NCBI GenBank assembly: GCA_038728585.1
Contig: JAVYTR010000002.1
Location: 62,001 to 126,000 of the forward strand
Source of the DNA: Conexivisphaerales archaeon
GTDB lineage: Archaea; Thermoproteota; Nitrososphaeria; Conexivisphaerales; DTJL01
Reading direction: 5' to 3'
DNA: 64,000 bases
The position numbers were made by a program, and so were the translations under genes. The stretch's first letter is position 1. The number at the start of each line of letters is the position of its first letter. Of this stretch, positions 1 to 64,000 are shown piece after piece. A model generated the notes under the pieces. That model was not told the origin of the DNA. It saw only the letters and a list, made by a program, of their open reading frames with translations, and ran no database searches.

Positions 1-100
1 GCCTCTTGGCTCTAATCATCGCTCTCATGTCAATACCAGCAGCTGTTCTGATGCTTCTCCACATTCACATGAGGGTTGAAGCGATGAACCCGATACCGAT

Positions 101-176
101 ACCTTTACCTTTACCCTTGTCTTTGTCCTTGCCTTTACCTGCACCTGTACCTTTACCCTTGCCCTTGCCCTTGCCT
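101..176. repeat. Imperfect hexanucleotide repeat, ACCTTT/GCCCTT type
   Basis: About twelve imperfect six-base units (ACCTTT, ACCCTT, GTCTTT, GCCCTT) run in tandem. Read on the minus strand, in the same frame as the ligase that ends at 191 but after two stop codons (TAG then TGA), they encode alternating Gly-Lys. On the plus strand they encode Leu-Pro alternation. No convincing gene uses either reading in this window. It may be a decayed low-complexity C-terminal tail of the ligase, or simple slippage sequence. Confidence 0.7.
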
Positions 177-190
177 CATCCTCCCAACTT

Positions 191-1837
191 CTATCTGGTC
201 GAAATCTGAGACCTGTAGATCTCAATCACCCTTTCGATTCTATCCGCATCCCGAGCGCTTTTGTCCCACCTTACTCTCTTTATCCTTGGAAACCTAAGTG
301 CGTATCCGCTTGAATGCCTTGAACTCTTTTGTATAGAGTCGAAAGCGACCTCGAGCACAACCTGAGGTCTGACTATTAGACCATTCCAGACATTCCTCTC
401 CGCTATACTCTGAAGCAGTTTGGTCATGTCGATTATCTCCTGATCAGTTAGACCGCTGTAAGCTTTTCCTATAGGCTTCAAAACATCTCCATCCCAAACA
501 GCGAAGGTGAGGTCAGAGAGGAGGCCAGCTCTCTTTCCGTTGCCGTACTCAGCCTTAACGACGACAACGTCGAGTGTGTCCAGCTCCTCCTTCATCTTCA
601 CCCATGCCCCTCCCCTCCTCCCTGGGGTGTATTGAGAGTCGGGGTCCTTCAGCACAAGTCCCTCATAACCAAGCTCTCTGCTTCTCCTGAATAGAGAAGC
701 TATATCTTCCCCCGAGTTAACACTAAATGTCTCTGCCTTCCTTATCGGTGGTTTGAAGTCTATCTTTTCTAAAATTCCCTTCCTCTTCATGAGAGGCGAT
801 GTTAGCAGCTCAGCATCATCATATTTGAGCAGGTCGAAGACGAAATAGGCTATCGGTATCTCTCTCAATATTGCTTCATCCAGATTCTTCCTGTGAAGCC
901 TTTTCTGCAGCTGGGTAAAAGGTACAGGCCTATCGTCTTTCCAGGCAACGGCTTCGCCGTCGAATATGCAACCTTTGAACCCACCTGATGAGAGAGATTC
1001 TGCTATCTCGGGCATAGTTAGGGTTACATCCTCCATTCTCCTTGAAAACAGCCTTACTTCCTTTCCATCCACGTGGGCTTGGAGCCTTATCCCATCATAC
1101 TTGTATTCTGCATAGACAGGCTTGCGGAAGTGCTCCCATGCTTCGTCTTCATCGGCTACAGGAAGTGCAAGCATGAAGCTTACTGGCCTCATCAGGAGAG
1201 GCTCAGGCATCTTCTTCTCTCCTGAAGCTGCTCTTTTTGCAACCTCTCCTATGTCCCCTATGACCAGATACCACTGCCTTACATCGTTGACATCGAACGC
1301 TTTAGCGACTGCATCAAGGACTATCCCTTCAGTTGCGCCTATCCTGAGTTCATTTGTCAGTATCCTGACCAGGTATTTTGCCTCCAAAGGCTCTGCTCTA
1401 AGCAGAAGACCTTTCAGTATCTTTTTCTTCATCTCGGAGCTGCCCTTACCCCTGGCAATCGCCATTTCGTCCATCGCCTTCTGAACTTCATCAATCTTGA
1501 GTTTCTCTGAGTAGAGTGAAGATGCCCTCTGCTTCTTCTCGAGGAGTTCTTTCATCACTTCGCCCATGTCGCCATACCTGAGATACATGCTGCTGACCTC
1601 TTCGGGAGTTACTCTGATTATTTCAGTTAGAGAATCCCAGATTACAGAAAAACCTACACCGACATCTCCAGCTTCGCTCTCTTTGCCAAGTATGAACCTG
1701 CAGACTGAAGCTAGGTCATCGCTATTCAGAGATGAAAAGTATTCTGCTAGGATTCTCACCTTTTCGTTCTTGCTGCTGGTTCGGGAAACCTGTTCGAGCT
1801 TCTCCGCAAGCTCTGAAAAGGAACCATCCTGGCTCAA
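191..1837 (-). CDS. lig: ATP-dependent DNA ligase
   Basis: Seals nicks in duplex DNA during replication and repair, using ATP to form a lysine-AMP intermediate. The 548 residues fit the archaeal replicative ligase family (about 550-600). The N-terminal third is the DNA-binding domain. The KYDG nucleotidyltransferase motif, with the AMP-accepting Lys, lies near residue 247. Later motifs include DGEAVAW, the segment around YEGLVLKD, and AWVKMK (motif V), followed by the OB fold. Its start overlaps the stop of the upstream acetyltransferase by 4 nt, so the two are probably cotranscribed. A Gly-Lys repeat follows the stop codon in the same frame. Confidence 0.95.
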   Translation of the reverse strand: MSQDGSFSELAEKLEQVSRTSSKNEKVRILAEYFSSLNSDDLASVCRFILGKESEAGDVGVGFSVIWDSLTEIIRVTPEEVSSMYLRYGDMGEVMKELLEKKQRASSLYSEKLKIDEVQKAMDEMAIARGKGSSEMKKKILKGLLLRAEPLEAKYLVRILTNELRIGATEGIVLDAVAKAFDVNDVRQWYLVIGDIGEVAKRAASGEKKMPEPLLMRPVSFMLALPVADEDEAWEHFRKPVYAEYKYDGIRLQAHVDGKEVRLFSRRMEDVTLTMPEIAESLSSGGFKGCIFDGEAVAWKDDRPVPFTQLQKRLHRKNLDEAILREIPIAYFVFDLLKYDDAELLTSPLMKRKGILEKIDFKPPIRKAETFSVNSGEDIASLFRRSRELGYEGLVLKDPDSQYTPGRRGGAWVKMKEELDTLDVVVVKAEYGNGKRAGLLSDLTFAVWDGDVLKPIGKAYSGLTDQEIIDMTKLLQSIAERNVWNGLIVRPQVVLEVAFDSIQKSSRHSSGYALRFPRIKRVRWDKSARDADRIERVIEIYRSQISTR

Positions 1838-2334
1838 TTCAGCGGCCTTGCCATCAGGTAAGCATCTTCTCCATCTCTGTAATACCTGTAAAGCTTCTGC
1901 TTGATTGAGAAGCCCAGGCTCTCGTATAGCCTTATTGCGATCGAATTTGTCACCCTGACTTCAAGGTACATCTCCCTGCATCCCTTCTCCTTCGCAGCCC
2001 TCAGCCCTTCTTCAACCAGCACCCTGCCCAGACCCTTTCCCCTGTGCTCTGGTAGAACGGCTACAGAAACAACATGCCCCTTTCTGAGTATGCTCAGGCT
2101 CTTCATGTTTGAAAACCCGAATTCAACCCTGTTCATTATGTAACCCACTACCTTTTCTCCAAGCTGGGCTACTATGAAACCTTCAGGGAAAGACTCAAGT
2201 AGCTCATAGTAAAACTCGTCAGAATAATGCTCAGGCAGGGTCTTCATGTTTACATCGATAACCTCCTTGACCTGTTCGGGAGTGCACAGCCTTATTATGT
2301 AGCCGTCGTGGGTTCTCAGTATCTCAGACTGCAA
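1834..2334 (-). CDS. rimI: GNAT N-acetyltransferase, RimI/Ard1-like
   Basis: A 166-residue GNAT-fold protein of the archaeal N-terminal protein acetyltransferase type (Ard1/RimI), which acetylates alpha-amino groups of nascent or ribosomal proteins from acetyl-CoA. The acetyl-CoA pyrophosphate-binding loop RGKGLGR is near residue 100. The family C-terminal block containing NSIAIRLYESLGF follows, matching the ARxLYExLGF signature. It overlaps the ligase start by 4 nt. The protein substrate cannot be told from sequence. Confidence 0.85.
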   Translation of the reverse strand: MQSEILRTHDGYIIRLCTPEQVKEVIDVNMKTLPEHYSDEFYYELLESFPEGFIVAQLGEKVVGYIMNRVEFGFSNMKSLSILRKGHVVSVAVLPEHRGKGLGRVLVEEGLRAAKEKGCREMYLEVRVTNSIAIRLYESLGFSIKQKLYRYYRDGEDAYLMARPLN

Positions 2335-2378
2335 GAGTACCTCCCAGCTGTATGGCTTGAACGAGTATTAACCTTTCC

Positions 2379-3461
2379 TCATTCTTTGATCTGGGTGGGC
2401 TGAAGTGTAATGAAGTTGGAGCTGTCTGCTATTATGTTTGCCTTGAATCTCCAGCCATGTGCCTGCTGTACTGATTCGAACGCATCTCTCAAGGCAGAAT
2501 AAGGTTTCATCTTCAGTCTTCTCTCAACTATCGACTTTGGAAGAGTGCTTACCAGGTGTATTCTTCCCCTCTTTGCCAGCTCGTTCAGGATGACTTCCTC
2601 CCATGCAGAAGCGTCTCTGCTCAGCTGTGCTCCGTCAACTATCCTTCTGATATACGATGAACCCAACCCTTCAATGCATTCTGCAACTATGATTATTTCT
2701 GCATCATCAGCTATGGCGTTCAGGTTGTTAGCTACTGACAGCAGGCTGGATGCGAAGGTGCTGTCGTTGACATCGCCCCCAGCCCCCAGAACGACAAGCC
2801 TCGACTGCTGCAGCTCTGCTGAGCCCCTAGTCTTAAGATAGTCTTTCATGTAAGCAATCGTTGCTTCTATATCGCCATATCTGACTTCTGTGATTCCTTT
2901 CGAGTTCCTTACGAAAGTTACAGTCTTGGATTCAGGTATCGACCTGGCAAAGCGCATCAGAAACCAACCTGCATCAGGGTCTCCTCCAGGGCTCAGCTTC
3001 CTATCCCATCTCTTCATCGCTTCGCCAACAAGACCTGATGCTGCCGCAAGAAGAAGATGAGGCCCGAAGAAACCGAAGATGGGATTGAAGCTGAACGATG
3101 AAATTACAAGAGGCCTTCCTTTTAAAAGAAAAGAAGGAACCTTCAGCATGCTTCCATCTACCAGCAGATGCTCAGCTTCGGATGCTTCCTGCGCCGAATC
3201 AAAGATGAGAGACCTGGCTTCGATCAGCCTGGGCTTCTTTGAAGATGACTCCCATTTCTTCTGGAGCAGCTCGATAAGCTGTCTGCTCTGCCTGCTCCCA
3301 TCGTGTATCACCAAGTCAGAGTATTCAACATTTTCAAGCCTAGAAAGAAGTTCCTCCTCATCTATCTGCTTCTCTGAACTCTCGACGATGTGGTTTATGT
3401 TTTCAGCCTTCACGTTTATGACTACTTCGTCCTTGCCATATGGGAGCCATATTTCAGGCAT
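2379..3461 (-). CDS. LarA-like (DUF2088) protein, lactate racemase family, divergent
   Basis: The first residues (IWLPYGKDEVVINV) resemble the N-terminus of the nickel-pincer lactate racemase LarA/DUF2088 family, and the overall length (360) is near that family. The block around residues 50-65 (LVIHDGSRQSRQ) is where LarA has a DDxTRP-type motif, but the Pro is missing. The stretch FGPHLLLAAASG sits where LarA has its His and the cofactor-anchoring Lys in a SGGRK context; no Lys is seen there. If homologous, it is probably not a canonical racemase. Assigned from pattern recognition only. Confidence 0.45.
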   Translation of the reverse strand: MPEIWLPYGKDEVVINVKAENINHIVESSEKQIDEEELLSRLENVEYSDLVIHDGSRQSRQLIELLQKKWESSSKKPRLIEARSLIFDSAQEASEAEHLLVDGSMLKVPSFLLKGRPLVISSFSFNPIFGFFGPHLLLAAASGLVGEAMKRWDRKLSPGGDPDAGWFLMRFARSIPESKTVTFVRNSKGITEVRYGDIEATIAYMKDYLKTRGSAELQQSRLVVLGAGGDVNDSTFASSLLSVANNLNAIADDAEIIIVAECIEGLGSSYIRRIVDGAQLSRDASAWEEVILNELAKRGRIHLVSTLPKSIVERRLKMKPYSALRDAFESVQQAHGWRFKANIIADSSNFITLQPTQIKE

Positions 3462-3558
3462 GCATAGCCTGTAGAGCGCCCTTATTTATAGCCCTGCCTG
3501 AGATGTTCAACAAGGAAAGCTAAACTTTATCTCTGGTGTTCTGTTCACCCTGGACGGT

Positions 3559-4932
3559 TTGAGCGCAATAGAAGCTATCATGAAGAATATAGAGAACAGA
3601 AAGATGGATTACATCAAAGAGCTTCAGACTCTTGTCAGGCAGCCGAGTGTATCTGCAACCGGGATGGGAATAAGCGAATGTGCTTCTCTTGTCAGGGAGA
3701 TGCTGCAGAAAAGAGGAATCGCCTCAAGGATAATCACAAGACAAGGTGCGAATCCACTCGTGTATGGTGAGTTGAAGAAGAAGGGAGCCACAAAGACCCT
3801 ACTCTTCTACAACCACTATGACGTTCAACCGCCAGAGCCGCTGGAGCTCTGGACTCATGGTCCTTTCTCAGGCGATATAGCTGATGGCAGAGTCTATGGA
3901 AGGGGCGCAGCTGACGATAAAGGAGAAATTGTATCAAGGCTTGCAGTAGTTGATTCATTTCTTGAATATGAAAAAGACCTAGACCTTAATTTCAAATTCG
4001 TCATCGAAGGAGAAGAAGAAATAGGCAGCCAGAACCTTCCTTTCTATGCAAGGGAGAACAGACAGTTGTTCTCTGCAGATGCAGGAATATGGGAATTTGG
4101 AGGGGTTGATACAAAGGAGAGGCCTGTTGTGAGGCTCGGAATGAAGGGTCTGATGTATGTGGAATTAGCTGTGAAGGGGCCGAAAAGGGACTTGCATTCA
4201 TCACTTGCAGCCATAGTCGAAAGCCCCGTCTGGAGACTTGTCAAGGCTCTCAATACCTTGAAAGACGATAGCGACAGAATCACAATAGCAGGGTGGTACG
4301 ATAAGATAAGGCCTCTGCACGATTATGAGAAGAAGCTGCTGGAAGAGTATCCTTTTGACGAGGAAGGGGCAAAGGAAAACTACGGGGTTACACGCTTTAT
4401 AAACAACCTGACAGGATATGAGCTGAAGGAGAAGCTGATATCCTTACCAACCTGCAACATATGCGGTATCTGGGCAGGTTACACTGGTAAAGGGTCAAAG
4501 ACTGTCCTCCCGTCAGAGGCAAGAGCCAAGATTGACTTCAGGCTTGTGCCAGACCAAGACCCGGAGGAGTTGAAAGTTCTGCTAAGAAAGCATCTTGACA
4601 GGCATGGCTACAGCGACGTTGAAGTTGTGTATATGGAGGGAGAGAAGGCTGCAAGGGTCAATCCGAACGAGCCTATATCTCAAGCCGCAATAAAGGCTGC
4701 ATCGCAGGTGTTCAAGAGGGAGGGTTTGGTCGAAATCAGCTCTCCTGCTACCGGGCCTCTCTACGTCTTCACTGACGAGCTCAAGGTTCCATGCGTTGCC
4801 ATAGGGACAGGTCATCCGGACGACGGAACTCATTCGCCTAATGAAAGCAAGAGAATAGACATGTTCGTCAACGGAACCAAGTGGGTTGCTCAGACTATCT
4901 ACAATTATGCATCAGGCTCGTACAACAGGTAA
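3559..4932 (+). CDS. M20-family peptidase (CNDP-like dipeptidase)
   Basis: A cytosolic zinc-dependent exopeptidase of family M20, close to carnosinase-like dipeptidases. Metal-site motifs are visible: HYDVQP (first His/Asp), GRGAADDKGE (bridging Asp), EGEEEIGS (catalytic Glu pair) and the late GTGHPDDGTHSPNE segment with the C-terminal His. The dimerisation or lid domain lies between about residues 190 and 320. The 457-residue length is normal. The TTG start adds seven residues over an ATG at 3580, so either is possible. Substrate unknown. Confidence 0.9.
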   Translation: MSAIEAIMKNIENRKMDYIKELQTLVRQPSVSATGMGISECASLVREMLQKRGIASRIITRQGANPLVYGELKKKGATKTLLFYNHYDVQPPEPLELWTHGPFSGDIADGRVYGRGAADDKGEIVSRLAVVDSFLEYEKDLDLNFKFVIEGEEEIGSQNLPFYARENRQLFSADAGIWEFGGVDTKERPVVRLGMKGLMYVELAVKGPKRDLHSSLAAIVESPVWRLVKALNTLKDDSDRITIAGWYDKIRPLHDYEKKLLEEYPFDEEGAKENYGVTRFINNLTGYELKEKLISLPTCNICGIWAGYTGKGSKTVLPSEARAKIDFRLVPDQDPEELKVLLRKHLDRHGYSDVEVVYMEGEKAARVNPNEPISQAAIKAASQVFKREGLVEISSPATGPLYVFTDELKVPCVAIGTGHPDDGTHSPNESKRIDMFVNGTKWVAQTIYNYASGSYNR

Positions 4933-5002
4933 TGGGCTGACAGGTTATGTACCGATAGAGAGATATACCTGCCAGTGCCTAGATGATTAAGTTGAAGGAG
5001 CT

Positions 5003-5473
5003 TTGATCTTTCCGGCTGAAGTTCGGCAGGGACAGATAAACACATTCCTAAGAGTTGTTGATTCGTTTGGGGGAGTGGCGGATATAGCTAGGGTATCGAA
5101 GGAGCTTGATACAGACCTAACCCAGCTGCTTCCAATACTGGATGCTGCAGAGATGTTAGGATTGGTAACAGTTGAGAAGGGAGACGTGAAGCTGACTGAG
5201 ACAGGAAGACATTTTCTTTCTCTCAGAAGAGGAAGGTCAAGTCTGGTGAGAGAGGCTCTGTCGAAGGTGGAGCCATTCGCAACAGTTCTGACTCTTGACG
5301 GCAAGTTCAAAGCGGAAGAGCTAGCTAATGAGCTGAGCAAGAAGAATATCAGGTGGCATCATGAAGACGAGGTCAACACATCGATACTGAACGAGATTCT
5401 GATAAACTGGGGGATACCATCAGGTATACTGGAATACGATGGTTCCGACTCTACATTCTCCCGCAAGAAATAG
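5003..5473 (+). CDS. AAA-associated C-terminal domain protein (PF09821-like)
   Basis: A 156-residue protein resembling the AAA-associated domain usually found fused to, or beside, nitrate/sulfonate-type ABC ATPases in archaea and bacteria. The N-terminal half looks like a winged helix (residues about 5-70). The C-terminal half carries the characteristic WHHEDE and NWG segments. The TTG start is preceded by a GGAG purine run; an upstream ATG at 4982 closes after seven codons and was rejected. It converges tail to tail with the ABC ATPase gene, 6 nt apart, so it probably works with that transporter, perhaps as a regulator. Confidence 0.7.
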   Translation: MIFPAEVRQGQINTFLRVVDSFGGVADIARVSKELDTDLTQLLPILDAAEMLGLVTVEKGDVKLTETGRHFLSLRRGRSSLVREALSKVEPFATVLTLDGKFKAEELANELSKKNIRWHHEDEVNTSILNEILINWGIPSGILEYDGSDSTFSRKK

Positions 5474-5479
5474 TCTGGT

Positions 5480-6289
5480 CTATGTCAGCAGGGAGTATAT
5501 GTGGTCGACATATCTGTAGAATTCTTCTGATTTTTTGTTCCTAGGCCTAGGAAGGTCTACCTTCATATCCTCAAGAAGTCTGCTGGGCCTGTTCGAAAGG
5601 ATTAGAACCCTATCTACAAGTTCAATAACTTCTTCCACGTTGTGACTCACCATGATGACTGAATGTATCGGCGATGTTGGGCTGATGAGCAGTGTATAGA
5701 TTTCGCTTCTCAGATGTTCAGCTGTAAGTTCATCGAGAGAGCTGAACGGTTCGTCCATCAACAGAATCTCCGGCTCGAGTGCCAGTGCTCTAGCTATCCC
5801 TACCCTCTGCTTCATCCCTCCGCTCAGTTCACCAGGATAGGCCTTTTCAAATCCCCTGAGGTTCACGTCTTCGATCGCCTTCCTGACCTTCTCCTTTCTC
5901 TGCTCTGCAGTAAGGTCCTTGCACGGCAGGAGTGCTATCTCTATGTTTTCCTCGACGTTCTTCCATGGCAGTAGTGCAAAGTTCTGGAAGATCATGAAGA
6001 CTTCCGGTGCTGGCCCTCTGACAGGCCTCCCCTTGATTCTGACCTGACCTCTGGTAGGAGGCTGAAGGCCAGCGATTATCCTGAGCAGAGATGACTTGCC
6101 TGCACCCGATGGTGCAAGTATTCCCATGAACTCGTTGTAGTTGGCATTGAAACTGATATCCTGTATGACTTCGAGCACCCTCCCTTCCGTGCTGTAGCTG
6201 AGGCCGACGTGGTCAACCTCGAGCAGATACTCAGTCCTGCTCATCCCCTGAGCCTCCTGCTCCTTCTGACCTTCAGCCACAGCCTGCAA
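5480..6289 (-). CDS. ABC transporter ATP-binding protein, NrtD/SsuB/TauB type
   Basis: The ATP-hydrolysing subunit of an importer of the nitrate/sulfonate/taurine class. Walker A ([14 protein letters not shown]) lies near residues 57-70. The Q-loop, LSGGMKQR signature, Walker B ([12 protein letters not shown]) and switch His (MVSHNVEE) are all present, so it should be active. It follows its permease by 17 nt and was probably translated with it. No periplasmic-type substrate-binding protein gene is adjacent. Substrate remains open. Confidence 0.9.
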
Positions 6290-6306
6290 TCAAACCAGAC
6301 TCCTAT

Positions 6307-7938
6307 TTACTTGCTGTAGACATATCTCTTCGTCGTTCTTGCGTACAGCCTTCTCCACACCAATATATTAAACGTGATTACAAGGGCTGACATGGTCAGC
6401 AAGCTGAGTCCCATGAGAAGCAGGTCTCCATTGGCGGCTGCCAAATCTATGACCTTGCCAATTCCTATCGAAACCTGAGTTACAGGCTGGGCTGAAGAGT
6501 AGCCTGTAATGGATACTGTGAAGTATTCTGCAACTATCAGGGTGTTCCATGCTCCTCCGATTGCCGTTATTGAACCTGTTATGAAGGAGGGAAGTGAAGC
6601 TGGGATGTAGATATGCTTCCATGCCTCTCTTCCCCTTATTCCAGCAAGGGTAGCCATCTCCTCTACATCGCCAGGCATCGCTCTTACCCCTGCCACAACG
6701 TTGAACAGAACGTACCAGAACATACCGAAGAAGATTACTATAGCTGCTGTCAGCTCTCCCCCCAGGGGCAGCTTACCAAGCGACAGTGCAATAGGAGGCA
6801 GAAGTGCTGTTGCAGGTATAGCTGACAGAATCTGAAGCAGAGGCATAGATGAACTGAAGAGTCTCTTCTTCTTTGCAAGGGTTATCCCCAACGGAACAGC
6901 TACTGCAGCTGTGAGAAGGTACACAGACCAGATCCTCACAAACGATACTAAGAGAGATTCCACCACATATGCTTCATCAGATGCAACATGCCTTATATCA
7001 AGAGCTCCTGCACTTCCAGCCACAGCAAGCGCTGCAACATAAAGCAAAAGAGCTAGAAACAGAAGAAGAAGAGCCTGCAGGACAAGAGGTATGTACTTTG
7101 CAAGCCTGTCTGTAAAACTCTGACGTGGCACATTTATCTTCAGTCTAGGCCTGAGGCTGGATGCCCTGAGTTTCGAAATGGAGGAGAAGAGCCTCGCTCT
7201 TGCTGTGGTACCAAACCAGGAGTAGAGCCTGTATATCGCATCTCTCTTCGGCGGCCTTGCTTCTTCTCCCAGCTTGAACCTTTCTGCCCAGGCTGAGAAC
7301 TGGGAGAGAAAGAAGAGCCTTGTCAGAAGTACTGCAAGAACCAGAACGATGATAGATGAAGCGTAATCGCTCCAGTCAGCCTGCGATGCGTACCTAGCTA
7401 TATCGACACCTATGCCATGAGAAACGCTGTAAGAGCTGCTACCTAGAGAAAAGATCTCGCTTGTAACCAGGTAAAAGAGCCCAACAGACCAAGAGGTGAT
7501 GCTGTTATATGCTACTCTTGCCCAAGTTGATGGAATATAAAGCTCAGTCAGCCTCTTCCAGAAAGATAACCTCTCCAGATTTGCTAGGTCCAGGTAATCT
7601 GCAGGTATTGACTTGACTGACTCGTAGACGGCGAAAGCTATGTTCCATGCCATGCTTGTGAATATCAGAAAGACAACAGCCAGATTCACCCCCAGCTGTC
7701 CAGGCAGATACTTGACAAATATCAGCAAGACCACTGGGAAAAAACCAAGTATAGGTATTGACTGCAGAACGTCCAGAGTTGGAAGTATGATTCTCTCCGC
7801 CTTTCTGTTCCTAGCCGCTGCAATCCCGACAGCCCAGCTGAAGAGTATTGAGAGAAGCAGTGCGAAGGCCATCCTTATCCAGGAGTAGGCTGTATCAAGA
7901 AGCAGCTGCGGGATTATTCCCAGGCTCGGGAATGGCAA
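6307..7938 (-). CDS. ABC transporter permease, two fused NrtB/SsuC-type domains
   Basis: A membrane protein of 543 residues that appears to hold two permease units in one chain. Each half has about six hydrophobic segments and an EAA-like cytoplasmic loop (LANLERLSFWKRLTELYIPS in the first, LAGIRGREAWKHIYIPASLPS in the second). Usual NrtB/SsuC permeases are about 250-300 residues and pair as dimers, so this is a tandem fusion. The start shown is TTG. It is cotranscribed with the ATPase downstream. No binding protein is encoded nearby. Confidence 0.85.
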   Translation of the reverse strand: MPFPSLGIIPQLLLDTAYSWIRMAFALLLSILFSWAVGIAAARNRKAERIILPTLDVLQSIPILGFFPVVLLIFVKYLPGQLGVNLAVVFLIFTSMAWNIAFAVYESVKSIPADYLDLANLERLSFWKRLTELYIPSTWARVAYNSITSWSVGLFYLVTSEIFSLGSSSYSVSHGIGVDIARYASQADWSDYASSIIVLVLAVLLTRLFFLSQFSAWAERFKLGEEARPPKRDAIYRLYSWFGTTARARLFSSISKLRASSLRPRLKINVPRQSFTDRLAKYIPLVLQALLLLFLALLLYVAALAVAGSAGALDIRHVASDEAYVVESLLVSFVRIWSVYLLTAAVAVPLGITLAKKKRLFSSSMPLLQILSAIPATALLPPIALSLGKLPLGGELTAAIVIFFGMFWYVLFNVVAGVRAMPGDVEEMATLAGIRGREAWKHIYIPASLPSFITGSITAIGGAWNTLIVAEYFTVSITGYSSAQPVTQVSIGIGKVIDLAAANGDLLLMGLSLLTMSALVITFNILVWRRLYARTTKRYVYSK

Positions 7939-8037
7939 ATCTCAGCTCACTCCATACTCTGGTATCCTCTTCCTTTCCTGCTAGGGCTGCATCTAACACA
8001 GATTTAGCGTTATCTCTCGTTTAAGAAATGAATGAAC

Positions 8038-8622
8038 CTAACCCCTGAATGTTATTCCGAGTATCTGTGCGAGTGATTCTACTATTCTCTGCGTCATCCC
8101 CCAAACCACCTTACCATCATAGACAAGAGCCTTTGTAGCTACAACCCTGCCCGGCAAGGTTATCTCAACACTGCTGTACTTCATATCTTCTATCGGTATC
8201 CAGAAGAGCTCTTCCACCTCCTGGTTCGGCCTGAATTCCAGGCTGTATTTAGCTATGCAGATGAACGGATAGACTGTAACTTCTGGCTGATTCCCGGGGT
8301 GGACAGGCTGAAGGTAGCCAAGAAGCTGAAAGCTGCTGCATGCATCTGCGCCAGTTTCTTCGAGAAATTCCCTGCATGCTGTCTTGTCCAAGCTGACATC
8401 TGAAGGACTGTACCTGCCGCCCGGAAAAGCTATCTGAGAAGACCATCTGTCCAGAGCACTCTTGGCCCTCCTTTCAAACAGAGCATTCAGCTTCCCTTCA
8501 ACCAGCCTCAGAACGACCAGCACTGCAGCATCCTCATGGCTTTTACCCCTAGGAGAGAAGGATAGAGGCTTAAGCTTGCCGCTCTCCTTTAGCATCTTCT
8601 CAATCGATGCCTGGTCAAACAA
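8038..8622 (-). CDS. Nudix hydrolase, CoA pyrophosphatase (NudL)-like
   Basis: Hydrolyses a nucleoside diphosphate linked to another moiety; the closest family I recognise is the CoA/NADH pyrophosphatase NudL group. Residues from about 53 read FERRAKSALDRWSSQIAFPGG, matching the UPF0035 signature before the Nudix box. The box follows with REFLEETG. The 194-residue length fits. TTG start. It stands alone between the ABC operon and sod. Confidence 0.85.
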   Translation of the reverse strand: MFDQASIEKMLKESGKLKPLSFSPRGKSHEDAAVLVVLRLVEGKLNALFERRAKSALDRWSSQIAFPGGRYSPSDVSLDKTACREFLEETGADACSSFQLLGYLQPVHPGNQPEVTVYPFICIAKYSLEFRPNQEVEELFWIPIEDMKYSSVEITLPGRVVATKALVYDGKVVWGMTQRIVESLAQILGITFRG

Positions 8623-8793
8623 GGCCTGCTACCTCCAACCCAGTCTCATCCCTTCCCTATCCCTATTTTCCTCTTCAGTTCACTTCCATCATACCTCCAT
8701 CAGAATAGGATAGATGAACGTTTCATGACATCTTGATGGGTCTGGTTACGAATGCGTTTCAACAGGCTATAAATCATTGATATTGAAGAAGAC

Positions 8794-8802
8794 TTTAAAA
8801 TA
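8794..8802 (+). promoter_or_regulatory. TATA box of superoxide dismutase
   Basis: TTTAAAATA is centred about 26 nt before the ATG at 8824, the distance expected when transcription starts at the start codon (leaderless mRNA). Confidence 0.6.
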
Positions 8803-8823
8803 AGTACTTCACACCTCACTGCC

Positions 8824-9432
8824 ATGCCGAACCGTTATTCTGTACCACAATTACCATATGCGTACAACGCTCTGGAGCCCTACATATCCGAGAAGATAAT
8901 GCAGCTGCACCACGATAAGCATCACGCAGCTTATGTTAACGGTGCCAACGCAGCTCTTGACAAACTGGAGAAGGCGAGGAAGGGGGAGCTCCAGATAGAT
9001 ATTAGAGCAGTTCTCAGGGATTACAGCTTCAATGTAGACGGACATATACTGCACAGTATCTTCTGGCCGAACATGGCCCCAGCAGGAAAGGGTGGAGGCA
9101 AGCCAGGCGGCGCAATCGCAGACAAGATAGAAAGCAGCTTCGGAGGTTTCGATAAATTCAAGGCACAGTTCAGCGATGCGGCGAAGACTGTTGAGGGGAG
9201 TGGCTGGGCTCTTCTGCTCTACGACCCGGAGACTGACCAGCTTGTGCTGACACAGATAGAGAAACAGAACTTCATGCATCTCGCACAGATGACAATTCTG
9301 CTCGGTCTTGATGTATGGGAGCATGCATACTACCTTGATTATATGAACGACAGAGCCAAGTACGTCGATAACTGGTGGAATGTGGTAAACTGGTCTGACG
9401 TCGATTCCAGGCTGACAAAGGCAAGAAGGTAA
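8824..9432 (+). CDS. sod: Superoxide dismutase, Fe/Mn family
   Basis: Converts superoxide to oxygen and hydrogen peroxide in the cytosol. All four metal ligands of the Fe/Mn family are recognisable: His in MQLHHDKHHAAYV (near residue 26), His in DGHILHSIFW (near 78) and Asp and His in DVWEHAYYLDY (near 164-168). The 202-residue length is usual for crenarchaeal-type enzymes. Fe versus Mn use cannot be told reliably. Its presence fits exposure to oxygen and the aerobic-looking sulfur genes later in the window. Confidence 0.95.
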   Translation: MPNRYSVPQLPYAYNALEPYISEKIMQLHHDKHHAAYVNGANAALDKLEKARKGELQIDIRAVLRDYSFNVDGHILHSIFWPNMAPAGKGGGKPGGAIADKIESSFGGFDKFKAQFSDAAKTVEGSGWALLLYDPETDQLVLTQIEKQNFMHLAQMTILLGLDVWEHAYYLDYMNDRAKYVDNWWNVVNWSDVDSRLTKARR

Positions 9433-9438
9433 ATTCGC

Positions 9439-9476
9439 TTTCTTTTTTAAATTCTTTTTATTCCATTCTTTTATTT
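9439..9476 (+). terminator. Oligo-T terminator after sod
   Basis: A run of T-tracts (six T, five T, four T) directly follows the sod stop codon, as in archaeal intrinsic termination. No hairpin is evident. Confidence 0.5.
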
Positions 9477-9494
9477 TAATAATGCCTATCAGCA

Positions 9495-11201
9495 TCAGCC
9501 GTACTTGTATCTGACGCCATGCCCGTCCCATTCATGGTCAAATGTAACTATCTCAGGAGGCCCTATTGCTCCGCACGTGCCGCATGCAACGCATGCGACG
9601 TGGTCGAACCTTAGCCTTCCCTCCCTTATATCCTTCAGGCTCAGCTCCATAGCCTCCCTGCTGAATCCCTGTTCAGGTTCCTTTTGGTTGAGAAGCTTCA
9701 GGTTATGGAGGTAGAGGTCTCTGAATGAAGCGAAGACTCCTTTCTGTGTGAAGAGTGTGTAGCAGTTGACAGGACAAGCTGGTACCCACGGCTTTGCTGG
9801 GGATTCCGACCCCTTCTCTATGTTAACCTGAATGTGGGACCTTATCCTATCCTCATCATATTCAAGCAGACCTGTCCTCTGCTGTATCAGCTGAATGGCA
9901 TCTCCGTTGGCTCTTCTCTTGGCTACGAGGGATGCTACGTCAGAATCTGGTTTTGCTTGCTTGGTTAGAAAGCCAGTTCTGAACAAGAATCTGGGGATGT
10001 ATCTGTAGACCAGCCTGCTCTCTGTAACTCTGCTGTCCCTTGCAGACCTCATCACATCGCCATAGAGAGGAGAAAGTCTCTCCCTGTATTCGGCCAGGGT
10101 TGCAGAGCTGAAGACACCCTTCTGGGAAGCGGAGAGATATGTTTCTGCAGCCATTATGCCCGAAGCTATGGCTCTCCTCATCCCATCTATAAGAGGCCCT
10201 ATCTTCACGAAACTTCCCAATGCATCACCAGCAACAAGGAAGCCGTCTGTGTAAGGCTTATCGACCATGCATGAATACCCTCTCGGTATGTTGTGGGCTG
10301 AATACTCTAGCAGCTCTGCTCCGTCAAGAATCTCTGCGATCATTGGATGGGACTCGAACTCGTTCAGCACATCCAGCAGCTTTCCTACTTCGTAGAACCT
10401 TTCTGATGTTGCTTCGACCAGCGAATCTAGACCCACCACCAAGCCTATTGAAAGCGTATCTCTGTTCGTGTACAGGAACGCTCCTCCCTTGAGGCCGTGC
10501 ATGAAATCGCCAAGATAGAAGTTAGCTATTCCTTCGCCTTTGCCAATTGAAAACCTCTTTTCTATCAGTTCAGGGTTCAGACTGTAAACATGCTTTATCC
10601 CGTGGTAAAGCTGCTCAGGCTTCAGCCTGCTGCGCAGAGAGGCCTTTTCTATCAGTTTTGATGTTACTCCTGAGCAGTCTATCACCACCTTTGCGGTTAT
10701 CTCTTCCCTGTTTGTCCTTACTCCTTTTACCTTGCCATCTTCCACTATCAGGTCTTCTGCTGTGGTGTCTGTTGAAAGCATGGCTCCTGCCTCAACTGCC
10801 TTGAGTGCAAGCCAGTGGTCGAATCTTCTCTTGAGAACTGAGTAATCGTGGCCAGTCCCTATCTTTGTACTGAAGAAACCGAGTCTTGAAGGAAGGGAAT
10901 TATCAGTAAGTCTGTAATACCTGTATGAAAGGTCCTTGTCAGGCCTGGAAAGCATATACACGCTATGACTTACTATCTTTCTCTCGACAGGAGCCTCTGT
11001 TTCAAAGTTAGGCAGCAGGTCCAGCATACCATAACCAGAGATGTAGCTCCCATAAAGAACGCCTCCTGTAACGTTTCTCTCTCCAGGTATCCTGGCCTTT
11101 TCTAGCATCAGTACGTTTGCTCCCTTTCTTGCCAAAGTAAGGGCTGATGCTGAGCCTGCAGGACCAGCCCCCACAACTATTACGTCGTATTCTGTGGACA
11201 T
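9495..11201 (-). CDS. fixCX: ETF:quinone oxidoreductase with fused ferredoxin domain (FixC-FixX)
   Basis: Passes electrons from the electron-transfer flavoprotein to the membrane quinone pool. The N-terminus has the FAD Rossmann motif GAGPAGSASAL (residues about 12-22), then GGVLYG and the GDALG motif typical of FixC. The C-terminal 100 residues carry a FixX-like iron-sulfur module with ACVACGTCGAIGPPE and an additional upstream Cys-Pro in ACPVNCY. FixC and FixX are usually separate, so this is a fusion of 568 residues. It is third in the etfB-etfA-fixCX operon. In Pyrobaculum the EtfABCX complex is electron-bifurcating; whether this one is cannot be decided here. Confidence 0.9.
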   Translation of the reverse strand: MSTEYDVIVVGAGPAGSASALTLARKGANVLMLEKARIPGERNVTGGVLYGSYISGYGMLDLLPNFETEAPVERKIVSHSVYMLSRPDKDLSYRYYRLTDNSLPSRLGFFSTKIGTGHDYSVLKRRFDHWLALKAVEAGAMLSTDTTAEDLIVEDGKVKGVRTNREEITAKVVIDCSGVTSKLIEKASLRSRLKPEQLYHGIKHVYSLNPELIEKRFSIGKGEGIANFYLGDFMHGLKGGAFLYTNRDTLSIGLVVGLDSLVEATSERFYEVGKLLDVLNEFESHPMIAEILDGAELLEYSAHNIPRGYSCMVDKPYTDGFLVAGDALGSFVKIGPLIDGMRRAIASGIMAAETYLSASQKGVFSSATLAEYRERLSPLYGDVMRSARDSRVTESRLVYRYIPRFLFRTGFLTKQAKPDSDVASLVAKRRANGDAIQLIQQRTGLLEYDEDRIRSHIQVNIEKGSESPAKPWVPACPVNCYTLFTQKGVFASFRDLYLHNLKLLNQKEPEQGFSREAMELSLKDIREGRLRFDHVACVACGTCGAIGPPEIVTFDHEWDGHGVRYKYG

Positions 11202-11208
11202 GTATCGC

Positions 11209-12375
11209 TCATCCTACCCTCTTCAGTCTGCTGATCATCTCCGGCAGAAATTCGTACAGGTCTCCGACTATGGGGTAATGAGCTATCTGAAAGATGGGGG
11301 CGTTTGGATCAATATTAACAGCGACTATCTTCTTTGATTTCTGCATCCCGACCCTGTGCTGGAGTGCACCGCTAATGCCCAGGGCTATGTAAACATCAGG
11401 CTGAACAGTTGCACCAGTCTGCCCAACCTGCCTTTCCGGGATTACAAGCCCGGAAAGCTCCTTTATTTCAGCATAAAGTAGAGCTCTGGTCACCCCTATC
11501 TCTGCCTTCACACCAAACCTGGATGAGATGATGTTCCTCAGCTCGTCTGCCATATCATACGCCTCCCTTGGGTTCCTTGGGTTGCCTTTTGCATCCTTCA
11601 GCACTCCAAGACCCAGGCTAATTATTACCTGGGCATCCCTCAGCTCTACCTTCGGTTTCGGAAGTTCTGTTATCTCCTTCACAACTGCCCTGTACGTCTT
11701 TGTGTTCAGAAACTGCAGCTTTTCTGCGGAATTTGCAACCACCCGATTCATTCTTTCAAGAGGTCTGAAGTTTCCAGGTCTTATTGTGGCCATCTGCGGC
11801 CTATGTTTTGGAGTGTATATCTTGGCGACCCTTGTACCGAAGTCAGGCCTTATCTGAATGACTAGATTCTTGTAGGTTTCGTTCAGCCTCGGGTTGACAA
11901 AGTCTCCTACTTCGAGTTCTATGTTATCAGTTGCAAGTCCTGTCTTAAGCCTGTATGCAAGCCTGGGAGCCAGGTCTTTGCCCAGCTCATCTGCTACGAA
12001 CAGAAACGCATAAGGTCTCCTTTCCCTTACAAGTCTTTCAAGAAAGTCGACATATTTGAGGTTCAGCCTGTCAGCCAGCTGGTCAGAATCGGCATATATG
12101 ACTGAATCAGCACCGTACTGAAGGCAGACTAAAGGAAGATCAGCAAGGTTGTAGCCGAGCATAACGGCGACGAGTTTCTGTCCGAGCTTGTCAGCTACCT
12201 TTCTTCCTGCAGCCAGAATCTCCAGAGCTTCTCTGCTCAGTCTGTCGCCATCTCTCTGGACATAGACCCAGACGTCTCTATAGTCTTGGTTTTGATTCTG
12301 GTTTTGATTCTGGTTTTGGCTCTGAACTTTCGCCTGAGCCTGAGCAGGTTTGTTCTGCTCTAGAGATGCCATCAT
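11209..12375 (-). CDS. etfA: Electron transfer flavoprotein alpha subunit, with Gln-Asn repeat leader
   Basis: FAD-binding alpha subunit that accepts electrons from acyl-CoA dehydrogenases. The C-terminal FAD domain shows GQTG and the SGALQHRVGM segment followed by NIDPNAPIF, as in the family. The N-terminus is preceded by an unusual leader of alternating Gln and Asn (residues about 19-30) encoded by a 12-bp DNA repeat at 12288-12323. That makes it 388 residues instead of about 320-330. The start overlaps the etfB stop by 4 nt (or 1 nt if the second ATG at 12372 is used). Confidence 0.92.
   Translation of the reverse strand: MMASLEQNKPAQAQAKVQSQNQNQNQNQNQDYRDVWVYVQRDGDRLSREALEILAAGRKVADKLGQKLVAVMLGYNLADLPLVCLQYGADSVIYADSDQLADRLNLKYVDFLERLVRERRPYAFLFVADELGKDLAPRLAYRLKTGLATDNIELEVGDFVNPRLNETYKNLVIQIRPDFGTRVAKIYTPKHRPQMATIRPGNFRPLERMNRVVANSAEKLQFLNTKTYRAVVKEITELPKPKVELRDAQVIISLGLGVLKDAKGNPRNPREAYDMADELRNIISSRFGVKAEIGVTRALLYAEIKELSGLVIPERQVGQTGATVQPDVYIALGISGALQHRVGMQKSKKIVAVNIDPNAPIFQIAHYPIVGDLYEFLPEMISRLKRVG
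12288..12323. repeat. 12-bp tandem repeat inside etfA
   Basis: Two exact copies and one near copy of a 12-base unit GGTTTTGATTCT (plus-strand reading) lie end to end. On the coding strand they give the Gln-Asn leader of EtfA. The length is a multiple of three, so gain or loss of units would keep the frame. Confidence 0.85.
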
Positions 12376-13538
12376 CTTCCGAACAGCTCCTCCATCAGCA
12401 TGTCGAAGTCAAAAGTACCTACCAGGCCCTTCTCTTTGAGTTGCTGAAGCAGTCTTTCGGGCAGGTCAGATGCAAGGTCTCCCCTTTCAAATGCAGGATA
12501 TTCCTTTCCGTCGAACGAAAGCTTCTCAACCCTCTCAAGGAATACGAGACTCTTGCCTAGAAACTTCTGGACAGGCGGTTTTCCTATATCAATGCCAGGA
12601 CCTACTATAGTTGGCGAACCTGCAAGGCCCAGTCTTGAAGGGTCTGCACCTATATCGGATGCTGAATATTTCTTGGCTATCCTGACCTTTCCCATGTAGC
12701 TCCTGCTCCTGACAAAAATCTGTGCTGAAGGTGAGGTCGGTTTTGGCCTGAATTCTGAGTTTATTGTCAGAACTGCTGGTAGCAGCAGCTGAAGTTTCTG
12801 AACCAGCCTTCCCATCTTCCTCTCTGCAAAAACGGTAAGACTTGATGGCTCGATATCAAAGTTGTCCACATACGTGGCATGTGGGAGCTCGAAACCAAAC
12901 AATTCAGATAAGGCCTCTGCAACCTGAGGGCCCACGCTACCTGTTTCACCATCTGTTGTCTTTATCCCAGCGAGAACTATGAAGTTCATCACTTCATCCC
13001 TCGCCTTTCTGAGACCTTCCTGAAAGCCACTTGAGTCAATCCTTCCCTCTACGTAGTCGGATACAAGGTTGCTTCTTATTGAAGGGAGAGATGAATATAC
13101 CCAGTTGGGTATCAGGTTCTGTTCATACAGCTGCTTTGCCTTCTGCAGAACCGCTTCCTTCCCAGCCTTTGCAAGCGAGTCTATCGCCTCCAGGTGTATG
13201 TCAATCACCTTTTTGACACCCAGCCCTAAAGTATACGCTGTTGCAAGAGTATCTGCGCCAGCCATCTTCGGGTCGCTCAGGATGTAGGCTTCGTCCATAC
13301 CGAAGACCTCTACATCGTAGAGCTGTGAAAGTATAGGTTGGAGTTTGAAGTCCGGACCCATGGTGAGACCTATGACCTTGCCTCCCACTCTCCTTCTGAC
13401 AAAATCAGCAGCCTCTATCGCCTTTCTGTCATGAGGGTTGAGTACCAGGTCCATCTCTTCTCTCTTAAGCACACCACCTACGGTGACGACCTTTGTTGTT
13501 CTGGCCGGCACCCCTTTGAGCAGGCATATTATCAGCAT
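12372..13538 (-). CDS. etfB: Electron transfer flavoprotein beta subunit, enlarged
   Basis: Beta subunit of the ETF heterodimer. Family landmarks are LNPHDRKAIEAA (near residue 32), GADTLATAYTL (near 94) and the nucleotide-binding block IKTTDGETGSVGPQVAEAL. It has 388 residues where EtfB usually has about 250-260. The extra length comes from an insertion of roughly 60-70 residues between GADTLATA and TTDGETG, and a C-terminal extension of about 50. It is the first gene of the operon with etfA and fixCX. Head to head with malic enzyme. Confidence 0.9.
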   Translation of the reverse strand: MLIICLLKGVPARTTKVVTVGGVLKREEMDLVLNPHDRKAIEAADFVRRRVGGKVIGLTMGPDFKLQPILSQLYDVEVFGMDEAYILSDPKMAGADTLATAYTLGLGVKKVIDIHLEAIDSLAKAGKEAVLQKAKQLYEQNLIPNWVYSSLPSIRSNLVSDYVEGRIDSSGFQEGLRKARDEVMNFIVLAGIKTTDGETGSVGPQVAEALSELFGFELPHATYVDNFDIEPSSLTVFAERKMGRLVQKLQLLLPAVLTINSEFRPKPTSPSAQIFVRSRSYMGKVRIAKKYSASDIGADPSRLGLAGSPTIVGPGIDIGKPPVQKFLGKSLVFLERVEKLSFDGKEYPAFERGDLASDLPERLLQQLKEKGLVGTFDFDMLMEELFGR

Positions 13539-13656
13539 GGGCGCCCAAGTTCGACACCTGACGATGGTTACGCTTTAAGCATATTGCAAATTAATGCATA
13601 GCCGGGAAATTGTTAAGCAAAGATTAACTTCTTTACTGCTCGTGGGCCAGAAGTGA

Positions 13657-15006
13657 ATGACTGCCAAGCTTGACAGCGAGGTTGAAGAAACAAAGAAGTT
13701 AGGGGTCAAGTCTCTCAAGTATCATTCATACTATAAGGGGAAAGTACATGTGGAATTGAAATGCCCTGTCAGGTCTCTTGACGACTTTTCCGTCTGGTAT
13801 ACACCTGGTGTTGCATCTGCATCGCTTGAAATAGCCAAGGACCAAGACCTGTCCTACGAATATACGAACAGGGGGAATCTCATCGCGATAGCTTCAGACG
13901 GCAGCAGGGTTCTCGGACTGGGGAATGTTGGGCCCTATGCCGCTCTTCCAGTAATGGAAGGCAAAGCACTACTCTACAAATACCTTGGAGGAGTTGATGC
14001 GTTCCCTGTAGTGCTGCAGACCCATACTGCAGATGAGCTGGTAAGTGCAGTACTGAACCTGCAGCCATCGTTCGGCGGGGTCAATCTCGAGGATATTGAA
14101 GCACCGAAATGCTTTGCGGTTCTGGAGCAGCTGAGAGAGAAGGCATCAATACCTGTGTGGCACGACGACCAGCAGGGAACTGCAACAGTAACTCTTGCAG
14201 CGCTGATAAACGCACTTAAGGTCGCAGGAAAGAAGCTTCAGGATGTTACTGTTGCGATGGTGGGTGCAGGAGCTGCAAGTCTTGCTACAGCCAGACTTTT
14301 GCAAGAAGCGGGCCTGCCAGCAGGAAATATAGTGATGTGTGATTCTGCTGGGATACTGCACCCTGACAGGGAGGATATGGACAAACTTCAACTGAGAAAT
14401 CACTGGAAGTATGATGTTGCCATCAGGACGAACAAGGAGAGAAAGAAGGGAGGCATAGCTGAAGCTCTTGAAGGTGCTGATGTATGTATTTCTGCAGCCA
14501 CTCCTGGCCCTGGCGTAATAAAGAAGGAATGGGTGAGCAGGATGCAGAAAGATGCCATAGTGTTTGCACTTGCAAACCCAACTCCAGAGATATGGCCCAG
14601 GGAGGCCAAGGAGGCTGGAGCAAGGGTTGTGGCTACTGGCAGGTCAGACTTTCCGAACCAGGTGAACAATTCGCTCGTCTTCCCAGCAGTCTTCAGGGGG
14701 AGCCTGGATGTTAGAAGCAAGGCCATATCGGACGAAATGTGCATCGCAGCTGCAAATGCACTTTCATCCTACGCAGAAAGGACGGGTGGAATATCTGAAG
14801 AGCACATAATTCCTACCATGGAGGACTGGGAGGTTTATGCTGAGGAAGCTGCTGCAGTCGGGGACATGGCGATAAGGCAGGGACTGGCAAGGATAAAGAT
14901 GCCGAAGGAGGAACTCAAAGAATTGGCGTACGCGAAGATAGAGAGGGTAAGGAAAAGAGTGAAATTGCTTATGAAGGAGGGGCTGATTCCTCCGCCTCCG
15001 GAGTGA
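13657..15006 (+). CDS. maeB: Malic enzyme (malate dehydrogenase, decarboxylating)
   Basis: Oxidatively decarboxylates malate to pyruvate and CO2 with NAD(P). The N-terminal signature YTPGVASASLEIAKD (near residue 46) and GNVGPYAALPVMEGK (catalytic Lys near 107) are clear. A Rossmann domain begins at GAGAASLATARLL (near residue 207). At 449 residues it is the short form without the phosphotransacetylase domain found in bacterial MaeB. It is followed 6 nt later by an acetyltransferase and lies near malate dehydrogenase. Confidence 0.93.
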   Translation: MTAKLDSEVEETKKLGVKSLKYHSYYKGKVHVELKCPVRSLDDFSVWYTPGVASASLEIAKDQDLSYEYTNRGNLIAIASDGSRVLGLGNVGPYAALPVMEGKALLYKYLGGVDAFPVVLQTHTADELVSAVLNLQPSFGGVNLEDIEAPKCFAVLEQLREKASIPVWHDDQQGTATVTLAALINALKVAGKKLQDVTVAMVGAGAASLATARLLQEAGLPAGNIVMCDSAGILHPDREDMDKLQLRNHWKYDVAIRTNKERKKGGIAEALEGADVCISAATPGPGVIKKEWVSRMQKDAIVFALANPTPEIWPREAKEAGARVVATGRSDFPNQVNNSLVFPAVFRGSLDVRSKAISDEMCIAAANALSSYAERTGGISEEHIIPTMEDWEVYAEEAAAVGDMAIRQGLARIKMPKEELKELAYAKIERVRKRVKLLMKEGLIPPPPE

Positions 15007-15012
15007 CCTGAT

Positions 15013-15486
15013 TTGTCACAAGCAGAGTTGGTTATGAGAAGGGCAAAGGAGCAGGACGTAGAGCAGATCCTGGAGCTTGTTTTGAGACTGAAGAAGCTGA
15101 ACGAGGAGTTCGACCCTCTCTTCTCCGTAAGCGAAGACGCAAGAAAGGCCGGGGAGCAGTATGTGAAGAATGCTATTGCTTCACAGGATTCGTTTGTTGC
15201 AGTTGCGGAAGCTGGAAAGAGAGTGGTTGGAATGGTGAAAGTAGACTTGAGGACCAGAATATTTTATGTGCCAAAAAGGGAGGGGAGGATAGTCGACCTC
15301 TATCTCCTTCCGGAGTTCAGAAGGAAGGGCTTCGGTGAGAAGATGGTAAACTACGTGTGGGACCAGCTCAAGGGCAAAGTCGACATACTGACAGTAGAAT
15401 TTCCGAGTGCAAACAAGATTTCCACAAGCTTCTACACCAAGCTCGGATTCAGACCTATCGTCAACATTTACGCGAAGAGAGACTGA
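15013..15486 (+). CDS. GNAT-family acetyltransferase
   Basis: A 157-residue GNAT-fold protein of unknown substrate. The acetyl-CoA loop reads RRKGFGEKM (near residue 112) and is followed by the FYTKLGF block. The TTG start lies 6 nt after the malic enzyme stop, so the two share a transcript. Nothing in the neighbourhood points to a particular substrate. Confidence 0.8.
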   Translation: MSQAELVMRRAKEQDVEQILELVLRLKKLNEEFDPLFSVSEDARKAGEQYVKNAIASQDSFVAVAEAGKRVVGMVKVDLRTRIFYVPKREGRIVDLYLLPEFRRKGFGEKMVNYVWDQLKGKVDILTVEFPSANKISTSFYTKLGFRPIVNIYAKRD

Positions 15487-15579
15487 CCCCGTTTATTTCT
15501 GTGAGATCGATTCAGGACTAATAATTGGTCTGCCTTTTGTTGTCTGATGACATGAACCAAGTGTCAACTACCGACGACT

Positions 15580-15594
15580 GAAGCCGTTGGCTTC
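15580..15594. other. Perfect 6-bp hairpin in a gene-free stretch
   Basis: GAAGCC-GTT-GGCTTC forms a perfect stem with a 3-nt loop, in the 287-nt gap between the acetyltransferase and malate dehydrogenase. It resembles the small hairpins at ends of IS200/IS605-type elements, but no transposase or second end is seen. The rest of the gap shows no gene. Confidence 0.35.
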
Positions 15595-15773
15595 CTGGCG
15601 GAATCATGTTTGGTGATTGGTATAGCAGGGAGAAAGCTGGCGCAACTGCTTCATGCAACAGCAAAAGTAAAAACCAATTAACAGAAATGAGAAGATTCGG
15701 AATGGATTATGCTGCCGTCCGCAGCTTAATTGGGGAGGCGTATAAGCTGTTGCAGCTGAAGAACTGCAGTACT

Positions 15774-16688
15774 TCACTGAGGGATCTGTGCTATTGCTTG
15801 CCTTAGTACCTCTACGCTCTTGTCAAAAGCTGCCCTCTCTTCCTGAGTCAGGTTGAGCTCTATCACCTTTTCGACACCGTTCGAACCAAGAGCTGCAGGG
15901 ACAACTATTGCAACATCCTTTACCCCATACTCTCCGTCAAGATACACCGATGTCGGAATGACAGTCTTGGTATCCTTGACAACAGCTTCTACCATCTGTG
16001 ATACCCCTGCCCCAGGAGCGTAGTTCGAAGACCAGCCTCTCAGCCTGATTATCTCTGCTCCACTCTTTCTTGATTCGTCGATCAGCTTCTCTATCTTCTC
16101 TTTTGGAAGCAACTCTGATACCGGTTTTCCACCCACTGTTGTGAGCCTTGGCAGAAGGACCATCGAGTCTCCATGCTCTCCTATCACCATCGTCTGCACG
16201 CTTGAGAACGAAACGCCTAGCTCCTTTGCTATGAGGTATCTGAACCTGCCAGTGTCAAGAGGACCGCTGAACCCCATGACCCTGCTCCTCGGAAAGCCTG
16301 TCGACTTGTACATCAGATACGTCATGACGTCTAATGGGTTTGTGGTCAGTATTACCTTTGCCTCAGGGGCATATTCTGCAATGTTCTTTGCAATCGACCT
16401 GATCACCTCCGCATTTTTCTTCAAAAGGTCGAGCCTGGTCATGTCGGCCTTTCTTGTGAACCCTGCAGGCACAACCACGACCTGAGAACCTGACATATCT
16501 CTATAGTCGTTGGAACCTCTTATGTCGATATCTATCCCCAGCGTTGCACACATGTGGCTCAGGTCAAGTGCTTCACCCTGAGGTAAGCCTGGAACAATGT
16601 CCAAAAGCGTGAGGTCATCCAGCGCCTTCAGCGCCAGGTGAAACGCTATGGAACCCCCAACCCTGCCCGTACCCACTATCGTTATCAT
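15774..16688 (-). CDS. mdh: Malate dehydrogenase (LDH/MDH superfamily)
   Basis: Interconverts malate and oxaloacetate with NAD. I place the start at the ATG at 16688, giving MITIVGTGRVGGSIA, because the 18 upstream codons do not resemble the family and would cross the promoter region shared with the divergent gene at 16784. The Rossmann GxGxxG motif is at residues 6-11. An Asp near residue 31 (TLLDIVPG) favours NAD over NADP. The catalytic His is in GEHGDSMV, and the substrate Arg segments are present. Length 304 is typical of archaeal MDH. Confidence 0.9.
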   Translation of the reverse strand: MITIVGTGRVGGSIAFHLALKALDDLTLLDIVPGLPQGEALDLSHMCATLGIDIDIRGSNDYRDMSGSQVVVVPAGFTRKADMTRLDLLKKNAEVIRSIAKNIAEYAPEAKVILTTNPLDVMTYLMYKSTGFPRSRVMGFSGPLDTGRFRYLIAKELGVSFSSVQTMVIGEHGDSMVLLPRLTTVGGKPVSELLPKEKIEKLIDESRKSGAEIIRLRGWSSNYAPGAGVSQMVEAVVKDTKTVIPTSVYLDGEYGVKDVAIVVPAALGSNGVEKVIELNLTQEERAAFDKSVEVLRQAIAQIPQ

Positions 16689-16783
16689 GGTAAAGGCTGA
16701 GAAGAGGATGGTAAATAAGCTTGGTTGATTAATTTGCAGCAAAGATTATCTTTATCTCTGCTGCTTTTCCGCTTGAGGAAGCA

Positions 16784-17155
16784 ATGAAGGTCTGGCTTGA
16801 CGAATCAGCAGTCAAGGTTCTCAGCACAGTCAGGGAGAAGAAGGGAGAGCCGTATGTAACTATCGTTGAGGATGGTTGCTGCTCGTTCAGCGGTGTGTTT
16901 GTAAGGCTGGACAAGCCTGACTCAAGTTTTGTCTATTTAGGAGATGCAGAAGGTTTCGAGATATACATCAGAGATTCCCTTTACCCTCTTTACACTAAGC
17001 ATGTGCTCGGCATAACAGCGCTTGAAAGAGTAGATGACAGCTTTTCTGCAGAGACTGCGTTTGGCTACAAGCTCACTCTTTTTTACAACCCGGAGGAGAC
17101 TGATGACAAGTCAGGAAAGCAACAGGAGAATGTGAAAACTCCACAATATCTATAA
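16784..17155 (+). CDS. DUF779-like small protein
   Basis: A 123-residue cytosolic protein resembling the DUF779 family: a segment EDGCCSFSGVF (near residues 27-37), then LGDAEGFEIYI and a C-terminal FSAETAFGYKLTLF block. The Cys pair is conserved in that family and might bind metal. Function unknown. It is divergent to malate dehydrogenase and sits just ahead of korA. The last 15 residues are polar and probably disordered. Confidence 0.55.
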   Translation: MKVWLDESAVKVLSTVREKKGEPYVTIVEDGCCSFSGVFVRLDKPDSSFVYLGDAEGFEIYIRDSLYPLYTKHVLGITALERVDDSFSAETAFGYKLTLFYNPEETDDKSGKQQENVKTPQYL

Positions 17156-17159
17156 ATAA
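17150..17159 (+). promoter_or_regulatory. TATA box of the korAB operon
   Basis: CTATAAATAA is centred about 27 nt before the ATG at 17181, indicating a leaderless transcript. It overlaps the end of the preceding gene. Confidence 0.6.
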
Positions 17160-17180
17160 TGTACGTAATCGGAGTTTTAG

Positions 17181-20058
<2,878 letters not shown>

Positions 20059-20111
20059 CGGCTCACTTAAAACGGCTCATTCTTATATCTGGCAGGTTGT
20101 GAAACCCTGCC

Positions 20112-21374
20112 ATGGAAGGTCTTTTTCACTTCAAGAATCCACTTATAGAGTTGAGTCAGGAGGAACAGATCTTTAGGGATTCGATTGCGGAGTTCTGTTC
20201 AAAAGAACTTGCACCAAAGTGGGAGAGGTATGACGAGGAAGCATCTGTAAGTCCCAAGGTTCAGCTGGACCTGCTGACAAAACTTGGAAGACAGGGGGTA
20301 CTAGCGATGATGTGCAGAGAAGAGAATGGTGGACAGGCAGCTTCAGAAACACTTGCAACAATAGCTGTTGAAGAAATAGCTTATGCAGACCCCTCCGTTG
20401 CTACAGCAGTTTACACTCTGCTGAACATAGGCTGGCCCTTCGTCCTCGAAAGGCATGGAAACGAGGCGCTTGCCCAGAGGGTCATTTCAAAGGTTGCCAG
20501 GGGTGAAGCATTCTTTGGAATCGCTTCAACTGAAGCTCAGGGTGGGTCTGACATAGCCAATCTTAAGACAAAAGCTGAGAAAGAGAAAGATGGAAGAGGA
20601 TACAGAATCAGCGGAGAAAAATCTTTCATAAGCGGTGTGAACGAAGTATTCAGTCTGCCCTGGGGAGGAGGCTGGCTACTCCTTGCAAGAACTGGAGGAG
20701 AGGGACATGCAGGGCTCACTGCCTTTGCCGCACTGCCTAAGGAAGATGGAAGGGGAAAGGGGGGTTGCACATATTCACTCTTTCATGGCATGGGCAGGCA
20801 CAACCTGAGCACAGGCCTTATCAGCTTCCAGGATTTCAGGATTGAAAAGGAGAACCTGATAGGGGAAGAGGGAAGAGGATTCTACGTTGCGATGGAAGGA
20901 TTTAACTGTGCAAGGATACTTGTGGCAGCTGCATGCGTAGGTGCTGCTAGGTGGCTTCTCGAAAGAGGTGCAGAGTGGGTGAAGCAGAGGGAAGCGTTTG
21001 GAAGAAAGATATCAAATTTCCAAAGTATCTCCTTCATGCTCTCTGAACTTTATGGTAAATACGAAGCAGCCAGGATGATGGTCTATAGAGCTGCAAGGCT
21101 CTTCGATAAGGTTTATGCCGACAAAGCAGCAGGCTACAGGCTGAGCGACCTGAACGGTCCTGTAGCTATGGCCAAGATGTGGGGGCCTGAAGTGTCTGTA
21201 GAAATAGCACAGGAGGTTATGAGATGGTTCGGAGCAGTAAGCTTCACCAGGGAGCATCCTGTACACAGGTCTCTGCTCGGGCTTCTGTCTTATGTCATAG
21301 GTGCAGAGGGATCGCAGAATATAATGAAGTACATAGCATCCAGAGAGCTGCTCGGCGGAGAGTATGTAAAATAG
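20112..21374 (+). CDS. Acyl-CoA dehydrogenase
   Basis: FAD enzyme that introduces a double bond into acyl-CoA and hands electrons to ETF, encoded earlier in this window. The first signature (FGIASTEAQGGSDIANLKTKAE, split here as the substrate loop near residues 137-155) and the later QREAFGRKISNFQSI block are typical. Length 420 is slightly above the usual 380-400 because of an extended middle loop around the glycine-rich stretch near residues 183-200. Chain-length specificity is not evident. Confidence 0.9.
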   Translation: MEGLFHFKNPLIELSQEEQIFRDSIAEFCSKELAPKWERYDEEASVSPKVQLDLLTKLGRQGVLAMMCREENGGQAASETLATIAVEEIAYADPSVATAVYTLLNIGWPFVLERHGNEALAQRVISKVARGEAFFGIASTEAQGGSDIANLKTKAEKEKDGRGYRISGEKSFISGVNEVFSLPWGGGWLLLARTGGEGHAGLTAFAALPKEDGRGKGGCTYSLFHGMGRHNLSTGLISFQDFRIEKENLIGEEGRGFYVAMEGFNCARILVAAACVGAARWLLERGAEWVKQREAFGRKISNFQSISFMLSELYGKYEAARMMVYRAARLFDKVYADKAAGYRLSDLNGPVAMAKMWGPEVSVEIAQEVMRWFGAVSFTREHPVHRSLLGLLSYVIGAEGSQNIMKYIASRELLGGEYVK

Positions 21375-21398
21375 CAAGGCGGAATAGAACAGGTTAGA

Positions 21399-21436
21399 AT
21401 GAAATGAAATGAAATGAAACAAAATAAAATAAAAAA
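21399..21436. repeat. Pentanucleotide GAAAT repeat and A-tract, likely terminator for the minus-strand gene
   Basis: Three to four tandem ATGAA units grade into AAAATAAAATAAAAAA. On the minus strand this is a long T-rich tract immediately after the aldehyde dehydrogenase stop, fitting an archaeal oligo-T terminator. It also separates two converging genes. Confidence 0.6.
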
Positions 21437-21442
21437 TAGCGC

Positions 21443-23020
21443 TTACTGGTATGTTGACTGTGCCTGTTCTCTCAGGAACTGGGGGAGATAGAACTGCCCA
21501 CCAGCGCCCTTTCCCGTCGAACCACTGTGCTTCCATCCAACGAAGGGTTGCACCCCAACCATGGCACCTGTTGTTGCTCCTACAACCCTGTTTGCGTAGA
21601 CAACACCAGCCTGTATGTGGTCAAAGAAGTAACTGACCTCCTTTTCATCTTCACTGAATATTGCACCCGTCAGGCCATACTCTACTGAGTTTGCAACCTC
21701 CAGCGCCTGCTGCAGATTGTCGACTGTAATCACGGTGAGGAATGGAACGAAAAGCTCTTCGTAGTTCAGCCTGTGACTTGGTGGTAGAGAATCGACTATT
21801 GTTGGCCTGACGTAGTAACCGTATGGCATCACTTCGTCTCCCTTCTCCTCCCTTGCTCCACCTGTCAGTATCCTGCCATCCTTCTTCGCATCCTCAACTG
21901 CCCTCGAATATTTCATGAATGCTGCCTCGTTGATTACAGGGCCAAGGAATGTCTCCTTCTTCCTCGGGTCACCCAGCCTGAGGCCAGAAGTGAACTTCAG
22001 CAGCTTCTCTAGCATCTTTTCCTTTACAGACCTGAAAACTATCAGCCTGGATGTTGCACTGCACTTCTGTCCTGAAAACCCGAATGCGCCCCTAGCGACT
22101 CCTTCAGCTGCCTTATCGAGATTTGCCTTATCAGTCACTATCGCAGCGTTCTTTCCTCCCATCTCCGCTATAAACGGCTTTGGGCCCTTGGCGCTGAAAT
22201 CCAGGTAGCCTTTTGCACCTACCGCATAGGAACCTGTGAAAGCTATTCCCATAACGTCCTTATGCTCTATTATCGGTTGACCAGCTGATGCCCCTGAGCC
22301 CGTTATGACATTCAGCACTCCATCGGGAAGTCCGGCTTCACTGAGTATATCGTACAGGTAGAAAGCAAGCAGGGGTGAATCTGTTGCAGGCTTCAGCACG
22401 ACTGTATTGCCAGTAACAAGAGCACCAGTTGTCATTCCGCACGTTATTGCCAGTGGAAAATTGAATGGAGATATTACCCCCCATACACCGTAAGGCTTCA
22501 TGACAGACCTTACCCTTTCTCCTGGGAGCACTCCCTTGATCTCCCTTTCGTAGCCGTTATTCCTGACAATCTCTTCAGAGTAATACCTCAGATAGTCTAT
22601 GGCTTCATCTACATCTCCTACAGCTTCATACCTGTTCTTGCCATTGTCCAGAGTCATCGCAGCTGCAAGCTCATACTTCCTCTTCGACATTATGTCAGCA
22701 GCTTTCTGCATTATGTCAGCCCTCTTTCTGTAGCTCATAGATGACCAGTCTTCGAACGAATCCTTGGCTGCTTTGACTGCACTTTCCACGTCCTGGCTCT
22801 CTGCTAGCTGAATGTACCTGACAACCAGCCTGCTGTCGATCGGCGATTTCTTTGCGTATTCCTTTAATGCCTTCACCTCCTTACCTCCTATGTAAAGAGG
22901 CAAGTGCTGGCCCAACGTCTTTTCAAACTCTGACAGAGCTTCTTCATACCTGGTGTGAAATTCCTCCTCCTTTCCTCTCTCCTTTAGAGTGATGTAGGTC
23001 GCTTCACTCTTAAAAGTCAA
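21443..23020 (-). CDS. Aldehyde dehydrogenase, 1-pyrroline-5-carboxylate dehydrogenase-like
   Basis: NAD(P)-dependent oxidation of an aldehyde, most like delta-1-pyrroline-5-carboxylate dehydrogenase (glutamate semialdehyde to glutamate). Visible are the SPFNFPLAI oxyanion region with Asn, IAEMGGKNAAIV with the general-base Glu, and the catalytic Cys in FSGQKCSATSRLIV. Length 525 suits the P5CDH branch. The TTG start is the first available codon upstream of the conserved region. Its neighbour on the same strand is glutamine synthetase, consistent with glutamate metabolism. Confidence 0.85.
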   Translation of the reverse strand: MTFKSEATYITLKERGKEEEFHTRYEEALSEFEKTLGQHLPLYIGGKEVKALKEYAKKSPIDSRLVVRYIQLAESQDVESAVKAAKDSFEDWSSMSYRKRADIMQKAADIMSKRKYELAAAMTLDNGKNRYEAVGDVDEAIDYLRYYSEEIVRNNGYEREIKGVLPGERVRSVMKPYGVWGVISPFNFPLAITCGMTTGALVTGNTVVLKPATDSPLLAFYLYDILSEAGLPDGVLNVITGSGASAGQPIIEHKDVMGIAFTGSYAVGAKGYLDFSAKGPKPFIAEMGGKNAAIVTDKANLDKAAEGVARGAFGFSGQKCSATSRLIVFRSVKEKMLEKLLKFTSGLRLGDPRKKETFLGPVINEAAFMKYSRAVEDAKKDGRILTGGAREEKGDEVMPYGYYVRPTIVDSLPPSHRLNYEELFVPFLTVITVDNLQQALEVANSVEYGLTGAIFSEDEKEVSYFFDHIQAGVVYANRVVGATTGAMVGVQPFVGWKHSGSTGKGAGGQFYLPQFLREQAQSTYQ

Positions 23021-23085
23021 AAATACTCCTCCCTGCTAATCGACAAAAGAACGCAATATATGTTTAATGCTTTAATCGAAAGATG

Positions 23086-24561
23086 TCAGCTGTCAGAATA
23101 GAGGTAAAATTCGTACGGATGGGGTCTCATCTGAACCTGCTTTGACTCTGAAATAGCTCTTTCCACTATCACATCTATCAGGTCATCTGTGAATACAGGC
23201 TTCAGGTATTCTCTGTCACTCTTCAACTCTTGAATGGCTTCCATCAGGCTGCCTGGCAACTCTTTGACACCCATCTCCCTCCTTCTCTCCTCTGATAGAT
23301 GGTAGATGTTCTCATCCACGGGAGAGCCGCAGTCTATCTTCTTCTGGATACCATCAATACCTGCCATGAGCACGGCTGAAAAAGCCAGATATGGATTGCA
23401 GCTAGGGTCAGGGGCTCTGAACTCAATCCTCTTTGCTTCAGGGTTTCCTCTCTTGTAGACAGGCACCCTGACTATTGCACTTCTGTTACCCCTGCTCCAC
23501 GCAACATAGGTCGGTGCTTCGAACCCTGGTACCAGCCTCCTGTAGGAGTTGACTGTGGGGGCAACTATGGAGCAGAGACTCCTGCTGTGTTCAAGCAGCC
23601 CTCCTACAAAGTACCTGGCCAGCTGACTGATTTCTGCGTATTCATCGTCAGGGTCATAGAAGAGGTTCATCTGCTGCAGAAGCTCCTGGCCTGCTGGGTC
23701 ATCTTCAGACCACAGGCTCACATGTATGTGCATACCTGAGCCGTTATCCATAGCCAGAGGCTTTGGCATCATAGTTGCCACTTTTCCATGCCTGACGGCA
23801 ACGTTCTTGGCAACATATTTCAGCGTTGAAACACCGTCAGCCGTGTTGGTCAAGGTGTCTCGCCTTATGTTGATTTCAACCTGTCCAGCGGTTGCAACTT
23901 CATGATGGTGCGCTTCAACTGGCAGGTGGAAGTGTTCGAAGAGAAGTGAAGAGACCTCATTCCTGTAGTCAAGTAGTGTATCCTGAGGTGTTGCTGGATA
24001 GTAGCCTTCCTTGAACCTGATCGGGTAGGCTCCCTCGCTGCTCCAAGCTGCCTCCTTCGAGTTTATCGAATAGGATTGGCCTTTGTAGGGCTGAAGGACG
24101 TCAAAGGTCAGACTGTCAAATACGAAGAACTCCACCTCTGGACCCCACAATGAAAACGAGAACCCCTTCTGCTTCAGGTAGGCTTCTGCCTTCTGGGAAA
24201 TCGACCTTGGGTCGCGGGAAAACCTTCCTCTTCCCAGGTTGAGGTATATGTCTCCTATCATTCTGGCCATCGGTCTGCTCGGGTCAGACCAGGGTATCAT
24301 CGCAAAGGTATTCGGGTCAGGCTTGATTATCATGTCTGAGTCCTGTATATCAGTAAATCCTCTGAGGCTTGAACCATCAACCTTGTCAAAACCTTCGTGC
24401 ATGTCTTCTTCAGCTATCTGGTAGGCTGGTATGGTTACATGGTTGAGTTTTCCAGGCACATCCACCATCTGCATATCCACGTACTGTATCCCCTTTGCTT
24501 TTATTTCGTCAATAACCTGACTCGCAGTCATCCTGAACTGCATGAACTTGCCATTGTTCAA
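23086..24561 (-). CDS. glnA: Glutamine synthetase type I
   Basis: ATP-dependent amidation of glutamate to glutamine in a dodecameric enzyme. Motifs: GPEVEFFVFDS (metal Glu), the HHHEVATAGQVEIN block, the NGSGMHIHVSLW segment, and FEAPTYVAWSRGNRSAIVRVP with the substrate/ATP Arg residues. The region corresponding to the bacterial adenylylation loop reads ENIYHLSEERRREMG and lacks the usual NLYDLPPEE form. Start uncertain: TTG at 24561, ATG at 24543 or ATG at 24531. An Lrp-family gene lies next upstream on the same strand. Confidence 0.93.
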   Translation of the reverse strand: MNNGKFMQFRMTASQVIDEIKAKGIQYVDMQMVDVPGKLNHVTIPAYQIAEEDMHEGFDKVDGSSLRGFTDIQDSDMIIKPDPNTFAMIPWSDPSRPMARMIGDIYLNLGRGRFSRDPRSISQKAEAYLKQKGFSFSLWGPEVEFFVFDSLTFDVLQPYKGQSYSINSKEAAWSSEGAYPIRFKEGYYPATPQDTLLDYRNEVSSLLFEHFHLPVEAHHHEVATAGQVEINIRRDTLTNTADGVSTLKYVAKNVAVRHGKVATMMPKPLAMDNGSGMHIHVSLWSEDDPAGQELLQQMNLFYDPDDEYAEISQLARYFVGGLLEHSRSLCSIVAPTVNSYRRLVPGFEAPTYVAWSRGNRSAIVRVPVYKRGNPEAKRIEFRAPDPSCNPYLAFSAVLMAGIDGIQKKIDCGSPVDENIYHLSEERRREMGVKELPGSLMEAIQELKSDREYLKPVFTDDLIDVIVERAISESKQVQMRPHPYEFYLYSDS

Positions 24562-24688
24562 TATGTACGGTATCTATATCACCACTTTGATAGTCTAGCC
24601 GCATAAATGTGTGTAAATATAAAGGTTTTGCCTGGTTAGCTGTACAAATGTTCAGGTATGCGTTTCTGTTGTGTCCAGTCAGTCAGAT

Positions 24689-25150
24689 TCAGATGAGGCG
24701 AAAGTCCTCCTTGGGACTGTTCAGAACCACATGAGTATTGGTTCTCTCCACGTTGGGTAGAGACAGTATTTTCTTGGTAAAGTTGCTAAGCTCCTCCCTG
24801 CTTTTAAATTTGGCTATAACCATGACGTCTGTTGAGCCTGTTATGTCATAGACTGCACAAACCTGCTCCCACTGTGCTATCTGTTGCTCTGTTTCGAGAA
24901 GTTTCCCCTTCGATACAGTCACTTCTGTCACTGCAGTCAGCACATACCCCAGCTTTTCATGGTCAAGTATTACTGTGTATGCCTTGATTATACCTTTCGA
25001 CTCAAGCCACTTCGTCCTAGCTCTTACAGTTCCTACTGCAAGGCCTAGCTTCTCTGCAATCTTGTGAAAACTCTGCCTCGAATCTATCAGATACTCCTTG
25101 AGTATGCTTATGTCTGTCTCGTCTACAGTCTCCTTTACCGGCATAAACAT
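24689..25150 (-). CDS. Lrp/AsnC-family transcriptional regulator
   Basis: A feast/famine regulator with an N-terminal winged helix-turn-helix (residues about 10-60) and a C-terminal RAM ligand-binding domain with the GSTDVMVIAKF beta strand. Length is normal. It precedes glnA and the P5C dehydrogenase on the same strand, so it may regulate nitrogen metabolism in response to an amino acid. A TATA box (TTTAAATAC, 25176-25184) lies 26-30 nt ahead of the start. Two similar TACACA repeats (25163 and 25182) flank it and may be autoregulatory sites. Confidence 0.85.
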   Translation of the reverse strand: MFMPVKETVDETDISILKEYLIDSRQSFHKIAEKLGLAVGTVRARTKWLESKGIIKAYTVILDHEKLGYVLTAVTEVTVSKGKLLETEQQIAQWEQVCAVYDITGSTDVMVIAKFKSREELSNFTKKILSLPNVERTNTHVVLNSPKEDFRLI

Positions 25151-25204
25151 CAAGCATCAGTATACACATTAAGAGTTTAAATACACACTGCTCTGTTCTC
25201 TTTT

Positions 25205-27025
25205 TCAGGCCTGCAGTCTCTGCTGGAGGTTCCTTATTCTCTCTCTGAACTGGGATTCATCTATTTTGCCAGAGAGCTTGTCTTCGAGCAGCTGCCTTGA
25301 CTCCCTGTATACCTGCTCTATCTTTCCATCTTCTGCGACAAGCCTGTCCACTGCCTGCCTGTAACTCTTATCCTTCCTTGCCTGTTCCCTCAGGATGTTT
25401 ATCTTGGCATTCAACCTGTTTCTAGCTTCCTCGTACTGTTTCCTCTCTTCTGTGAAGTAAGCGTATGGAGCAAATCCTTCACCCCTCTGCCTTATATCAT
25501 CAAGGAGCCACGTTATCACTTCCTTCTTCTCCTTAATTATCGAATCTACCTGAGCTTCAGGGCCGCCTCTGTTCCTTACTGCGTAAATGCTGAATACAGC
25601 AACGACTATTATAAGGACTGCAAAGGCAACTCCAACAACAGGGTCGAGCTGGTAGCCAAACGGAATGTTAACCATAACAACCACAGGAGGTATTGAAGCA
25701 ACATTCGTGAAGTTGCTCTGCGTCAGGAACTGATATGATGAACCCTTTGGAAGCGACACAAGGACTGAGTAATTTCCATAGAAAGACGGGTATATGAGGG
25801 TACCCTTGCTGAGGTTCAGCTGCAGCCCACCCGAGGATCTGGTTATGGCTGAAGATGGTAGGGTGTAATAAATGACGAATGTGGCGTGGTCACGAGGTTC
25901 TACAGGTATAGGCTGGCAGCTTGGAGCTGAAGTCGGAGCTTGATAACAGTTGGAGACAGAGAGAGTACCAGATGAGAGAGATATGTACCTCGGCCTTACA
26001 ACTCCTGCCGAGATCTGGAACTGTCCACTTGCTGGGCTGGTTAACGAGACAGAGGTGAGTGCTGTCAAGTCGTTGTTCAATATGGTCACGTAATCCTGAA
26101 CGTTCAGTTGTCCGTTCTGGCCAAGAGTTATTATCCTGACTATTCTATCAACTCTGTAGATAGCAAAGGAGGAAGTAGATGCAGAACTTGGTGAGAAGGA
26201 TATGTTGACCGTTGACGGAAATATGTTGCTCGCATTTCTGTAGACGTAAAAGTAAAGATTTGTGGCTAATTGAGAATAAACCGAGTTGTTGATGTTGGGT
26301 ATGCTCATTACTGTAACAGATGATGGCAGGCCTATTGTTGATGTTGCATTATAGACATACCCTCCTGTCAAGCTTACTTTTGGTATGGATGGAGTTGCAA
26401 AGTAATATGTTGGAGAGGTTCCTGGCGAAGGTGCTGTTTCGCTAACCATCCCCCACAGTCTTAGGCCTAAGGTTATCAACATGCCTTGGCCTGGTTGAAT
26501 GGACGGCAGATTACCGGTGAAGTAGAGTGTGTTGTTGCGGACTGATTCCGTCAGCGTTATCCCAGAGCTGTTGAAACTGAGCAGATGGGTGGCATAATAA
26601 CTGGGGAACGAGACTGACAGAGGCTCGGGTTGAGTCGCGGTACTGCCAGTGTTGTTGACCTGAATTGAGGCAAGCACAGAGACATAGCTGAAGGAGTTTA
26701 AGTAGCTCTGACTATCTACCCTATATATGAGCCCTCTGGGGAGGGTTATGTTTGATGCTGTGGAGTTTGAGCTGAGGGGTAAGTAGAGCTGACTGCCAGT
26801 CTGAGAAGAATTCAGATTTTCTGACTGTGCAACTGCAATCGGAAACAAGAGCGAAGCGAAAGAGGCAAGGAGAAAAGTGAATATGACTAGATAGATAACA
26901 AAGGTCTTCAAACGGCTCGCCTCATCTGCGCGAAAATTGACAGTTATAGACATTTTGCGACCTGCAAGCTGAGAAACAAGTGGTATATGACTACTGCTTT
27001 TTTGCACACCTCTGCTTATAACCAT
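25205..27025 (-). CDS. Membrane-anchored extracytoplasmic protein of unknown function
   Basis: I do not recognise the family. A hydrophobic N-terminal segment (residues about 40-65) looks like a signal peptide or anchor. Residues about 66-480 are Ser/Thr/Asn-rich, beta-type and presumably outside the cell. A single strong transmembrane helix (VVGVAFAVLIIVVAVFSIYA) follows near 465-490. The last 115 residues are charged and predicted helical or coiled coil, presumably cytosolic. The topology suggests a surface sensor or scaffold. An internal ATG at 26953 would give a more typical signal peptide. Confidence 0.6.
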   Translation of the reverse strand: MVISRGVQKSSSHIPLVSQLAGRKMSITVNFRADEASRLKTFVIYLVIFTFLLASFASLLFPIAVAQSENLNSSQTGSQLYLPLSSNSTASNITLPRGLIYRVDSQSYLNSFSYVSVLASIQVNNTGSTATQPEPLSVSFPSYYATHLLSFNSSGITLTESVRNNTLYFTGNLPSIQPGQGMLITLGLRLWGMVSETAPSPGTSPTYYFATPSIPKVSLTGGYVYNATSTIGLPSSVTVMSIPNINNSVYSQLATNLYFYVYRNASNIFPSTVNISFSPSSASTSSFAIYRVDRIVRIITLGQNGQLNVQDYVTILNNDLTALTSVSLTSPASGQFQISAGVVRPRYISLSSGTLSVSNCYQAPTSAPSCQPIPVEPRDHATFVIYYTLPSSAITRSSGGLQLNLSKGTLIYPSFYGNYSVLVSLPKGSSYQFLTQSNFTNVASIPPVVVMVNIPFGYQLDPVVGVAFAVLIIVVAVFSIYAVRNRGGPEAQVDSIIKEKKEVITWLLDDIRQRGEGFAPYAYFTEERKQYEEARNRLNAKINILREQARKDKSYRQAVDRLVAEDGKIEQVYRESRQLLEDKLSGKIDESQFRERIRNLQQRLQA

Positions 27026-27070
27026 GGTAAATCCTTTTATCTCTGTTAAATCTTCGCACCTCGGTCTGTA

Positions 27071-27520
27071 TTGGTTCTCGTTAGAGACCTGATGAGGAAA
27101 AAGGTATTCACGCTCAGTAAGGATAAGAGCGTAAAGGATGCAGCGAAATTGATGCAGAAGAACGACGTTTCTTCTGTGCTTGTAGAATCTGGGGATGTAA
27201 TAGTTGGCATAGTTACTGAAAGAGATATAGTCAGAAAGATAGTAGCTGAAGGGTTCGACCCTTCAAAGGTGTTGCTTCAAGACATAATGACTTCGCCTTT
27301 GATAGTTGTATCGCCTGATGCAACCATAGAAGATGCATCAAGGCTGATGGTCACCTTCGGGGTCAGGAGGTTGCCTGTTATGCAGGATAGAGTCCTTGTG
27401 GGGATAATCAGCGCGAGCGATATCGCTGCTCATCTTGCCAGAGAAAAGAAGTATGAAGATAACATACTCAACGCTGTCGCTAGGGTCAGTAAGGAAGAAC
27501 TTCCTCCATCTTACGGCTGA
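27071..27520 (+). CDS. Tandem CBS-domain protein
   Basis: A stand-alone pair of CBS domains (residues about 7-60 and 73-130), which together bind adenosine nucleotides or S-adenosylmethionine and regulate partner proteins. The repeat hallmark VGIVTERDIVRKIV and its second copy VGIISASDIAAHLA are clear. TTG start. It lies head to head with the membrane protein and ahead of the MetE-like gene. The partner is unknown. Confidence 0.88.
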   Translation: MVLVRDLMRKKVFTLSKDKSVKDAAKLMQKNDVSSVLVESGDVIVGIVTERDIVRKIVAEGFDPSKVLLQDIMTSPLIVVSPDATIEDASRLMVTFGVRRLPVMQDRVLVGIISASDIAAHLAREKKYEDNILNAVARVSKEELPPSYG

Positions 27521-27564
27521 AACGAATCTAAAAGGATAAATCTGCAGTTCTTAAAGGGAGAGAG

Positions 27565-28701
27565 ATGATGTTCACTACATCTGTTGTCGGTAGCTTTCCA
27601 AGGCCTAGGTTCCTTATAGAGGCTTTCGACAAGTTTGGAAGAAAAGAGATATCGAAGGAAGAATATGAAGAAGCGGTGCAGGATGCGATTAAGCTTACTG
27701 TCAAGGAAGAGGAGCTTGCTGGGCTCGATGTTATAACAGATGGTGAGATGAGACGTTCAAGTTTTGTATCTTTCGTAGGGCAGAAACTTCCCGGGTTCAA
27801 GCTTGTACATATCACAGAGCTGAAGAAGGACGCGAAAGAAATAATGAAAAGAGAAAAGGCTCAACTCACACTCTGGAGGGCTGTGGCTGAGGGTAGGCTT
27901 GGAGATGCTGTCCTGGCTGAAGATGAGCTAAGGTTTACCAAGAGCATAACGTCAAAGGATGTCAAGATAACGCTGCCTAGCCCGTATCTTGTTATGTGGG
28001 AGACTTGGCATAAGGGTATATCAGACAGATATTACAAGGAGCCTGAAGACCTTGCTGAAGATTATGCAAAGATACTTAGAAAGGAAGTGCTCAGACTGAA
28101 GGAAGGAGGAGCGGCTTTTATTCAACTTGATGAACCGATGCTAGGAGATTTGGTTGAAGCTTCACAGGACAAGCCTGATAGGTACAGAAAGGTTGTCGAG
28201 CTGATACATGGCCAGAAATACAGGGGATTCAAGGAAGAAGTGAAGCTTGCATGCAGTCTGGTAAACCAGGTTGTGAAGGGGATAGCTGGGGTCAGGCTGG
28301 GGGTTCACCTTGACCGATGGCCGAACAAAGATTCACCTTTCTACAACACGGGTTACGAAAAGCTGTTTCCTGAGTTGCTGGAGCTCAAGGTGAAGCAGTT
28401 CGTTCTCGAATACGCTTCCCCTGGTGCAGGAGACCCGAGCAAGGTTGCTGCTGAACTTCCGTCTGATATAGAAATGGGTCTTGGAGTCGTGAAGGTCAGG
28501 GATAATACCGTAGAGGACCCAAAGCAGATAGCTGAAATGGCCGAAAAGGTTGCAAAGATAATAGGAGGGGAGAGGGTCTGGCTTAACCCAGATTGTGGGT
28601 TTGCCCCTGGCATGTACAGAGGTTTTCCAAGAGCAGTTGCATTCGCGAAGATTAGAGCTATGGTGAAGGCTGCGGAGATGCTCAGGAAGAAGCATTCTTG
28701 A
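27565..28701 (+). CDS. MetE-like cobalamin-independent methionine synthase core
   Basis: Resembles the catalytic C-terminal domain of MetE, which methylates homocysteine at a zinc site; archaeal versions lack the N-terminal domain, fitting 378 residues. TTSVVGSFPRP opens the barrel, followed by IQLDEPML, FVLEYASPGAGD and WLNPDCGFAP. Expected zinc ligands are His and Cys in an HxC motif, a Glu and a late Cys. Here the HxC position appears to read HLD (in RLGVHLDRW), so one Cys ligand is replaced by Asp. It may therefore have altered metal binding or another methyl-transfer role. Confidence 0.75.
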   Translation: MMFTTSVVGSFPRPRFLIEAFDKFGRKEISKEEYEEAVQDAIKLTVKEEELAGLDVITDGEMRRSSFVSFVGQKLPGFKLVHITELKKDAKEIMKREKAQLTLWRAVAEGRLGDAVLAEDELRFTKSITSKDVKITLPSPYLVMWETWHKGISDRYYKEPEDLAEDYAKILRKEVLRLKEGGAAFIQLDEPMLGDLVEASQDKPDRYRKVVELIHGQKYRGFKEEVKLACSLVNQVVKGIAGVRLGVHLDRWPNKDSPFYNTGYEKLFPELLELKVKQFVLEYASPGAGDPSKVAAELPSDIEMGLGVVKVRDNTVEDPKQIAEMAEKVAKIIGGERVWLNPDCGFAPGMYRGFPRAVAFAKIRAMVKAAEMLRKKHS

Positions 28702-30349
28702 GCATTTCCAACTTTGACTTGAGCTTTTCCTTATAGATCGACCTGGGCGGAGAGCCTATGCTGCAGAGGTATGTCTGAAACTCAACTCTATCTGCATCCG
28801 CTATTTCTCTCTCCATAGCCCTGATCTCCTGGCCTACTACAGCGTAGCAGGTGGCATAGCCTGGAAAATATTCGTGCGCTGGAAAGAGCTGATAGTAGAT
28901 GGATGCCTTGTGCAAGCCAGTAGTTCTTTCTGCCCAGTGAAGGAATTCTATCATACCCTGTTTCCCAGTATTCAACCTGACATCGCCTATCACCCTGAGA
29001 AACCTTATCAGCCTCCATCTTCTCGTTTCAAATTCGTACACATCGCTCAAGAGCGAGAGACCTCCATACTTCTCCGCAATTTTGACTAGTCCTCTCTGCG
29101 AATCCGTGTAAGACTTCTCTTCTTCCAGCTTCCTCAATACTTCAAGAAATTCGATTTCTCTGTTGAACGATAGACCCTCGGTGATCGGCCCCTCTAAAGA
29201 GTTGTAGAAGAGTTCGATTGACCTGAGTTTTTCGATAAAGTTGGTTGCACTGTTTGAGTGATGAAGGCAATGACCGTACTCTTCATGCACCAGAGTATTT
29301 ATCAGGTCTGGCAGCGACTTGATAGGGTCTCTTGTCTTATCTGTTGTGACAAAGTAGAGTTGAAACGGTTTGTCAGTAAAGGTGTCGAAGAACCCGGCAG
29401 CTGCTGATGGTATGGTGCCAGTAAGATATTTTGGCGTCTCTATTACCCTAGTATCGTATCTCGGGTTTATTCTGGCCAGGTTCTCGTTCACAAACCTCAT
29501 AACAACATCCCTGACAGTCTTTGTTACATCAACAACCTCTTCAGGTCTTATGTGAAGTTTTGAATTGATTGCCTGTGAGATTGCATCATAATCTTCTGAG
29601 CAATCCAGCTTCTTCGCAAGTACGGGCATCAGTCTTCTTATTTCTCTGAGTTCGTTATTCAGCCAGCCCAATGCCTTTTCTTCGAGTTCGTCAGAGGTTT
29701 CGCTGTAGTCGTAGGCTCTCTTCAGGGCTCTGTCATAGACCGCTTTCCTGCCCAGGTCAAACCCGTATTTCTCAAATATGGAATAGACCCTCTCGAACTC
29801 TCCGTGACCAAAATCATCAACATCGAAGAGGCTTACGAAGCTTTTGACTTCAGATGCTAGCGTTGAGCACAGATTTCTGAGCGTGCTGTCTTCTGTTGAA
29901 GCAGAGACTACGTCGAGGATACCCAGTATGCCGTCAAGCCTGTACAGAGTTAAGACCTTAACCCCTATCGGAACTTCCTTGTCTGCATATTTCTCTTTTG
30001 TAACTCTCACAGCTTCGATGCTACCGTTCAGCAGGCTTTTCATGTGATTGGGTACTATTCCCTCCTTAACCATGTGGTTGAAGATTGAACCCAGCACTTG
30101 CTCCAGAATCATCTGCGGCTCGTCAAATTCGAGCTCTTCGAGTATCGCGTCAAGCACTTTTAGCTGCATCTGATCAGAAGTTTTTTCCTTCAGCTGCTTT
30201 GCCTTTATTATAACAGTGTTCAAGTTGTCGCCACTAGGGATAAAAAAGACCCCAGCTTCACTGTCGAATCCCTGGGTGTATGCAGCTGACGGATTGTATT
30301 TCTTCCACAGCTCTATTATCTCGTTATCTATATCTTTAGTTCTGCCCAT
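28682..30349 (-). CDS. Zinc metallopeptidase-like protein (HExxGH), DUF885/M3-M32-like
   Basis: A 555-residue, mostly helical protein with a gluzincin-like active site: VHEEYGHCLHH near residues 353-363 (two His and a catalytic Glu) and a downstream EGLSF Glu near 391 that could be the third ligand. Overall layout recalls the DUF885 and carboxypeptidase M32 families, but I cannot assign one. No signal peptide, so cytosolic. Its 3' end overlaps the converging MetE-like gene by 20 nt. Confidence 0.65.
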   Translation of the reverse strand: MGRTKDIDNEIIELWKKYNPSAAYTQGFDSEAGVFFIPSGDNLNTVIIKAKQLKEKTSDQMQLKVLDAILEELEFDEPQMILEQVLGSIFNHMVKEGIVPNHMKSLLNGSIEAVRVTKEKYADKEVPIGVKVLTLYRLDGILGILDVVSASTEDSTLRNLCSTLASEVKSFVSLFDVDDFGHGEFERVYSIFEKYGFDLGRKAVYDRALKRAYDYSETSDELEEKALGWLNNELREIRRLMPVLAKKLDCSEDYDAISQAINSKLHIRPEEVVDVTKTVRDVVMRFVNENLARINPRYDTRVIETPKYLTGTIPSAAAGFFDTFTDKPFQLYFVTTDKTRDPIKSLPDLINTLVHEEYGHCLHHSNSATNFIEKLRSIELFYNSLEGPITEGLSFNREIEFLEVLRKLEEEKSYTDSQRGLVKIAEKYGGLSLLSDVYEFETRRWRLIRFLRVIGDVRLNTGKQGMIEFLHWAERTTGLHKASIYYQLFPAHEYFPGYATCYAVVGQEIRAMEREIADADRVEFQTYLCSIGSPPRSIYKEKLKSKLEMLKNASS

Positions 30350-30401
30350 TTGTTTAGTGCCTGATGGATATGTTTATGAAAGTTCCTTTTAATCAACGGT
30401 A

Positions 30402-30415
30402 TGCATCGATATGCA
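30402..30415. promoter_or_regulatory. Inverted repeat TGCAT-CGAT-ATGCA
   Basis: A 5-bp inverted repeat with a palindromic CGAT spacer lies in the divergent promoter region between the metallopeptidase and the aldolase-family gene. It could be an operator; no regulator is assigned. Confidence 0.3.
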
Positions 30416-30573
30416 ATAACATCGTTTAGATTTTATGGCATCGCTATATAACCAGAGAGGATTGAAAACCATACTCTGAGCAAAATATGTGTTTCCATCA
30501 GCCGGGTTTCAGTCAGTTCACGAACGATTGACTGACTATCTCAAATGAGAAGTTAACTTGGCAGTTCTAAGTT

Positions 30574-30580
30574 CTATATA
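30574..30580 (+). promoter_or_regulatory. TATA box of the DapA/KdgA-family gene
   Basis: CTATATA is centred 27 nt before the ATG at 30604, which decides that start over the upstream TTG at 30589. Confidence 0.55.
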
Positions 30581-30603
30581 GCGGTATTTTGCAGGTGTGC
30601 GGT

Positions 30604-31494
30604 ATGGTCTCAGGACGTCGATTTAGAGGAGTGATAACCGCCATGCTGACTCCTTTCGATGAAAGAGGAGAGGTTGTCTACGACCCAATTCCCAGGTTCG
30701 TGAAGTACCAGAAAGAGGAGGGGGTTGATGGTCTCTTTATCTGTGGTAGCACTGGTCTCTTCCCTCTGATGAACGTCGAGGAGAGAATCAGCTTCTCAAA
30801 ATCGGTCATCGAAGAGGCCTCTAGGTACGGGCTGCTTTCTGTCGTGCAGGTGGGCTCACCAAGCACGGATACAAGTGTAAGACTTGCTAGACAAGCTGAG
30901 AAGGATGGAGCAGACGCGATTGCGGCAGTACCTCCTTACTACTATCTACTGGACGAAACATCGATACTGCAGTACTTCAGCAGTATAGCCAAGGCTGTAA
31001 GCATACCGGTTTTCGTGTATAATATTCCTAGATTCACGACAAACGCAATAAATCTTGCCATTCTGAAGAGGCTGCATGATGAAAAACTGATAGTCGGTAT
31101 GAAGGATTCAAGCAAGGATTACCTTTTTCTGGCAAGCGTCATTCAGGAAATGCCAGAAGGTTTTGCAGTGTTCGACGGAATAGAATCGTACCTCCTTCAA
31201 GCTCTGCTGACAGGTGCAAGTGGCACTGTAGCAGCTTTGGGTAATGTATTTCCCAGATTGCTTGTCGAGTTGTATTCAAAATTTACGAACAAGGATATTG
31301 ACGGAGCTGTGCAGCTGCAGAAGAAGGTGACTCTGGTAAAGAATCTCACTGACCTTTACGGCATACCCTCTCTGTATGAGATACTTAGAGAAAGGGGACT
31401 AGAGTATGGATATCCGAGAAAGCCATTTCTGAGAGTGAACGAAGAAAGAAGAAAAGAGATGATTCAGAGGCTGAAGAAGGGTAAACTTCTGTGA
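30604..31494 (+). CDS. Dihydrodipicolinate synthase / 2-keto-3-deoxygluconate aldolase family protein
   Basis: A class I pyruvate-dependent aldolase of the DapA superfamily. GVITAMLTPFDERGE opens the barrel, GSTGLFPLM matches the GTTGE-type loop, VYNIPRFT contains the conserved Tyr, and the Schiff-base Lys is in GMKDSSKD near residue 166. Whether it makes dihydrodipicolinate or splits 2-keto-3-deoxy sugars is undecided; no lysine-pathway gene is adjacent. The ATG start was chosen from the TATA spacing. Confidence 0.85.
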   Translation: MVSGRRFRGVITAMLTPFDERGEVVYDPIPRFVKYQKEEGVDGLFICGSTGLFPLMNVEERISFSKSVIEEASRYGLLSVVQVGSPSTDTSVRLARQAEKDGADAIAAVPPYYYLLDETSILQYFSSIAKAVSIPVFVYNIPRFTTNAINLAILKRLHDEKLIVGMKDSSKDYLFLASVIQEMPEGFAVFDGIESYLLQALLTGASGTVAALGNVFPRLLVELYSKFTNKDIDGAVQLQKKVTLVKNLTDLYGIPSLYEILRERGLEYGYPRKPFLRVNEERRKEMIQRLKKGKLL

Positions 31495-31509
31495 ACTTCT
31501 ACTCATGAA

Positions 31510-32121
31510 TCAAGGCTGCTTTGCTCCACATTTTGGGCAGAAAGTAGAGGATTGAGGTATCTGAGCGCCGCAGTTCGGGCAGAACTTTGTCGCAATAGGT
31601 TGCTGAACTGGTACGGCAGATGTCTGAGTCTGAGGTGTTTCCTGTATCGAAAAGTAAGCAATTGCCTGAAAGATGTAGGCTATGAACAATATCACAAACC
31701 CGACAAGGATTATCGTCAGTGCAGCTCCCCAGAACCATAGAGTACCAGTTGTCTTGAAAGCGTTGATATTCAGCCTAGTTCCCACACTAGTATAGGCCTT
31801 TCTGACATAGAGAGCTGATATTATGAGAAAAATCCAGACTATCACCAGAGCCACTATTATCCCGAGTATGGCTGATATGCCTACAGTGAAAACGGAGAAA
31901 GCCGCGCCTGTAAACACTATGAATGCCGTAGCAGCAAGACCGATTATCCCTGCTATGAGCGCGATAAGCATATTGTCAAAGATGGACTTATCCTGAACCT
32001 CGTCAGAAATGTACTTTACAGCTATGAATACAAGAATCAGACCGACTAGACTTACCCCAGGGAAGAATAAAAGGATTGAACCTATGCCTCCGATAATTCT
32101 TGCGTCACCGAGTCTTGTCAT
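31510..32121 (-). CDS. DUF996 membrane protein with C-terminal zinc ribbon
   Basis: A membrane protein with about five hydrophobic segments starting at GGIGSILLFFPGVSLVGLILVF, and a cytosolic C-terminal zinc ribbon (CPNCGAQ..CPKCGAKQP, two CxxC pairs). The arrangement matches DUF996, found widely in archaea. Function unknown. Longer reading frames start at 32172 and 32133, but a TATA box at 32146-32153 lies inside the longest one and is 27-29 nt before the ATG at 32121, so I use that start. Confidence 0.75.
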   Translation of the reverse strand: MTRLGDARIIGGIGSILLFFPGVSLVGLILVFIAVKYISDEVQDKSIFDNMLIALIAGIIGLAATAFIVFTGAAFSVFTVGISAILGIIVALVIVWIFLIISALYVRKAYTSVGTRLNINAFKTTGTLWFWGAALTIILVGFVILFIAYIFQAIAYFSIQETPQTQTSAVPVQQPIATKFCPNCGAQIPQSSTFCPKCGAKQP

Positions 32122-32145
32122 TGGACGAAGCATAGTAACTTGGTC

Positions 32146-32153
32146 TTTATATA
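32146..32153 (-). promoter_or_regulatory. TATA box of the DUF996 gene
   Basis: TATATAAA on the minus strand, about 29 nt upstream of the ATG at 32121. Confidence 0.5.
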
Positions 32154-32208
32154 GATGGCTTAAGATAGACAAAGATTTTAGATAGAGTATCGGTTAATTT
32201 TCAAGGTC

Positions 32209-32538
32209 TTATGTTACCTTTGAACCCTCTGGAACTTCTTTGTCTGGCTTGAGGTATGCTACGGAGTTGTTGGTTGTGGCTGCCAAAATCATCACCTGAG
32301 ATTCAACTCCAAATATCTTACGTGGTGGTAGGTTTGTCACCACTGCTACCAGCTTTCCCTTAAGCTCTTCTGGTTTATAGTATTCTGCAATGCCTGAAAC
32401 TGCCTGCCTGACCTCTGAACCCAGGTCTATTTTCAGGATTAACAGTTTCTTTGAACCTTCAACCTGTTTAGCATCCCGTATTCTACCCACCCTGATATCA
32501 AGCTTTGTGAATTGCTCAAATGGAAATATGTCAGCCAT
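32209..32538 (-). CDS. tRNA-binding domain protein (MetRS C-terminal/CsaA-like)
   Basis: A 109-residue OB-fold protein equivalent to the C-terminal tRNA-binding domain of methionyl-tRNA synthetase (Trbp111/CsaA family). Conserved landmarks are FTKLDIRVGRI near residue 10, KLLILKIDLG, and NLPPRKIFGVESQVMILAA. As a separate chain it probably dimerises and binds tRNA elbows, supplying this function in trans to a synthetase. It is monocistronic. Confidence 0.88.
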   Translation of the reverse strand: MADIFPFEQFTKLDIRVGRIRDAKQVEGSKKLLILKIDLGSEVRQAVSGIAEYYKPEELKGKLVAVVTNLPPRKIFGVESQVMILAATTNNSVAYLKPDKEVPEGSKVT

Positions 32539-32933
32539 TCTTACACACAGCTATCATTCCTTGCCGATTTATGCTTGTCGTCATCAGGACTGGCAAGTAT
32601 TCTTCTAACAAACTGAAAACGTTTATGGCGTGAATGTCACAGTCCTTTTGGCTATTGTGATTAGATGTCAAACGATTCCTCTTCATTATTCAAACTGTTA
32701 GAGCTTGGTTTGAAGTTAGAGCTGTGGTTTCTTCATCCATATTGCTTGTGATTGACCTTGCTGTAGAAGATATAGAAACTTCTGAGGGCCAAAGGCACAC
32801 TTACCAAGGTCATAAATGCTGCCGGTTCTGTACCTCTTTAAACGATATATCTTAACGATAGAAGTATTATGTCCTTTCTTTATCTCCAGAGTCACCCAAC
32901 TGATTTCAAGATATCTCTTCAGCTAGTTCTTTC
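32539..32933. other. Gene-free stretch of 395 nt
   Basis: Between the start of the tRNA-binding protein and the end of the winged-helix gene I see no supported reading frame, RNA gene or repeat. It must contain the promoter of the minus-strand tRNA-binding protein; a TTTAAACGATATATC stretch near 32837-32851 is AT-rich but not assigned. Confidence 0.5.
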
Positions 32934-33623
32934 TTAGTTTATCCGTTCGCTCATAAGTCTTGAAAGCCTATCTCCTATCCTCGAATTCTCGCCGAAAGCA
33001 AACTCAAGGTCTTCTTTTACCTCTTCCAGTTGTGCATCGGACAGATGGATGTTAGCAATGTGCTGTAGTTTAGGTCTGTTTTCAGCCAGAAAAGAATAGA
33101 ATTGCGAGTACAATGACTTGATACTGGGATAGGTTTCGTGCAAGAATATTGAAGCGGTTAGGGTTGGTCCAAAAAGTATGCTGTAGACACCAAAAAGAGA
33201 GAATATACCTCTTATCTTGTCCGATATAGATTTTGACCATTCTAGGTAATGCTCGTGGATTTCATCATTCTGATTTAGTGACTCTTTTGCTTTCCTGATT
33301 TCAGCCTCCAGTTGGGAACACCTCTTCTCTATCCTCTCAGCCAGCCTGAAAAGAAAAAGAATAGTCGGTGCTGCCATAATGTGTATCAGCTGTTTATCTT
33401 TTGAATCTGGTAATCTCTCTATCAACCTTAACTTGGAAAGTTTCCTGATTCTCTTGCTAAGGGTACTGCGCGAGGCTACAGGAGCCGCCTCTAAGACAAA
33501 CCTGTTGAAACTCTGACCATTTCTGCCATGATTGTACAGCAGCTTGAGGATCTCTCTGTCCAGGGAGTCGATATCGTCCAGACCAAGTTCGTAAATAGTT
33601 CCAGGCCCTGATGCCCAAGACAT
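32934..33623 (-). CDS. Winged helix-turn-helix protein with helical C-terminal region
   Basis: Residues about 15-85 form a MarR-like winged helix (DREILKLLYNHGR, SRSTLSKRIRKLSKLRLIERL, a wing and a following strand). Residues about 95-229 are helical with a coiled-coil-like segment and no recognised ligand-binding domain. It is likely an archaeal transcription regulator. It stands alone, so its target is unknown. No membrane segment is clear, although ISLFGVYSILFGPTL-like residues near 140 are hydrophobic. Confidence 0.65.
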   Translation of the reverse strand: MSWASGPGTIYELGLDDIDSLDREILKLLYNHGRNGQSFNRFVLEAAPVASRSTLSKRIRKLSKLRLIERLPDSKDKQLIHIMAAPTILFLFRLAERIEKRCSQLEAEIRKAKESLNQNDEIHEHYLEWSKSISDKIRGIFSLFGVYSILFGPTLTASIFLHETYPSIKSLYSQFYSFLAENRPKLQHIANIHLSDAQLEEVKEDLEFAFGENSRIGDRLSRLMSERIN

Positions 33624-33856
33624 GTATTGTTGTCGATAATTTTTGACTTTAAAGAATTGTGGTCACACAGCTATACTGGTTTAAATGATTGATTATTTTT
33701 GGGGTGCAGGCAGAAGTTAAAACTTTTGGTCTTGTAAGAGGTAATGTTGCATGCATACAATGAATGAAAGGCTGAATAGGCTGTCCAATTCTGGCCATAG
33801 GTGCACAAATGGCATCGAGTAAAAATAAAAAACCTCCATTTTAGCCATCAAATACT

Positions 33857-34489
33857 ATGAGTACAATCACCCTAGGTGACTGGAAGTTATACGAAGCAGG
33901 CAAGAAAGCAGCCAAAGGGATCATAGTCATACATGAAATCTTCGGGTTCAATCAGTACATAGCTTCTGTGGCTGATAGCCTTGCCAAAGCAGGATACAAG
34001 GCTATAGCAGTAGATCTGTTCAAAGGAAAAGTAGCCAAGAGCCTGGAGGAAGGCATGAAATTCAGGAGCGAGGTGACTAACGAAGACTTGAATGACTGCA
34101 TAGGAAGGGCAGAGAAAAAGATGAGGGAGGATGGAGTAGAGAAGGTGGGAGTACTTGGCTTCTGCATGGGAGGAGGTTTTGCACTTCAATCTGCATGCAA
34201 CCTGAACATAGACTACTGCATAGACTACTATGGGCTCATACAGAACGAAGGCGATGTGGAGAGGTTGAAAGGGCCTTTGCTCATTGTCCTAGCTTCAAAC
34301 GATGAAAGGGTGACCATGTGGGCCTTGCAAAAGCTTCTCCCCGCCACTGTACGGTATCAGAAGAAAGTCGAACTCCATCTTTACCCTAATACTGTGCATG
34401 CGTTTCATAGGCCTGGCTGGCAGGGCTACAACAAGGAAGCAGCTGACGACGCCTGGGAAAGAACCCTTGATTTCATCAGAAGGGTCTGA
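33857..34489 (+). CDS. Dienelactone hydrolase family alpha/beta hydrolase
   Basis: A 210-residue cytosolic hydrolase. The nucleophile elbow GFCMGGG (Cys near residue 101) is that of dienelactone hydrolases, which use Cys in place of Ser. The acid is probably Asp in ASNDERV and the base His in VHAFHRPG. HEIFGFNQYI near the N-terminus is the family oxyanion region. Physiological substrate unknown in archaea. Confidence 0.88.
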   Translation: MSTITLGDWKLYEAGKKAAKGIIVIHEIFGFNQYIASVADSLAKAGYKAIAVDLFKGKVAKSLEEGMKFRSEVTNEDLNDCIGRAEKKMREDGVEKVGVLGFCMGGGFALQSACNLNIDYCIDYYGLIQNEGDVERLKGPLLIVLASNDERVTMWALQKLLPATVRYQKKVELHLYPNTVHAFHRPGWQGYNKEAADDAWERTLDFIRRV

Positions 34490-34727
34490 GGAATTTGTAC
34501 CAGAAGAATCCTTAAGACAACCGAAGCATCTTTGATCCAGTTTGAGCAGGAAATAAAGATAGAGATAAAGAAACATGCATATATGTATATATGAATACGT
34601 GTCAGTTACCTTCTGTCATAAATCTAGGTTGGCAGATACGTCATCAATAAGATGAGCCTTAAAGAGTATGTCTACACATCAAAGCTGATTGGCATGACAC
34701 ATCCTTGAAAATATTTTTAAGAACGGG

Positions 34728-35168
34728 TTGAAGCCAATCGATGGTGAAGTAGAGTTGGCTTTAGATTACAACTCCCTGCTGGAGAGGGTAAAACAAGAGC
34801 TGCAGAAGGAAGAGACGAAGAGAGTTAGCAGGCTGGTGCTGCCAACTCCGGACGTAACTTATGTGGGGAACAGAACATACTTTAGGAACTTCAGGGAATT
34901 CACAGATACCATAAGGAGAGACCCGAACAAGGTCCTGATGTACCTCGCAAGAGAGCTTGCAACCGCAGCATCTCTTGACAAAGAAGGAAGAGCTATATTC
35001 ATAGGAAGAAAGAGCAGGGATTCTTTCAAAGTTCTTATGGAGAGGTATGTGAATGAGAATGTGATCTGCCCCGTCTGCGGCAACCCTGATACCCATATAG
35101 AGAAACAGAAGAAGGTCTCTCTACTAGTCTGTGAAGCATGCGGAGCCAAGTCACCGCTCAAGGGATAG
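34728..35168 (+). CDS. Translation initiation factor aIF2 subunit beta
   Basis: Beta subunit of the heterotrimeric factor that delivers initiator tRNA to the small ribosomal subunit. The central domain includes LPTPDVTYVGNRTYFRNF and a C-terminal zinc ribbon (CPVCGNPDT..CEACGAKS, residues about 114-140). Length 146 fits. The TTG start is the only in-frame candidate with TATA-like sequence (ATATTTTTAA, 34710-34719) upstream; a TTG at 34753 is an alternative. It heads a run of translation and ribosome-assembly genes. Confidence 0.92.
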   Translation: MKPIDGEVELALDYNSLLERVKQELQKEETKRVSRLVLPTPDVTYVGNRTYFRNFREFTDTIRRDPNKVLMYLARELATAASLDKEGRAIFIGRKSRDSFKVLMERYVNENVICPVCGNPDTHIEKQKKVSLLVCEACGAKSPLKG

Positions 35169-35182
35169 AAAGCGAATTTGAA

Positions 35183-35488
35183 ATGAACAGCTACAGAATG
35201 AGGATGATGAATTTTCGCGGTTCCGTCATGGTAAACCTTTGTGACGAGGAGGTTCTGGGTAAAACACTAGTCGAAGGTAGTCTCAAGGTTGAGATAACCA
35301 ATGGATATTTTGGAGAGAATAGGGTGAACGACGAAGAAGCTTTGCAGCTTCTCAGAAAGAGTGACATAGCAAACCTAGTTGGAGAAAGAATAGTCAGCAA
35401 AGCGATAGACGAAAGGCTTGCTGACCCGAGAGCGGTCAGAAGAATCGATGGCGTTCCGTTCCTTATGATCTTTAAATTCTCGACCTGA
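35183..35488 (+). CDS. DUF424 family protein
   Basis: A small archaeal protein of the DUF424 family, recognised by VMVNLCDEEVLGKTL near the start, followed by the ENRVNDEEALQLL and ANLVGERIVSKAI blocks. Function unknown; in archaea it commonly lies beside aIF2-beta, suggesting a role linked to translation. I take the ATG at 35183, 14 nt after the aIF2-beta stop, instead of the longer frame that would overlap it by 31 nt. Confidence 0.8.
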   Translation: MNSYRMRMMNFRGSVMVNLCDEEVLGKTLVEGSLKVEITNGYFGENRVNDEEALQLLRKSDIANLVGERIVSKAIDERLADPRAVRRIDGVPFLMIFKFST

Positions 35489-35635
35489 CTCTTAAGAACG
35501 AAAGATTCAATTCGGGTTATGCATATAATTATAACTAACACCCATTCTGCAGTGTCTGCGATAGAATGCAGAGATTCTGGAACTTTTCGCTATGTTTATT
35601 ATATATCCCCCCATTGATAGGGGTCAGAGAGGAGC

Positions 35636-35944
35636 ATGGGAAAACGGAAGGTTCTGAGCGAAGAGGCCCTCAAGGAGCTAGTGCTTCCTGAGAAAGGCGA
35701 GATACTAGGTAGAGTTGTCAAGCTGATGGGTAGCGACCATATAATGGTTCAGTGCACAGATGGAAAGACTAGAATGGGCAGAATAAGAGGGAAGCTGAAG
35801 AGGAGGATCTGGATCAGGGAAGGAGATGTCGTGCTGGTTGCGCCATGGGATTTCAACGACCAGAGGTGCGATATACTATGGAGGTATACGGTTGCTCAGG
35901 TTGACTACCTGAGAGAGAACCAGTATCTGCCCAAGGAACTGTAA
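35636..35944 (+). CDS. Translation initiation factor aIF1A
   Basis: OB-fold factor occupying the A site of the small subunit during initiation. The 102 residues include GEILGRVVKLMGSDHIMVQCTDGKTRMGRIRGKLKRRIWIREGD split across the fold's beta barrel, with positively charged loops as in the family. A TATA-like TTATTATATA at 35596-35605 lies about 35 nt upstream and a GAGAGGAG purine run precedes the ATG. It starts the operon with rio1, the KH protein and probably topoisomerase VI. Confidence 0.93.
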   Translation: MGKRKVLSEEALKELVLPEKGEILGRVVKLMGSDHIMVQCTDGKTRMGRIRGKLKRRIWIREGDVVLVAPWDFNDQRCDILWRYTVAQVDYLRENQYLPKEL

Positions 35945-35945
35945 G

Positions 35946-36737
35946 ATGTCGTATAGGGAAAAGAAGATAGGCGAAAGGTTATCTGGAGAACTTTTAAGGA
36001 AAGAAAGACAGGAGAGATACCTAGTAAAAAGGTCTGAGGAATCAGAGGCTTTAGAGGCAGTCTTCGACAAAAAGACTCTGATGACAGTTTACTCCATGAT
36101 GAACAGAGGTATCCTCAAAACTCTAAACGGAGCCATCAGGGCAGGCAAAGAGGCGAAGGTGTATCATGGGGTCAGACATGATGGAAAGGAAGTAGCGGTG
36201 AAGATATACTATACGGTAACCGCTTCTTTCAAAAGGAGATTGCCTTACCTTGTTGGCGACCCTAGGTTTGCCGAGGTTCAGAAGACTGGCCATGCGCTTA
36301 TATATGAATGGGTTAAAAAAGAATTCAGAAACCTTCGCCAGGCTAAAAGCGCAGGTGTTGCAGTGCCGGAACCATACGCATGCCAGAAGAATGTACTGGT
36401 CATGGAATTCATAGGGAGAGATGGTATTGCAGCCCCTACACTGAACGAAGCAGAGAGCGTAGACAGCAAAGACTACAAATCAGTACTTCAGGAGATGGTA
36501 AAGCTGACCAGAAGAGCTAAGCTTGTTCATGGAGACCTTTCTGAGTTTAACGTGTTCAAGAGTGATGAGGGTATATTACTGTTTGATTTTGCATCTGCGG
36601 TTGACCTCTTTCACCCGATGGCGAAAGAGTTTTTGCTCAGAGATATAAGAAACATCAATAGATTTTTTGCCAAGAAGGGAGTAGAGGTGGTCTCCGAAGT
36701 TAAAATACTTAAGAGGTGTTGGGCCGATGAGTTTTAG
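35946..36737 (+). CDS. rio1: RIO1-type serine protein kinase
   Basis: Atypical kinase acting in small-subunit maturation. ATP-binding residues lie in GAIRAGKEAKVYHG and VAVKIYYT (Lys). The catalytic loop HGDLSEFNVF is near residue 193-201 and the metal Asp is in LLFDFASAVD. Length 263 is standard for archaeal Rio1. The start follows aIF1A by 1 nt and its end overlaps the KH gene by 11 nt. Confidence 0.95.
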   Translation: MSYREKKIGERLSGELLRKERQERYLVKRSEESEALEAVFDKKTLMTVYSMMNRGILKTLNGAIRAGKEAKVYHGVRHDGKEVAVKIYYTVTASFKRRLPYLVGDPRFAEVQKTGHALIYEWVKKEFRNLRQAKSAGVAVPEPYACQKNVLVMEFIGRDGIAAPTLNEAESVDSKDYKSVLQEMVKLTRRAKLVHGDLSEFNVFKSDEGILLFDFASAVDLFHPMAKEFLLRDIRNINRFFAKKGVEVVSEVKILKRCWADEF

Positions 36738-37290
36738 GCAAGTGGTCAGGGTTCCAAAGGAGAGAGTAGCCGTTGTTATAGGGAAGGGGGGCGAAACGAA
36801 GAGAAGGCTGGAGGAGCTCTTGGGGGTCAAAATAACAATTTACGGCGAGACTGGTGATGTTGCTATAACCTCTAACCCTGATGTTTCAGCTTTGGAATCT
36901 GATCCATTCAAGGCGGTCCAGATAATTGAAGCGATAGGCAGAGGATTTTCACCCGAGAGGTCTGAGAGGCTGCTTGACGGACAGAACTATCTGGAAACGA
37001 TTGACCTGAGAGATTATGTAGGAAAGTCGAAGAATGCTTTGGAGAGGGTGAGAGGGAGGATAATAGGCCTGAATGGCAAGGCAAGGAGAGTCCTAGAAGA
37101 ACTCACAGGCGCCTACATATCTGTCTATGGTCATACTGTTGCATGCATAGGCAGTGAATTTCAGAACAAGCTGGCAACCTCTGCTATAATAGAACTTGCG
37201 CAGGGGAGCGAGCATAAAGTTGTCTACTCTGCGCTGCAGAGGGAAAGGACAAAGGCAAAACTTGAGAGGCTTAAGCTCTGGGAAGATTAA
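36727..37290 (+). CDS. KH-domain RNA-binding protein, Dim2/Pno1-like
   Basis: Two KH domains (residues about 8-70 and 100-165). The first has the GXXG loop in VIGKGGETKRRLEE; the second has GRIIGLNGKARRVLEEL. The archaeal homologue of eukaryotic Dim2/Pno1 binds the 3' end region of 16S rRNA in late small-subunit assembly. The order aIF1A-Rio1-KH is conserved in archaea and supports this role. Confidence 0.9.
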   Translation: MSFRQVVRVPKERVAVVIGKGGETKRRLEELLGVKITIYGETGDVAITSNPDVSALESDPFKAVQIIEAIGRGFSPERSERLLDGQNYLETIDLRDYVGKSKNALERVRGRIIGLNGKARRVLEELTGAYISVYGHTVACIGSEFQNKLATSAIIELAQGSEHKVVYSALQRERTKAKLERLKLWED

Positions 37291-37402
37291 CTTTATTTGT
37301 TTACATCGTCGTCTCATGTACTCTTTTATATTGCTGTTTGAAGAAGATTTGCGCCGTTGATTCTGCATACTCTAATGCTAAAATTGAAGATGGTGGGGGA
37401 TA

Positions 37403-38938
37403 TTGAGCAAGACTGTATTCACTGAGATCAGTCCATCTGAGTTCTTCTACAGAAACAGGGACCTTGCCGGGTTCAGCAACCCCTCCCGAGCCCTCTATTC
37501 TGCAGTCAGAGAGCTGGTAGAGAATTCACTCGATTCATGCGAGCTCTATAAGATACTTCCTGAAATCTATGTGAGATTAACACCAGCTCAGTCAGACGGA
37601 GATGTTTCAGACCCGAAGCACTATGAGCTGCTTGTGCTCGATAACGGGTCAGGTATAGAGGCAGACCAGATACCAAAGGCGTTTGGAAGAATCTTCTACG
37701 GCTCGAAGTACAAACTCAGGCAGGCGAGAGGAATGTTTGGCATGGGAGGGACGATGTCAATCTTATACGGGCAGATAACCACGAACAAGCCTGTTGAAAT
37801 TGCGAGCAGCACCGATGGTATTACTTTTGAAAGGTTCGTCATGATGATAGACATAGAAAGAAACACACCAATTGTGCTATCAAGAGAGAAGGGAGAAGCA
37901 GACGGCTGGAGGGGAACCAAGGTCAGACTCCGGCTAGAAGGGGATTACCTCAGGTCATCCAGCAAGATTCAGGATTATTTCCGCAACACCGCTCTTGTAA
38001 CCCCATATGCGAACATAACCTTCGTTGACCCTAACGGAAAGGTTCTTCATTACAGAAGAGGTACCGATGTAATGCCTGAACCTCCAAAGGAGACACTTCC
38101 CCACCCTCATGGTATTGATGTTGAAGCTGTCAAGAGAATGATAAGGCTCTGGAAGGGAGGGCCAATTTACAAATTCATGATACAGACATTCCACAGGGTA
38201 GGAGAGAAGATAGCTCTTGACTTTCTGAAGTATGCAGGGATAAGCCCTGACACTGATCCGAAGAACCTAGGGAATGATGACTTGGTCAGGTTCACTGAAG
38301 CTCTACACAACTATGAGAAATTTCTGCCTCCTGACGGGAGATGCCTCTCTCCTCTCGGTGAGGAGATATTTGCTGCAGGAATAGTCAAGGAATTGAAGCC
38401 TGAGTTCTATGCAATAGCAGCAAGGGAGCCCTCAGCCTACTCGGGCTTTCCGTTCATAGTTGAAGTCGGACTTGCGTATGGAGGAAAGACTATCCAGCCA
38501 GGCCTTAAGCTTCTTAGATTTGCGAACAGAATTCCGTTGCTTTATGATGAAGGAAGCGACGTCTCTTGGAAGGTGGTTTCGGAAGAGATAGACCTGAAGA
38601 GGTACAAAGTTCCGCAGGATGCACCTCTTACAATAATAACTCATGTCTGCTCCACGAAGGTACCTTACAAGACTGTGGGTAAGGAGTACATAGCTGACAG
38701 ACCTGAAGTCGAGAGGGAGCTGAGAAATGGGATAAGAGATGTACTGAGAAAGTTACAGGTCTATCTGAGCAGGGTTGGAAGCATCGAAAGGCAGAGAAGA
38801 AAGATGAACATCTATTCAAGATACATGCCCTTGATAGCTAGGTTTTCTGCTGCCCTTGTTGGTACAAAGAAACTGCCTCCTTACAACAGGCTTATCGGAC
38901 TTGATGTCTTTCAGGAAGATGAAGGAGTGGATGAATGA
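37403..38938 (+). CDS. top6B: Type II DNA topoisomerase VI subunit B
   Basis: ATPase subunit of topoisomerase VI. The Bergerat/GHKL fold shows VRELVENSLDSCE (Mg/ATP Asn near residue 42), LDNGSGIEADQIPKAFGRIFYGSK, and the glycine-rich RGMFGMGGTMSILYG. A helix-two-turn-helix and transducer domain follow, with the switch Lys region after the middle. Length 511 is typical. TTG start. It overlaps subunit A by 4 nt. Confidence 0.95.
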   Translation: MSKTVFTEISPSEFFYRNRDLAGFSNPSRALYSAVRELVENSLDSCELYKILPEIYVRLTPAQSDGDVSDPKHYELLVLDNGSGIEADQIPKAFGRIFYGSKYKLRQARGMFGMGGTMSILYGQITTNKPVEIASSTDGITFERFVMMIDIERNTPIVLSREKGEADGWRGTKVRLRLEGDYLRSSSKIQDYFRNTALVTPYANITFVDPNGKVLHYRRGTDVMPEPPKETLPHPHGIDVEAVKRMIRLWKGGPIYKFMIQTFHRVGEKIALDFLKYAGISPDTDPKNLGNDDLVRFTEALHNYEKFLPPDGRCLSPLGEEIFAAGIVKELKPEFYAIAAREPSAYSGFPFIVEVGLAYGGKTIQPGLKLLRFANRIPLLYDEGSDVSWKVVSEEIDLKRYKVPQDAPLTIITHVCSTKVPYKTVGKEYIADRPEVERELRNGIRDVLRKLQVYLSRVGSIERQRRKMNIYSRYMPLIARFSAALVGTKKLPPYNRLIGLDVFQEDEGVDE

Positions 38939-40032
38939 TGTCTAAACCTCCTAAGGGAGTTGCTGAAGCAAGGAGAAAAGAAGTGCTGGAGGCTCTAAAA
39001 CAGATTGGGAAATCAGCTTATGATGCCATATATGAAGGCAGATTCCCAGAAATAAGCCTTCCAAGCAGGTCTGTAAACAATTTGGTGTATGATGATGAGC
39101 TCAAGCAGTTCATACTAGGAGATGCAAGAGTGAAGAGGTCATCAAGGAACGTGAAACACATCAGACCGTATACTCAGCTGTTATGGCTTGCATTCTTCGC
39201 AAATCAGCTTGTTCAGGAAGAAAGGACCTCAACTCTCAGAGATGTGTTTTACTCTGCGCAGGCTTTCAACATGGAGTTTACGGACCAGAGCGAATCTGAT
39301 GAAATCATTACGGACCTGGAGACTGCACTGATGAAAGCCAGAGAAGACTTCAACGTATATCCTGATGAAAGAAGTGCTATATTCGGAAACATGATAATAG
39401 AATATACCAAGCCAGGGTATGAGGGCAAAAGGCAGGATCTGAGCTCTCACCCGGACGGATTGATGATTGGCCCCGCTCTGACTACTGCAGAATTCATAGA
39501 GACTGATGCTGAGATTGTTTTGGCTATCGAGAAGGGAGGACTCTTCACCAGGTTTGTAGAAGAGAAGGTGCATGAAAGGTTCAAGGCATTACTGATAAAC
39601 ACAGCTGGGCAGCCACCTAGAAGTACAAGGTACGTAATAAGGAGGCTCAACCAGGAGCTTAACCTGCCTGTCTACATCTTCTGCGATGCTGACCCCTGGG
39701 GTGCCCACATTGCCATGGTGATTAGAAGCGGTTCTGCTAACAGCGCTCACCTGAGAGAGCTTACTACCCCGTCTGCAAAATGGCTCGGTGTCTATGCATC
39801 TGATATTGAAAAGTACAAGCTGCCTCATGATAAGCTGAACGAGCTGGATATAAAGAGAGTCCATGAACTTCTCAAGGACCCTAGATATACTGAAAAGTTA
39901 TGGAAGGAGGAACTTGAAACCTTTTTGAAGTACAAGAAGAAGGCAGAGCAAGAGGCATTCTCCCGGTATGGCCTTACATACATAGTTGACAAGTACCTGG
40001 TAGATAAGCTGGAGCAGGCAAAAAGCATGTGA
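38935..40032 (+). CDS. top6A: Type II DNA topoisomerase VI subunit A
   Basis: DNA-cleaving subunit, related to Spo11. The catalytic Tyr is in RDVFYSAQAF near residue 106 in the winged-helix domain. The Toprim domain includes ETDAEIVLAIEKGG (Glu) and IFCDADPWGAHIAMV, the DxD metal motif. Length 365 is normal. It follows subunit B with a 4-nt overlap; ATG ATG at the start leaves a one-codon ambiguity. Confidence 0.95.
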   Translation: MMSKPPKGVAEARRKEVLEALKQIGKSAYDAIYEGRFPEISLPSRSVNNLVYDDELKQFILGDARVKRSSRNVKHIRPYTQLLWLAFFANQLVQEERTSTLRDVFYSAQAFNMEFTDQSESDEIITDLETALMKAREDFNVYPDERSAIFGNMIIEYTKPGYEGKRQDLSSHPDGLMIGPALTTAEFIETDAEIVLAIEKGGLFTRFVEEKVHERFKALLINTAGQPPRSTRYVIRRLNQELNLPVYIFCDADPWGAHIAMVIRSGSANSAHLRELTTPSAKWLGVYASDIEKYKLPHDKLNELDIKRVHELLKDPRYTEKLWKEELETFLKYKKKAEQEAFSRYGLTYIVDKYLVDKLEQAKSM

Positions 40033-40223
40033 AAGGTTAGTTCAAGGGAACGTTTTATTCCTTTGAGCCATGCAAGCCATAGCAGCAAAGCTCTTTTGAT
40101 AACTCTTGTAGGAAGGTTTTCAAGGTGAGATGATAGAAGGCTGAACCAGACAATTCAGAAGCAGACATCATATCTCCGATAAACACTTTAAGTATATCCA
40201 GATGGGGGATAGACCGCTGCAAA

Positions 40224-40418
40224 ATGGCAGATAGAGTTGCTGGACTGCTCAGGTTTATCGGGCTTCTCGCTTTGATCTTTGGTCTGCTTCTAGCCTATTA
40301 TGCTATAACTGTTAGCCCTCCCCTCTACCCGCCGATAGAGACATCCTATGTCATAATAGGTGCTCTCATGAGCGTAGCAGGCCTCATCGCGTTGATTTCT
40401 AAATACAGAAGTGAATGA
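40224..40418 (+). CDS. Small two-helix membrane protein
   Basis: A 64-residue protein with two hydrophobic helices: residues about 8-28 (LLRFIGLLALIFGLLLAYYA) and about 41-58 (SYVIIGALMSVAGLIALI), ending in a basic tail. It belongs to no family I recognise. Its last codons overlap the start of inositol-phosphate synthase by 4 nt, indicating translational coupling, so it may act in inositol-lipid synthesis. Confidence 0.65.
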   Translation: MADRVAGLLRFIGLLALIFGLLLAYYAITVSPPLYPPIETSYVIIGALMSVAGLIALISKYRSE

Positions 40419-41398
40419 ACTTGATAAGATTAGCTTTCTTCGGCTGGGGAAACAGTGCAAGGGCTGTTGCTAGAGCAGTAGAGCTAGCCAAAAAAGGAGA
40501 AGAGGTAGGGATATGGCACAGAAGAGTAGGTGGATATGACGCAAGCGACGTAGAAGTCGTGTGTGCCTTTGACATAGACAGTGAGAGCCTAGCAAAGAAA
40601 AATGGCATAGAAGTATTCCCAGGAATTTCTGCTGATGACCTACCATCGCACATGACGAAAGAAAGACTGAAAGTTGCAGACAGAAGTCAGGTTCTGGACA
40701 GACTTAAGCAGTTTAAGGTCGACGTGGCTTTCAACCTCATTTCATCAGGCCAGGAAGTATCGTCGAAGGAATATGCAAGGCTGAGCGCGCAGCACGGAGC
40801 TGCATTTGCCAATGGCACTGCAGCCAGCGTTGTGAACGATGATACTATAGTGAAACAGTTCGAGAAGGAGAAGCTACCCCTTGCAGGTGATGACCTGATG
40901 AGCCAAGTGGGGGGAACGGTGTTGCATAGGGGTCTTGTCGATTTTCTCGAATCAAGAGGTGTAAAGGTATCAAGAAGTTATCAGCTCGATGTAGGAGGTA
41001 GCACTGACACTCTGAACACAATAAGCGAAGAAGTCAGGGCGGCAAAGAGGAGGATAAAGAGTCAATCCATAGCTTCTGAAGTAGAAGGATCTATGGAAAC
41101 AGTAGCTGGCACAACAGATTATGTGGACTTTCTGGGGAGCAGGAGAACCGTGTACCTCTGGCTTGAATGCTTGGCTCCTATGAACGAGAAGTACACGATC
41201 GATGTATTCTACAAGAGTAGCGACCCTGCCAATGCTGTGAATGTTGTGCTTGACGTGGCAAGAGCCCTCGCTGCAGAGAAAAGAAAGGGGAATGGAGGGA
41301 TAGCCCATACCGTTTCAGCCTACGGTTTCAAGAACCCACCACTTACAGTGAAGGCAAGAGATGCACTCAGCAGATTCGAAGCAGAATATGCACGTTAG
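40415..41398 (+). CDS. ino1: myo-Inositol-1-phosphate synthase
   Basis: Converts glucose 6-phosphate to L-myo-inositol 1-phosphate with bound NAD, supplying head groups for archaeal phosphatidylinositol-type lipids. The N-terminal FFGWGNSARAVARAV is the NAD site. Diagnostic family blocks are FANGTAASVV, AGDDLMSQVGGTVLHRGL and LDVGGSTDTLN, followed by KSQSIASEV. Length 327 fits the short archaeal/bacterial form. Confidence 0.92.
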   Translation: MNLIRLAFFGWGNSARAVARAVELAKKGEEVGIWHRRVGGYDASDVEVVCAFDIDSESLAKKNGIEVFPGISADDLPSHMTKERLKVADRSQVLDRLKQFKVDVAFNLISSGQEVSSKEYARLSAQHGAAFANGTAASVVNDDTIVKQFEKEKLPLAGDDLMSQVGGTVLHRGLVDFLESRGVKVSRSYQLDVGGSTDTLNTISEEVRAAKRRIKSQSIASEVEGSMETVAGTTDYVDFLGSRRTVYLWLECLAPMNEKYTIDVFYKSSDPANAVNVVLDVARALAAEKRKGNGGIAHTVSAYGFKNPPLTVKARDALSRFEAEYAR

Positions 41399-41434
41399 AT
41401 TATTTCAATCTGCAAGAATATACTTCAAGAAATG

Positions 41435-41442
41435 CTTATAAT
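41435..41442 (+). promoter_or_regulatory. TATA box of tRNA-Asn
   Basis: CTTATAAT is placed so that transcription should start near 41465, 4 nt before the upstream GCCGTCGTA copy. Confidence 0.45.
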
Positions 41443-41468
41443 CGATCAGATTTTGCGATGAAACCTGC

Positions 41469-41600
41469 GCCGTCGTATGCCGTCGTTAGTGCTGTCGCAC
41501 TGGCGAAAGCTCAGCGTGGTAGAGCAGCTGACAGAATTGGCTGAAGCTGTTAATCCACGCGGAGACCAGCTGGTCGCAGGTTCGAGTCCTGCCGACGGCG
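41469..41600 (+). tRNA. tRNA-Asn (GUU) with three apparent introns
   Basis: The 3' part is unmistakable: T arm GCAGG-TTCGAGT-CCTGC (41576-41592), acceptor strand CGACGGC (41593-41599) and discriminator G. The acceptor 5' strand GCCGTCG occurs twice in tandem, at 41469 and 41479. A normal tRNA is recovered only if three segments are removed: 41478-41508 (or 41487-41507) before the D stem, 41531-41545 at position 30/31, and 41553-41564 at position 37/38. This restores D stem GCTC/GAGC, a perfect anticodon stem GCTGG/CCAGC and loop CTGTTAA with anticodon GTT, 74 nt in all. Exact junctions are ambiguous by a few bases. No CCA is encoded. Confidence 0.75.
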
Positions 41601-41830
41601 TAACCCCCAAAATCCTTGTACCTTTTACTTATATCAAATCGTTAATATCTGGTTGAATGCCAGGCGCTAAATAATGAAAGATATTTCAGAAAGAGGTTAC
41701 TGGGTTGAATAAGCTATTTAGATTTTAGAATCTAAAAATCCAGCCTATATATAATAATGCCTTATGCAACGCACAAACACGAAAAGAATGTTTTAAGCTC
41801 CGACTCTCTTTTCTGGTCTTACCTTATGAT

Positions 41831-42784
41831 TCAGTCTATTCTGTCTAGCTCTAGAGGTATATTCAATCCAAGCTCTGGTTCAGTATCTAGCCACTTGTTA
41901 CCCAAAACGGCTTCTATTGGGTCATAAACCCTGCTGCTAACAGAACCTTCAACGTGCCCGATCAATGCAACAAGAGACTGGAAGTCTGACCTGGCAATGT
42001 TGTAGTTCACGAAATGCACCTTTGATACAGGGGAGACGATGTTTCTGACTGCAGATGAAGCTGTATCAGAGTCATCGAAAGAAATAGGCCTGTTCCCCGA
42101 GGAAACCACATACATCTCGTCAACATCCCTCATGTCTGTCTTGAGGACAGAAGTGATGGCATCAGCGAACGACCTTTCAAATCCGGAATGGATGCTAGCT
42201 AGATGCATAACCGATTGTCCTCTGCTCAGAATCGATGCTACCTCGTCACCTTTTGACAGAAGCCCCATCAGAGTTGATGCTATCTGCTCATCTATCTTCT
42301 GGTAGACCTTTTCGACAGGCATTTCAGCCATGCTGCCATCAACAAACTGCTCCTTGTCAACAACCATCATGCCACACCTTGTCTTCTTCAGCTTTGTCAT
42401 GCAGATACCAGCCTTGTATTCAAGCCATTTCTCTCTTGAGAAAGGTAAAAGAGCTACTGCTAGCGTAGGCTTTCCTTCATTTCTTGCTATCCTTGAAACT
42501 TTTGGAAGAAGATACGAACCAGACTTCCCTCCTGCATCACCTACAGAGACGACGAAATCTGCGTTAGCGCTCAGTTCAGCCAGGTAGTCAAACCCTTCGG
42601 CAGAGTCGAAAGAACCCCAGTCGAGCGTTGGTGAATCAGCTGGAATATCTTTCTGTCTTAGGCTGGCAAAGCAGTATTCAGCCTTAAACCCAGCCTTCCT
42701 CATGTAGTCGACTATGCTGCAACCAGCAGTCCCCACACCAACCATCAGCAGTGTAGACGTAGATTTCTGACTCAATACAGCCAC
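41831..42784 (-). CDS. Divergent FtsZ/tubulin-superfamily protein
   Basis: Shows an FtsZ-like plan: nucleotide-binding VGVGTAGCSIVDYM (residues 15-28), a central strand ADFVVSVGDAGGKSGSYLLPKV (75-96) followed by PTLAVALLPFSREKW, and MVVDKEQFVDG where FtsZ has its NDRL-type segment. The tubulin signature GGGTGTG is altered to AGGKSGS. The C-terminal half is poorly conserved and the catalytic NxDxxD loop is not clearly intact (a partial match is ARSDFQSLVALIG). At 317 residues it lacks the FtsZ C-terminal tail. It is probably a non-canonical FtsZ-like protein with altered GTP handling. Confidence 0.65.
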   Translation of the reverse strand: MAVLSQKSTSTLLMVGVGTAGCSIVDYMRKAGFKAEYCFASLRQKDIPADSPTLDWGSFDSAEGFDYLAELSANADFVVSVGDAGGKSGSYLLPKVSRIARNEGKPTLAVALLPFSREKWLEYKAGICMTKLKKTRCGMMVVDKEQFVDGSMAEMPVEKVYQKIDEQIASTLMGLLSKGDEVASILSRGQSVMHLASIHSGFERSFADAITSVLKTDMRDVDEMYVVSSGNRPISFDDSDTASSAVRNIVSPVSKVHFVNYNIARSDFQSLVALIGHVEGSVSSRVYDPIEAVLGNKWLDTEPELGLNIPLELDRID

Positions 42785-42893
42785 ATACCTCCGATGACTC
42801 GAGATATAAGAATGGAAGATTAGCTGTCATTAACAAGTACTGAAAAAAATTTGACATCTTTAGACTTGAAATGGTCAAAAAGTTTGGATATTT

Positions 42894-44366
42894 CTACTTC
42901 TTCTGACTTCTCCAAGTAAGCCTCAAGGTTAAAGGATGGGAAGCTTTTGCCTCGTCAAGGGTCTTCACGGAAGTGTTCTTTGGTGAAGAAGCAAGTTCTT
43001 CTGCACTCCTTCTGGCTATACTGTTCATAGCTTCTGCGTACCTGTCCAGTTCTTCGACAGGCTCAGATTCCGTCGGCTCTACCATCATGGCTTCATCAAC
43101 TATCAGCGGGAAGTAGATTGTGGGAGGATGGAGTCCTTCATCCAGCAGGGCCTTGGCTACCCTCAGAGCATTAACCCCATTCTTCGTCAGAGGCTTTGCA
43201 GAAACGACGAATTCATGTTTCCTTGGATAATTCTGACCATGATTAAGCTGATAGTGCTGCTTCTCAAGCTTTCTCAGCAGGTAGTTTGATGCAACGACAG
43301 ACTGAGATGAAACATCCACCAGACCTTCAGGTCCCAGAGTCAGCAGGTAAGAGAGAGCCCGGATCAGAACCCCGACATTCCCATACCCTTCTTTTATCCT
43401 GCCTATTGTATGAGGCAGGTCATGCCTCCATGAATAACTCTCTCCTTTCTTTTCAAGGATGGGGACTGGCATGTATTCCCTGAGGAAGGCCTTTACACCA
43501 ACAGGACCTGAGCCTGGCCCACCGCCTCCATGAGGTGTTGAGAACGTCTTGTGAAGATTCATGTGTACAATATCGAAACCTATGTCTCCTGGTCTAACCC
43601 TGCCCAGTATTGCGTTCATGTTTGCGCCGTCATAATACATCAACCCTCCGTTTTCATGAATCAGTTTTGAGATCTTCAGAATATCCTCCTCGAAGAGGCC
43701 GAGTGTGTTTGGGACGGTCATCATCATACCAGCAGTCTTCTTGCCTACGAGCTTCTTCAGGTCTTCGAAAGAGACCATGCCTCTCTCGTCGCTCGGAACC
43801 GTTATAACATCGAAATCAGCCATAGCAGCACTTGCTGGGTTGGTGCCATGAGCTGAATCAGGTATCAGAATCTCGTTCTTTTCATGCTGACCTCTGCTCT
43901 GCAGATACTTTCTTATCATCAGCACGCCCACCAGCTCACCGTGAGCACCTGCAGCAGGAAGGAGTGATACTTCATCCATCCCCGTAATCTCAGCCAAGTT
44001 GGTCTGGAGTTCGTAAAGAAGAGATAAAAGGCCCTGAACAGTTGAGTGATGCTGGTATGGATGTGCATTTGTAACCCTTTCGTCGTTAGCTATTCTATCG
44101 TTCAGCTTGGGATTGAACTTCATAGTGCAGCTGCCCAGAGGATAGATACCTAGGTCAACAGCATAGTTCATCTGGGAAAGCCTGACAAAGTGTCTTACTA
44201 CTTGTGCTTCAGTCAGAGAAGGAAGATTAAGCTCCTTCCTGACCAGATGCTCGGGAATCCGCAACTGCACATCAGGACCAAGAGGTTCAGGCGGAACATA
44301 TCCTATTCTTCCCTCTTTACCTATCTCGACAAGAAGACCCTCATCCCATTTTGCCTGCCTGAACAT
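42894..44366 (-). CDS. gcvPB: Glycine dehydrogenase (decarboxylating) subunit 2
   Basis: PLP-bearing half of the split P protein of the glycine cleavage system, which decarboxylates glycine and loads aminomethyl onto lipoylated H protein. The PLP Lys is in MNLHKTFSTPHGGGGPG near residue 272. The N-terminal YPLGSCTMKFNPKLN and HYQNPRK-like C-terminal blocks are family-specific. Length 490 is normal. It follows gcvPA by 5 nt. H and T proteins are not encoded nearby. Confidence 0.93.
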   Translation of the reverse strand: MFRQAKWDEGLLVEIGKEGRIGYVPPEPLGPDVQLRIPEHLVRKELNLPSLTEAQVVRHFVRLSQMNYAVDLGIYPLGSCTMKFNPKLNDRIANDERVTNAHPYQHHSTVQGLLSLLYELQTNLAEITGMDEVSLLPAAGAHGELVGVLMIRKYLQSRGQHEKNEILIPDSAHGTNPASAAMADFDVITVPSDERGMVSFEDLKKLVGKKTAGMMMTVPNTLGLFEEDILKISKLIHENGGLMYYDGANMNAILGRVRPGDIGFDIVHMNLHKTFSTPHGGGGPGSGPVGVKAFLREYMPVPILEKKGESYSWRHDLPHTIGRIKEGYGNVGVLIRALSYLLTLGPEGLVDVSSQSVVASNYLLRKLEKQHYQLNHGQNYPRKHEFVVSAKPLTKNGVNALRVAKALLDEGLHPPTIYFPLIVDEAMMVEPTESEPVEELDRYAEAMNSIARRSAEELASSPKNTSVKTLDEAKASHPLTLRLTWRSQKK

Positions 44367-44371
44367 ACTCT

Positions 44372-45751
44372 CTACACCTCCAAAAGAGCTTTGGTCAGAA
44401 GTTCCACATCTCTCATGTTGTGCGCTTCCGTAACGCTTATCATGTTAACTTCTTTCAACTCATTATAGAACCATCCCAAAGGCAAAGCTGCGTGGACACC
44501 TTTTGAAGCAAGTTTTTCAAACAGTTCATGCCCTCTTGGTCCCTCTCCCTTTCTTGCAAAAGCAAAGTCAGAATAGAACTCCGAGGTGAAAAACGGGGAG
44601 ATATATCTGCCTGTTTCTTCTATCCTTTTGCTCACGTAGTGAGAGTTAGCAACTATAGTCTTTGCCAGTCTTATGAACCCCTCCTTCCCCAGTAATGCTA
44701 TGTAAGAAGCAGCAGCTATCGCCATTAGAGCCTGATTCGTGCAGATGTTCGAGGTTGCCTTTTCTCTTCTTATATGCTGCTCTCTCGTCTGCAGAACCAT
44801 TACATAGCCTTTCCCTTTACCATCTTTTTCGGAGGTGAGGCCTATTATTCTTCCAGGCATCTGTCTGATGAAATTCAGGTCTCCCTTGGCTGCGAATATG
44901 CCAAGAGAGGGGCCTCCATAACTCATCGATATGCCGAGCGGCTGACCTTCACCAACCATTATGTCAGCCCCGTAATTCCCAGGCGCTTCAAGTATTCCAA
45001 GACTGGTTGGCTCAACACCGACTATGAAAAGAGCTCCCTTTCTCTTTGCAAGCTCTGAAAACTCTCTTACCCTGCTTTCTATCACTCCGAAGAAGTTTGG
45101 TTGCTCTATGTAGATTGCAGCTACATCCTGCTCAGCAAGAGCCATTTCTGCCTCGTGCAATTCTGTTTCCCCAGTTTCTGCGTTGAATGGCAGCTCTACC
45201 ACTTTACCCCCAGCAGGCTCGATGTAAGTTTCTATAACCTTCCTTCTTTCAAAACCGCTGGCAGCTGACACAACAACCCTTCTTTTCTTTGTGATTCTCA
45301 TTGCCATCCTTACTGCTTCAGCAGCTGCTGTAGGCCAGTCATACATGGATGCGTTTGCAGCGTCCATGTTACCCAGCTCACATATCAGACTCTGGTATTC
45401 AAAGAGGGCCTGCAGAACTCCTTGACTTATTTCTGGCTGATAGGATGTGTATGAAGTGTAGAATTCAGACCTTGATATTATGTGGTTTACGGCTGCAGGT
45501 ATGTAGTGGGGCCATATCCCTCCTCCCAGAAAACATGGAGAAGATGGATGAACCTTGTCAGTTGAGAGTGCATCCCTGAACTTCCTCTCTATCTCCATCT
45601 GCCCCATCGGTCCAGATACATTCAGTTTCCCTTTTAGTCTGGCTTCATGCGGTATATCTGTGAAGAGCTCATCGACAGAACTTATACCCATCGATGTGAG
45701 CATCTGATTCAGGTATTTGTCGTTTGGTAGCAGATGAGAATATTTCTTCAT
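44372..45751 (-). CDS. gcvPA: Glycine dehydrogenase (decarboxylating) subunit 1
   Basis: Partner subunit of the split P protein. FLGGGIWPHYIPAAVNHI, FYTSYTSYQPEISQG and the SMYDWPTAAAEA segment are characteristic. I chose the ATG at 45751 (MKKYSHLLPND) because family members start that way and a TATA box at 45773-45781 is centred 26 nt upstream; the longer frame from GTG at 45808 would contain that promoter. Length is then 459. Confidence 0.93.
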   Translation of the reverse strand: MKKYSHLLPNDKYLNQMLTSMGISSVDELFTDIPHEARLKGKLNVSGPMGQMEIERKFRDALSTDKVHPSSPCFLGGGIWPHYIPAAVNHIISRSEFYTSYTSYQPEISQGVLQALFEYQSLICELGNMDAANASMYDWPTAAAEAVRMAMRITKKRRVVVSAASGFERRKVIETYIEPAGGKVVELPFNAETGETELHEAEMALAEQDVAAIYIEQPNFFGVIESRVREFSELAKRKGALFIVGVEPTSLGILEAPGNYGADIMVGEGQPLGISMSYGGPSLGIFAAKGDLNFIRQMPGRIIGLTSEKDGKGKGYVMVLQTREQHIRREKATSNICTNQALMAIAAASYIALLGKEGFIRLAKTIVANSHYVSKRIEETGRYISPFFTSEFYSDFAFARKGEGPRGHELFEKLASKGVHAALPLGWFYNELKEVNMISVTEAHNMRDVELLTKALLEV

Positions 45752-46078
45752 CTGCTGGTTCTCCAAACGTGGTAAATTTAACCTTTCGTGAAAGACTAGA
45801 AACTTCACCTGAGTGCGGTGAACAGATTTTTCTCACATCAGTCACTATATTGGGTGCGAAATCTCAAGATTCTGCAACTCATAGCATGTTACCGTTCTGC
45901 AGCATCCGCACGATACTGCGAGGCCGATTCGAAACTGGTAAATTAATCTAACCGAGGGCCCAGAGTTCTAGCGCCTAGAGTCTTTATGCTTTCTGTGGAC
46001 ATCTGTTAATTCTTTGATGTAATTACATGAAGTTGTACACTCAACGTTTTATATCTTCTTCACCACGTATTTTATGAA
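45752..46078. other. Divergent promoter region between gcvPA and the cupredoxin gene
   Basis: This 327-nt stretch holds the gcvPA TATA box (TAAATTTAA, 45773-45781) and a TATA-like TTTTATATC at 46047-46055 before the cupredoxin gene. No further gene, repeat or RNA gene could be supported. Confidence 0.5.
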
Positions 46079-46561
46079 TTGAAGCCACTTATGTATGTCA
46101 TCATAACGGTGGTTCTTTTCGCCGGTCTTCTCATAGGGTATTCTCTGGCTCAGTTCGGTTCTCCTGCTCCTCAAGGAACCACTAAGGTGAAGAGCGCAGA
46201 CATAACTTTAACAATAATACCTGACGTAAAGCTAGCTTCAGACGGTCAGATGCATGATGCGTTCAATCCTGTCAACATGACGGTATTTACAGGACAGCTA
46301 GTAAATCTGACTATAATCAACTACGACACGATGAGTCATACTTTTACGAGTCCTTCATTGGGTGTGAGTTTCAATGCGCCACCTGCGCAGAAGGACGGTG
46401 TTCCAACGGTCGTTCATTACCAGTTTACGGTCAGCAAGCCTGGAATCTACAGATGGTGGTGTGCTACACCCTGTGACTCCTGGGCCATGTCTGCAGGCTC
46501 AGACGGTCAGGTCGGGCAGATAGGGTACATGGGTGGGTTCGTAACTGCACTCGAGCCATGA
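46079..46561 (+). CDS. Membrane-anchored cupredoxin-like protein
   Basis: An N-terminal hydrophobic segment (residues about 4-24) anchors or exports the protein. The rest is a cupredoxin-like beta domain with a likely copper His in DTMSHTF (near residue 86) and a C-terminal GIYRWWCATPCDSWAM loop (Cys near 127 and 131). The CxxxC spacing recalls the CuA site of cytochrome oxidase subunit II, but the expected later His is absent, so CuA is doubtful. It may be a type 1-like electron carrier at the membrane surface. TTG start fits the TATA spacing; ATG at 46091 is an alternative. Confidence 0.65.
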   Translation: MKPLMYVIITVVLFAGLLIGYSLAQFGSPAPQGTTKVKSADITLTIIPDVKLASDGQMHDAFNPVNMTVFTGQLVNLTIINYDTMSHTFTSPSLGVSFNAPPAQKDGVPTVVHYQFTVSKPGIYRWWCATPCDSWAMSAGSDGQVGQIGYMGGFVTALEP

Positions 46562-46583
46562 AAATACATAGAAGAAAATAGAG

Positions 46584-46600
46584 TTTTTTGCAATTTTTGT
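46584..46600 (+). terminator. Oligo-T terminator after the cupredoxin gene
   Basis: Two T-tracts (TTTTTT and TTTTT) lie 23-39 nt past the stop codon. Confidence 0.4.
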
Positions 46601-46688
46601 TAGCTAGCTTTTCAGTTGGCATAAACGACTTATGGTATTCTTAAATATATGAAATATTTCTACAAAGAAGTGGTGATATGCTCTGTCC

Positions 46689-46919
46689 TTGAAACTGTAC
46701 AAGTCGATGGACTTGACTGGTAGCTCCTGTGCAGGTGTTATCGGTGAACTGGCAGGAGTGTATGAGGAGCTTCAACCTGGAGAATACGTAGAAGTGCTGA
46801 TAGCCGCAGACTCTGATAAGAAGGACCTTTTCGCATGGGCCTCAAGGGTAGGTGCCAAGATAGTCAAAGAAGAGCAGCAGGGGAACAGGTACAGGCTTGA
46901 GGTTGCCAAGCTGGGATAA
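46689..46919 (+). CDS. TusA-like sulfur carrier without the CPxP motif
   Basis: A 76-residue TusA/SirA-fold protein: LTGSSCAGVIGELAGVY near residues 9-25 stands where TusA has the persulfide Cys in CPxPxL. Here the Cys is kept but the CPxP prolines are replaced (CAGV). DLFAWASRVGAKIVKEE matches the second half of the family. It starts the operon with sulfide:quinone oxidoreductase, 15 nt downstream, so it may accept sulfane sulfur formed there. TTG start. Confidence 0.7.
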   Translation: MKLYKSMDLTGSSCAGVIGELAGVYEELQPGEYVEVLIAADSDKKDLFAWASRVGAKIVKEEQQGNRYRLEVAKLG

Positions 46920-46934
46920 GGAGATAGAAACTCT

Positions 46935-48089
46935 ATGAAAAAGATACTGATAGCTGGAGGAGGGATAGGAGGTACAATAGTAGCTAACAGACTTGCCGAA
47001 AAGCTCAGACAAGAGATAGAAAGAGAAGAAGCTAGTATAACTGTCTTTGACAAAAGTGAGAAACACGTCTTTCAGCCGAGCCAGCTGCTTGTGGGAATGG
47101 GTCTAGAGAATACTTCAGAAATAGTAAGGAACGAGAAGGAGCTTTTGAATCCAAAGATAAACCTGAAAACCGGGACAGCAGGGGAATTGTCAAAGATAGA
47201 CGTCTCTAACCACTCGTTCATAACTGCAGACGGAAAGAAGCATGACTATGACTTCGCAGTGATAAGCACAGGCTCCACTCTGGATTGGGAGATGATCCCC
47301 GGGCTGAAGGAGGAGATGCTGACAGTCTGGGATATGGAAGGAGCTGTTAAGACCAGAGGAGCTATAGCTAACTTCTCCGGGGGGACGATAGTCTTCAACG
47401 TTGCCAGGCTTCCGCATAAATGTCCTGTAGGACCTCTCGAAGAGGTTCTCATGCTTGATGACTACCTGAGGAAGAGAAACCTGAGGGACAAGACAGACCT
47501 TGTCTACACTTATCCTATAGCAGGAGTGTTTGGTATACCTAACGTGAACAAAGTTATGACGAAGATGTTCGAGGAGAGAGGGATAAGGGTAATTTCTCCT
47601 TTCACGCTGAAGGAAGTCGATGCCAAGAACAAGACTATCGAGTCGAACGAAGGGGAGAAGCTGAAGTACGACCTGCTTCTGGGAGTACCTCCACACATGG
47701 GGGCAAAGATAATAGCTGATTCTGCTCTGGGTGATAGGAGGAACTGGATCCCGACTGACAAGAATACCCTGCAGATGAAGGACCATTCTGATGTCTTTGT
47801 TATGGGCGACACAACCGACATACCGATCTCCAAGGCAGGTTCGACTGCTGATTTTGAATCATATACAGTAGCTGAAAACGTAGCATCACAGGTTAGGGGG
47901 AATGACTCGAGAAAGGCATACGATGGATCAGTCTTCTGCTTTATTGCAACAGCTCTGGATAAGGCAACCTACATTAGGTTCAACTACTCAAATCCACCTG
48001 TCCCGCCACCTCCATCAAACATACACTGGCTGGCAAAGCTGGCTTACAACAGGCTGTATTGGAGCTTGACTGCCAAGGCGGTAGTCTAG
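46935..48089 (+). CDS. sqr: Sulfide:quinone oxidoreductase
   Basis: FAD enzyme on the cytoplasmic face of the membrane that oxidises sulfide to sulfane sulfur or polysulfide and reduces quinone. The FAD motif GGGIGGTIVANRL is at residues 8-20. Redox Cys candidates are in PHKCPVGP (near 163) and FCFIATA (near 335). An AISTGSTL-type segment and FVMGDTTDIP complete the two-dinucleotide fold. The C-terminal SNIHWLAKLAYNRLYW is an amphipathic membrane-binding tail. Length 384 is in range. Confidence 0.9.
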   Translation: MKKILIAGGGIGGTIVANRLAEKLRQEIEREEASITVFDKSEKHVFQPSQLLVGMGLENTSEIVRNEKELLNPKINLKTGTAGELSKIDVSNHSFITADGKKHDYDFAVISTGSTLDWEMIPGLKEEMLTVWDMEGAVKTRGAIANFSGGTIVFNVARLPHKCPVGPLEEVLMLDDYLRKRNLRDKTDLVYTYPIAGVFGIPNVNKVMTKMFEERGIRVISPFTLKEVDAKNKTIESNEGEKLKYDLLLGVPPHMGAKIIADSALGDRRNWIPTDKNTLQMKDHSDVFVMGDTTDIPISKAGSTADFESYTVAENVASQVRGNDSRKAYDGSVFCFIATALDKATYIRFNYSNPPVPPPPSNIHWLAKLAYNRLYWSLTAKAVV

Positions 48090-48093
48090 AATC

Positions 48094-48468
48094 TTGAAGC
48101 ATGGTATAATCTTGGGATCGAACGAATTGAGCAAGCTTGTCTTTGCGGCGATGGAAGCGGTAACCAGAACTGCGTTGGGGGATGAAGTCTCTGTCTTTCT
48201 GACAATGGATGCTGTCAAGGGTTTCACCAAGCAGCCATCAATCTCTGAACAGGCGGAATCATCAAGACTTGTCAAGCAGGATAACAGAAGTTACCTTGAC
48301 CTTTTCAGGATGGCCAAGAAGAGCGGTAAGGCAAAACTCTACGCATGTTCGTACGCAAGCAAGCTGTATGACCTTTCGCGTGAAAAATACATTGATGATA
48401 TAGATGATATAGTTGGGATAACATCATTCCTGTTAGAAGCTGACGGGCAGATAACGTCTATCTGGTGA
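48094..48468 (+). CDS. DsrE-family sulfur transfer protein
   Basis: A 124-residue DsrE-like protein with VSVFLTMDAVKGF in the central sheet and the putative active Cys in LYACSYASKLYDL near residue 89. DsrE proteins carry persulfide or thiosulfonate between TusA and the oxidising complexes. It lies 4 nt after sqr and overlaps the DUF1641 gene by 4 nt. The partner for transfer is not proven. Confidence 0.8.
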   Translation: MKHGIILGSNELSKLVFAAMEAVTRTALGDEVSVFLTMDAVKGFTKQPSISEQAESSRLVKQDNRSYLDLFRMAKKSGKAKLYACSYASKLYDLSREKYIDDIDDIVGITSFLLEADGQITSIW

Positions 48469-49169
48469 TTTGCATGAGCTCTGAGCATAAAATAGAAGAT
48501 ATGATATCAAAGCTGCCGCCTGAAAAGGTGGCCAGCCTCGAAAAGATACTGGCTAGAGCAGACCTGCTGAACCGCTTGCTCGATAGAGCCGAATCACTGG
48601 AAGAAAGCGGGGCTATCGATTCTGCAACCTCTACAGTCTACCTGGTCAAAACTTTCCTTGATGCGCTGCACGAAGACACAATGTCCAACCTGGCAGCTAC
48701 GGCTGGCTCCCTGCTGGAACTTGGAAAGGCTGTTTCAAGGGAAGATGTAAAGGAGAATATTTTGAAGACTGTTAATCAGCTGAACACTGTAACCTATACC
48801 TTAGAGAAGCTGGACGAGCTGAGAAAGTCAGGTGCTCTTGATGCACTTATTGAAACAGCTTACCTGGTCAAGACCATAAGGGATATGGTAACAGATGACT
48901 CAGTAAGCAATCTTGCTGGGAAGATTGCAAGTGTCATGGAGCTCTTACCGATTCTCCCAGACCTGGCAGCTACTATCAACAACGAAGCTGTTGTAACAAT
49001 GCTTCAGGCTACAGCATCGCAGGAGGTAGAAGAGGCTCTGAAGAATCCGCCGAAGGTAGGGTACAGAGCTCTTATATCATCTCTTCGCGATGAGGATATG
49101 CAGAGAGGACTGGGTTTTCTTCTGGTGCTGGGAAAGGCGGTAGGAAAGAAAGTAAAAAAGGTACAATAA
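48465..49169 (+). CDS. DUF1641 protein with internal repeat
   Basis: A helical cytosolic protein of the DUF1641 type, often linked to sulfide:quinone oxidoreductase or formate dehydrogenase genes in archaea. Two internal copies are visible: SGAIDSATSTVYLVKTFLDAL (near residue 50) and SGALDALIETAYLVKTIRDMV (near 125), each followed by SNLA. Function unknown. Its position at the end of the tusA-sqr-dsrE operon makes an accessory role in sulfide oxidation likely. GTG/ATG choices at the start differ by a few codons. Confidence 0.75.
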   Translation: MICMSSEHKIEDMISKLPPEKVASLEKILARADLLNRLLDRAESLEESGAIDSATSTVYLVKTFLDALHEDTMSNLAATAGSLLELGKAVSREDVKENILKTVNQLNTVTYTLEKLDELRKSGALDALIETAYLVKTIRDMVTDDSVSNLAGKIASVMELLPILPDLAATINNEAVVTMLQATASQEVEEALKNPPKVGYRALISSLRDEDMQRGLGFLLVLGKAVGKKVKKVQ

Positions 49170-49174
49170 TCTGA

Positions 49175-50323
49175 CTAGGTTAAAATTACGTCCTTCGCAG
49201 ATAGCACTTCTGCAACCTCAGGTCTGATTATTTCGCTAGGTATTGGCTTCCCTTCACTTATCAGCTTCCTTATCTTCGTCTGACTTGTGCTGACATGGTT
49301 ATCCTCTGGGTGAGGACAGACCTTCGAAGAGACCATTGTTGAGCAGATTCTGCAGTAAAAGGTCTCGTTATACTTGAGGGGCACAACACCAACATCGTAC
49401 TCGTCGAAAATTCTGTGCCCAGCATAAGGGTCATAGTAGCTTCCGACTCCTGCCTGGTCCCTGCCTACTATATAGTGAGAACAGCCATAATTTCTTCTGA
49501 CTATGGCATAAAAGAGCACAGCCTTTGGACCTGCGTACCTCATGCTTATAGAGAGTGAACCGAGGAGAACCCTGTCTTTGGGATAGTATTTTTCGACGAA
49601 GATTTGGTATGCCTTCATAATCACTTCAGGCCTGTAGTCTCCCTTCTTCAGCTTCCCAACAACCGGCTGGATAAAGAGGCCATCTATGTCGTCTCTTTCA
49701 AGAGTTATTCTCTGTATGTATTCGTGTGCAAGGTGTGGAGGATTTCTCGCCTGATATGCTGCCACATTCTTCCATCCCAGGTTTGAAAACCTCTCCCTGC
49801 TCTCCCTCGGTGACAACTCTAGACTAGTTACGGAAAGCGATAACCTTCTTAGCAGCTTCACTTTCCCTGCCACAGCACGCTCACCCATCGAGTACAGGTC
49901 AGCAACGTTGGGGTGGAGCGGGTCCTTTGTGCTGTAGACCTTTTCCGCCATCTCCGCTCTGTCCAATCTAAATACCTGTTCCACATGCAGAACTGCAAAG
50001 GGCTGACCGTTCAGGTCATCGATCAGAAGTTCATCGTTCTGTTCAGCTAACTTTGCCTGCATTTCATCGACAAGAAGGACTATCGGCATGGTCCAGGCCA
50101 GGCCGTTGCTCAGTCTGTTCTTGTTTATCACGCTGCTGTAATCGTCGGGCCCCATGAACCCTTCGAGAGGACTGTAAGCGCCGATTCCTATCTTTTCAGC
50201 ATCGTAAATATGGTCCTCTGCAGGTCTTATTCTTGGTATTTCACTCGATTGAGCCAGCAGCCTCTCAGCTTCCTTCTCAGTTGCAAAATTTTCGATAAGC
50301 CTTCCACCATAAGGCTCTATCAT
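49175..50323 (-). CDS. sat: Sulfate adenylyltransferase (ATP sulfurylase)
   Basis: Interconverts APS plus pyrophosphate with sulfate plus ATP. QARNPPHLAHEYIQ near residue 193 is the QxRNPxHxxH motif, and YAGPKAVLFYAIVRRNYGCSHYIVGRDQAG gives the second conserved region. A zinc-type Cys/His cluster (CRICSTMVSSKVCPHPEDNH) sits near the C-terminus as in archaeal enzymes. It follows aprA with a 1-nt gap. With AprBA and sHdr it most likely works toward sulfate and ATP. Confidence 0.95.
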   Translation of the reverse strand: MIEPYGGRLIENFATEKEAERLLAQSSEIPRIRPAEDHIYDAEKIGIGAYSPLEGFMGPDDYSSVINKNRLSNGLAWTMPIVLLVDEMQAKLAEQNDELLIDDLNGQPFAVLHVEQVFRLDRAEMAEKVYSTKDPLHPNVADLYSMGERAVAGKVKLLRRLSLSVTSLELSPRESRERFSNLGWKNVAAYQARNPPHLAHEYIQRITLERDDIDGLFIQPVVGKLKKGDYRPEVIMKAYQIFVEKYYPKDRVLLGSLSISMRYAGPKAVLFYAIVRRNYGCSHYIVGRDQAGVGSYYDPYAGHRIFDEYDVGVVPLKYNETFYCRICSTMVSSKVCPHPEDNHVSTSQTKIRKLISEGKPIPSEIIRPEVAEVLSAKDVILT

Positions 50324-50324
50324 G

Positions 50325-52169
50325 CTATTTCACTATGTGAATTACGGGGGCTGTGGAGAGAGTCCAAGTGCCTTTAACAGGGTCATACCTCGAATTGACA
50401 AACACATGCCAGTTCTCATCATCCAGCTTCGGATAGTCTGCTCTGTAATAGTAGCCTGGCCACCTTGTCTCCTTCCTGAAAAGTGTATGCCTTACTACAG
50501 CTTCGGCAGTCCAGACCCTATGATGAAGTTCCCAAGCTCTCTGCAGCTGGTGAAGGTCCTGAGCTGCAAGGCTTGACAGGTCTTCCTTAAGAAAGTTCAG
50601 GAGCTCGAGGGCTCTGTTCAGCATGAACTCGTTAGTTATGTACATCGTGCTCCACCCTCCAGCATATTCGTCCATTATCTTCTCAAGCCTCACCACACCC
50701 TGGTTCGGGTAGATGTAAAGAGGAGAGACTGTTCCTGCAACTATCTTGTTCTTCCCGACTTCGTAGTTCTCGAGCGGCTTGAAGACCTCCTGTTTGATCG
50801 TATCAACCTGCTGCCTATCAATGTCAGGCCTGTATTCTGAATGCTCCATTATGTATCTAACAGCAGCTTTGGCAGCCAGCCTGCCCTCGGTGAAAGAACC
50901 GGATGAGAACTTGTGAGCCGAGCCGCCAATCGTGTCTCCAGCCCCGAACAGTCCTTCAACTGTAGTCATTCTGTTGTAACCCCATCTGTACTGCTCTGGA
51001 GAGATATCTTCTGGCCCGCTTGCCCAAGCGCCTGAACAGGTAGCATGGGAGCCCATTATGTATGGCTCTGATGTCTGGAGCTCTGAAGGTGTCACCTTTG
51101 GGTCTATGTTCTGTGAGGCCCAGACTATCGACTGACTCATAGTCATGTCAAGAAAGTCTTCCCAGCCCAGCTCCTCCTTCTCTCGCGTATCGAGAACCTG
51201 TTCAGTATGGATGTAGATTGGACCCCTACCAGCCTTCATCTCTCTCAGCATTGAATCGTTTCTCAGACATGTAGGAAAAGGCTTGGCATCGACATAGCTT
51301 CCGTACAGCTCTCTCTGTTCATCGACATACTTCTTCTCGTATTCCTCTCCATAGGCGTTCTTCGCAACTGCCTTCAGAGCTAAGAACCAAGCCCCAACTG
51401 GACCGTATCCATCCTTGAACCTTGTCACAACCAGCCTGTTCTCCATCTGGGTCATCGTTGCCCCTACCCTTATCAGGAGTGCATAGGCTGAGCCAGTGCT
51501 CCATGGAGCATACCATGTCCTCCCTGCACCTTCGCCAACAGATTTCGGCCTGTAGACATGAGTTGCTCCTCCAGCAGAGACGATCACAGCTTTTGCCCTG
51601 AAGACGTAAAAAGTTCCATCTCTTACACTGAACCCGGCTGCTCCAGAAATTCTGTTTCTGTTCGAAGCATCTGTTAGAAGATGAGTCACCATTATCCTGT
51701 TGTAAACTTCTGATGCAGACTTCTGGGCTGCCTCCGCAACTATGGGCTTATATGATTCGCCGTGTATCAGTATCTGCCATCTTCCCTCTCTCTTGTACCT
51801 GCCCGTCTTCTCGTCGTAAATTATAGGCAGACCCCATTCCTCAAAGAGATGAACTGTAGAATCGACATGTCTTGCAATGTCAAGAACTAGGTCTTCCCTG
51901 ACTAATCCCATCAGGTCGCTTCTGGTATATCTGACAAAATCTTCTGGTGTATTTTCGTTCCACCTCATCCCCATGTAGCAGTTTATGGCTGATAGGCCCA
52001 TCGCAACCGCCCCACTCCTCTCAATGTTTGCCTTCTCGACAACAACTATCTTCAGCTTCCTCCCCCAGTACCTAGCTTCGTAGGCAGCACCACAGCCTGC
52101 CATCCCTCCTCCTATTATCAGCAAGTCGCTATCGACAAACCTTGTAGAGGTTGATGTACGCACACTCAT
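50325..52169 (-). CDS. aprA: Adenylylsulfate reductase subunit alpha
   Basis: FAD subunit that interconverts APS with sulfite and AMP. The FAD fold begins LLIIGGGMAGCGAAYEARYWG near residue 16. Conserved substrate-pocket stretches include YMGMRWNENTPEDFV, SAGGATHVYRPKSVGEGAGRTWY and GAGDTIGGSAHKFSSGSFTEGR. Length 614 is normal. In sulfur oxidisers it runs toward APS; here the absence of dissimilatory sulfite reductase genes and the presence of sHdr favour that direction. Confidence 0.95.
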   Translation of the reverse strand: MSVRTSTSTRFVDSDLLIIGGGMAGCGAAYEARYWGRKLKIVVVEKANIERSGAVAMGLSAINCYMGMRWNENTPEDFVRYTRSDLMGLVREDLVLDIARHVDSTVHLFEEWGLPIIYDEKTGRYKREGRWQILIHGESYKPIVAEAAQKSASEVYNRIMVTHLLTDASNRNRISGAAGFSVRDGTFYVFRAKAVIVSAGGATHVYRPKSVGEGAGRTWYAPWSTGSAYALLIRVGATMTQMENRLVVTRFKDGYGPVGAWFLALKAVAKNAYGEEYEKKYVDEQRELYGSYVDAKPFPTCLRNDSMLREMKAGRGPIYIHTEQVLDTREKEELGWEDFLDMTMSQSIVWASQNIDPKVTPSELQTSEPYIMGSHATCSGAWASGPEDISPEQYRWGYNRMTTVEGLFGAGDTIGGSAHKFSSGSFTEGRLAAKAAVRYIMEHSEYRPDIDRQQVDTIKQEVFKPLENYEVGKNKIVAGTVSPLYIYPNQGVVRLEKIMDEYAGGWSTMYITNEFMLNRALELLNFLKEDLSSLAAQDLHQLQRAWELHHRVWTAEAVVRHTLFRKETRWPGYYYRADYPKLDDENWHVFVNSRYDPVKGTWTLSTAPVIHIVK

Positions 52170-52615
52170 TTCTGTACCACCTGCTCCTTAGGAGGAAGCT
52201 TGAGATACTCTGGTTCATGAGAAAGAAGCTGGGTGTTCAGCTCGGCTTCTCTGAGAGGAAAGGTATCTGGAGGCTTTATTGAACCAAAAGGCGTTGTCCT
52301 TATCGGGAAGGTGAAATTCTTGACGCTGCCGTTTCTGTACTTAACCTGCCAGGAGACCTTTCCCTTCTCAGGTTCTCTCAGCACTGTGAGTGCATGACCA
52401 AGAGGGCAGAAATCTGCGTAACCCCTCATATCAATCGCATGCTGAGGACAGGCTTTGACGCATGAGTAGCATTCCCAGCAGTAGTCTGGCTCTATGTTGT
52501 AAGCTCTTCTGAGCTTCCTGTCTATGTGCATTATGTCACTCGGGCAGATCTCGACGCATTTACCGCAACCATCACAGATGCTTATATCGACAAACGTTGG
52601 CAAACCAGCTTTCAC
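52166..52615 (-). CDS. aprB: Adenylylsulfate reductase subunit beta
   Basis: Iron-sulfur subunit carrying two [4Fe-4S] clusters. CDGCGKCVEICP (near residue 14) and CWECYSCVKACP (near 47) with CPLGH supply the ligands. The C-terminal tail, which wraps AprA in known structures, is present; total length 149. It overlaps both neighbours by 4 nt. Confidence 0.95.
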   Translation of the reverse strand: MKAGLPTFVDISICDGCGKCVEICPSDIMHIDRKLRRAYNIEPDYCWECYSCVKACPQHAIDMRGYADFCPLGHALTVLREPEKGKVSWQVKYRNGSVKNFTFPIRTTPFGSIKPPDTFPLREAELNTQLLSHEPEYLKLPPKEQVVQK

Positions 52616-53340
52616 CTCTCAGCCTTGGTTTCGACCGGCTTGGGAAGGTTGCTTATACCCTTCTCTTCATCTATCCTGTCAAGTATGAATAGTCCAGCCT
52701 TGTAAAATGAATGAGGGAACTTTGTCCAGTGTGTAAGTGCGAACATCAAAGTTATTAGAAGAAAGTATGCATAAATTGTTACTTGCGATAGGAAAGCAAG
52801 GGATAAAGCAGAAAACAGGTAGGCAGCTATATCGAACGCTGATATTGCGATAAGGTTGATTATGAAGGCATCAGAGTAGTTCAGTGAAAATGTAGAATTG
52901 CCTTCAAACTTGACGTTCACCCTCTGAGGAAGGTACCAGAGTGTCCCGACAATAAGAGATAGATTTCCGACGAGCTGTGAAATCATGAATGGGTTTGACG
53001 GAGAAACGTAGAATTTCCCAGCAAGACCTGTCGAAGATACAAGTATTGATAGTACGATTATAATGAACCCCCACAGTGTCAGCAGGTGGGAAGCTCTTCT
53101 CGCTGGACTGCATTTTCCCAGCGGGTAAGAAGAAGCAATATCAATCAGAATCGCCTTTGCAAGCGCAGAAGAGATGCTTCCCTTCGCTTCTGACGCTTCC
53201 AGGCTCCTTCTCTGTCTTCTCATGAACTCAAGCTTCTTGTCAAAAACAAAATCGTAGGCAAAGGCAGCAAGAAAAATCAGCAGGGATGATAGGACGTAAA
53301 TCTGCAGGTAGAGAACGGGTATTAAAGGAAACGCAGCCAA
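52612..53340 (-). CDS. Membrane anchor of APS reductase, AprM/QmoC-like
   Basis: An integral membrane protein with about five to six hydrophobic segments. The cytoplasmic loop CSPARRASHLLTLWGFI resembles the haem-binding region of the HdrE/QmoC/AprM membrane family, and a later LTHWTKFPHSFYK contains two further His. First gene of the apr-sat operon, overlapping aprB by 4 nt. It would connect AprBA to the quinone pool. Haem ligands and the AprM name are inferred. TTG start. It has a paralogue-like counterpart at 59977. Confidence 0.7.
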   Translation of the reverse strand: MAAFPLIPVLYLQIYVLSSLLIFLAAFAYDFVFDKKLEFMRRQRRSLEASEAKGSISSALAKAILIDIASSYPLGKCSPARRASHLLTLWGFIIIVLSILVSSTGLAGKFYVSPSNPFMISQLVGNLSLIVGTLWYLPQRVNVKFEGNSTFSLNYSDAFIINLIAISAFDIAAYLFSALSLAFLSQVTIYAYFLLITLMFALTHWTKFPHSFYKAGLFILDRIDEEKGISNLPKPVETKAER

Positions 53341-53396
53341 ATCTCACTTGCTAATGTAAGAAGTGCTATTAAGTATTTCTATTATGCAAAAATTGC

Positions 53397-53418
53397 AATA
53401 TTAGATATCCTTAATATG
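53397..53418. promoter_or_regulatory. Candidate operator ATATTA-N8-TAATAT upstream of apr-sat
   Basis: AATATTA-N8-TAATATG, a perfect 6-bp inverted repeat (ATATTA/TAATAT) with an 8-nt spacer, lies 57-78 nt upstream of the membrane-anchor gene that starts the apr-sat operon. The same pattern recurs at 54225 and 56301. The downstream ArsR-family gene (53477-53791) is the natural candidate regulator. Confidence 0.5.
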
Positions 53419-53476
53419 ATTTCCAGAATTTCTTGCTCGGTGTGTGCACCAATTTTGGCATGAGCAGTCATTCTGA

Positions 53477-53791
53477 CTATCTGGTTGACTGAAGTATCCT
53501 TGCCTCTGCTATCCTTCTCTCTCTAACTATCTGGTCAACAAGGTCATAGGCCTTCAGAATTCTTTCATCTGCTATGCTGTAATACACCAGCCTGCCCTCC
53601 TTCCTTGTCTTGACTATACCCAGCCTTCTGAGCATAGCTAGGTGTTGAGAGATGGTTGATTGGCTGGTATGAAGCTGCCTCTGGAGCTGCGATACAGTCT
53701 TTCCCCCTTCTCTGAAGACATCTAGCAAGGCTAACCTCAGAGGATGGGAGAATATCTTGCAGAATTCAGCGTGCATCTCGTATGCCTTCAT
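53477..53791 (-). CDS. ArsR-family transcriptional regulator
   Basis: A 104-residue winged helix repressor of the ArsR/SmtB family: HPLRLALLDVFREGGKTVSQLQRQL, STISQHLAMLRRLGIV (recognition helix near residues 45-60), and the wing TRKEGRLVYYSI. It has only one Cys (residue 11, EFCKIFSHP), not the Cys pair of the sulfane-sulfur sensors SqrR/BigR/sHdrR, so its ligand is uncertain. Its place in the middle of the sulfur island makes it the likely local regulator. Confidence 0.88.
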   Translation of the reverse strand: MKAYEMHAEFCKIFSHPLRLALLDVFREGGKTVSQLQRQLHTSQSTISQHLAMLRRLGIVKTRKEGRLVYYSIADERILKAYDLVDQIVRERRIAEARILQSTR

Positions 53792-53891
53792 GTTTCTTAC
53801 AGTCAGACTAAAGCACCTCCAATTCGTAACTACTGTGTAAAATCAAAAAGAATGCAGATTTTCTATCGGTCAGTGACATAGCTTTTTCCTA

Positions 53892-54143
53892 TCACTTCAA
53901 CCTTCTTATAAGAAATCTGTAGACCTTCGGTGTTTCATTCAGCTCTTCCACAGATACCAGCTCGTTTCCTGTTATCCTAGCCCAGGCAGCAAGGTCAGGC
54001 CTTGAGCCCGGGTCAGTAGCAAGAACTTCAAGCAGTTCTCCTACCTGTATCTCCTTTATCGCTGCACTTGTCTTAAGGACTGGGACCGGACACAGCAGGC
54101 CCTTGGTGTCCAGAACCTTAACGGGGTTGTTTTGGGTCGTCAA
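53892..54143 (-). CDS. tusA: TusA sulfur carrier protein
   Basis: An 83-residue TusA with the full active-site motif in GLLCPVPVLKTSAAI (Cys near residue 19). It binds sulfane sulfur as a persulfide and hands it to DsrE proteins or the sHdr complex. Divergent from the dsrE gene at 54253. A TATA box (ATTTAAATA region, 54175-54185) precedes the TTG start. Confidence 0.92.
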   Translation of the reverse strand: MTTQNNPVKVLDTKGLLCPVPVLKTSAAIKEIQVGELLEVLATDPGSRPDLAAWARITGNELVSVEELNETPKVYRFLIRRLK

Positions 54144-54224
54144 ATTCTAACATTAAACGGTTGTAAATACGTAATATTTAAATTAATTGGAAATGACAAT
54201 GAAACAACTGCACTAGAAAGGTTT

Positions 54225-54246
54225 AATATTATCATATTCTAATATG
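54225..54246. promoter_or_regulatory. Candidate operator ATATTA-N8-TAATAT at dsrE/tusA
   Basis: AATATTA-N8-TAATATG again, with perfect 6-bp arms. TTTAATATTA within it is also the probable TATA box of dsrE, centred 27 nt before the ATG at 54253, so a bound repressor would block initiation. The site is also upstream of the divergent tusA. Confidence 0.5.
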
Positions 54247-54252
54247 CCTACA

Positions 54253-54684
54253 ATGCAATCAACAGGCCAAAAGAATAGACTTATTATGGTTGCAAGCAGA
54301 GGAACTGCTGACGGTCTCTACCCTGCACTTATACTAGCCACCACTGCAGCAGCTCAGAATATGCCAGTAGATATCTACTTTACATTCGGAGGAATGAAGT
54401 TGCTCACAAAGGGGGTTGCGGAGAGCATAAAACCATCAGTTGACCTTGGTCTTTCGAAGGAAGAGCTGAACTCGCTTCTGACCAAGGGTGGTATGCCAAG
54501 CCTACTTGACATGCTGAGAGCAGCAAAGCAGGCAGGTGTTAAGATACACGCCTGCTCGCCAACGATGGCTCTCTTCGGAATGACTGAAAAGGACTTGACA
54601 GCTGAGCTGTGCGATGATGTTATAGGTGCATCAACCTTCCTGGAGCTTGCTAGAGACCCTAACGCTGTTACTCTCTTCATCTAG
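54253..54684 (+). CDS. DsrE-family protein, sHdr-associated (DsrE3-like)
   Basis: A DsrE-fold protein with a putative active Cys in IHACSPTMALFGM near residue 101 and a second Cys in ELCDD. Hdr-linked DsrE3A proteins exchange thiosulfonate with TusA, whose gene lies divergently 100 nt away. I take the second ATG (54253) from the TATA position; the frame also has an ATG at 54244. Followed by T-tracts. Confidence 0.85.
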   Translation: MQSTGQKNRLIMVASRGTADGLYPALILATTAAAQNMPVDIYFTFGGMKLLTKGVAESIKPSVDLGLSKEELNSLLTKGGMPSLLDMLRAAKQAGVKIHACSPTMALFGMTEKDLTAELCDDVIGASTFLELARDPNAVTLFI

Positions 54685-54693
54685 ATGTTGTAT

Positions 54694-54713
54694 GTTTTAA
54701 TTTTATTTTTTAT
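54694..54713 (+). terminator. Oligo-T terminator after dsrE
   Basis: TTTTAATTTTATTTTTTAT-like tract 10-30 nt after the stop codon. Confidence 0.45.
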
Positions 54714-54718
54714 CCAAC

Positions 54719-55393
54719 TTATGTAATTATGAAGTAGCCTTCCTTCTTCATGATGAAAATCACGGAGTCAATGACTTGCTGGAAGGTAATACCTGGCATC
54801 CAGGTTTCCAAGTTCGCAACTTCTGGAGAGGCGGGTGGAGGGATACAAAGGCTGTTCAGCGTCTTCAGGTTACTGTTCAGCAGAAGCGTACCGTGGACCA
54901 GAAGACATCTTAAGCCGGACCTTGCTGCCAAGCCTGAAACCTTCTTGCCATCAACCTCTATTCTGTTGGGTGGGGCGAAGTAAGCTCTTAGACCGAGATG
55001 AACAAGTGCTTCTATCATGAACCTCGAACCCTGCTGAAAGATCTTTTCAGGGGACCTGAACCGTCCGTTCGTCTTCAGGAAGAGGCTCCAGTTCAGGTTT
55101 CCTTTATCATGATAGACAACCCCTCCTCCAGTAAGCCTCCTGTAGACTGGAATCTTCATCTCCTCAGCAAGCTTCTCATCGTACCAACCATATTTAGGAC
55201 TCCTTATCTGTCCTGCTACAAGGCATTCGTCATTCACCCAGAAGTACAGAGTTTCTGGAGAGTTTCCGTTTTCCACATCGAAGAAGGTCGTCTTCTCTGT
55301 AAGCAGGTTGAGCTGCGGGTCTTTTGACTGGGATAGTATGACCTTCAGTATCTTGCCGGTAGAGGAGGGTGCATCTTCTCCCATAGGAAGCAC
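54719..55393 (-). CDS. Lipoate-protein ligase, sulfur-oxidation type
   Basis: Attaches lipoate or octanoate to the adjacent lipoate-binding protein. RRLTGGGVVYHDKGNLNWS near residue 88 is the lipoate-site motif, and KKVSGLAARSG carries the catalytic Lys. Length 224 matches catalytic-domain-only LplA. GTG at 55393 or ATG at 55384 could start it. It is downstream of lbpA in the same operon, which supports the sLpl role known in sHdr organisms. Confidence 0.88.
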   Translation of the reverse strand: MLPMGEDAPSSTGKILKVILSQSKDPQLNLLTEKTTFFDVENGNSPETLYFWVNDECLVAGQIRSPKYGWYDEKLAEEMKIPVYRRLTGGGVVYHDKGNLNWSLFLKTNGRFRSPEKIFQQGSRFMIEALVHLGLRAYFAPPNRIEVDGKKVSGLAARSGLRCLLVHGTLLLNSNLKTLNSLCIPPPASPEVANLETWMPGITFQQVIDSVIFIMKKEGYFIIT

Positions 55394-55428
55394 TTCTTAC
55401 CACCTGATTCTTATTTTTGATTATGATG

Positions 55429-55869
55429 CTACTTTCCGCATTCTATTCCCCATTCTTCTATTATCTGCTTATACCTTTCCGCAGCATCTTTTGCCTGAAG
55501 CAGGTGAACTTTTTCTTCGTTCGCCTTTGACGGCCTGATCTTCAGCACCCAGGTGCTATACGGGTCAGAATTAATCGCTGAAGGCTGTGCCTTGATTACA
55601 GGGTTAACCTCTACAACAGTCCCGCTGAGGGGAGCTCTCATAGGACCCATGTACTTGGCGCTTTCAACCGTTGCTGCTATCGCTCCTCTTTCGAGGTTTG
55701 TGCCTGCTTCCTTAACCTTGATGTATATTATCTCTCCAGCATACGCTTGGCCAGGGTCTGTAGCCCCTATTATAGCAACATCAGACTCCAGCCTTACCCA
55801 CACATGGTATTCAACATCGTACAGCAGTCCTTCGGGGAACCTGCAGCCTTTGTATTCATTGTCAGCCAT
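55429..55869 (-). CDS. lbpA: Lipoate-binding protein LbpA (GcvH-like)
   Basis: A lipoyl-domain protein resembling GcvH. The lipoylated Lys is in TVESAKYMGP (Lys72), inside the family beta-hairpin. Length 146 is like LbpA, which carries sulfur intermediates for the sHdr complex, more than the housekeeping H protein. Its neighbours are dsrE, a lipoate ligase and sHdr genes. A glycine-cleavage role with GcvPA/PB elsewhere in the window cannot be excluded. Confidence 0.88.
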   Translation of the reverse strand: MADNEYKGCRFPEGLLYDVEYHVWVRLESDVAIIGATDPGQAYAGEIIYIKVKEAGTNLERGAIAATVESAKYMGPMRAPLSGTVVEVNPVIKAQPSAINSDPYSTWVLKIRPSKANEEKVHLLQAKDAAERYKQIIEEWGIECGK

Positions 55870-55881
55870 AGGGGATCGCTC

Positions 55882-56259
55882 CTAAAAGTAAAGCACAGCG
55901 GTTTGAGGGTCTGATGCCATCTCTATCAGCGTGACTGCTCCTGCAAAGTCAACACCTTCAGGCAGGTCCCCTTCGTGCATGTCCCATATCACCTTCGCCG
56001 AAGTGCTGCAGCACAGCAGCTTTGCTCCGTTCCTCATTGCAAGGTCGATGACCTTCTTCAACGGTTCACCACCCTCTGTTGTCCTCAGGTTATCTGCTAC
56101 ACCCTTTTTCAGGAGTGATGGCCCCTCTGCCAGAAAGAACATGTAGGTTTCATACCCCATGGATGCGCTGGCAGCTGCGTAGTAAAAAGGGGTGAATGCC
56201 TTCTTCGGTTCCGAAGCACCTGTGCTAACAACAAAAAGAAACCTCTTCTTTTGCTCCAT
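55882..56259 (-). CDS. DsrE-family protein
   Basis: Third DsrE-fold protein of the island, 125 residues. Putative active Cys pair in KLLCCSTSAKVIW near residues 88-89. It heads the operon with lbpA and the lipoate ligase, 12 nt apart, and is divergent from hdrC1. A TATA box (ATTATAAATAT on the minus strand, 56284-56294) lies about 30 nt upstream of the ATG. Confidence 0.85.
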   Translation of the reverse strand: MEQKKRFLFVVSTGASEPKKAFTPFYYAAASASMGYETYMFFLAEGPSLLKKGVADNLRTTEGGEPLKKVIDLAMRNGAKLLCCSTSAKVIWDMHEGDLPEGVDFAGAVTLIEMASDPQTAVLYF

Positions 56260-56300
56260 GACTTACAACCCATAACAGAAAGATATTTATAATCCCTTCG

Positions 56301-56321
56301 AATATTAGGATTTCCTAATGG
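56301..56321. promoter_or_regulatory. Candidate operator between dsrE-lbpA and hdrC1
   Basis: AATATTA-N8-TAATGG. Within it ATTAGGA-TT-TCCTAAT is a perfect 7-bp inverted repeat. It sits directly upstream of the dsrE TATA box in the divergent region that also feeds the sHdr operon, and shares the AATATTA-N8-TAAT frame with the sites at 53397 and 54225. Confidence 0.5.
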
Positions 56322-56406
56322 ATTGCATTTTTACAAAGGAGACAAAAAATGAATTATTTACACGTTTCTACAATGTATTGTCAAAATCCAGTATGGTGCT
56401 TTCACC

Positions 56407-57174
56407 TTGAGTCTGTCGAAGAAAGTGAGCAGGATGCTGCAGAGGCTGAACGAAGACGGATGGCACTATGGTGGACTGCCAGGACTGCAATGGGAAGCAG
56501 AGAATGCAAGACAAGCTGACAGGCGATTGATAAGGGAGATAGCTGATGAGCTGAGAAGCGATGTAAGGTTTGAGGAGTTTTACCATGCATGCATAAACTG
56601 CGGAAACTGCACATCGAAATGCCCACCTTTCAGGCTTGTTGACTTTGAACCGAGAATTGTGGTGCAGAAGGTGATGCACAGTAAAGATGAGCCTGAACTT
56701 CTTTACCAGATGATGGACCAGTACATCTGGTCCTGCTTTCAGTGCTATTCCTGCTGGGAGGTCTGTCCTGCACACAACAACCCAGGCGGGCTTGTAGCGA
56801 TTCTGAAGGAGATAGCTGTAAGGCATGGGCTGAATTCTGCCAAGAAAGCTCTTGAACCGTACAGCAAGATAGTGTACAAGATAATGACTACAGGAACTCA
56901 GATAACACCAGACATGCATACATCTATTGCTCTGTTCAGGGACTGGGGACCTCACAAGGCAGAGCTGGCCAAGAACATAAGGGCAGAAAGGGCTGCTGTA
57001 CCTGTAGAAACTATGGCAGGCGTGATGGATAAGTCCTGGAGGGTTGACGATGAGACTATGAAAGAGCTGATGTTCATAGAGAAAGAGGCAGGAGTATTTG
57101 ATTCTGTTGAAAAGACGCTGAAGGATGTAACGGAGATGGTAAAGGATACTGCTAAGGAGGCTGGTGTAGAGTAA
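56407..57174 (+). CDS. hdrC1: sHdr complex subunit HdrC1
   Basis: Iron-sulfur electron-transfer subunit of the sulfur-oxidising heterodisulfide reductase-like complex. Two [4Fe-4S] ferredoxin motifs: CINCGNCTSKCP (near residue 60) and CFQCYSCWEVCP (near 110). The C-terminal 100 residues are helical, and total length is 255. TTG start (an ATG at 56434 is possible). It overlaps hdrB1 by 1 nt. Confidence 0.88.
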   Translation: MSLSKKVSRMLQRLNEDGWHYGGLPGLQWEAENARQADRRLIREIADELRSDVRFEEFYHACINCGNCTSKCPPFRLVDFEPRIVVQKVMHSKDEPELLYQMMDQYIWSCFQCYSCWEVCPAHNNPGGLVAILKEIAVRHGLNSAKKALEPYSKIVYKIMTTGTQITPDMHTSIALFRDWGPHKAELAKNIRAERAAVPVETMAGVMDKSWRVDDETMKELMFIEKEAGVFDSVEKTLKDVTEMVKDTAKEAGVE

Positions 57175-58475
57175 TGGCTTCTGATAGCTCGGTAATAGAG
57201 CTTGGTAAGGGAGAGCAGGTTGAGATGAGCAGAGAAGATGTCCAGCTGTTTGAAAGACTATCATCGGAGAGAAGGGCAAGGCTAGCAATGGGGACAACCG
57301 AAGATTACCTCAGAATGCTCGAAAAGATGAGGGAGCTTGAGAAGAAGGGCGAGATAATAGTGCATCACGTAGAGGAGGACTACAAGCCCAAAGTTGTCAA
57401 AACTCTCAGCAACAGGCAGAAGAAGATACCCACAGAAGAAACCTGGCAGCATAAATCATGCGGCCAGTGCGGCCACATACCAGGCTACATATCAGCATTA
57501 TACTGGATAATGTCAGAGCTCTCCGTACCTTTTGTCGATGATACAAACCAGACATCATGTACAGCCTGGAACTATTATGGCTCGGGCACCTCTAACTCTG
57601 TTGCTCTGTCTGCAGTTTTCCTGAGGAACATGCACGTCGCCTGGGAGAAGAACGCCTATCCCCTCATTCACTGCGGAACAAGCTATGGGGATTACAAGGA
57701 GTGCAGGTTTCTGGTGGTGATGAGTGAAGAGATCAGGCTAAAAGTGAAGTCAATACTCAACAAGATAGGCAGGGATATAGTCATACCTGAAGAGCTTGTT
57801 CACTACAGTGAATGGCTGCACGTAATGAGGGAAAGGATAGCTGAAAGGCAGAAGCTTGATTATTCTCAGGTGAAAGCTGCTGTGCATCCTGCCTGTCATA
57901 CATACAAGCTGATGGCCGAAGACTATACGTATGATGAAAACATACTTGGTGGTACAAGGCCAGCACCTACATCCAGCATAATCCTTGCGCTCGGTGCCAA
58001 GCTGGTAGACTATAGTACTTGGTATGATTGCTGCGGTTTCGGCTTCAGACATATACTGACAGAAAGAGAGATTGCCAGGTCTTTTGCATACTTCAGGAAG
58101 ATCAGGCCTGTTGTGAGAGAAACAGGGGCAGATGTCTTGCTGACACACGATACAGGCTGCGTGACAACCCTCGACAAGAGCCAGATTGTAGCTATGGCTC
58201 ATGGCTACAAGGAGACCATTCCAGTCATCTCAGACAGTCAATTTGCAGCTCTGGCCATGGGTGCTCATCCCTTCAAGGTCTGCCAGCTTCAGTGGCATCT
58301 AGCAGACTGGAAGCCTTTCCTCAGCAAGATTGGGATAGATTGGCAGGAGGCTGAGAAGGAGTACAAAGAATACATAGAATCCATAAAGAAGGGGGCGAAG
58401 CCTTCGTTCATCCGGTCTGCACCCAGGAGACTGCAGCCCAGGGTTAATGTGAAGTTTTCCAAGGTGGGAGAATGA
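57174..58475 (+). CDS. hdrB1: sHdr complex subunit HdrB1
   Basis: Putative catalytic subunit with CCG-type cysteine domains. Cys-bearing segments: SCGQCGH (near residue 95), SCTAWN, IHCGTSY, HPACHTY, YDCCGFGF (near 285) and THDTGCVTT (near 325). The last lacks the second Cys of a CxxC, and the first domain has no CC pair, so the cluster ligation differs from classical HdrB. At 433 residues it has an N-terminal extension of about 90 residues and a basic C-terminal tail. Confidence 0.85.
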   Translation: MASDSSVIELGKGEQVEMSREDVQLFERLSSERRARLAMGTTEDYLRMLEKMRELEKKGEIIVHHVEEDYKPKVVKTLSNRQKKIPTEETWQHKSCGQCGHIPGYISALYWIMSELSVPFVDDTNQTSCTAWNYYGSGTSNSVALSAVFLRNMHVAWEKNAYPLIHCGTSYGDYKECRFLVVMSEEIRLKVKSILNKIGRDIVIPEELVHYSEWLHVMRERIAERQKLDYSQVKAAVHPACHTYKLMAEDYTYDENILGGTRPAPTSSIILALGAKLVDYSTWYDCCGFGFRHILTEREIARSFAYFRKIRPVVRETGADVLLTHDTGCVTTLDKSQIVAMAHGYKETIPVISDSQFAALAMGAHPFKVCQLQWHLADWKPFLSKIGIDWQEAEKEYKEYIESIKKGAKPSFIRSAPRRLQPRVNVKFSKVGE

Positions 58476-59524
58476 GTAAGCAGACAGATAATCAGGTTCT
58501 CGTAGTAGGAGCAGGTCCTGCAGGGTTGAGGGCTGCGATGGACCTTGCAGAATTTGGCATCCACGTGCTGCTTGTGGAGAAGCGGGGAGAGCTGGGAGGA
58601 GCTCCGACAAGGTGGAAGTACCATTCCCTAGCTCCTGACTTCACCCCTACCGAACAGGTTCTTGGTCCCATGATAGAATTCTGTGAAAGTTCAGAGCTTG
58701 TGGAGGTGAAGAAGAACTGCACCATCACTGAGTTTGGTGGAGAAGCAGGAAACTTCAGAGTTACGATCAAGTCACCAGAGGGGACAGAAAGGAGAAATGT
58801 ATCTGCAGTTATAGTTGCCACGGGGTTTGAACATTTTGATGCAAGCGTAGACCCCAGATACAGCTATGGCAAGGCGCCAAACGTTATAGGGATAAACGAG
58901 CTTGAAGTGATGCTCAGTCAGGGGAAGGTGACAGGGCACGATGGCAAGGTACCAAAAAGGGTTGCATTTGTCTTCTGCGTTGGTTCGAGAGACAGGTCAA
59001 CTAACCCTTGGTGCTGCACTGTATGCTGCGGGGTGAGCATAAAACAGGCGATAGAGCTGAAGCAATTGCTGAAGGATGTTCAGGTCTATATGATCTACAT
59101 GGACATCAGGACTGTAGGCCTGTGGGAGAAGCTGTACTGGGATAGCATGGAGAAATACGGTATAAACTACATAAGAGGGAGAGTTGGTGAGGTCTACTAC
59201 ACAGGGGAGAAGCTGCTGGTCAAGGGCGAAGATACGCTCGTCAGAGGGCCTTTCGAAGTACTTTTCGATATGGTGGTTCTTGCAGTTGGTATTGAGCCTG
59301 GAGAAGGGACAAAGCAGATATCGAAGCTGCTTGGGCTCAGGGTTAACGAATACGGCTTTCTTGCTCCCAGAATTCCTAACGTGCACTTCGATTCAGGGAA
59401 GGAAGGAATCTACCTTGCAGGTGCATGTGTAGCTCCCATGTCGGTAGAGGAGAGCATAGCCGAAGGCTCAGCAGCAGCGATGCAGGCTGCGAAGATGGTT
59501 GCAAAGTTGAAGGTGAGAGTTTGA
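58472..59524 (+). CDS. hdrA: sHdr complex subunit HdrA
   Basis: FAD-binding core of the sHdr complex. The dinucleotide motif VVGAGPAGLRAAMDL begins near residue 10, an ATGFEHFD segment follows, and the HdrA-type cluster motif is CVGSRD...CCTVCCG (Cys near 169 and 180-185). At 350 residues it matches the short sHdrA, without the ferredoxin modules of methanogen HdrA. Overlaps both neighbours by 4 nt. Confidence 0.92.
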   Translation: MSKQTDNQVLVVGAGPAGLRAAMDLAEFGIHVLLVEKRGELGGAPTRWKYHSLAPDFTPTEQVLGPMIEFCESSELVEVKKNCTITEFGGEAGNFRVTIKSPEGTERRNVSAVIVATGFEHFDASVDPRYSYGKAPNVIGINELEVMLSQGKVTGHDGKVPKRVAFVFCVGSRDRSTNPWCCTVCCGVSIKQAIELKQLLKDVQVYMIYMDIRTVGLWEKLYWDSMEKYGINYIRGRVGEVYYTGEKLLVKGEDTLVRGPFEVLFDMVVLAVGIEPGEGTKQISKLLGLRVNEYGFLAPRIPNVHFDSGKEGIYLAGACVAPMSVEESIAEGSAAAMQAAKMVAKLKVRV

Positions 59525-59976
59525 CGGAAGAGAAGGAGAAGGATGAGAAGGGGAAGTTCATTATTGAGAGAAGGTACGTCGATGATGACAGAATAATAGA
59601 GCCAGAGAAGCTGGAGGTAGGGGGTATAGACATATCAGGTAGATGGGGTACACTTGTATTACCCAGGACGATAGAGGATTTTGATACATCGATCTACGAA
59701 AGGGTTCAGGAGCTGCCAAGAGGGGAGAATATAGGCAAATGCTGGCAGTGCGGAAACTGCACGGCTGTATGCCCCGTCGCCCATGCTCATCCTGAGTTCA
59801 ACCCCAGATATCTGATACATGTGGTCAGGATGGGATACAAGGCTGAGATAAACAGGCTGAAGGAATCAGTTTACCTCTGTTCAGGGTGCGGTCTATGCAG
59901 CGCTGCCTGTCCCAAGGGCGTCGACCCGCAGGGAGTCATGATAGCAATGAGCATAGCATTCAAGGCGAAGGAGTAA
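59521..59976 (+). CDS. hdrC2: sHdr complex subunit HdrC2
   Basis: Second HdrC-type subunit with CWQCGNCTAVCP (near residue 74) and CSGCGLCSAACP (near 120), each a [4Fe-4S] site. A longer frame from 59425 exists, but its first 32 codons are the hdrA gene in another frame. I use the TTG at 59521, which overlaps the hdrA stop by 4 nt as elsewhere in this operon. The first 12 residues are Lys/Glu-rich. Length 151. Confidence 0.88.
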   Translation: MTEEKEKDEKGKFIIERRYVDDDRIIEPEKLEVGGIDISGRWGTLVLPRTIEDFDTSIYERVQELPRGENIGKCWQCGNCTAVCPVAHAHPEFNPRYLIHVVRMGYKAEINRLKESVYLCSGCGLCSAACPKGVDPQGVMIAMSIAFKAKE

Positions 59977-60756
59977 ATGCATTTGCTCGCTACTCTAGCA
60001 TTTTACATCATACTGCCCAGCTCTGTGGTCAACCCATACCTGCTTGAATTATTCCTTGCCTTGCTAGCTGTAATTTCATTCGTTATGCTATACAGGAGAA
60101 TCAAAGGATGGCATGTCGAGTTCACACCTCTTTCACTGCTCGGCAAAGTCAGCGCAAGGAAAGGTTCAGATATGGAAAGAGTATCCATTAGCAAAAAGCT
60201 TTCGATATTGGCAGGTGTAACTTTCAGAGATATACTGCTTCTCAGAAGAGCTGGTGCATGGTGCGAAGAAGATATTCATACAGCTGGAAGGGGCATGCTG
60301 ATGTGGGGTTTTGGTCTTCTTGTGATTGTAAGCTTCATAGGTTTCATCCTTGACCCATCCATGTCGTCCTATGCTATTCAGTACCCTATGAAATATTTAC
60401 TTGCAGCGTCCAAAGCTATTATTGCACTTGGAGCAACAGTGCTGCTGCTGAGGAGACTCCTTTACAGAAACAGGAGGATTTCAACCGATAAGCACACATG
60501 GATACTTCAGTCAGTCTTCCTATTCATTGGCATAAGCGGTCTTCTAGCAGATTTAGCATCTTTTGGAGCGAGTCTTTTTCTATTCGAAGTCTTTTACTTG
60601 CTCTATTTATCTTCTTTCTCAGCCTTCCTGCTGTACTATCCGTTCAGTGAACTTGCTTTCCTGATATGGAAGGGTTCTCTTCTGACCCAGGAAAGCTTTG
60701 AGGAGCAGCTGAAATTAGCGATAAAGAGTGGGAAGTCTTTTGGAAGCAGTGGATAA
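59977..60756 (+). CDS. HdrE/QmoC-like membrane subunit
   Basis: A membrane protein with five to six hydrophobic segments (near residues 5-40, 107-125, 138-160, 175-230). The loop CEEDIHTAGRGMLMWGFG resembles the corresponding region of the AprM/QmoC-like protein at 52612, so the two are probably homologous. The gene follows hdrC2 with no gap. An HdrC plus HdrE pair equals the two halves of QmoC, suggesting a membrane anchor for this sHdr complex in place of HdrB2, which is absent. Confidence 0.7.
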   Translation: MHLLATLAFYIILPSSVVNPYLLELFLALLAVISFVMLYRRIKGWHVEFTPLSLLGKVSARKGSDMERVSISKKLSILAGVTFRDILLLRRAGAWCEEDIHTAGRGMLMWGFGLLVIVSFIGFILDPSMSSYAIQYPMKYLLAASKAIIALGATVLLLRRLLYRNRRISTDKHTWILQSVFLFIGISGLLADLASFGASLFLFEVFYLLYLSSFSAFLLYYPFSELAFLIWKGSLLTQESFEEQLKLAIKSGKSFGSSG

Positions 60757-61108
60757 GGAGAGTCTGGCGTTCAAGACCGAGGTAGCCTTTCTGGGTAAAG
60801 ACCATGTAGGTTCTGTGAGGCATTTTGAAGGCCTGAGTCTGTCATATTTTATCGAAGCAACAAGAAAGGAGCTTTCTGGTTTGAACCTCGATTATAAGGA
60901 AGAAAAGTTAGCGCTTAAGGGAAGAAATGTCTACACCAGCGTGGCTGAAGCAGGCAAGGGGATATACATCTGGGTGAAGGCATTAGAACTGGAAGCGGGG
61001 GTTGTAGTGGAAATAAGAGTTGTGCATGGTACAGAAGACAGTGCTCAGGCCGATGAATTGCTCTCGAACCTTCTGGGGAAGATCGAAAGCGATGTAGCAA
61101 ACGGATGA
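60728..61108 (+). CDS. Unknown protein of the sHdr operon
   Basis: I do not recognise it. About 126 residues or fewer, soluble, mixed alpha/beta (AFKTEVAFLGKDHVGSV, then a strand KGIYIWVKALELEAGVVVEIRVV) with no Cys, so not a redox protein. It overlaps the membrane gene by 29 nt if GTG at 60728 is used; TTG at 60740 is another start. Its place as last gene of the operon suggests an assembly or accessory role. Confidence 0.6.
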   Translation: MGSLLEAVDKESLAFKTEVAFLGKDHVGSVRHFEGLSLSYFIEATRKELSGLNLDYKEEKLALKGRNVYTSVAEAGKGIYIWVKALELEAGVVVEIRVVHGTEDSAQADELLSNLLGKIESDVANG

Positions 61109-61288
61109 AATTTTCCATGATATATTGAATGTGAAAGGAAGCAGTCAACATTAGCTAAAGCAGGTGGAATGTCTGCAGCTTTCGTTCAGGGTTAGCGTTA
61201 TATCTGAGAGGTTCTTCATGATCAGCAGAATTCAACTTCAGGGCTGCCTAGGATAAACACATATACAGCTTTTGAACCAGCTGTAACC

Positions 61289-62257
61289 ATGCCGAAAGTA
61301 GTTGTTTTATCGCCACTGCCTGCTGCCGTGGTAAGAAGTTTCTTTTCGCCTTACATCTCAAGAGGGCTTGATATAGATGTGGTTACTGTAGATGACCCTG
61401 CATCCCCAAGGCTGAAGGAGGAGCTGAAGGATGCCGATGTGGTGATCGGCGACTACACATTCAGGATAGGTATAGACAGAGAGCTTGTGCAATATATGAA
61501 TAAAGTGAAGCTGATACAGCAACCGAGCACTGGTTATGACCATATAGATATCAGAGCATGTGCTGAAAAGGGGATACCTGTCTCAAACATAGGCGGGGCC
61601 AATTCCCTTTCAGTGGCCGAGCATACGATAGCACTTGCTCTGGCTCTGATAAAAAGAATTCCATACGCACATCAGCAGATAATGCAGGGAAGATGGGGGC
61701 AGGCAGAGCTGATGAACAGTGTAGGCGAAATCTACGGAAAGACCTGGGGTGTGGTAGGAACAGGCAGGACTGGCAGAGAGGTCATAAAGAGAGCTTCCGC
61801 ATTCGGTGCAAAGATAATCTATTATGACAAGGTAAGACAGCCTGACCTTGAATACAGGGAATTGGATGAATTGTTGAACATCAGCGATATAGTCTCAATA
61901 CACCTGCCTCTTACAGAAGAGACCAAAGAGCTGATAGGGGAGAGCCGACTCAGACTGATGAAACCGAGCTCCATTTTGATAAACGTATCAAGAGGTGAAA
62001 TATGTGACGAAATAGCACTGGCGAAGGCTGTTGCTGAGGGCTGGATAGCGGGTGCAGGTATAGATGTCTTTTCACAGGAACCGCTTCGGATTGACCATCC
62101 TCTTGTCCAGGCTGCAAACGAAGGTGCAAACCTTATTCTGACCCCTCACATAGCCGGTGCAACGAACGAAGCCAGGATGAGAATTATACAGTTTACAATA
62201 CAGAACGTAGCCAGAGTTCTGATGGGAGAAAGGCCAGAGAATGTGGTCAATCTATGA
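61289..62257 (+). CDS. D-2-hydroxyacid dehydrogenase (NAD)
   Basis: Reduces a 2-oxoacid to a D-2-hydroxyacid or the reverse; similar to phosphoglycerate dehydrogenase and glyoxylate reductase. NAD motif GVVGTGRTGREVIKRA near residue 153. The catalytic Arg is in NVSRGEICDE, Glu in GIDVFSQEPL and His in LTPHIAGAT. Length 322 suits the short group without an ACT domain. Coupled by a 4-nt overlap to the downstream ThDP enzyme. Confidence 0.9.
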   Translation: MPKVVVLSPLPAAVVRSFFSPYISRGLDIDVVTVDDPASPRLKEELKDADVVIGDYTFRIGIDRELVQYMNKVKLIQQPSTGYDHIDIRACAEKGIPVSNIGGANSLSVAEHTIALALALIKRIPYAHQQIMQGRWGQAELMNSVGEIYGKTWGVVGTGRTGREVIKRASAFGAKIIYYDKVRQPDLEYRELDELLNISDIVSIHLPLTEETKELIGESRLRLMKPSSILINVSRGEICDEIALAKAVAEGWIAGAGIDVFSQEPLRIDHPLVQAANEGANLILTPHIAGATNEARMRIIQFTIQNVARVLMGERPENVVNL

Positions 62258-63903
62258 ATGTATCCAAGCTAATAGTCTCTTCGCTGAGTAGGCTTGGCGT
62301 CGCTAGGGTTTACGGGCTGATAGGTGTATCTATTCTCGACCTGCTCGATGCGTTCAGAGAATCATCGATCAGATACATATCGACAAGGCACGAACAAGTA
62401 GCAGTAAGCATGGCCGATGCTGAAGGGAGACTATCGCACAAGCCCGGAGTAGCAGTTGTTCATGCAGGTCCAGGAATGTTGAACTCAGTAATAAGCATAG
62501 CCGGCGCATACAAGGATTCATCTCCCCTTCTGGTGATTGGTGGAGGTGTAAGAAGGAGGATGAAAGGCCTGGATAGCTGGCTTGAAGTGGACCAGGCAAG
62601 TATTCTCAGGCCTGTCACCAAGTTCTACGCAAGGATCGAGAAGCCGTCAGAGACATCAAAGGTCATAGCAGAGGCCTACTCTGCGAGTATCTCTCCTCCC
62701 TATGGCCCCGCCTTTGTGGAAGTGCCTGAAGATATATGGGAGGCTGAAGCAGGAGAAGAAATTGCTGAAGTAAAACCTGAACCTCCGCCTCTGCCAGATG
62801 AGGAAAAGGTATCAAAGCTTGTCAAGATGCTGGAAGAATCATACAGGCCTCTCATACTTGCAGGCGGAGGAGTGAATAATGCAGAGGCTTCTCAGTATCT
62901 GATAAGTGTAGCCAAAGCTAACTCGATACCTGTCGCAATAACAGGAAACGGAAGGGGTTCCTTTCCAGAGGATGAAGACCTGTTCGTTGGTAGGGCAGGG
63001 TTCGGAGGAGGAAGCATAGTTGCTGATTATGCGCTCGAAGAAGCTGATCTTGTGATCGCTGTAGGAGCTGGAATCTCTGATGTCACTACATACGGTTATT
63101 TGGTGACTCCCAAGGGTAAGAAGGTGGCGGTTGACCTTGACAAGCTAGCTGAAAGAAAGCCTATCAATCTGTCTCTTCACCTCTATTGTGATGCAACTTC
63201 TTTCCTGAGTATCCTCTTAAATTCGGATATCAGAAGGACTGATAGAAGGGAATGGCTTGAAGCTATTGCTAGAAAGAAAGAAGAATGGAACCAGATGCTC
63301 GAAGTTTCGGCTGCCAAGAGCGAAAGAGGATATGTCAACCCATCCAAGTTCTTCAAAAGAATGAATAGTGCATTAGATGAAGATGTTATAATAACAGCAG
63401 GACAAGGAGTGCATATAGTTTACACCTATGACTACCTGAAGCTCAGAAGGCCTGGCAGCTTCCTTGCAGCAACAAATCTCGGTGCGATGGGGTTTGCGTT
63501 TCCAGCAGCGCTCGGCGCAAAGGTATCACGGCCAGAAAACCATGTCATTGCCGTCCTGGGTGATGGAGAATTCTTGATGACGCTTCAGGACCTTGAGACT
63601 GCTTACAGAGAGAAGATAGGTGTAAAGATTATTGTGGTGAACGATAACACCTACAGAGTTCTTTATTTGAGACAGAAACTGCAGAAGATGGGAAGATTGA
63701 TCGGAACCAGCCATTCCAATCCTGACATCATAAAGCTTGGAGAAGCGTTTGGCATAGATGCTCTGAGCATCGATTCAGATGAGCAGATAGATGAAGGTAT
63801 AGACTTCGTAATGAAAGATAAGCGGTCGCCATCCATCCTGGAGTTGAAGATAAACCCTGACGATGTGCCTCCTCTCAACCTTGAACCGTCTTCAAGGTTC
63901 TGA
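62254..63903 (+). CDS. Thiamine-diphosphate-dependent enzyme, acetolactate synthase-like
   Basis: A three-domain ThDP enzyme of the acetolactate synthase/benzoylformate decarboxylase superfamily. The cofactor-activating Glu is in STRHEQVAVSMADAEGR (near residue 49). The C-terminal ThDP motif is GDGEFLMTLQDLETA followed by NDNTYRVL. Length 549 is normal. No regulatory subunit is adjacent, so branched-chain synthesis is unlikely; pairing with a hydroxyacid dehydrogenase suggests 2-oxoacid decarboxylation or carboligation. Confidence 0.85.
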   Translation: MNVSKLIVSSLSRLGVARVYGLIGVSILDLLDAFRESSIRYISTRHEQVAVSMADAEGRLSHKPGVAVVHAGPGMLNSVISIAGAYKDSSPLLVIGGGVRRRMKGLDSWLEVDQASILRPVTKFYARIEKPSETSKVIAEAYSASISPPYGPAFVEVPEDIWEAEAGEEIAEVKPEPPPLPDEEKVSKLVKMLEESYRPLILAGGGVNNAEASQYLISVAKANSIPVAITGNGRGSFPEDEDLFVGRAGFGGGSIVADYALEEADLVIAVGAGISDVTTYGYLVTPKGKKVAVDLDKLAERKPINLSLHLYCDATSFLSILLNSDIRRTDRREWLEAIARKKEEWNQMLEVSAAKSERGYVNPSKFFKRMNSALDEDVIITAGQGVHIVYTYDYLKLRRPGSFLAATNLGAMGFAFPAALGAKVSRPENHVIAVLGDGEFLMTLQDLETAYREKIGVKIIVVNDNTYRVLYLRQKLQKMGRLIGTSHSNPDIIKLGEAFGIDALSIDSDEQIDEGIDFVMKDKRSPSILELKINPDDVPPLNLEPSSRF

Positions 63904-63934
63904 GGTTTAGAGGCCTTACTCTAACTGTGTTGCA

Positions 63935-63944
63935 TTTATATTTT
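63935..63944 (+). promoter_or_regulatory. TATA box of the right-edge gene
   Basis: TTTATATTTT centred about 25 nt before the ATG at 63964. Confidence 0.45.
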
Positions 63945-63963
63945 GGCTGTATTGGCATAGTTG

Positions 63964-64000
63964 ATGCATGATTCAGGAAGCAAAAGGCTACCGCTGGGTG
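63964..64000 (+). CDS. 5' end of an unidentified gene, cut by the window edge
   Basis: An ATG placed at the leaderless distance from a TATA box opens a frame that reaches the window end (MHDSGSKRLPLG). Twelve codons are too few to name it. Confidence 0.35.
   Translation, partial: MHDSGSKRLPLG

Follow-up and report, generated by a model that had tools for sequence, protein, structure and literature searches.

The locus examined here raises the question of what controls the sulfur genes of this archaeon, and whether three short inverted repeats in their promoters are the sites at which a regulator encoded among them acts. The genes lie in the 64-kb stretch of DNA that was analysed as a whole (the window). 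On the minus strand, a gene for a qmoC-like membrane protein (52612..53340; a weak QmoC match, below the curated cut-off) is followed by aprB (52166..52615), aprA (50325..52169; TIGR02061, 964 bits) and sat (49175..50323), and the same strand carries tusA (53892..54143) upstream of arsR, together with dsrE (55882..56259), lbpA (55429..55869; a GcvH-like lipoate-binding protein) and a gene for an lplA-like lipoate ligase (54719..55393). The plus strand carries a second dsrE-family gene, dsrE2 (54244..54684; translation may in fact begin at the ATG at 54253), as well as hdrC1 (56407..57174), hdrB1 (57174..58475), hdrA (58472..59524), hdrC2 (59425..59976; probably starting near 59524) and a gene for a QmoC-like membrane protein. 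A candidate sqr lies at 46935-48089, with an SQR match below the model's cut-off, and dsrA was not found anywhere in the genome. With sqr and without dsrA, the gene content of the cluster suggests sulfur oxidation.

Three palindromes in the promoters of a sulfur cluster

The preliminary description had reported inverted repeats in three sulfur-gene promoters, and on re-reading the sequence all three are present as written; they are assigned to no strand. Site 1 (53398..53417, ATATTA-GATATCCT-TAATAT) lies 5' of the apr-sat operon as proposed, with the refinement that the first gene there is the qmoC-like one, ahead of aprB, aprA and sat. Site 2 (54226..54245, ATATTA-TCATATTC-TAATAT) lies in the divergent promoter of tusA-arsR and dsrE2, and site 3 (56302..56321, ATATTA-GGATTTCC-TAATGG) in that of dsrE and hdrC1, so that dsrE2 stands behind site 2 and the hdr genes with their QmoC-like neighbour behind site 3. 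The ArsR-family gene said to lie between them is also there, at 53477-53791 on the minus strand; it encodes an ArsR/SmtB-family winged helix-turn-helix regulator of 104 residues with a single cysteine, Cys11.

How rare the repeat is depends on how strictly it is defined. A pattern search of the window matched sites 1 and 2 on both strands and bore out the earlier impression, gained by eye, that the exact motif has no further copy within these 64 kb. Across the 1.93-Mb genome, exact ATATTA-N8-TAAT occurs at seven distinct places; four are intergenic, and three of these four are the sulfur promoters, at most 3 kb apart within the cluster. The remaining four copies, judged by open reading frame, comprise three inside genes and one intergenic. 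The full 12-base form, ATATTA-N8-TAATAT, is confined to sites 1 and 2, its only two copies in the genome. Allowing up to one mismatch gave 7 strand-matches in the window against 2.8 expected, a number reached by 2 of 100 shuffles. The genome-wide search with one mismatch, which had been proposed as a check, returned 64+66 strand matches against 61+74 for a reversed control; the relaxed pattern is thus no commoner than its control and this form of the test cannot discriminate, whereas the exact form is rare.

The fourth intergenic copy (locus L008) precedes a dihydrolipoyl dehydrogenase gene that is divergent from an HdrD-like gene. It at first resembled a member of the same regulon; no such copy is kept upstream of the related genes in two related genomes, G001 and G002.

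Shuffling of the individual promoters gave p=0.001, 0.001 and 0.07 for sites 1, 2 and 3, and among spacings from 4 to 12 a spacing of 8 had the highest summed score. Dinucleotide shuffles, combined over promoters, gave about 1e-5 for the window, a biased value, since these very sites supplied the motif, and 1e-4 for G002 and 5e-5 for G001, both of which come from sites homologous to those of the window.

Core promoters and conservation in related genomes

Footprinting among four genomes of one family (f1), G000 (the genome of the window) to G003, separates the repeats from the promoter elements beside them. All four have an arsR ortholog within the cluster or not far from it, and those of the other three are 81, 73 and 69% identical to the window protein. 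At the qmoC promoter of G000, G001 and G002, both half-sites, the 8-bp spacing and the 17 bp to AGAAATA(C/T)TTAATA are kept, and the spacer and linker have diverged; the counterparts of site 1 read ATATTC-N8-TAATAT in G002 and ATATTA-N8-GAATAT in G001. The putative core promoter of the qmoC-like operon, AGAAATACTTAATA (53367..53380, minus strand), stands 17 bp from site 1 in the window and is kept in three genomes. G000 and G002 both have a perfect site 2 in the same position, and the dsrE2 promoter of G001 has none; in the window the site overlaps a putative TATA element of dsrE2, TTTAATATT (54222..54230, plus strand). In the dsrE/hdrC1 promoter all four genomes keep a block of ~45 bp, TATTTATAA-nn-CTTCGA-operator, but not its flanks. 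Here a putative TATA element, TATTTATAAT (56284..56293), is kept from G000 to G003; it would serve dsrE on the minus strand, with leaderless spacing, and possibly hdrC1 on the plus strand. G003 has only one degenerate site, and the arms of its site 3 have changed in step, to ATTG-N8-CAAT.

No site was found within 100 bp upstream of arsR itself. Site 2 would serve arsR if tusA and arsR form one transcript.

These patterns bear on an alternative in which the repeats belong to the AT-rich background of the promoters and TATA-like elements on the two strands look like operators by chance. The arms do consist entirely of A and T, one-mismatch copies are as frequent as those of the reversed control, and site 2 overlaps a TATA-like element. 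However, separate TATA elements can be recognised at sites 1 and 3, the arms are kept where neighbouring bases are not, the rare exact matches coincide with ArsR-linked promoters, and enrichment occurs at spacing 8 alone. The preliminary description had conceded that the arms might partly be background; the spacing test and the whole-genome matches at arsR operons described below largely refute this, and we regard chance resemblance as very improbable.

A probable operator accompanies ArsR relatives across the phylum

Orthologous sites, like loci of one family, are not independent observations. Across 398 genomes of the phylum, relatives were sought with a profile of six ArsR proteins, and nineteen loci were inspected. 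The ArsR relative closes a dsrE-tusA-sqr-arsR operon in families f19, f24, f39 and f51, and most of these operons have the operator before their first gene. Elsewhere the gene follows one for an HdrD/DsrK-like protein (f37 and f60) or, in most f12 genomes, a secreted protein of unknown function, and in G365 it is divergent from a rhodanese-like gene. In the dsrE-tusA-sqr-arsR operons, which span several archaeal families, ATATTM-N8-KAATAT lies mostly 15-75 bp ahead of the first gene. Over 175 bp around the first gene, 8 of 20 loci have a perfect match to it and 12 of the 20 a match of at least 11 of 12 bases; other spacings, from 3 to 13, gave 0-2 perfect matches at the same 20 loci.

The motif had been widened post hoc (A to M, T to K), once the relatives had been inspected, and it was therefore checked against whole genomes. 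The site at the arsR operon is the sole match to ATATTM-N8-KAATAT genome-wide in six of them (G106, G178, G262, G359, G246 and G419), and in G221 it is one of two. G365, with a very AT-rich locus, yields 11 genome matches against 13 for the control and is uninformative. No perfect match was found at the arsR operons of G085, G298 and G003. The best match at the shdr promoter of G063 is 9/12, and three Marsarchaeota/Caldarchaeum shdr loci are without the motif at the corresponding promoters.

Position 9 of the 20-mer, which played no part in finding the sites, holds A in 42 of 48 half-sites (24 sites). This bias inside the nominal spacer means that the operator is a 20-bp palindrome near ATATTMGAATATTCKAATAT; it also modifies the earlier view of the spacers, whose equal length stands but whose variation is not wholly free.

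As the operator recurs at the operons of ArsR relatives, often as the genome's sole copy and only at spacing 8, ATATTM-N8-KAATAT very probably belongs to this archaeal ArsR group, whose regulator-linked operons it precedes. The sites might instead be true operators of a different regulator that was co-inherited with the sulfur genes, as could be argued from G292, which has a full shdr cluster and a relative of the window ArsR and in which the operator was not found. Against this, the motif follows the ArsR group into operons otherwise unlike that of the window, such as the secreted-protein/arsR pair of f12 and the arsR/rhodanese-like pair of G365, and we consider a separate regulator improbable.

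A probable sulfur regulator without the bacterial cysteine pair

The same 20-base palindrome stands at three promoters and at the genes of ArsR relatives across many archaea, and it is therefore very probably the docking site of ArsR. Our preferred reading, in which we place considerable confidence, is that the three repeats are operators of the ArsR encoded at 53477-53791, which would bind them as a dimer and control a sulfur regulon, most likely by repression. The dimer would bind the palindrome through half-sites about one helical turn apart. Its targets would be the qmoC-aprBA-sat operon, the divergent tusA(-arsR) and dsrE2 genes and the divergent dsrE-lbpA-lplA and hdrC1B1AC2 operons, which together would make up a single regulon for the oxidation of sulfane sulfur to sulfite and sulfate. 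The operator covers or directly follows a TATA-like element at dsrE2 and in most of the related operons; a dimer bound there would stand in the way of TBP/TFB or RNA polymerase. ArsR would then leave its operator when the sulfur status of the cell changes. The sequences themselves show the sites, their conservation, their spacing and the tie between operator and ArsR group across the phylum; binding, repression, the signal and any role of Cys11 are inferences.

Repression is the likely mode of action, and promoter layout bears on it in two ways. Sites 1 and 3 lie upstream of the putative TATA elements of qmoC and dsrE, so activation is possible at those promoters; the centre of site 1 is about 64 bp, and that of site 3 about 48 bp, upstream of the predicted leaderless transcript start, and archaeal activators also use comparable upstream placement. 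ArsR could then bind the sites and mainly activate, or repress some promoters and activate others. The overlap with, or position just after, a TATA-like element in the related sqr operons and at dsrE2 is instead a classical repressor layout, and the close relatives SqrR and BigR are repressors; we regard activation, as the main mode or at some promoters, as unlikely.

The family assignment of the protein is clear: it scores 48.4 bits against HTH_5 (cut-off 22) and 81.4 bits against NF033788 (cut-off 55), placing it in the ArsR/SmtB family, and with 56.5 bits it does not reach the cut-off of 155 of the BigR equivalog model. TsoR is another, weakly matching NCBI model. In the predicted fold (mean pLDDT 86), Cys11 belongs to helix 1 and residues 44-56 form the recognition helix; the model matches the ArsR-family structures Rv0081, SmtB, SqrR and BigR; by sequence, the nearest solved relatives are SqrR, Rv0081, BigR, HlyU, SmtB and NolR. 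In the four family members the core of the recognition helix, QST-x-SQHL, is invariant but for one residue, and Cys11, the sole cysteine of the window protein, is invariant.

Bacteria are known to regulate shdr genes through ArsR proteins, and the bacterial sHdrR, SoxR, SqrR and BigR have two conserved cysteines in common; both are absent from many shdr-linked ArsR proteins, which may work differently (PMC12423496). Like sHdrR and SoxR of Hyphomicrobium denitrificans, the window protein is of ArsR type, is encoded with shdr/lbpA genes, in or beside the cluster, and is inferred to control them (PMC12423496, PMC10451225). It differs from sHdrR in having no counterparts of the sulfane-sulfur-sensing Cys50 and Cys116, in its single Cys11, in the archaeal nature of its promoters and in that a search of the 100 bp before its own gene found no site. 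The earlier proposal that it controls sulfur oxidation as sHdrR does in bacteria thus holds in part: the motif is an operator, and ArsR, whose relatives carry it, is the best candidate to bind it, but with the two sensing cysteines missing it is no sHdrR of the bacterial type. The protein may work like sHdrR as a repressor of shdr genes, and may sense sulfur in another way.

The operator itself has close bacterial counterparts. For SqrR of Rhodobacter capsulatus the deduced site is ATTC-N8-GAAT (PMC9774250), against ATTM-N8-KAAT in the archaea: two ATT half-sites 8 bp apart in both. SqrR and YgaV/BigR have the same fold as the window ArsR, with about 32% identity over the winged helix, but the archaeal protein lacks their tetrasulfide-forming cysteine pair; Asp24 occupies the position of the first SqrR cysteine, and the last helix has none. 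NolR of Sinorhizobium, a bacterial regulator of nodulation genes, likewise has the ArsR fold without the cysteine pair, and its site, (A/T)TTAG-N9-A(T/A) (PMC8960804), resembles the ATTAG half-sites of sites 1 and 3. The SqrR and NolR sites thus share the half-site, and nearly the spacing, with the archaeal operator.

Cysteine content varies within the archaeal group. In a phylogenetic tree, the shdr-linked ArsR proteins of three families form one clade (97/94), separate from the sqr-operon proteins, most of which have both Cys11 and Cys82. We considered whether Cys11 marks the sulfur-linked proteins; it is lacking from f12 members without sulfur genes, but also from the tusA-sqr-linked f39 members, so this rule fails and the cysteine pattern tracks sulfur context imperfectly. 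A wider proposal, which we hold only tentatively and think somewhat less likely to be right than wrong, is that a phylum-wide archaeal ArsR family with one 20-bp operator controls sulfur oxidation in both its sqr and shdr-apr branches and senses sulfur through newly placed cysteines: in the shdr branch this would be Cys11 alone, and in the sqr branch two residues, Cys11 of helix 1 and Cys82 of the last helix. SurR of Pyrococcus, an archaeal winged-helix sulfur response regulator, offers a contrast: it has a different operator, governs sulfur reduction and relies on a CxxC redox motif, whereas the window ArsR has one cysteine only.

We found no description of this archaeal regulator or its operator in the open-licence literature, in which the control of sHdr and AprBA-Sat sulfur-oxidation genes in archaea seems not yet to have been described. 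A defined operator and a small regulator, common to several archaeal families, make the question testable by way of a purified 104-residue protein and synthetic DNA, also where the organism is uncultured. More broadly, ArsR proteins without the bacterial cysteine pair appear to sit on the same half-site geometry as their bacterial relatives, which may bear on how sulfur sensing evolved.

Additional copies of the putative operator and candidate regulon members

A fourth intergenic copy of the putative ArsR operator in the genome of the window (L008:1501-1520) lies between genes for an HdrD-like protein and a dihydrolipoyl dehydrogenase, an enzyme that could serve the lipoate-binding protein LbpA; it is not conserved upstream of the related genes in G001 and G002. 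A perfect operator-like site is also present in G002 (L173:1501-1520), where the genes behind it, encoding a hypothetical protein and a TauE/SafE-like permease, may be an additional part of the regulon. In genome G365, a rhodanese-like ORF is divergent from arsR, and the operator lies between the two (L162:5886-5905).

At the corresponding promoter in Marsarchaeota G1, a different inverted repeat, ATTAC-N8-GTAAT (L059:9183-9200), adjoins the TATA element of dsrE; this genome yielded no closely related ArsR protein.

ArsR proteins of other archaeal families

A dsrE-tusA-sqr-arsR operon recurs in several archaeal families (L112:5700-8155; also L145, L146, L148, L149, L152, L154, L155, L156 and L158). 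Cysteines 11 and 82 are present in most of its ArsR proteins, whereas the cysteine pair of the bacterial sulfur sensor SqrR is placed elsewhere. In family f12 (L147, L150, L151 and L157), the same operator lies upstream of a secreted-protein gene (MKTWKIA...) followed by arsR, whose product lacks Cys11.

Composition of the shdr cluster

The shdr genes of the window run in the order C1-B1-A-C2, and the last, hdrC2 (59425-59976), is directly followed by a gene for a QmoC-like membrane protein (59977-60756). Because of this arrangement, and because no obvious copy of shdrH or shdrB2 lies downstream of the cluster, the sHdr system encoded here may be a membrane-linked variant.

Follow-up and report, generated by a model that had tools for sequence, protein, structure and literature searches.

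A conserved archaeal sHdr gene layout with a QmoC/NarI-type membrane subunit instead of HdrB2 and hyp

Besides types I and II there is a third layout of sHdr gene clusters, real and conserved, in which the hdrC1-B1-A core and a shortened hdrC2 are followed by genes for a QmoC/NarI-type membrane subunit (TM) and a small soluble protein. We describe this TM-type layout in a window of 64,000 nucleotides from a Conexivisphaerales archaeon, the whole stretch of DNA that was analysed, and across eight archaeal genomes. It is probable that these clusters encode a membrane-anchored sHdr-LbpA complex in which electrons from C2 pass through TM and reduce quinone. No description of the layout was found in the literature searched, and subscription papers may hold an earlier mention.

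The six genes lie at 56407-61108, all on the + strand, and their ORF coordinates mostly overlap or abut:

56407..57174, + strand: sHdrC1, two-[4Fe-4S] ferredoxin-like subunit (255 aa; Fer4_8 8.9e-12; HdrC models)
57174..58475, + strand: sHdrB1, CCG-domain subunit, probable catalytic subunit (433 aa; CCG 1.8e-8; HdrB model 3.5e-31)
58472..59524, + strand: sHdrA, FAD/Fe-S subunit (350 aa; HdrA models up to 1.8e-71)
59521..59976, + strand: HdrC2, shortened, two [4Fe-4S] (151 aa from TTG 59521; best NCBIfam match qmoC 14-87)
59977..60756, + strand: QmoC/NarI-type membrane subunit (TM), five predicted helices (qmoC 183-355, 2.6e-12; NarI 6.8e-6)
60728..61108, + strand: small conserved soluble protein (126 aa from GTG 60728, start uncertain; beta-alpha-beta4-alpha)

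The order hdrC1-B1-A-C2 followed by a membrane gene and a small gene had been claimed in a preliminary description of this DNA, and the ORFs are real and in that order. The TTG start of C2 overlaps the hdrA stop; the TM gene begins directly after the C2 stop codon (TAA, 59974-59976), with an ATG in frame with C2. An Rfam search of the window found nothing.

The order C1-B1-A-C2-TM-small is common to the eight genomes of a single HdrB1 clade (8/8). These genomes comprise the source genome (G000) and its Nitrososphaeria family relatives DRTY1_bin.15 (Nitrososphaeria), Centralia_MAG_53 (Thaumarchaeota) and archaeon YF1.bin89 (together G000-G003, with a TM that is probably haem-free), Marsarchaeota G2 ECH_B_1, Marsarchaeota G1 BE_D, and G255 and G314, which come from two other Thermoproteota families. 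Conservation of a six-gene order in eight genomes is more than chance. In the tree, the HdrB1 proteins of TM-type clusters form a single clade with support of 100/100, and the layout therefore goes back to one old switch that about five families have kept; the eight cases do not count as independent. TM proteins are 41-46% identical inside the source family and ~19-33% identical to TMs outside it. The ten other archaeal clusters examined (eight Sulfolobales-type, G436 and G449) all have hyp-C2-B2, and G285 holds a decayed remnant with fragments of A and of the small protein gene. A contig scan with patterns from the source-family TM, to which the haem-bearing subtype is invisible, gave five loci, all archaeal.

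The genes upstream of hdrC1, mostly on the opposite strand, are those that commonly accompany the sHdr-LbpA pathway:

55882..56259, - strand: DsrE-family sulfurtransferase (PF02635 4.2e-11)
55429..55869, - strand: GcvH-like lipoate-binding protein LbpA (GCV_H 1.8e-30)
54719..55393, - strand: lipoate-protein ligase, LplA-like (LplA-B_cat 3e-36)
54244..54684, + strand: DsrE-family protein, DrsE_2 type (PF13686 4e-22)
53892..54143, - strand: TusA sulfur carrier (PF01206 7.5e-22)
53477..53791, - strand: ArsR-family regulator, placed like sHdrR (PF01022 8.6e-13)
52612..53340, - strand: AprM, a second, separate QmoC/NarI-like membrane protein (qmoC 151-355, 2e-11)
52166..52615, - strand: AprB (PF12139 1e-26)
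50325..52169, - strand: AprA, alpha subunit of APS reductase (TIGR02061 964 bits, exceeding its curated cut-off)

The C1-B1-A core together with LbpA, a lipoate ligase and TusA/DsrE, conserved in relatives, makes this an sHdr-LbpA locus in the broad definition. AprA is encoded in every genome of the haem-free TM group; a true AprA was not found in G255 (88% complete) or G314 (73% complete), where a DMSO-reductase-family molybdoenzyme is encoded beside the sHdr-TM cluster. COX1-type oxidases are present in all eight TM-type genomes. The window also holds an EtfBA-FixC-like operon, ~45 kb upstream of the sHdr-TM cluster.

The preliminary description had seen no hdrB2, and a search with the CCG model PF02754 over the source genome and 11 others bears this out. 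No hdrB2 was found in the source genome (99.59% complete), in which the only PF02754 matches are HdrB1 and one HdrD/EtfD-like protein of ~620 aa (contig C10); as a control, the model finds the cluster B2 gene in four Sulfolobales-type genomes. The HdrD-like protein was considered as the missing B2 and rejected, its gene adjoining 3-hydroxyacyl-CoA dehydrogenase genes in G001 and G002, as that of EtfD/FadF would. Two-CCG EtfD-like proteins are encoded elsewhere in the genome in G000-G003, G255 and G314. In the Marsarchaeota, the CCG proteins besides B1 are GlcF, encoded beside GlcD-like genes, and in G1 also a 689-aa Lut/Ldh-like protein. Since every further CCG protein resembles EtfD/FadF, GlcF or Lut/Ldh, and PF02754 gives no B2 candidate common to all eight TM-type genomes, no hdrB2 co-occurs with these clusters. 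Neither B2 nor hyp lies inside any TM-type cluster (0/8). The canonical hyp was not found in the TM-type genomes, with a match at chance level in G001 (E 0.059), and in two B2-type control genomes the search matches at 3.5e-94 and 9.6e-125.

Wherever B2 is absent, C2 has lost its C-terminal tail of ~80 residues, the part that would be expected to face B2: the protein has ~150-165 aa in TM-type clusters (clear starts) versus ~230 aa in B2-type clusters. Both Cys4 motifs are retained. The Sulfolobales HdrB2 matches NCBIfam SdhE at 158 bits, nearly equal to its HdrB match (165 bits), and SdhE is thought to be held at the membrane by amphipathic helices without transmembrane segments (PMC2680327). 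A membrane-bound Aquifex sHdr complex is on record (Boughanemi 2016, as cited in PMC6067878); electron delivery from sHdr to the quinone pool was proposed in 2009, and HQNO inhibits sulfur oxidation (PMC2754497). The SdhE likeness, the Aquifex complex and the 2009 proposal together suggest that HdrB2 itself is an exit toward the membrane. TM-type clusters seem to have swapped one electron-exit module for another, which mirrors Qmo, where QmoC is replaceable by HdrBC (PMC10504309). The preliminary description had characterised known sHdr clusters as C1-B1-A-hyp-C2-B2 and soluble; that order stands, but the complexes are not simply soluble, as membrane-bound and quinone-pool versions had been proposed earlier (PMC6067878, PMC2754497).

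Fold and sequence matches are together convincing that TM belongs to the QmoC/NarI family. The NCBIfam qmoC model matches C2 over positions 14-87 (E 1.3e-13, 51 bits) and TM over positions 183-355 (E 2.6e-12, 47 bits). These are N- and C-terminal parts of one model, and the preliminary reading of C2 plus the membrane protein as a split QmoC therefore holds. The source-genome TM is divergent, well below the qmoC cut-off and with no Pfam match; the TM of G255 has retained the first helix and matches qmoC over 115-360 (101 bits) and also Pfam Nitrate_red_gam. When a profile built from the eight TM proteins was run against solved structures, it picked up NarI (E 6.8e-6). The AlphaFold2 model of TM (pLDDT 80.6, pTM 0.74) has five long helices and shorter ones, so that of the earlier count of five to six the five stand for the source TM, an extra N-terminal helix being present in the two haem-bearing relatives. 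Foldseek ranks NarI and EtfD as top matches (probability 1.00 but E only 0.01-0.2). With VIA-align, the top eight NarI matches have Z 11.9-12.3 (the best, Z 12.3, over 178 residues at 5.7 A) and EtfD has Z 10.1, although a Z of ~12 can come from common arrangements in helical bundles and counts only together with the sequence matches. The fold is thus NarI-like, and the membrane protein is related to the HdrE/QmoC family as first proposed. It is homologous to the QmoC family NF038018 and not a member, that family being a single protein with a 300-bit cut-off and C2 and TM being separate genes. In the membrane-domain tree, the eight TM proteins share a group (80/84) with one relative encoded in a molybdoenzyme operon, and QmoC-like proteins lie next to this group; AprM falls on a separate branch, which rules out TM as an AprM duplicate.

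Archaeal QmoC-like proteins have three invariant histidines (H136, H241 and H259, G255 numbering) and a near-invariant one (H32). Judged by conservation and spacing, these four would be haem ligands, in the pattern expected for two bis-His haems. All four are kept in the TMs of G255 and G314, and none (0/4) in those of G000-G003, where the first helix is absent, H136 is replaced by R105, H241 by Y/N or another residue and H259 by F228; the underlying alignment is supported by hhalign (E 7e-17). The Marsarchaeota TMs have lost nearly all of them, G1 retaining one at the 241 position, and H101 is the only histidine invariant across the source-family and Marsarchaeota TMs. The conserved His ligands for two haems b that mark the haem b module of QmoC, DsrM and NarI are thus missing from G000-G003, and this loss is unusual because DsrM histidines are reported to be highly conserved (PMC10504309). 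Haem-based electron transfer as in QmoC/DsrM, anticipated in the preliminary description, is not supported for the source family. It is probable that TM acts there as a haem-free quinone reductase close to the C2 clusters. Fumarate reductases without haem provide a precedent for haem-free quinone reduction. NrfD-type subunits are a further precedent (PMC8076601).

The small protein is encoded in all eight TM-type clusters (8/8); in a sample of 398 genomes it was detected in the TM-type genomes, the G285 remnant and one weak match only. Its AlphaFold2 model (pLDDT 91.7) shows a beta-alpha-beta4-alpha arrangement with generic fold matches at Z ~10 (spermine-synthase N-terminal domain, Flpp3, KA1, helix-grip). 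There are no conserved cysteines among the eight clusters and no Pfam, NCBIfam or convincing PDB match. A relocated canonical hyp was considered and rejected (hhalign probability 0.2%, no relation). We treat the small protein as a putative accessory of the sHdr-TM complex.

TM-type clusters constitute a third layout because they fit the definition of neither known type. Type I is the syntenic shdrC1B1AHC2B2, and type II combines shdrC1B1AHB3, with a fused shdrB3, and etfAB in one cluster (PMC11582611). With type I (Sulfolobales, Acidithiobacillus, Hyphomicrobium) they share the C1-B1-A core, the eight B1 cysteines, which are invariant across TM-type and B2-type clusters in our alignment, and the LbpA/LplA/TusA/DsrE neighbours; C1-B1-A subunits are ~38-56% identical between Sulfolobales and TM-type clusters (source-family C1 38-42%). 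Unlike type I, they lack H and B2, have a C2 that is ~80 residues shorter, and carry instead a membrane subunit of the NarI/QmoC type plus an unrelated small protein. With type II they share the core, the C2/B2 end again being the varying part, but there C2-B2 is fused as B3 and H and etfAB are in the cluster, whereas the TM-type has neither B2/B3 nor H, HdrB1 is the sole CCG protein that PF02754 detects in its cluster, and EtfAB is encoded ~45 kb away. As in QmoABC, an HdrA-like protein is accompanied by an HdrC-like ferredoxin domain that is linked to a NarI-type membrane module; in contrast to QmoABC, QmoC is split over two genes, B1 and C1 are added, there is no QmoA/QmoB pair, and the source-family TM has none of the four haem histidines. 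AprM and the DsrM/HdrE/NarI/EtfD subunits share the NarI-like membrane fold and superfamily, although AprM branches separately and is encoded next to AprBA within this locus. SdhE, from type-E succinate/fumarate:quinone reductases, is comparable as a membrane electron exit in the position of the canonical HdrB2, but is a monotopic CCG protein, whereas TM is integral to the membrane.

Overall, we judge the following mechanism of the TM-type sHdr likely; gene content, conservation, homology, fold and the lack of B2 and hyp are observed, and from them we infer complex formation, the electron path, its direction and quinone as acceptor. TusA/DsrE sulfurtransferases would load lipoyl-LbpA, which would offer sulfane sulfur to the C1-B1-A core for oxidation toward sulfite, and AprAB(M) may carry sulfite on to APS. 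Electrons would exit via the two [4Fe-4S] clusters of the shortened HdrC2 into the NarI/QmoC-type subunit and reduce quinone, with TM and the small accessory filling the place of HdrB2 and hyp (type I) or of the fused HdrB3 (type II). In the source family and the Marsarchaeota, quinone reduction would probably need no haem, take place on the cytoplasmic side and be electroneutral; the G255/G314 clusters retain the predicted haem ligands. The fuller statement, a third, membrane-anchored sHdr type whose haem-free NarI/QmoC-derived subunit passes C2 electrons directly to quinone, stands in our view at an even balance between true and false.

TM could instead be only an anchor or assembly partner, with electrons leaving otherwise, for example from dihydrolipoyl-LbpA to NAD+ or ETF. 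Loss of the haem histidines in the source family and Marsarchaeota takes away the route that electrons are known to follow in this fold, the published sHdr-LbpA model (PMC6067878) has NAD+ reduced via dihydrolipoamide, and the EtfBA-FixC-like operon lies in the same window. Yet C2 still has its two Cys4 motifs and adjoins TM in the manner of QmoC, the G255/G314 homologues keep four haem histidines, and inspection by eye revealed a dihydrolipoamide-dehydrogenase-like gene near one Sulfolobales cluster but none beside TM-type clusters; we regard a purely structural TM as unlikely.

Much less probable is an otherwise ordinary complex that draws the HdrB2 role from the ~620-aa HdrD/EtfD-like protein, with the TM gene as an add-on. 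G000 does encode such a protein, with two-CCG relatives in G001-G003, G255 and G314, but the gene context in G001 and G002 is that of EtfD/FadF, the Marsarchaeota have only GlcF and, in G1, the Lut/Ldh-like protein besides B1, no candidate occurs in all eight genomes, and the C2 tail has gone too. We give least credence, and very little, to TM and the small protein as a sulfane-sulfur transport or sensing unit co-transcribed by chance: the generic fold of the small protein would allow it, but TM belongs to an electron-transfer family, not a transporter family, and is joined to C2 as in QmoC.

The route of sHdr electrons to the respiratory chain is debated, with the quinone pool, NAD+ via lipoamide, or both as candidates. 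If the TM-type clusters work, B2 and hyp are absent from a functioning system and are therefore not needed for sulfur oxidation itself. If quinone reduction through TM is true, HdrB2/B3 would be an interchangeable electron-exit module and not part of the sulfur-oxidising active site, and sHdr sulfur oxidation would occur in Marsarchaeota and a Nitrososphaeria lineage. In 2024, oxidation of elemental sulfur by archaea was described as known from certain Sulfolobaceae alone (PMC11323534); with the TM-type clusters, further archaeal lineages become candidate sulfur oxidisers. That haem ligands were lost inside one subunit lineage is, in addition, a natural experiment on how a NarI-type subunit makes contact with quinone.

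The loci considered here, in the window and in other genomes, comprise the following.
L051 4695-5612, canonical sHdrB2 of Sulfolobales
L165 (G285:C10) about 6952-7488, sHdrA fragment (reverse strand) and copy of the small soluble-protein gene
L146 7521-8432 (genome G215), 303-aa NarI-like protein related to the sHdr membrane subunit
Window 52612-53340, AprM, a second membrane protein of divergent QmoC/NarI-like type
Window about 9495-13540, EtfB-EtfA-FixC-like operon
L049 4948-7764, DMSO-reductase-family molybdoenzyme, convergent to sHdr operon
L050 9107-11908, DMSO-reductase-family molybdoenzyme, convergent to sHdr operon

The canonical Sulfolobales sHdrB2 scores nearly as high with the SdhE membrane-anchor model as with the HdrB model, a hint at possible membrane docking of B2.

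The G285 locus, in another family, is a decayed remnant of a membrane-subunit-type sHdr cluster: the sHdrA fragment retains 65% identity across 58 residues and adjoins a copy of the small gene that carries a frameshift. The NarI-like protein of G215, which belongs to the same family as G255, is set in a molybdoenzyme/Fe-S operon without sHdr and may be related to the source from which the sHdr membrane subunit came.

AprM, about 6.6 kb from the sHdr membrane subunit, keeps two of the histidines of the QmoC type. Some 45 kb separate the Etf operon from the sHdr cluster; type II sHdr has EtfAB within the cluster.

The molybdoenzymes of the two haem-bearing clusters of the membrane-subunit type are 933-938 aa long, and the L050 copy gives DmsA/PhsA-like scores. 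A true AprA was not found for these two clusters (genomes 88% and 73% complete). The molybdoenzyme is possibly the partner that handles sulfite or thiosulfate here.
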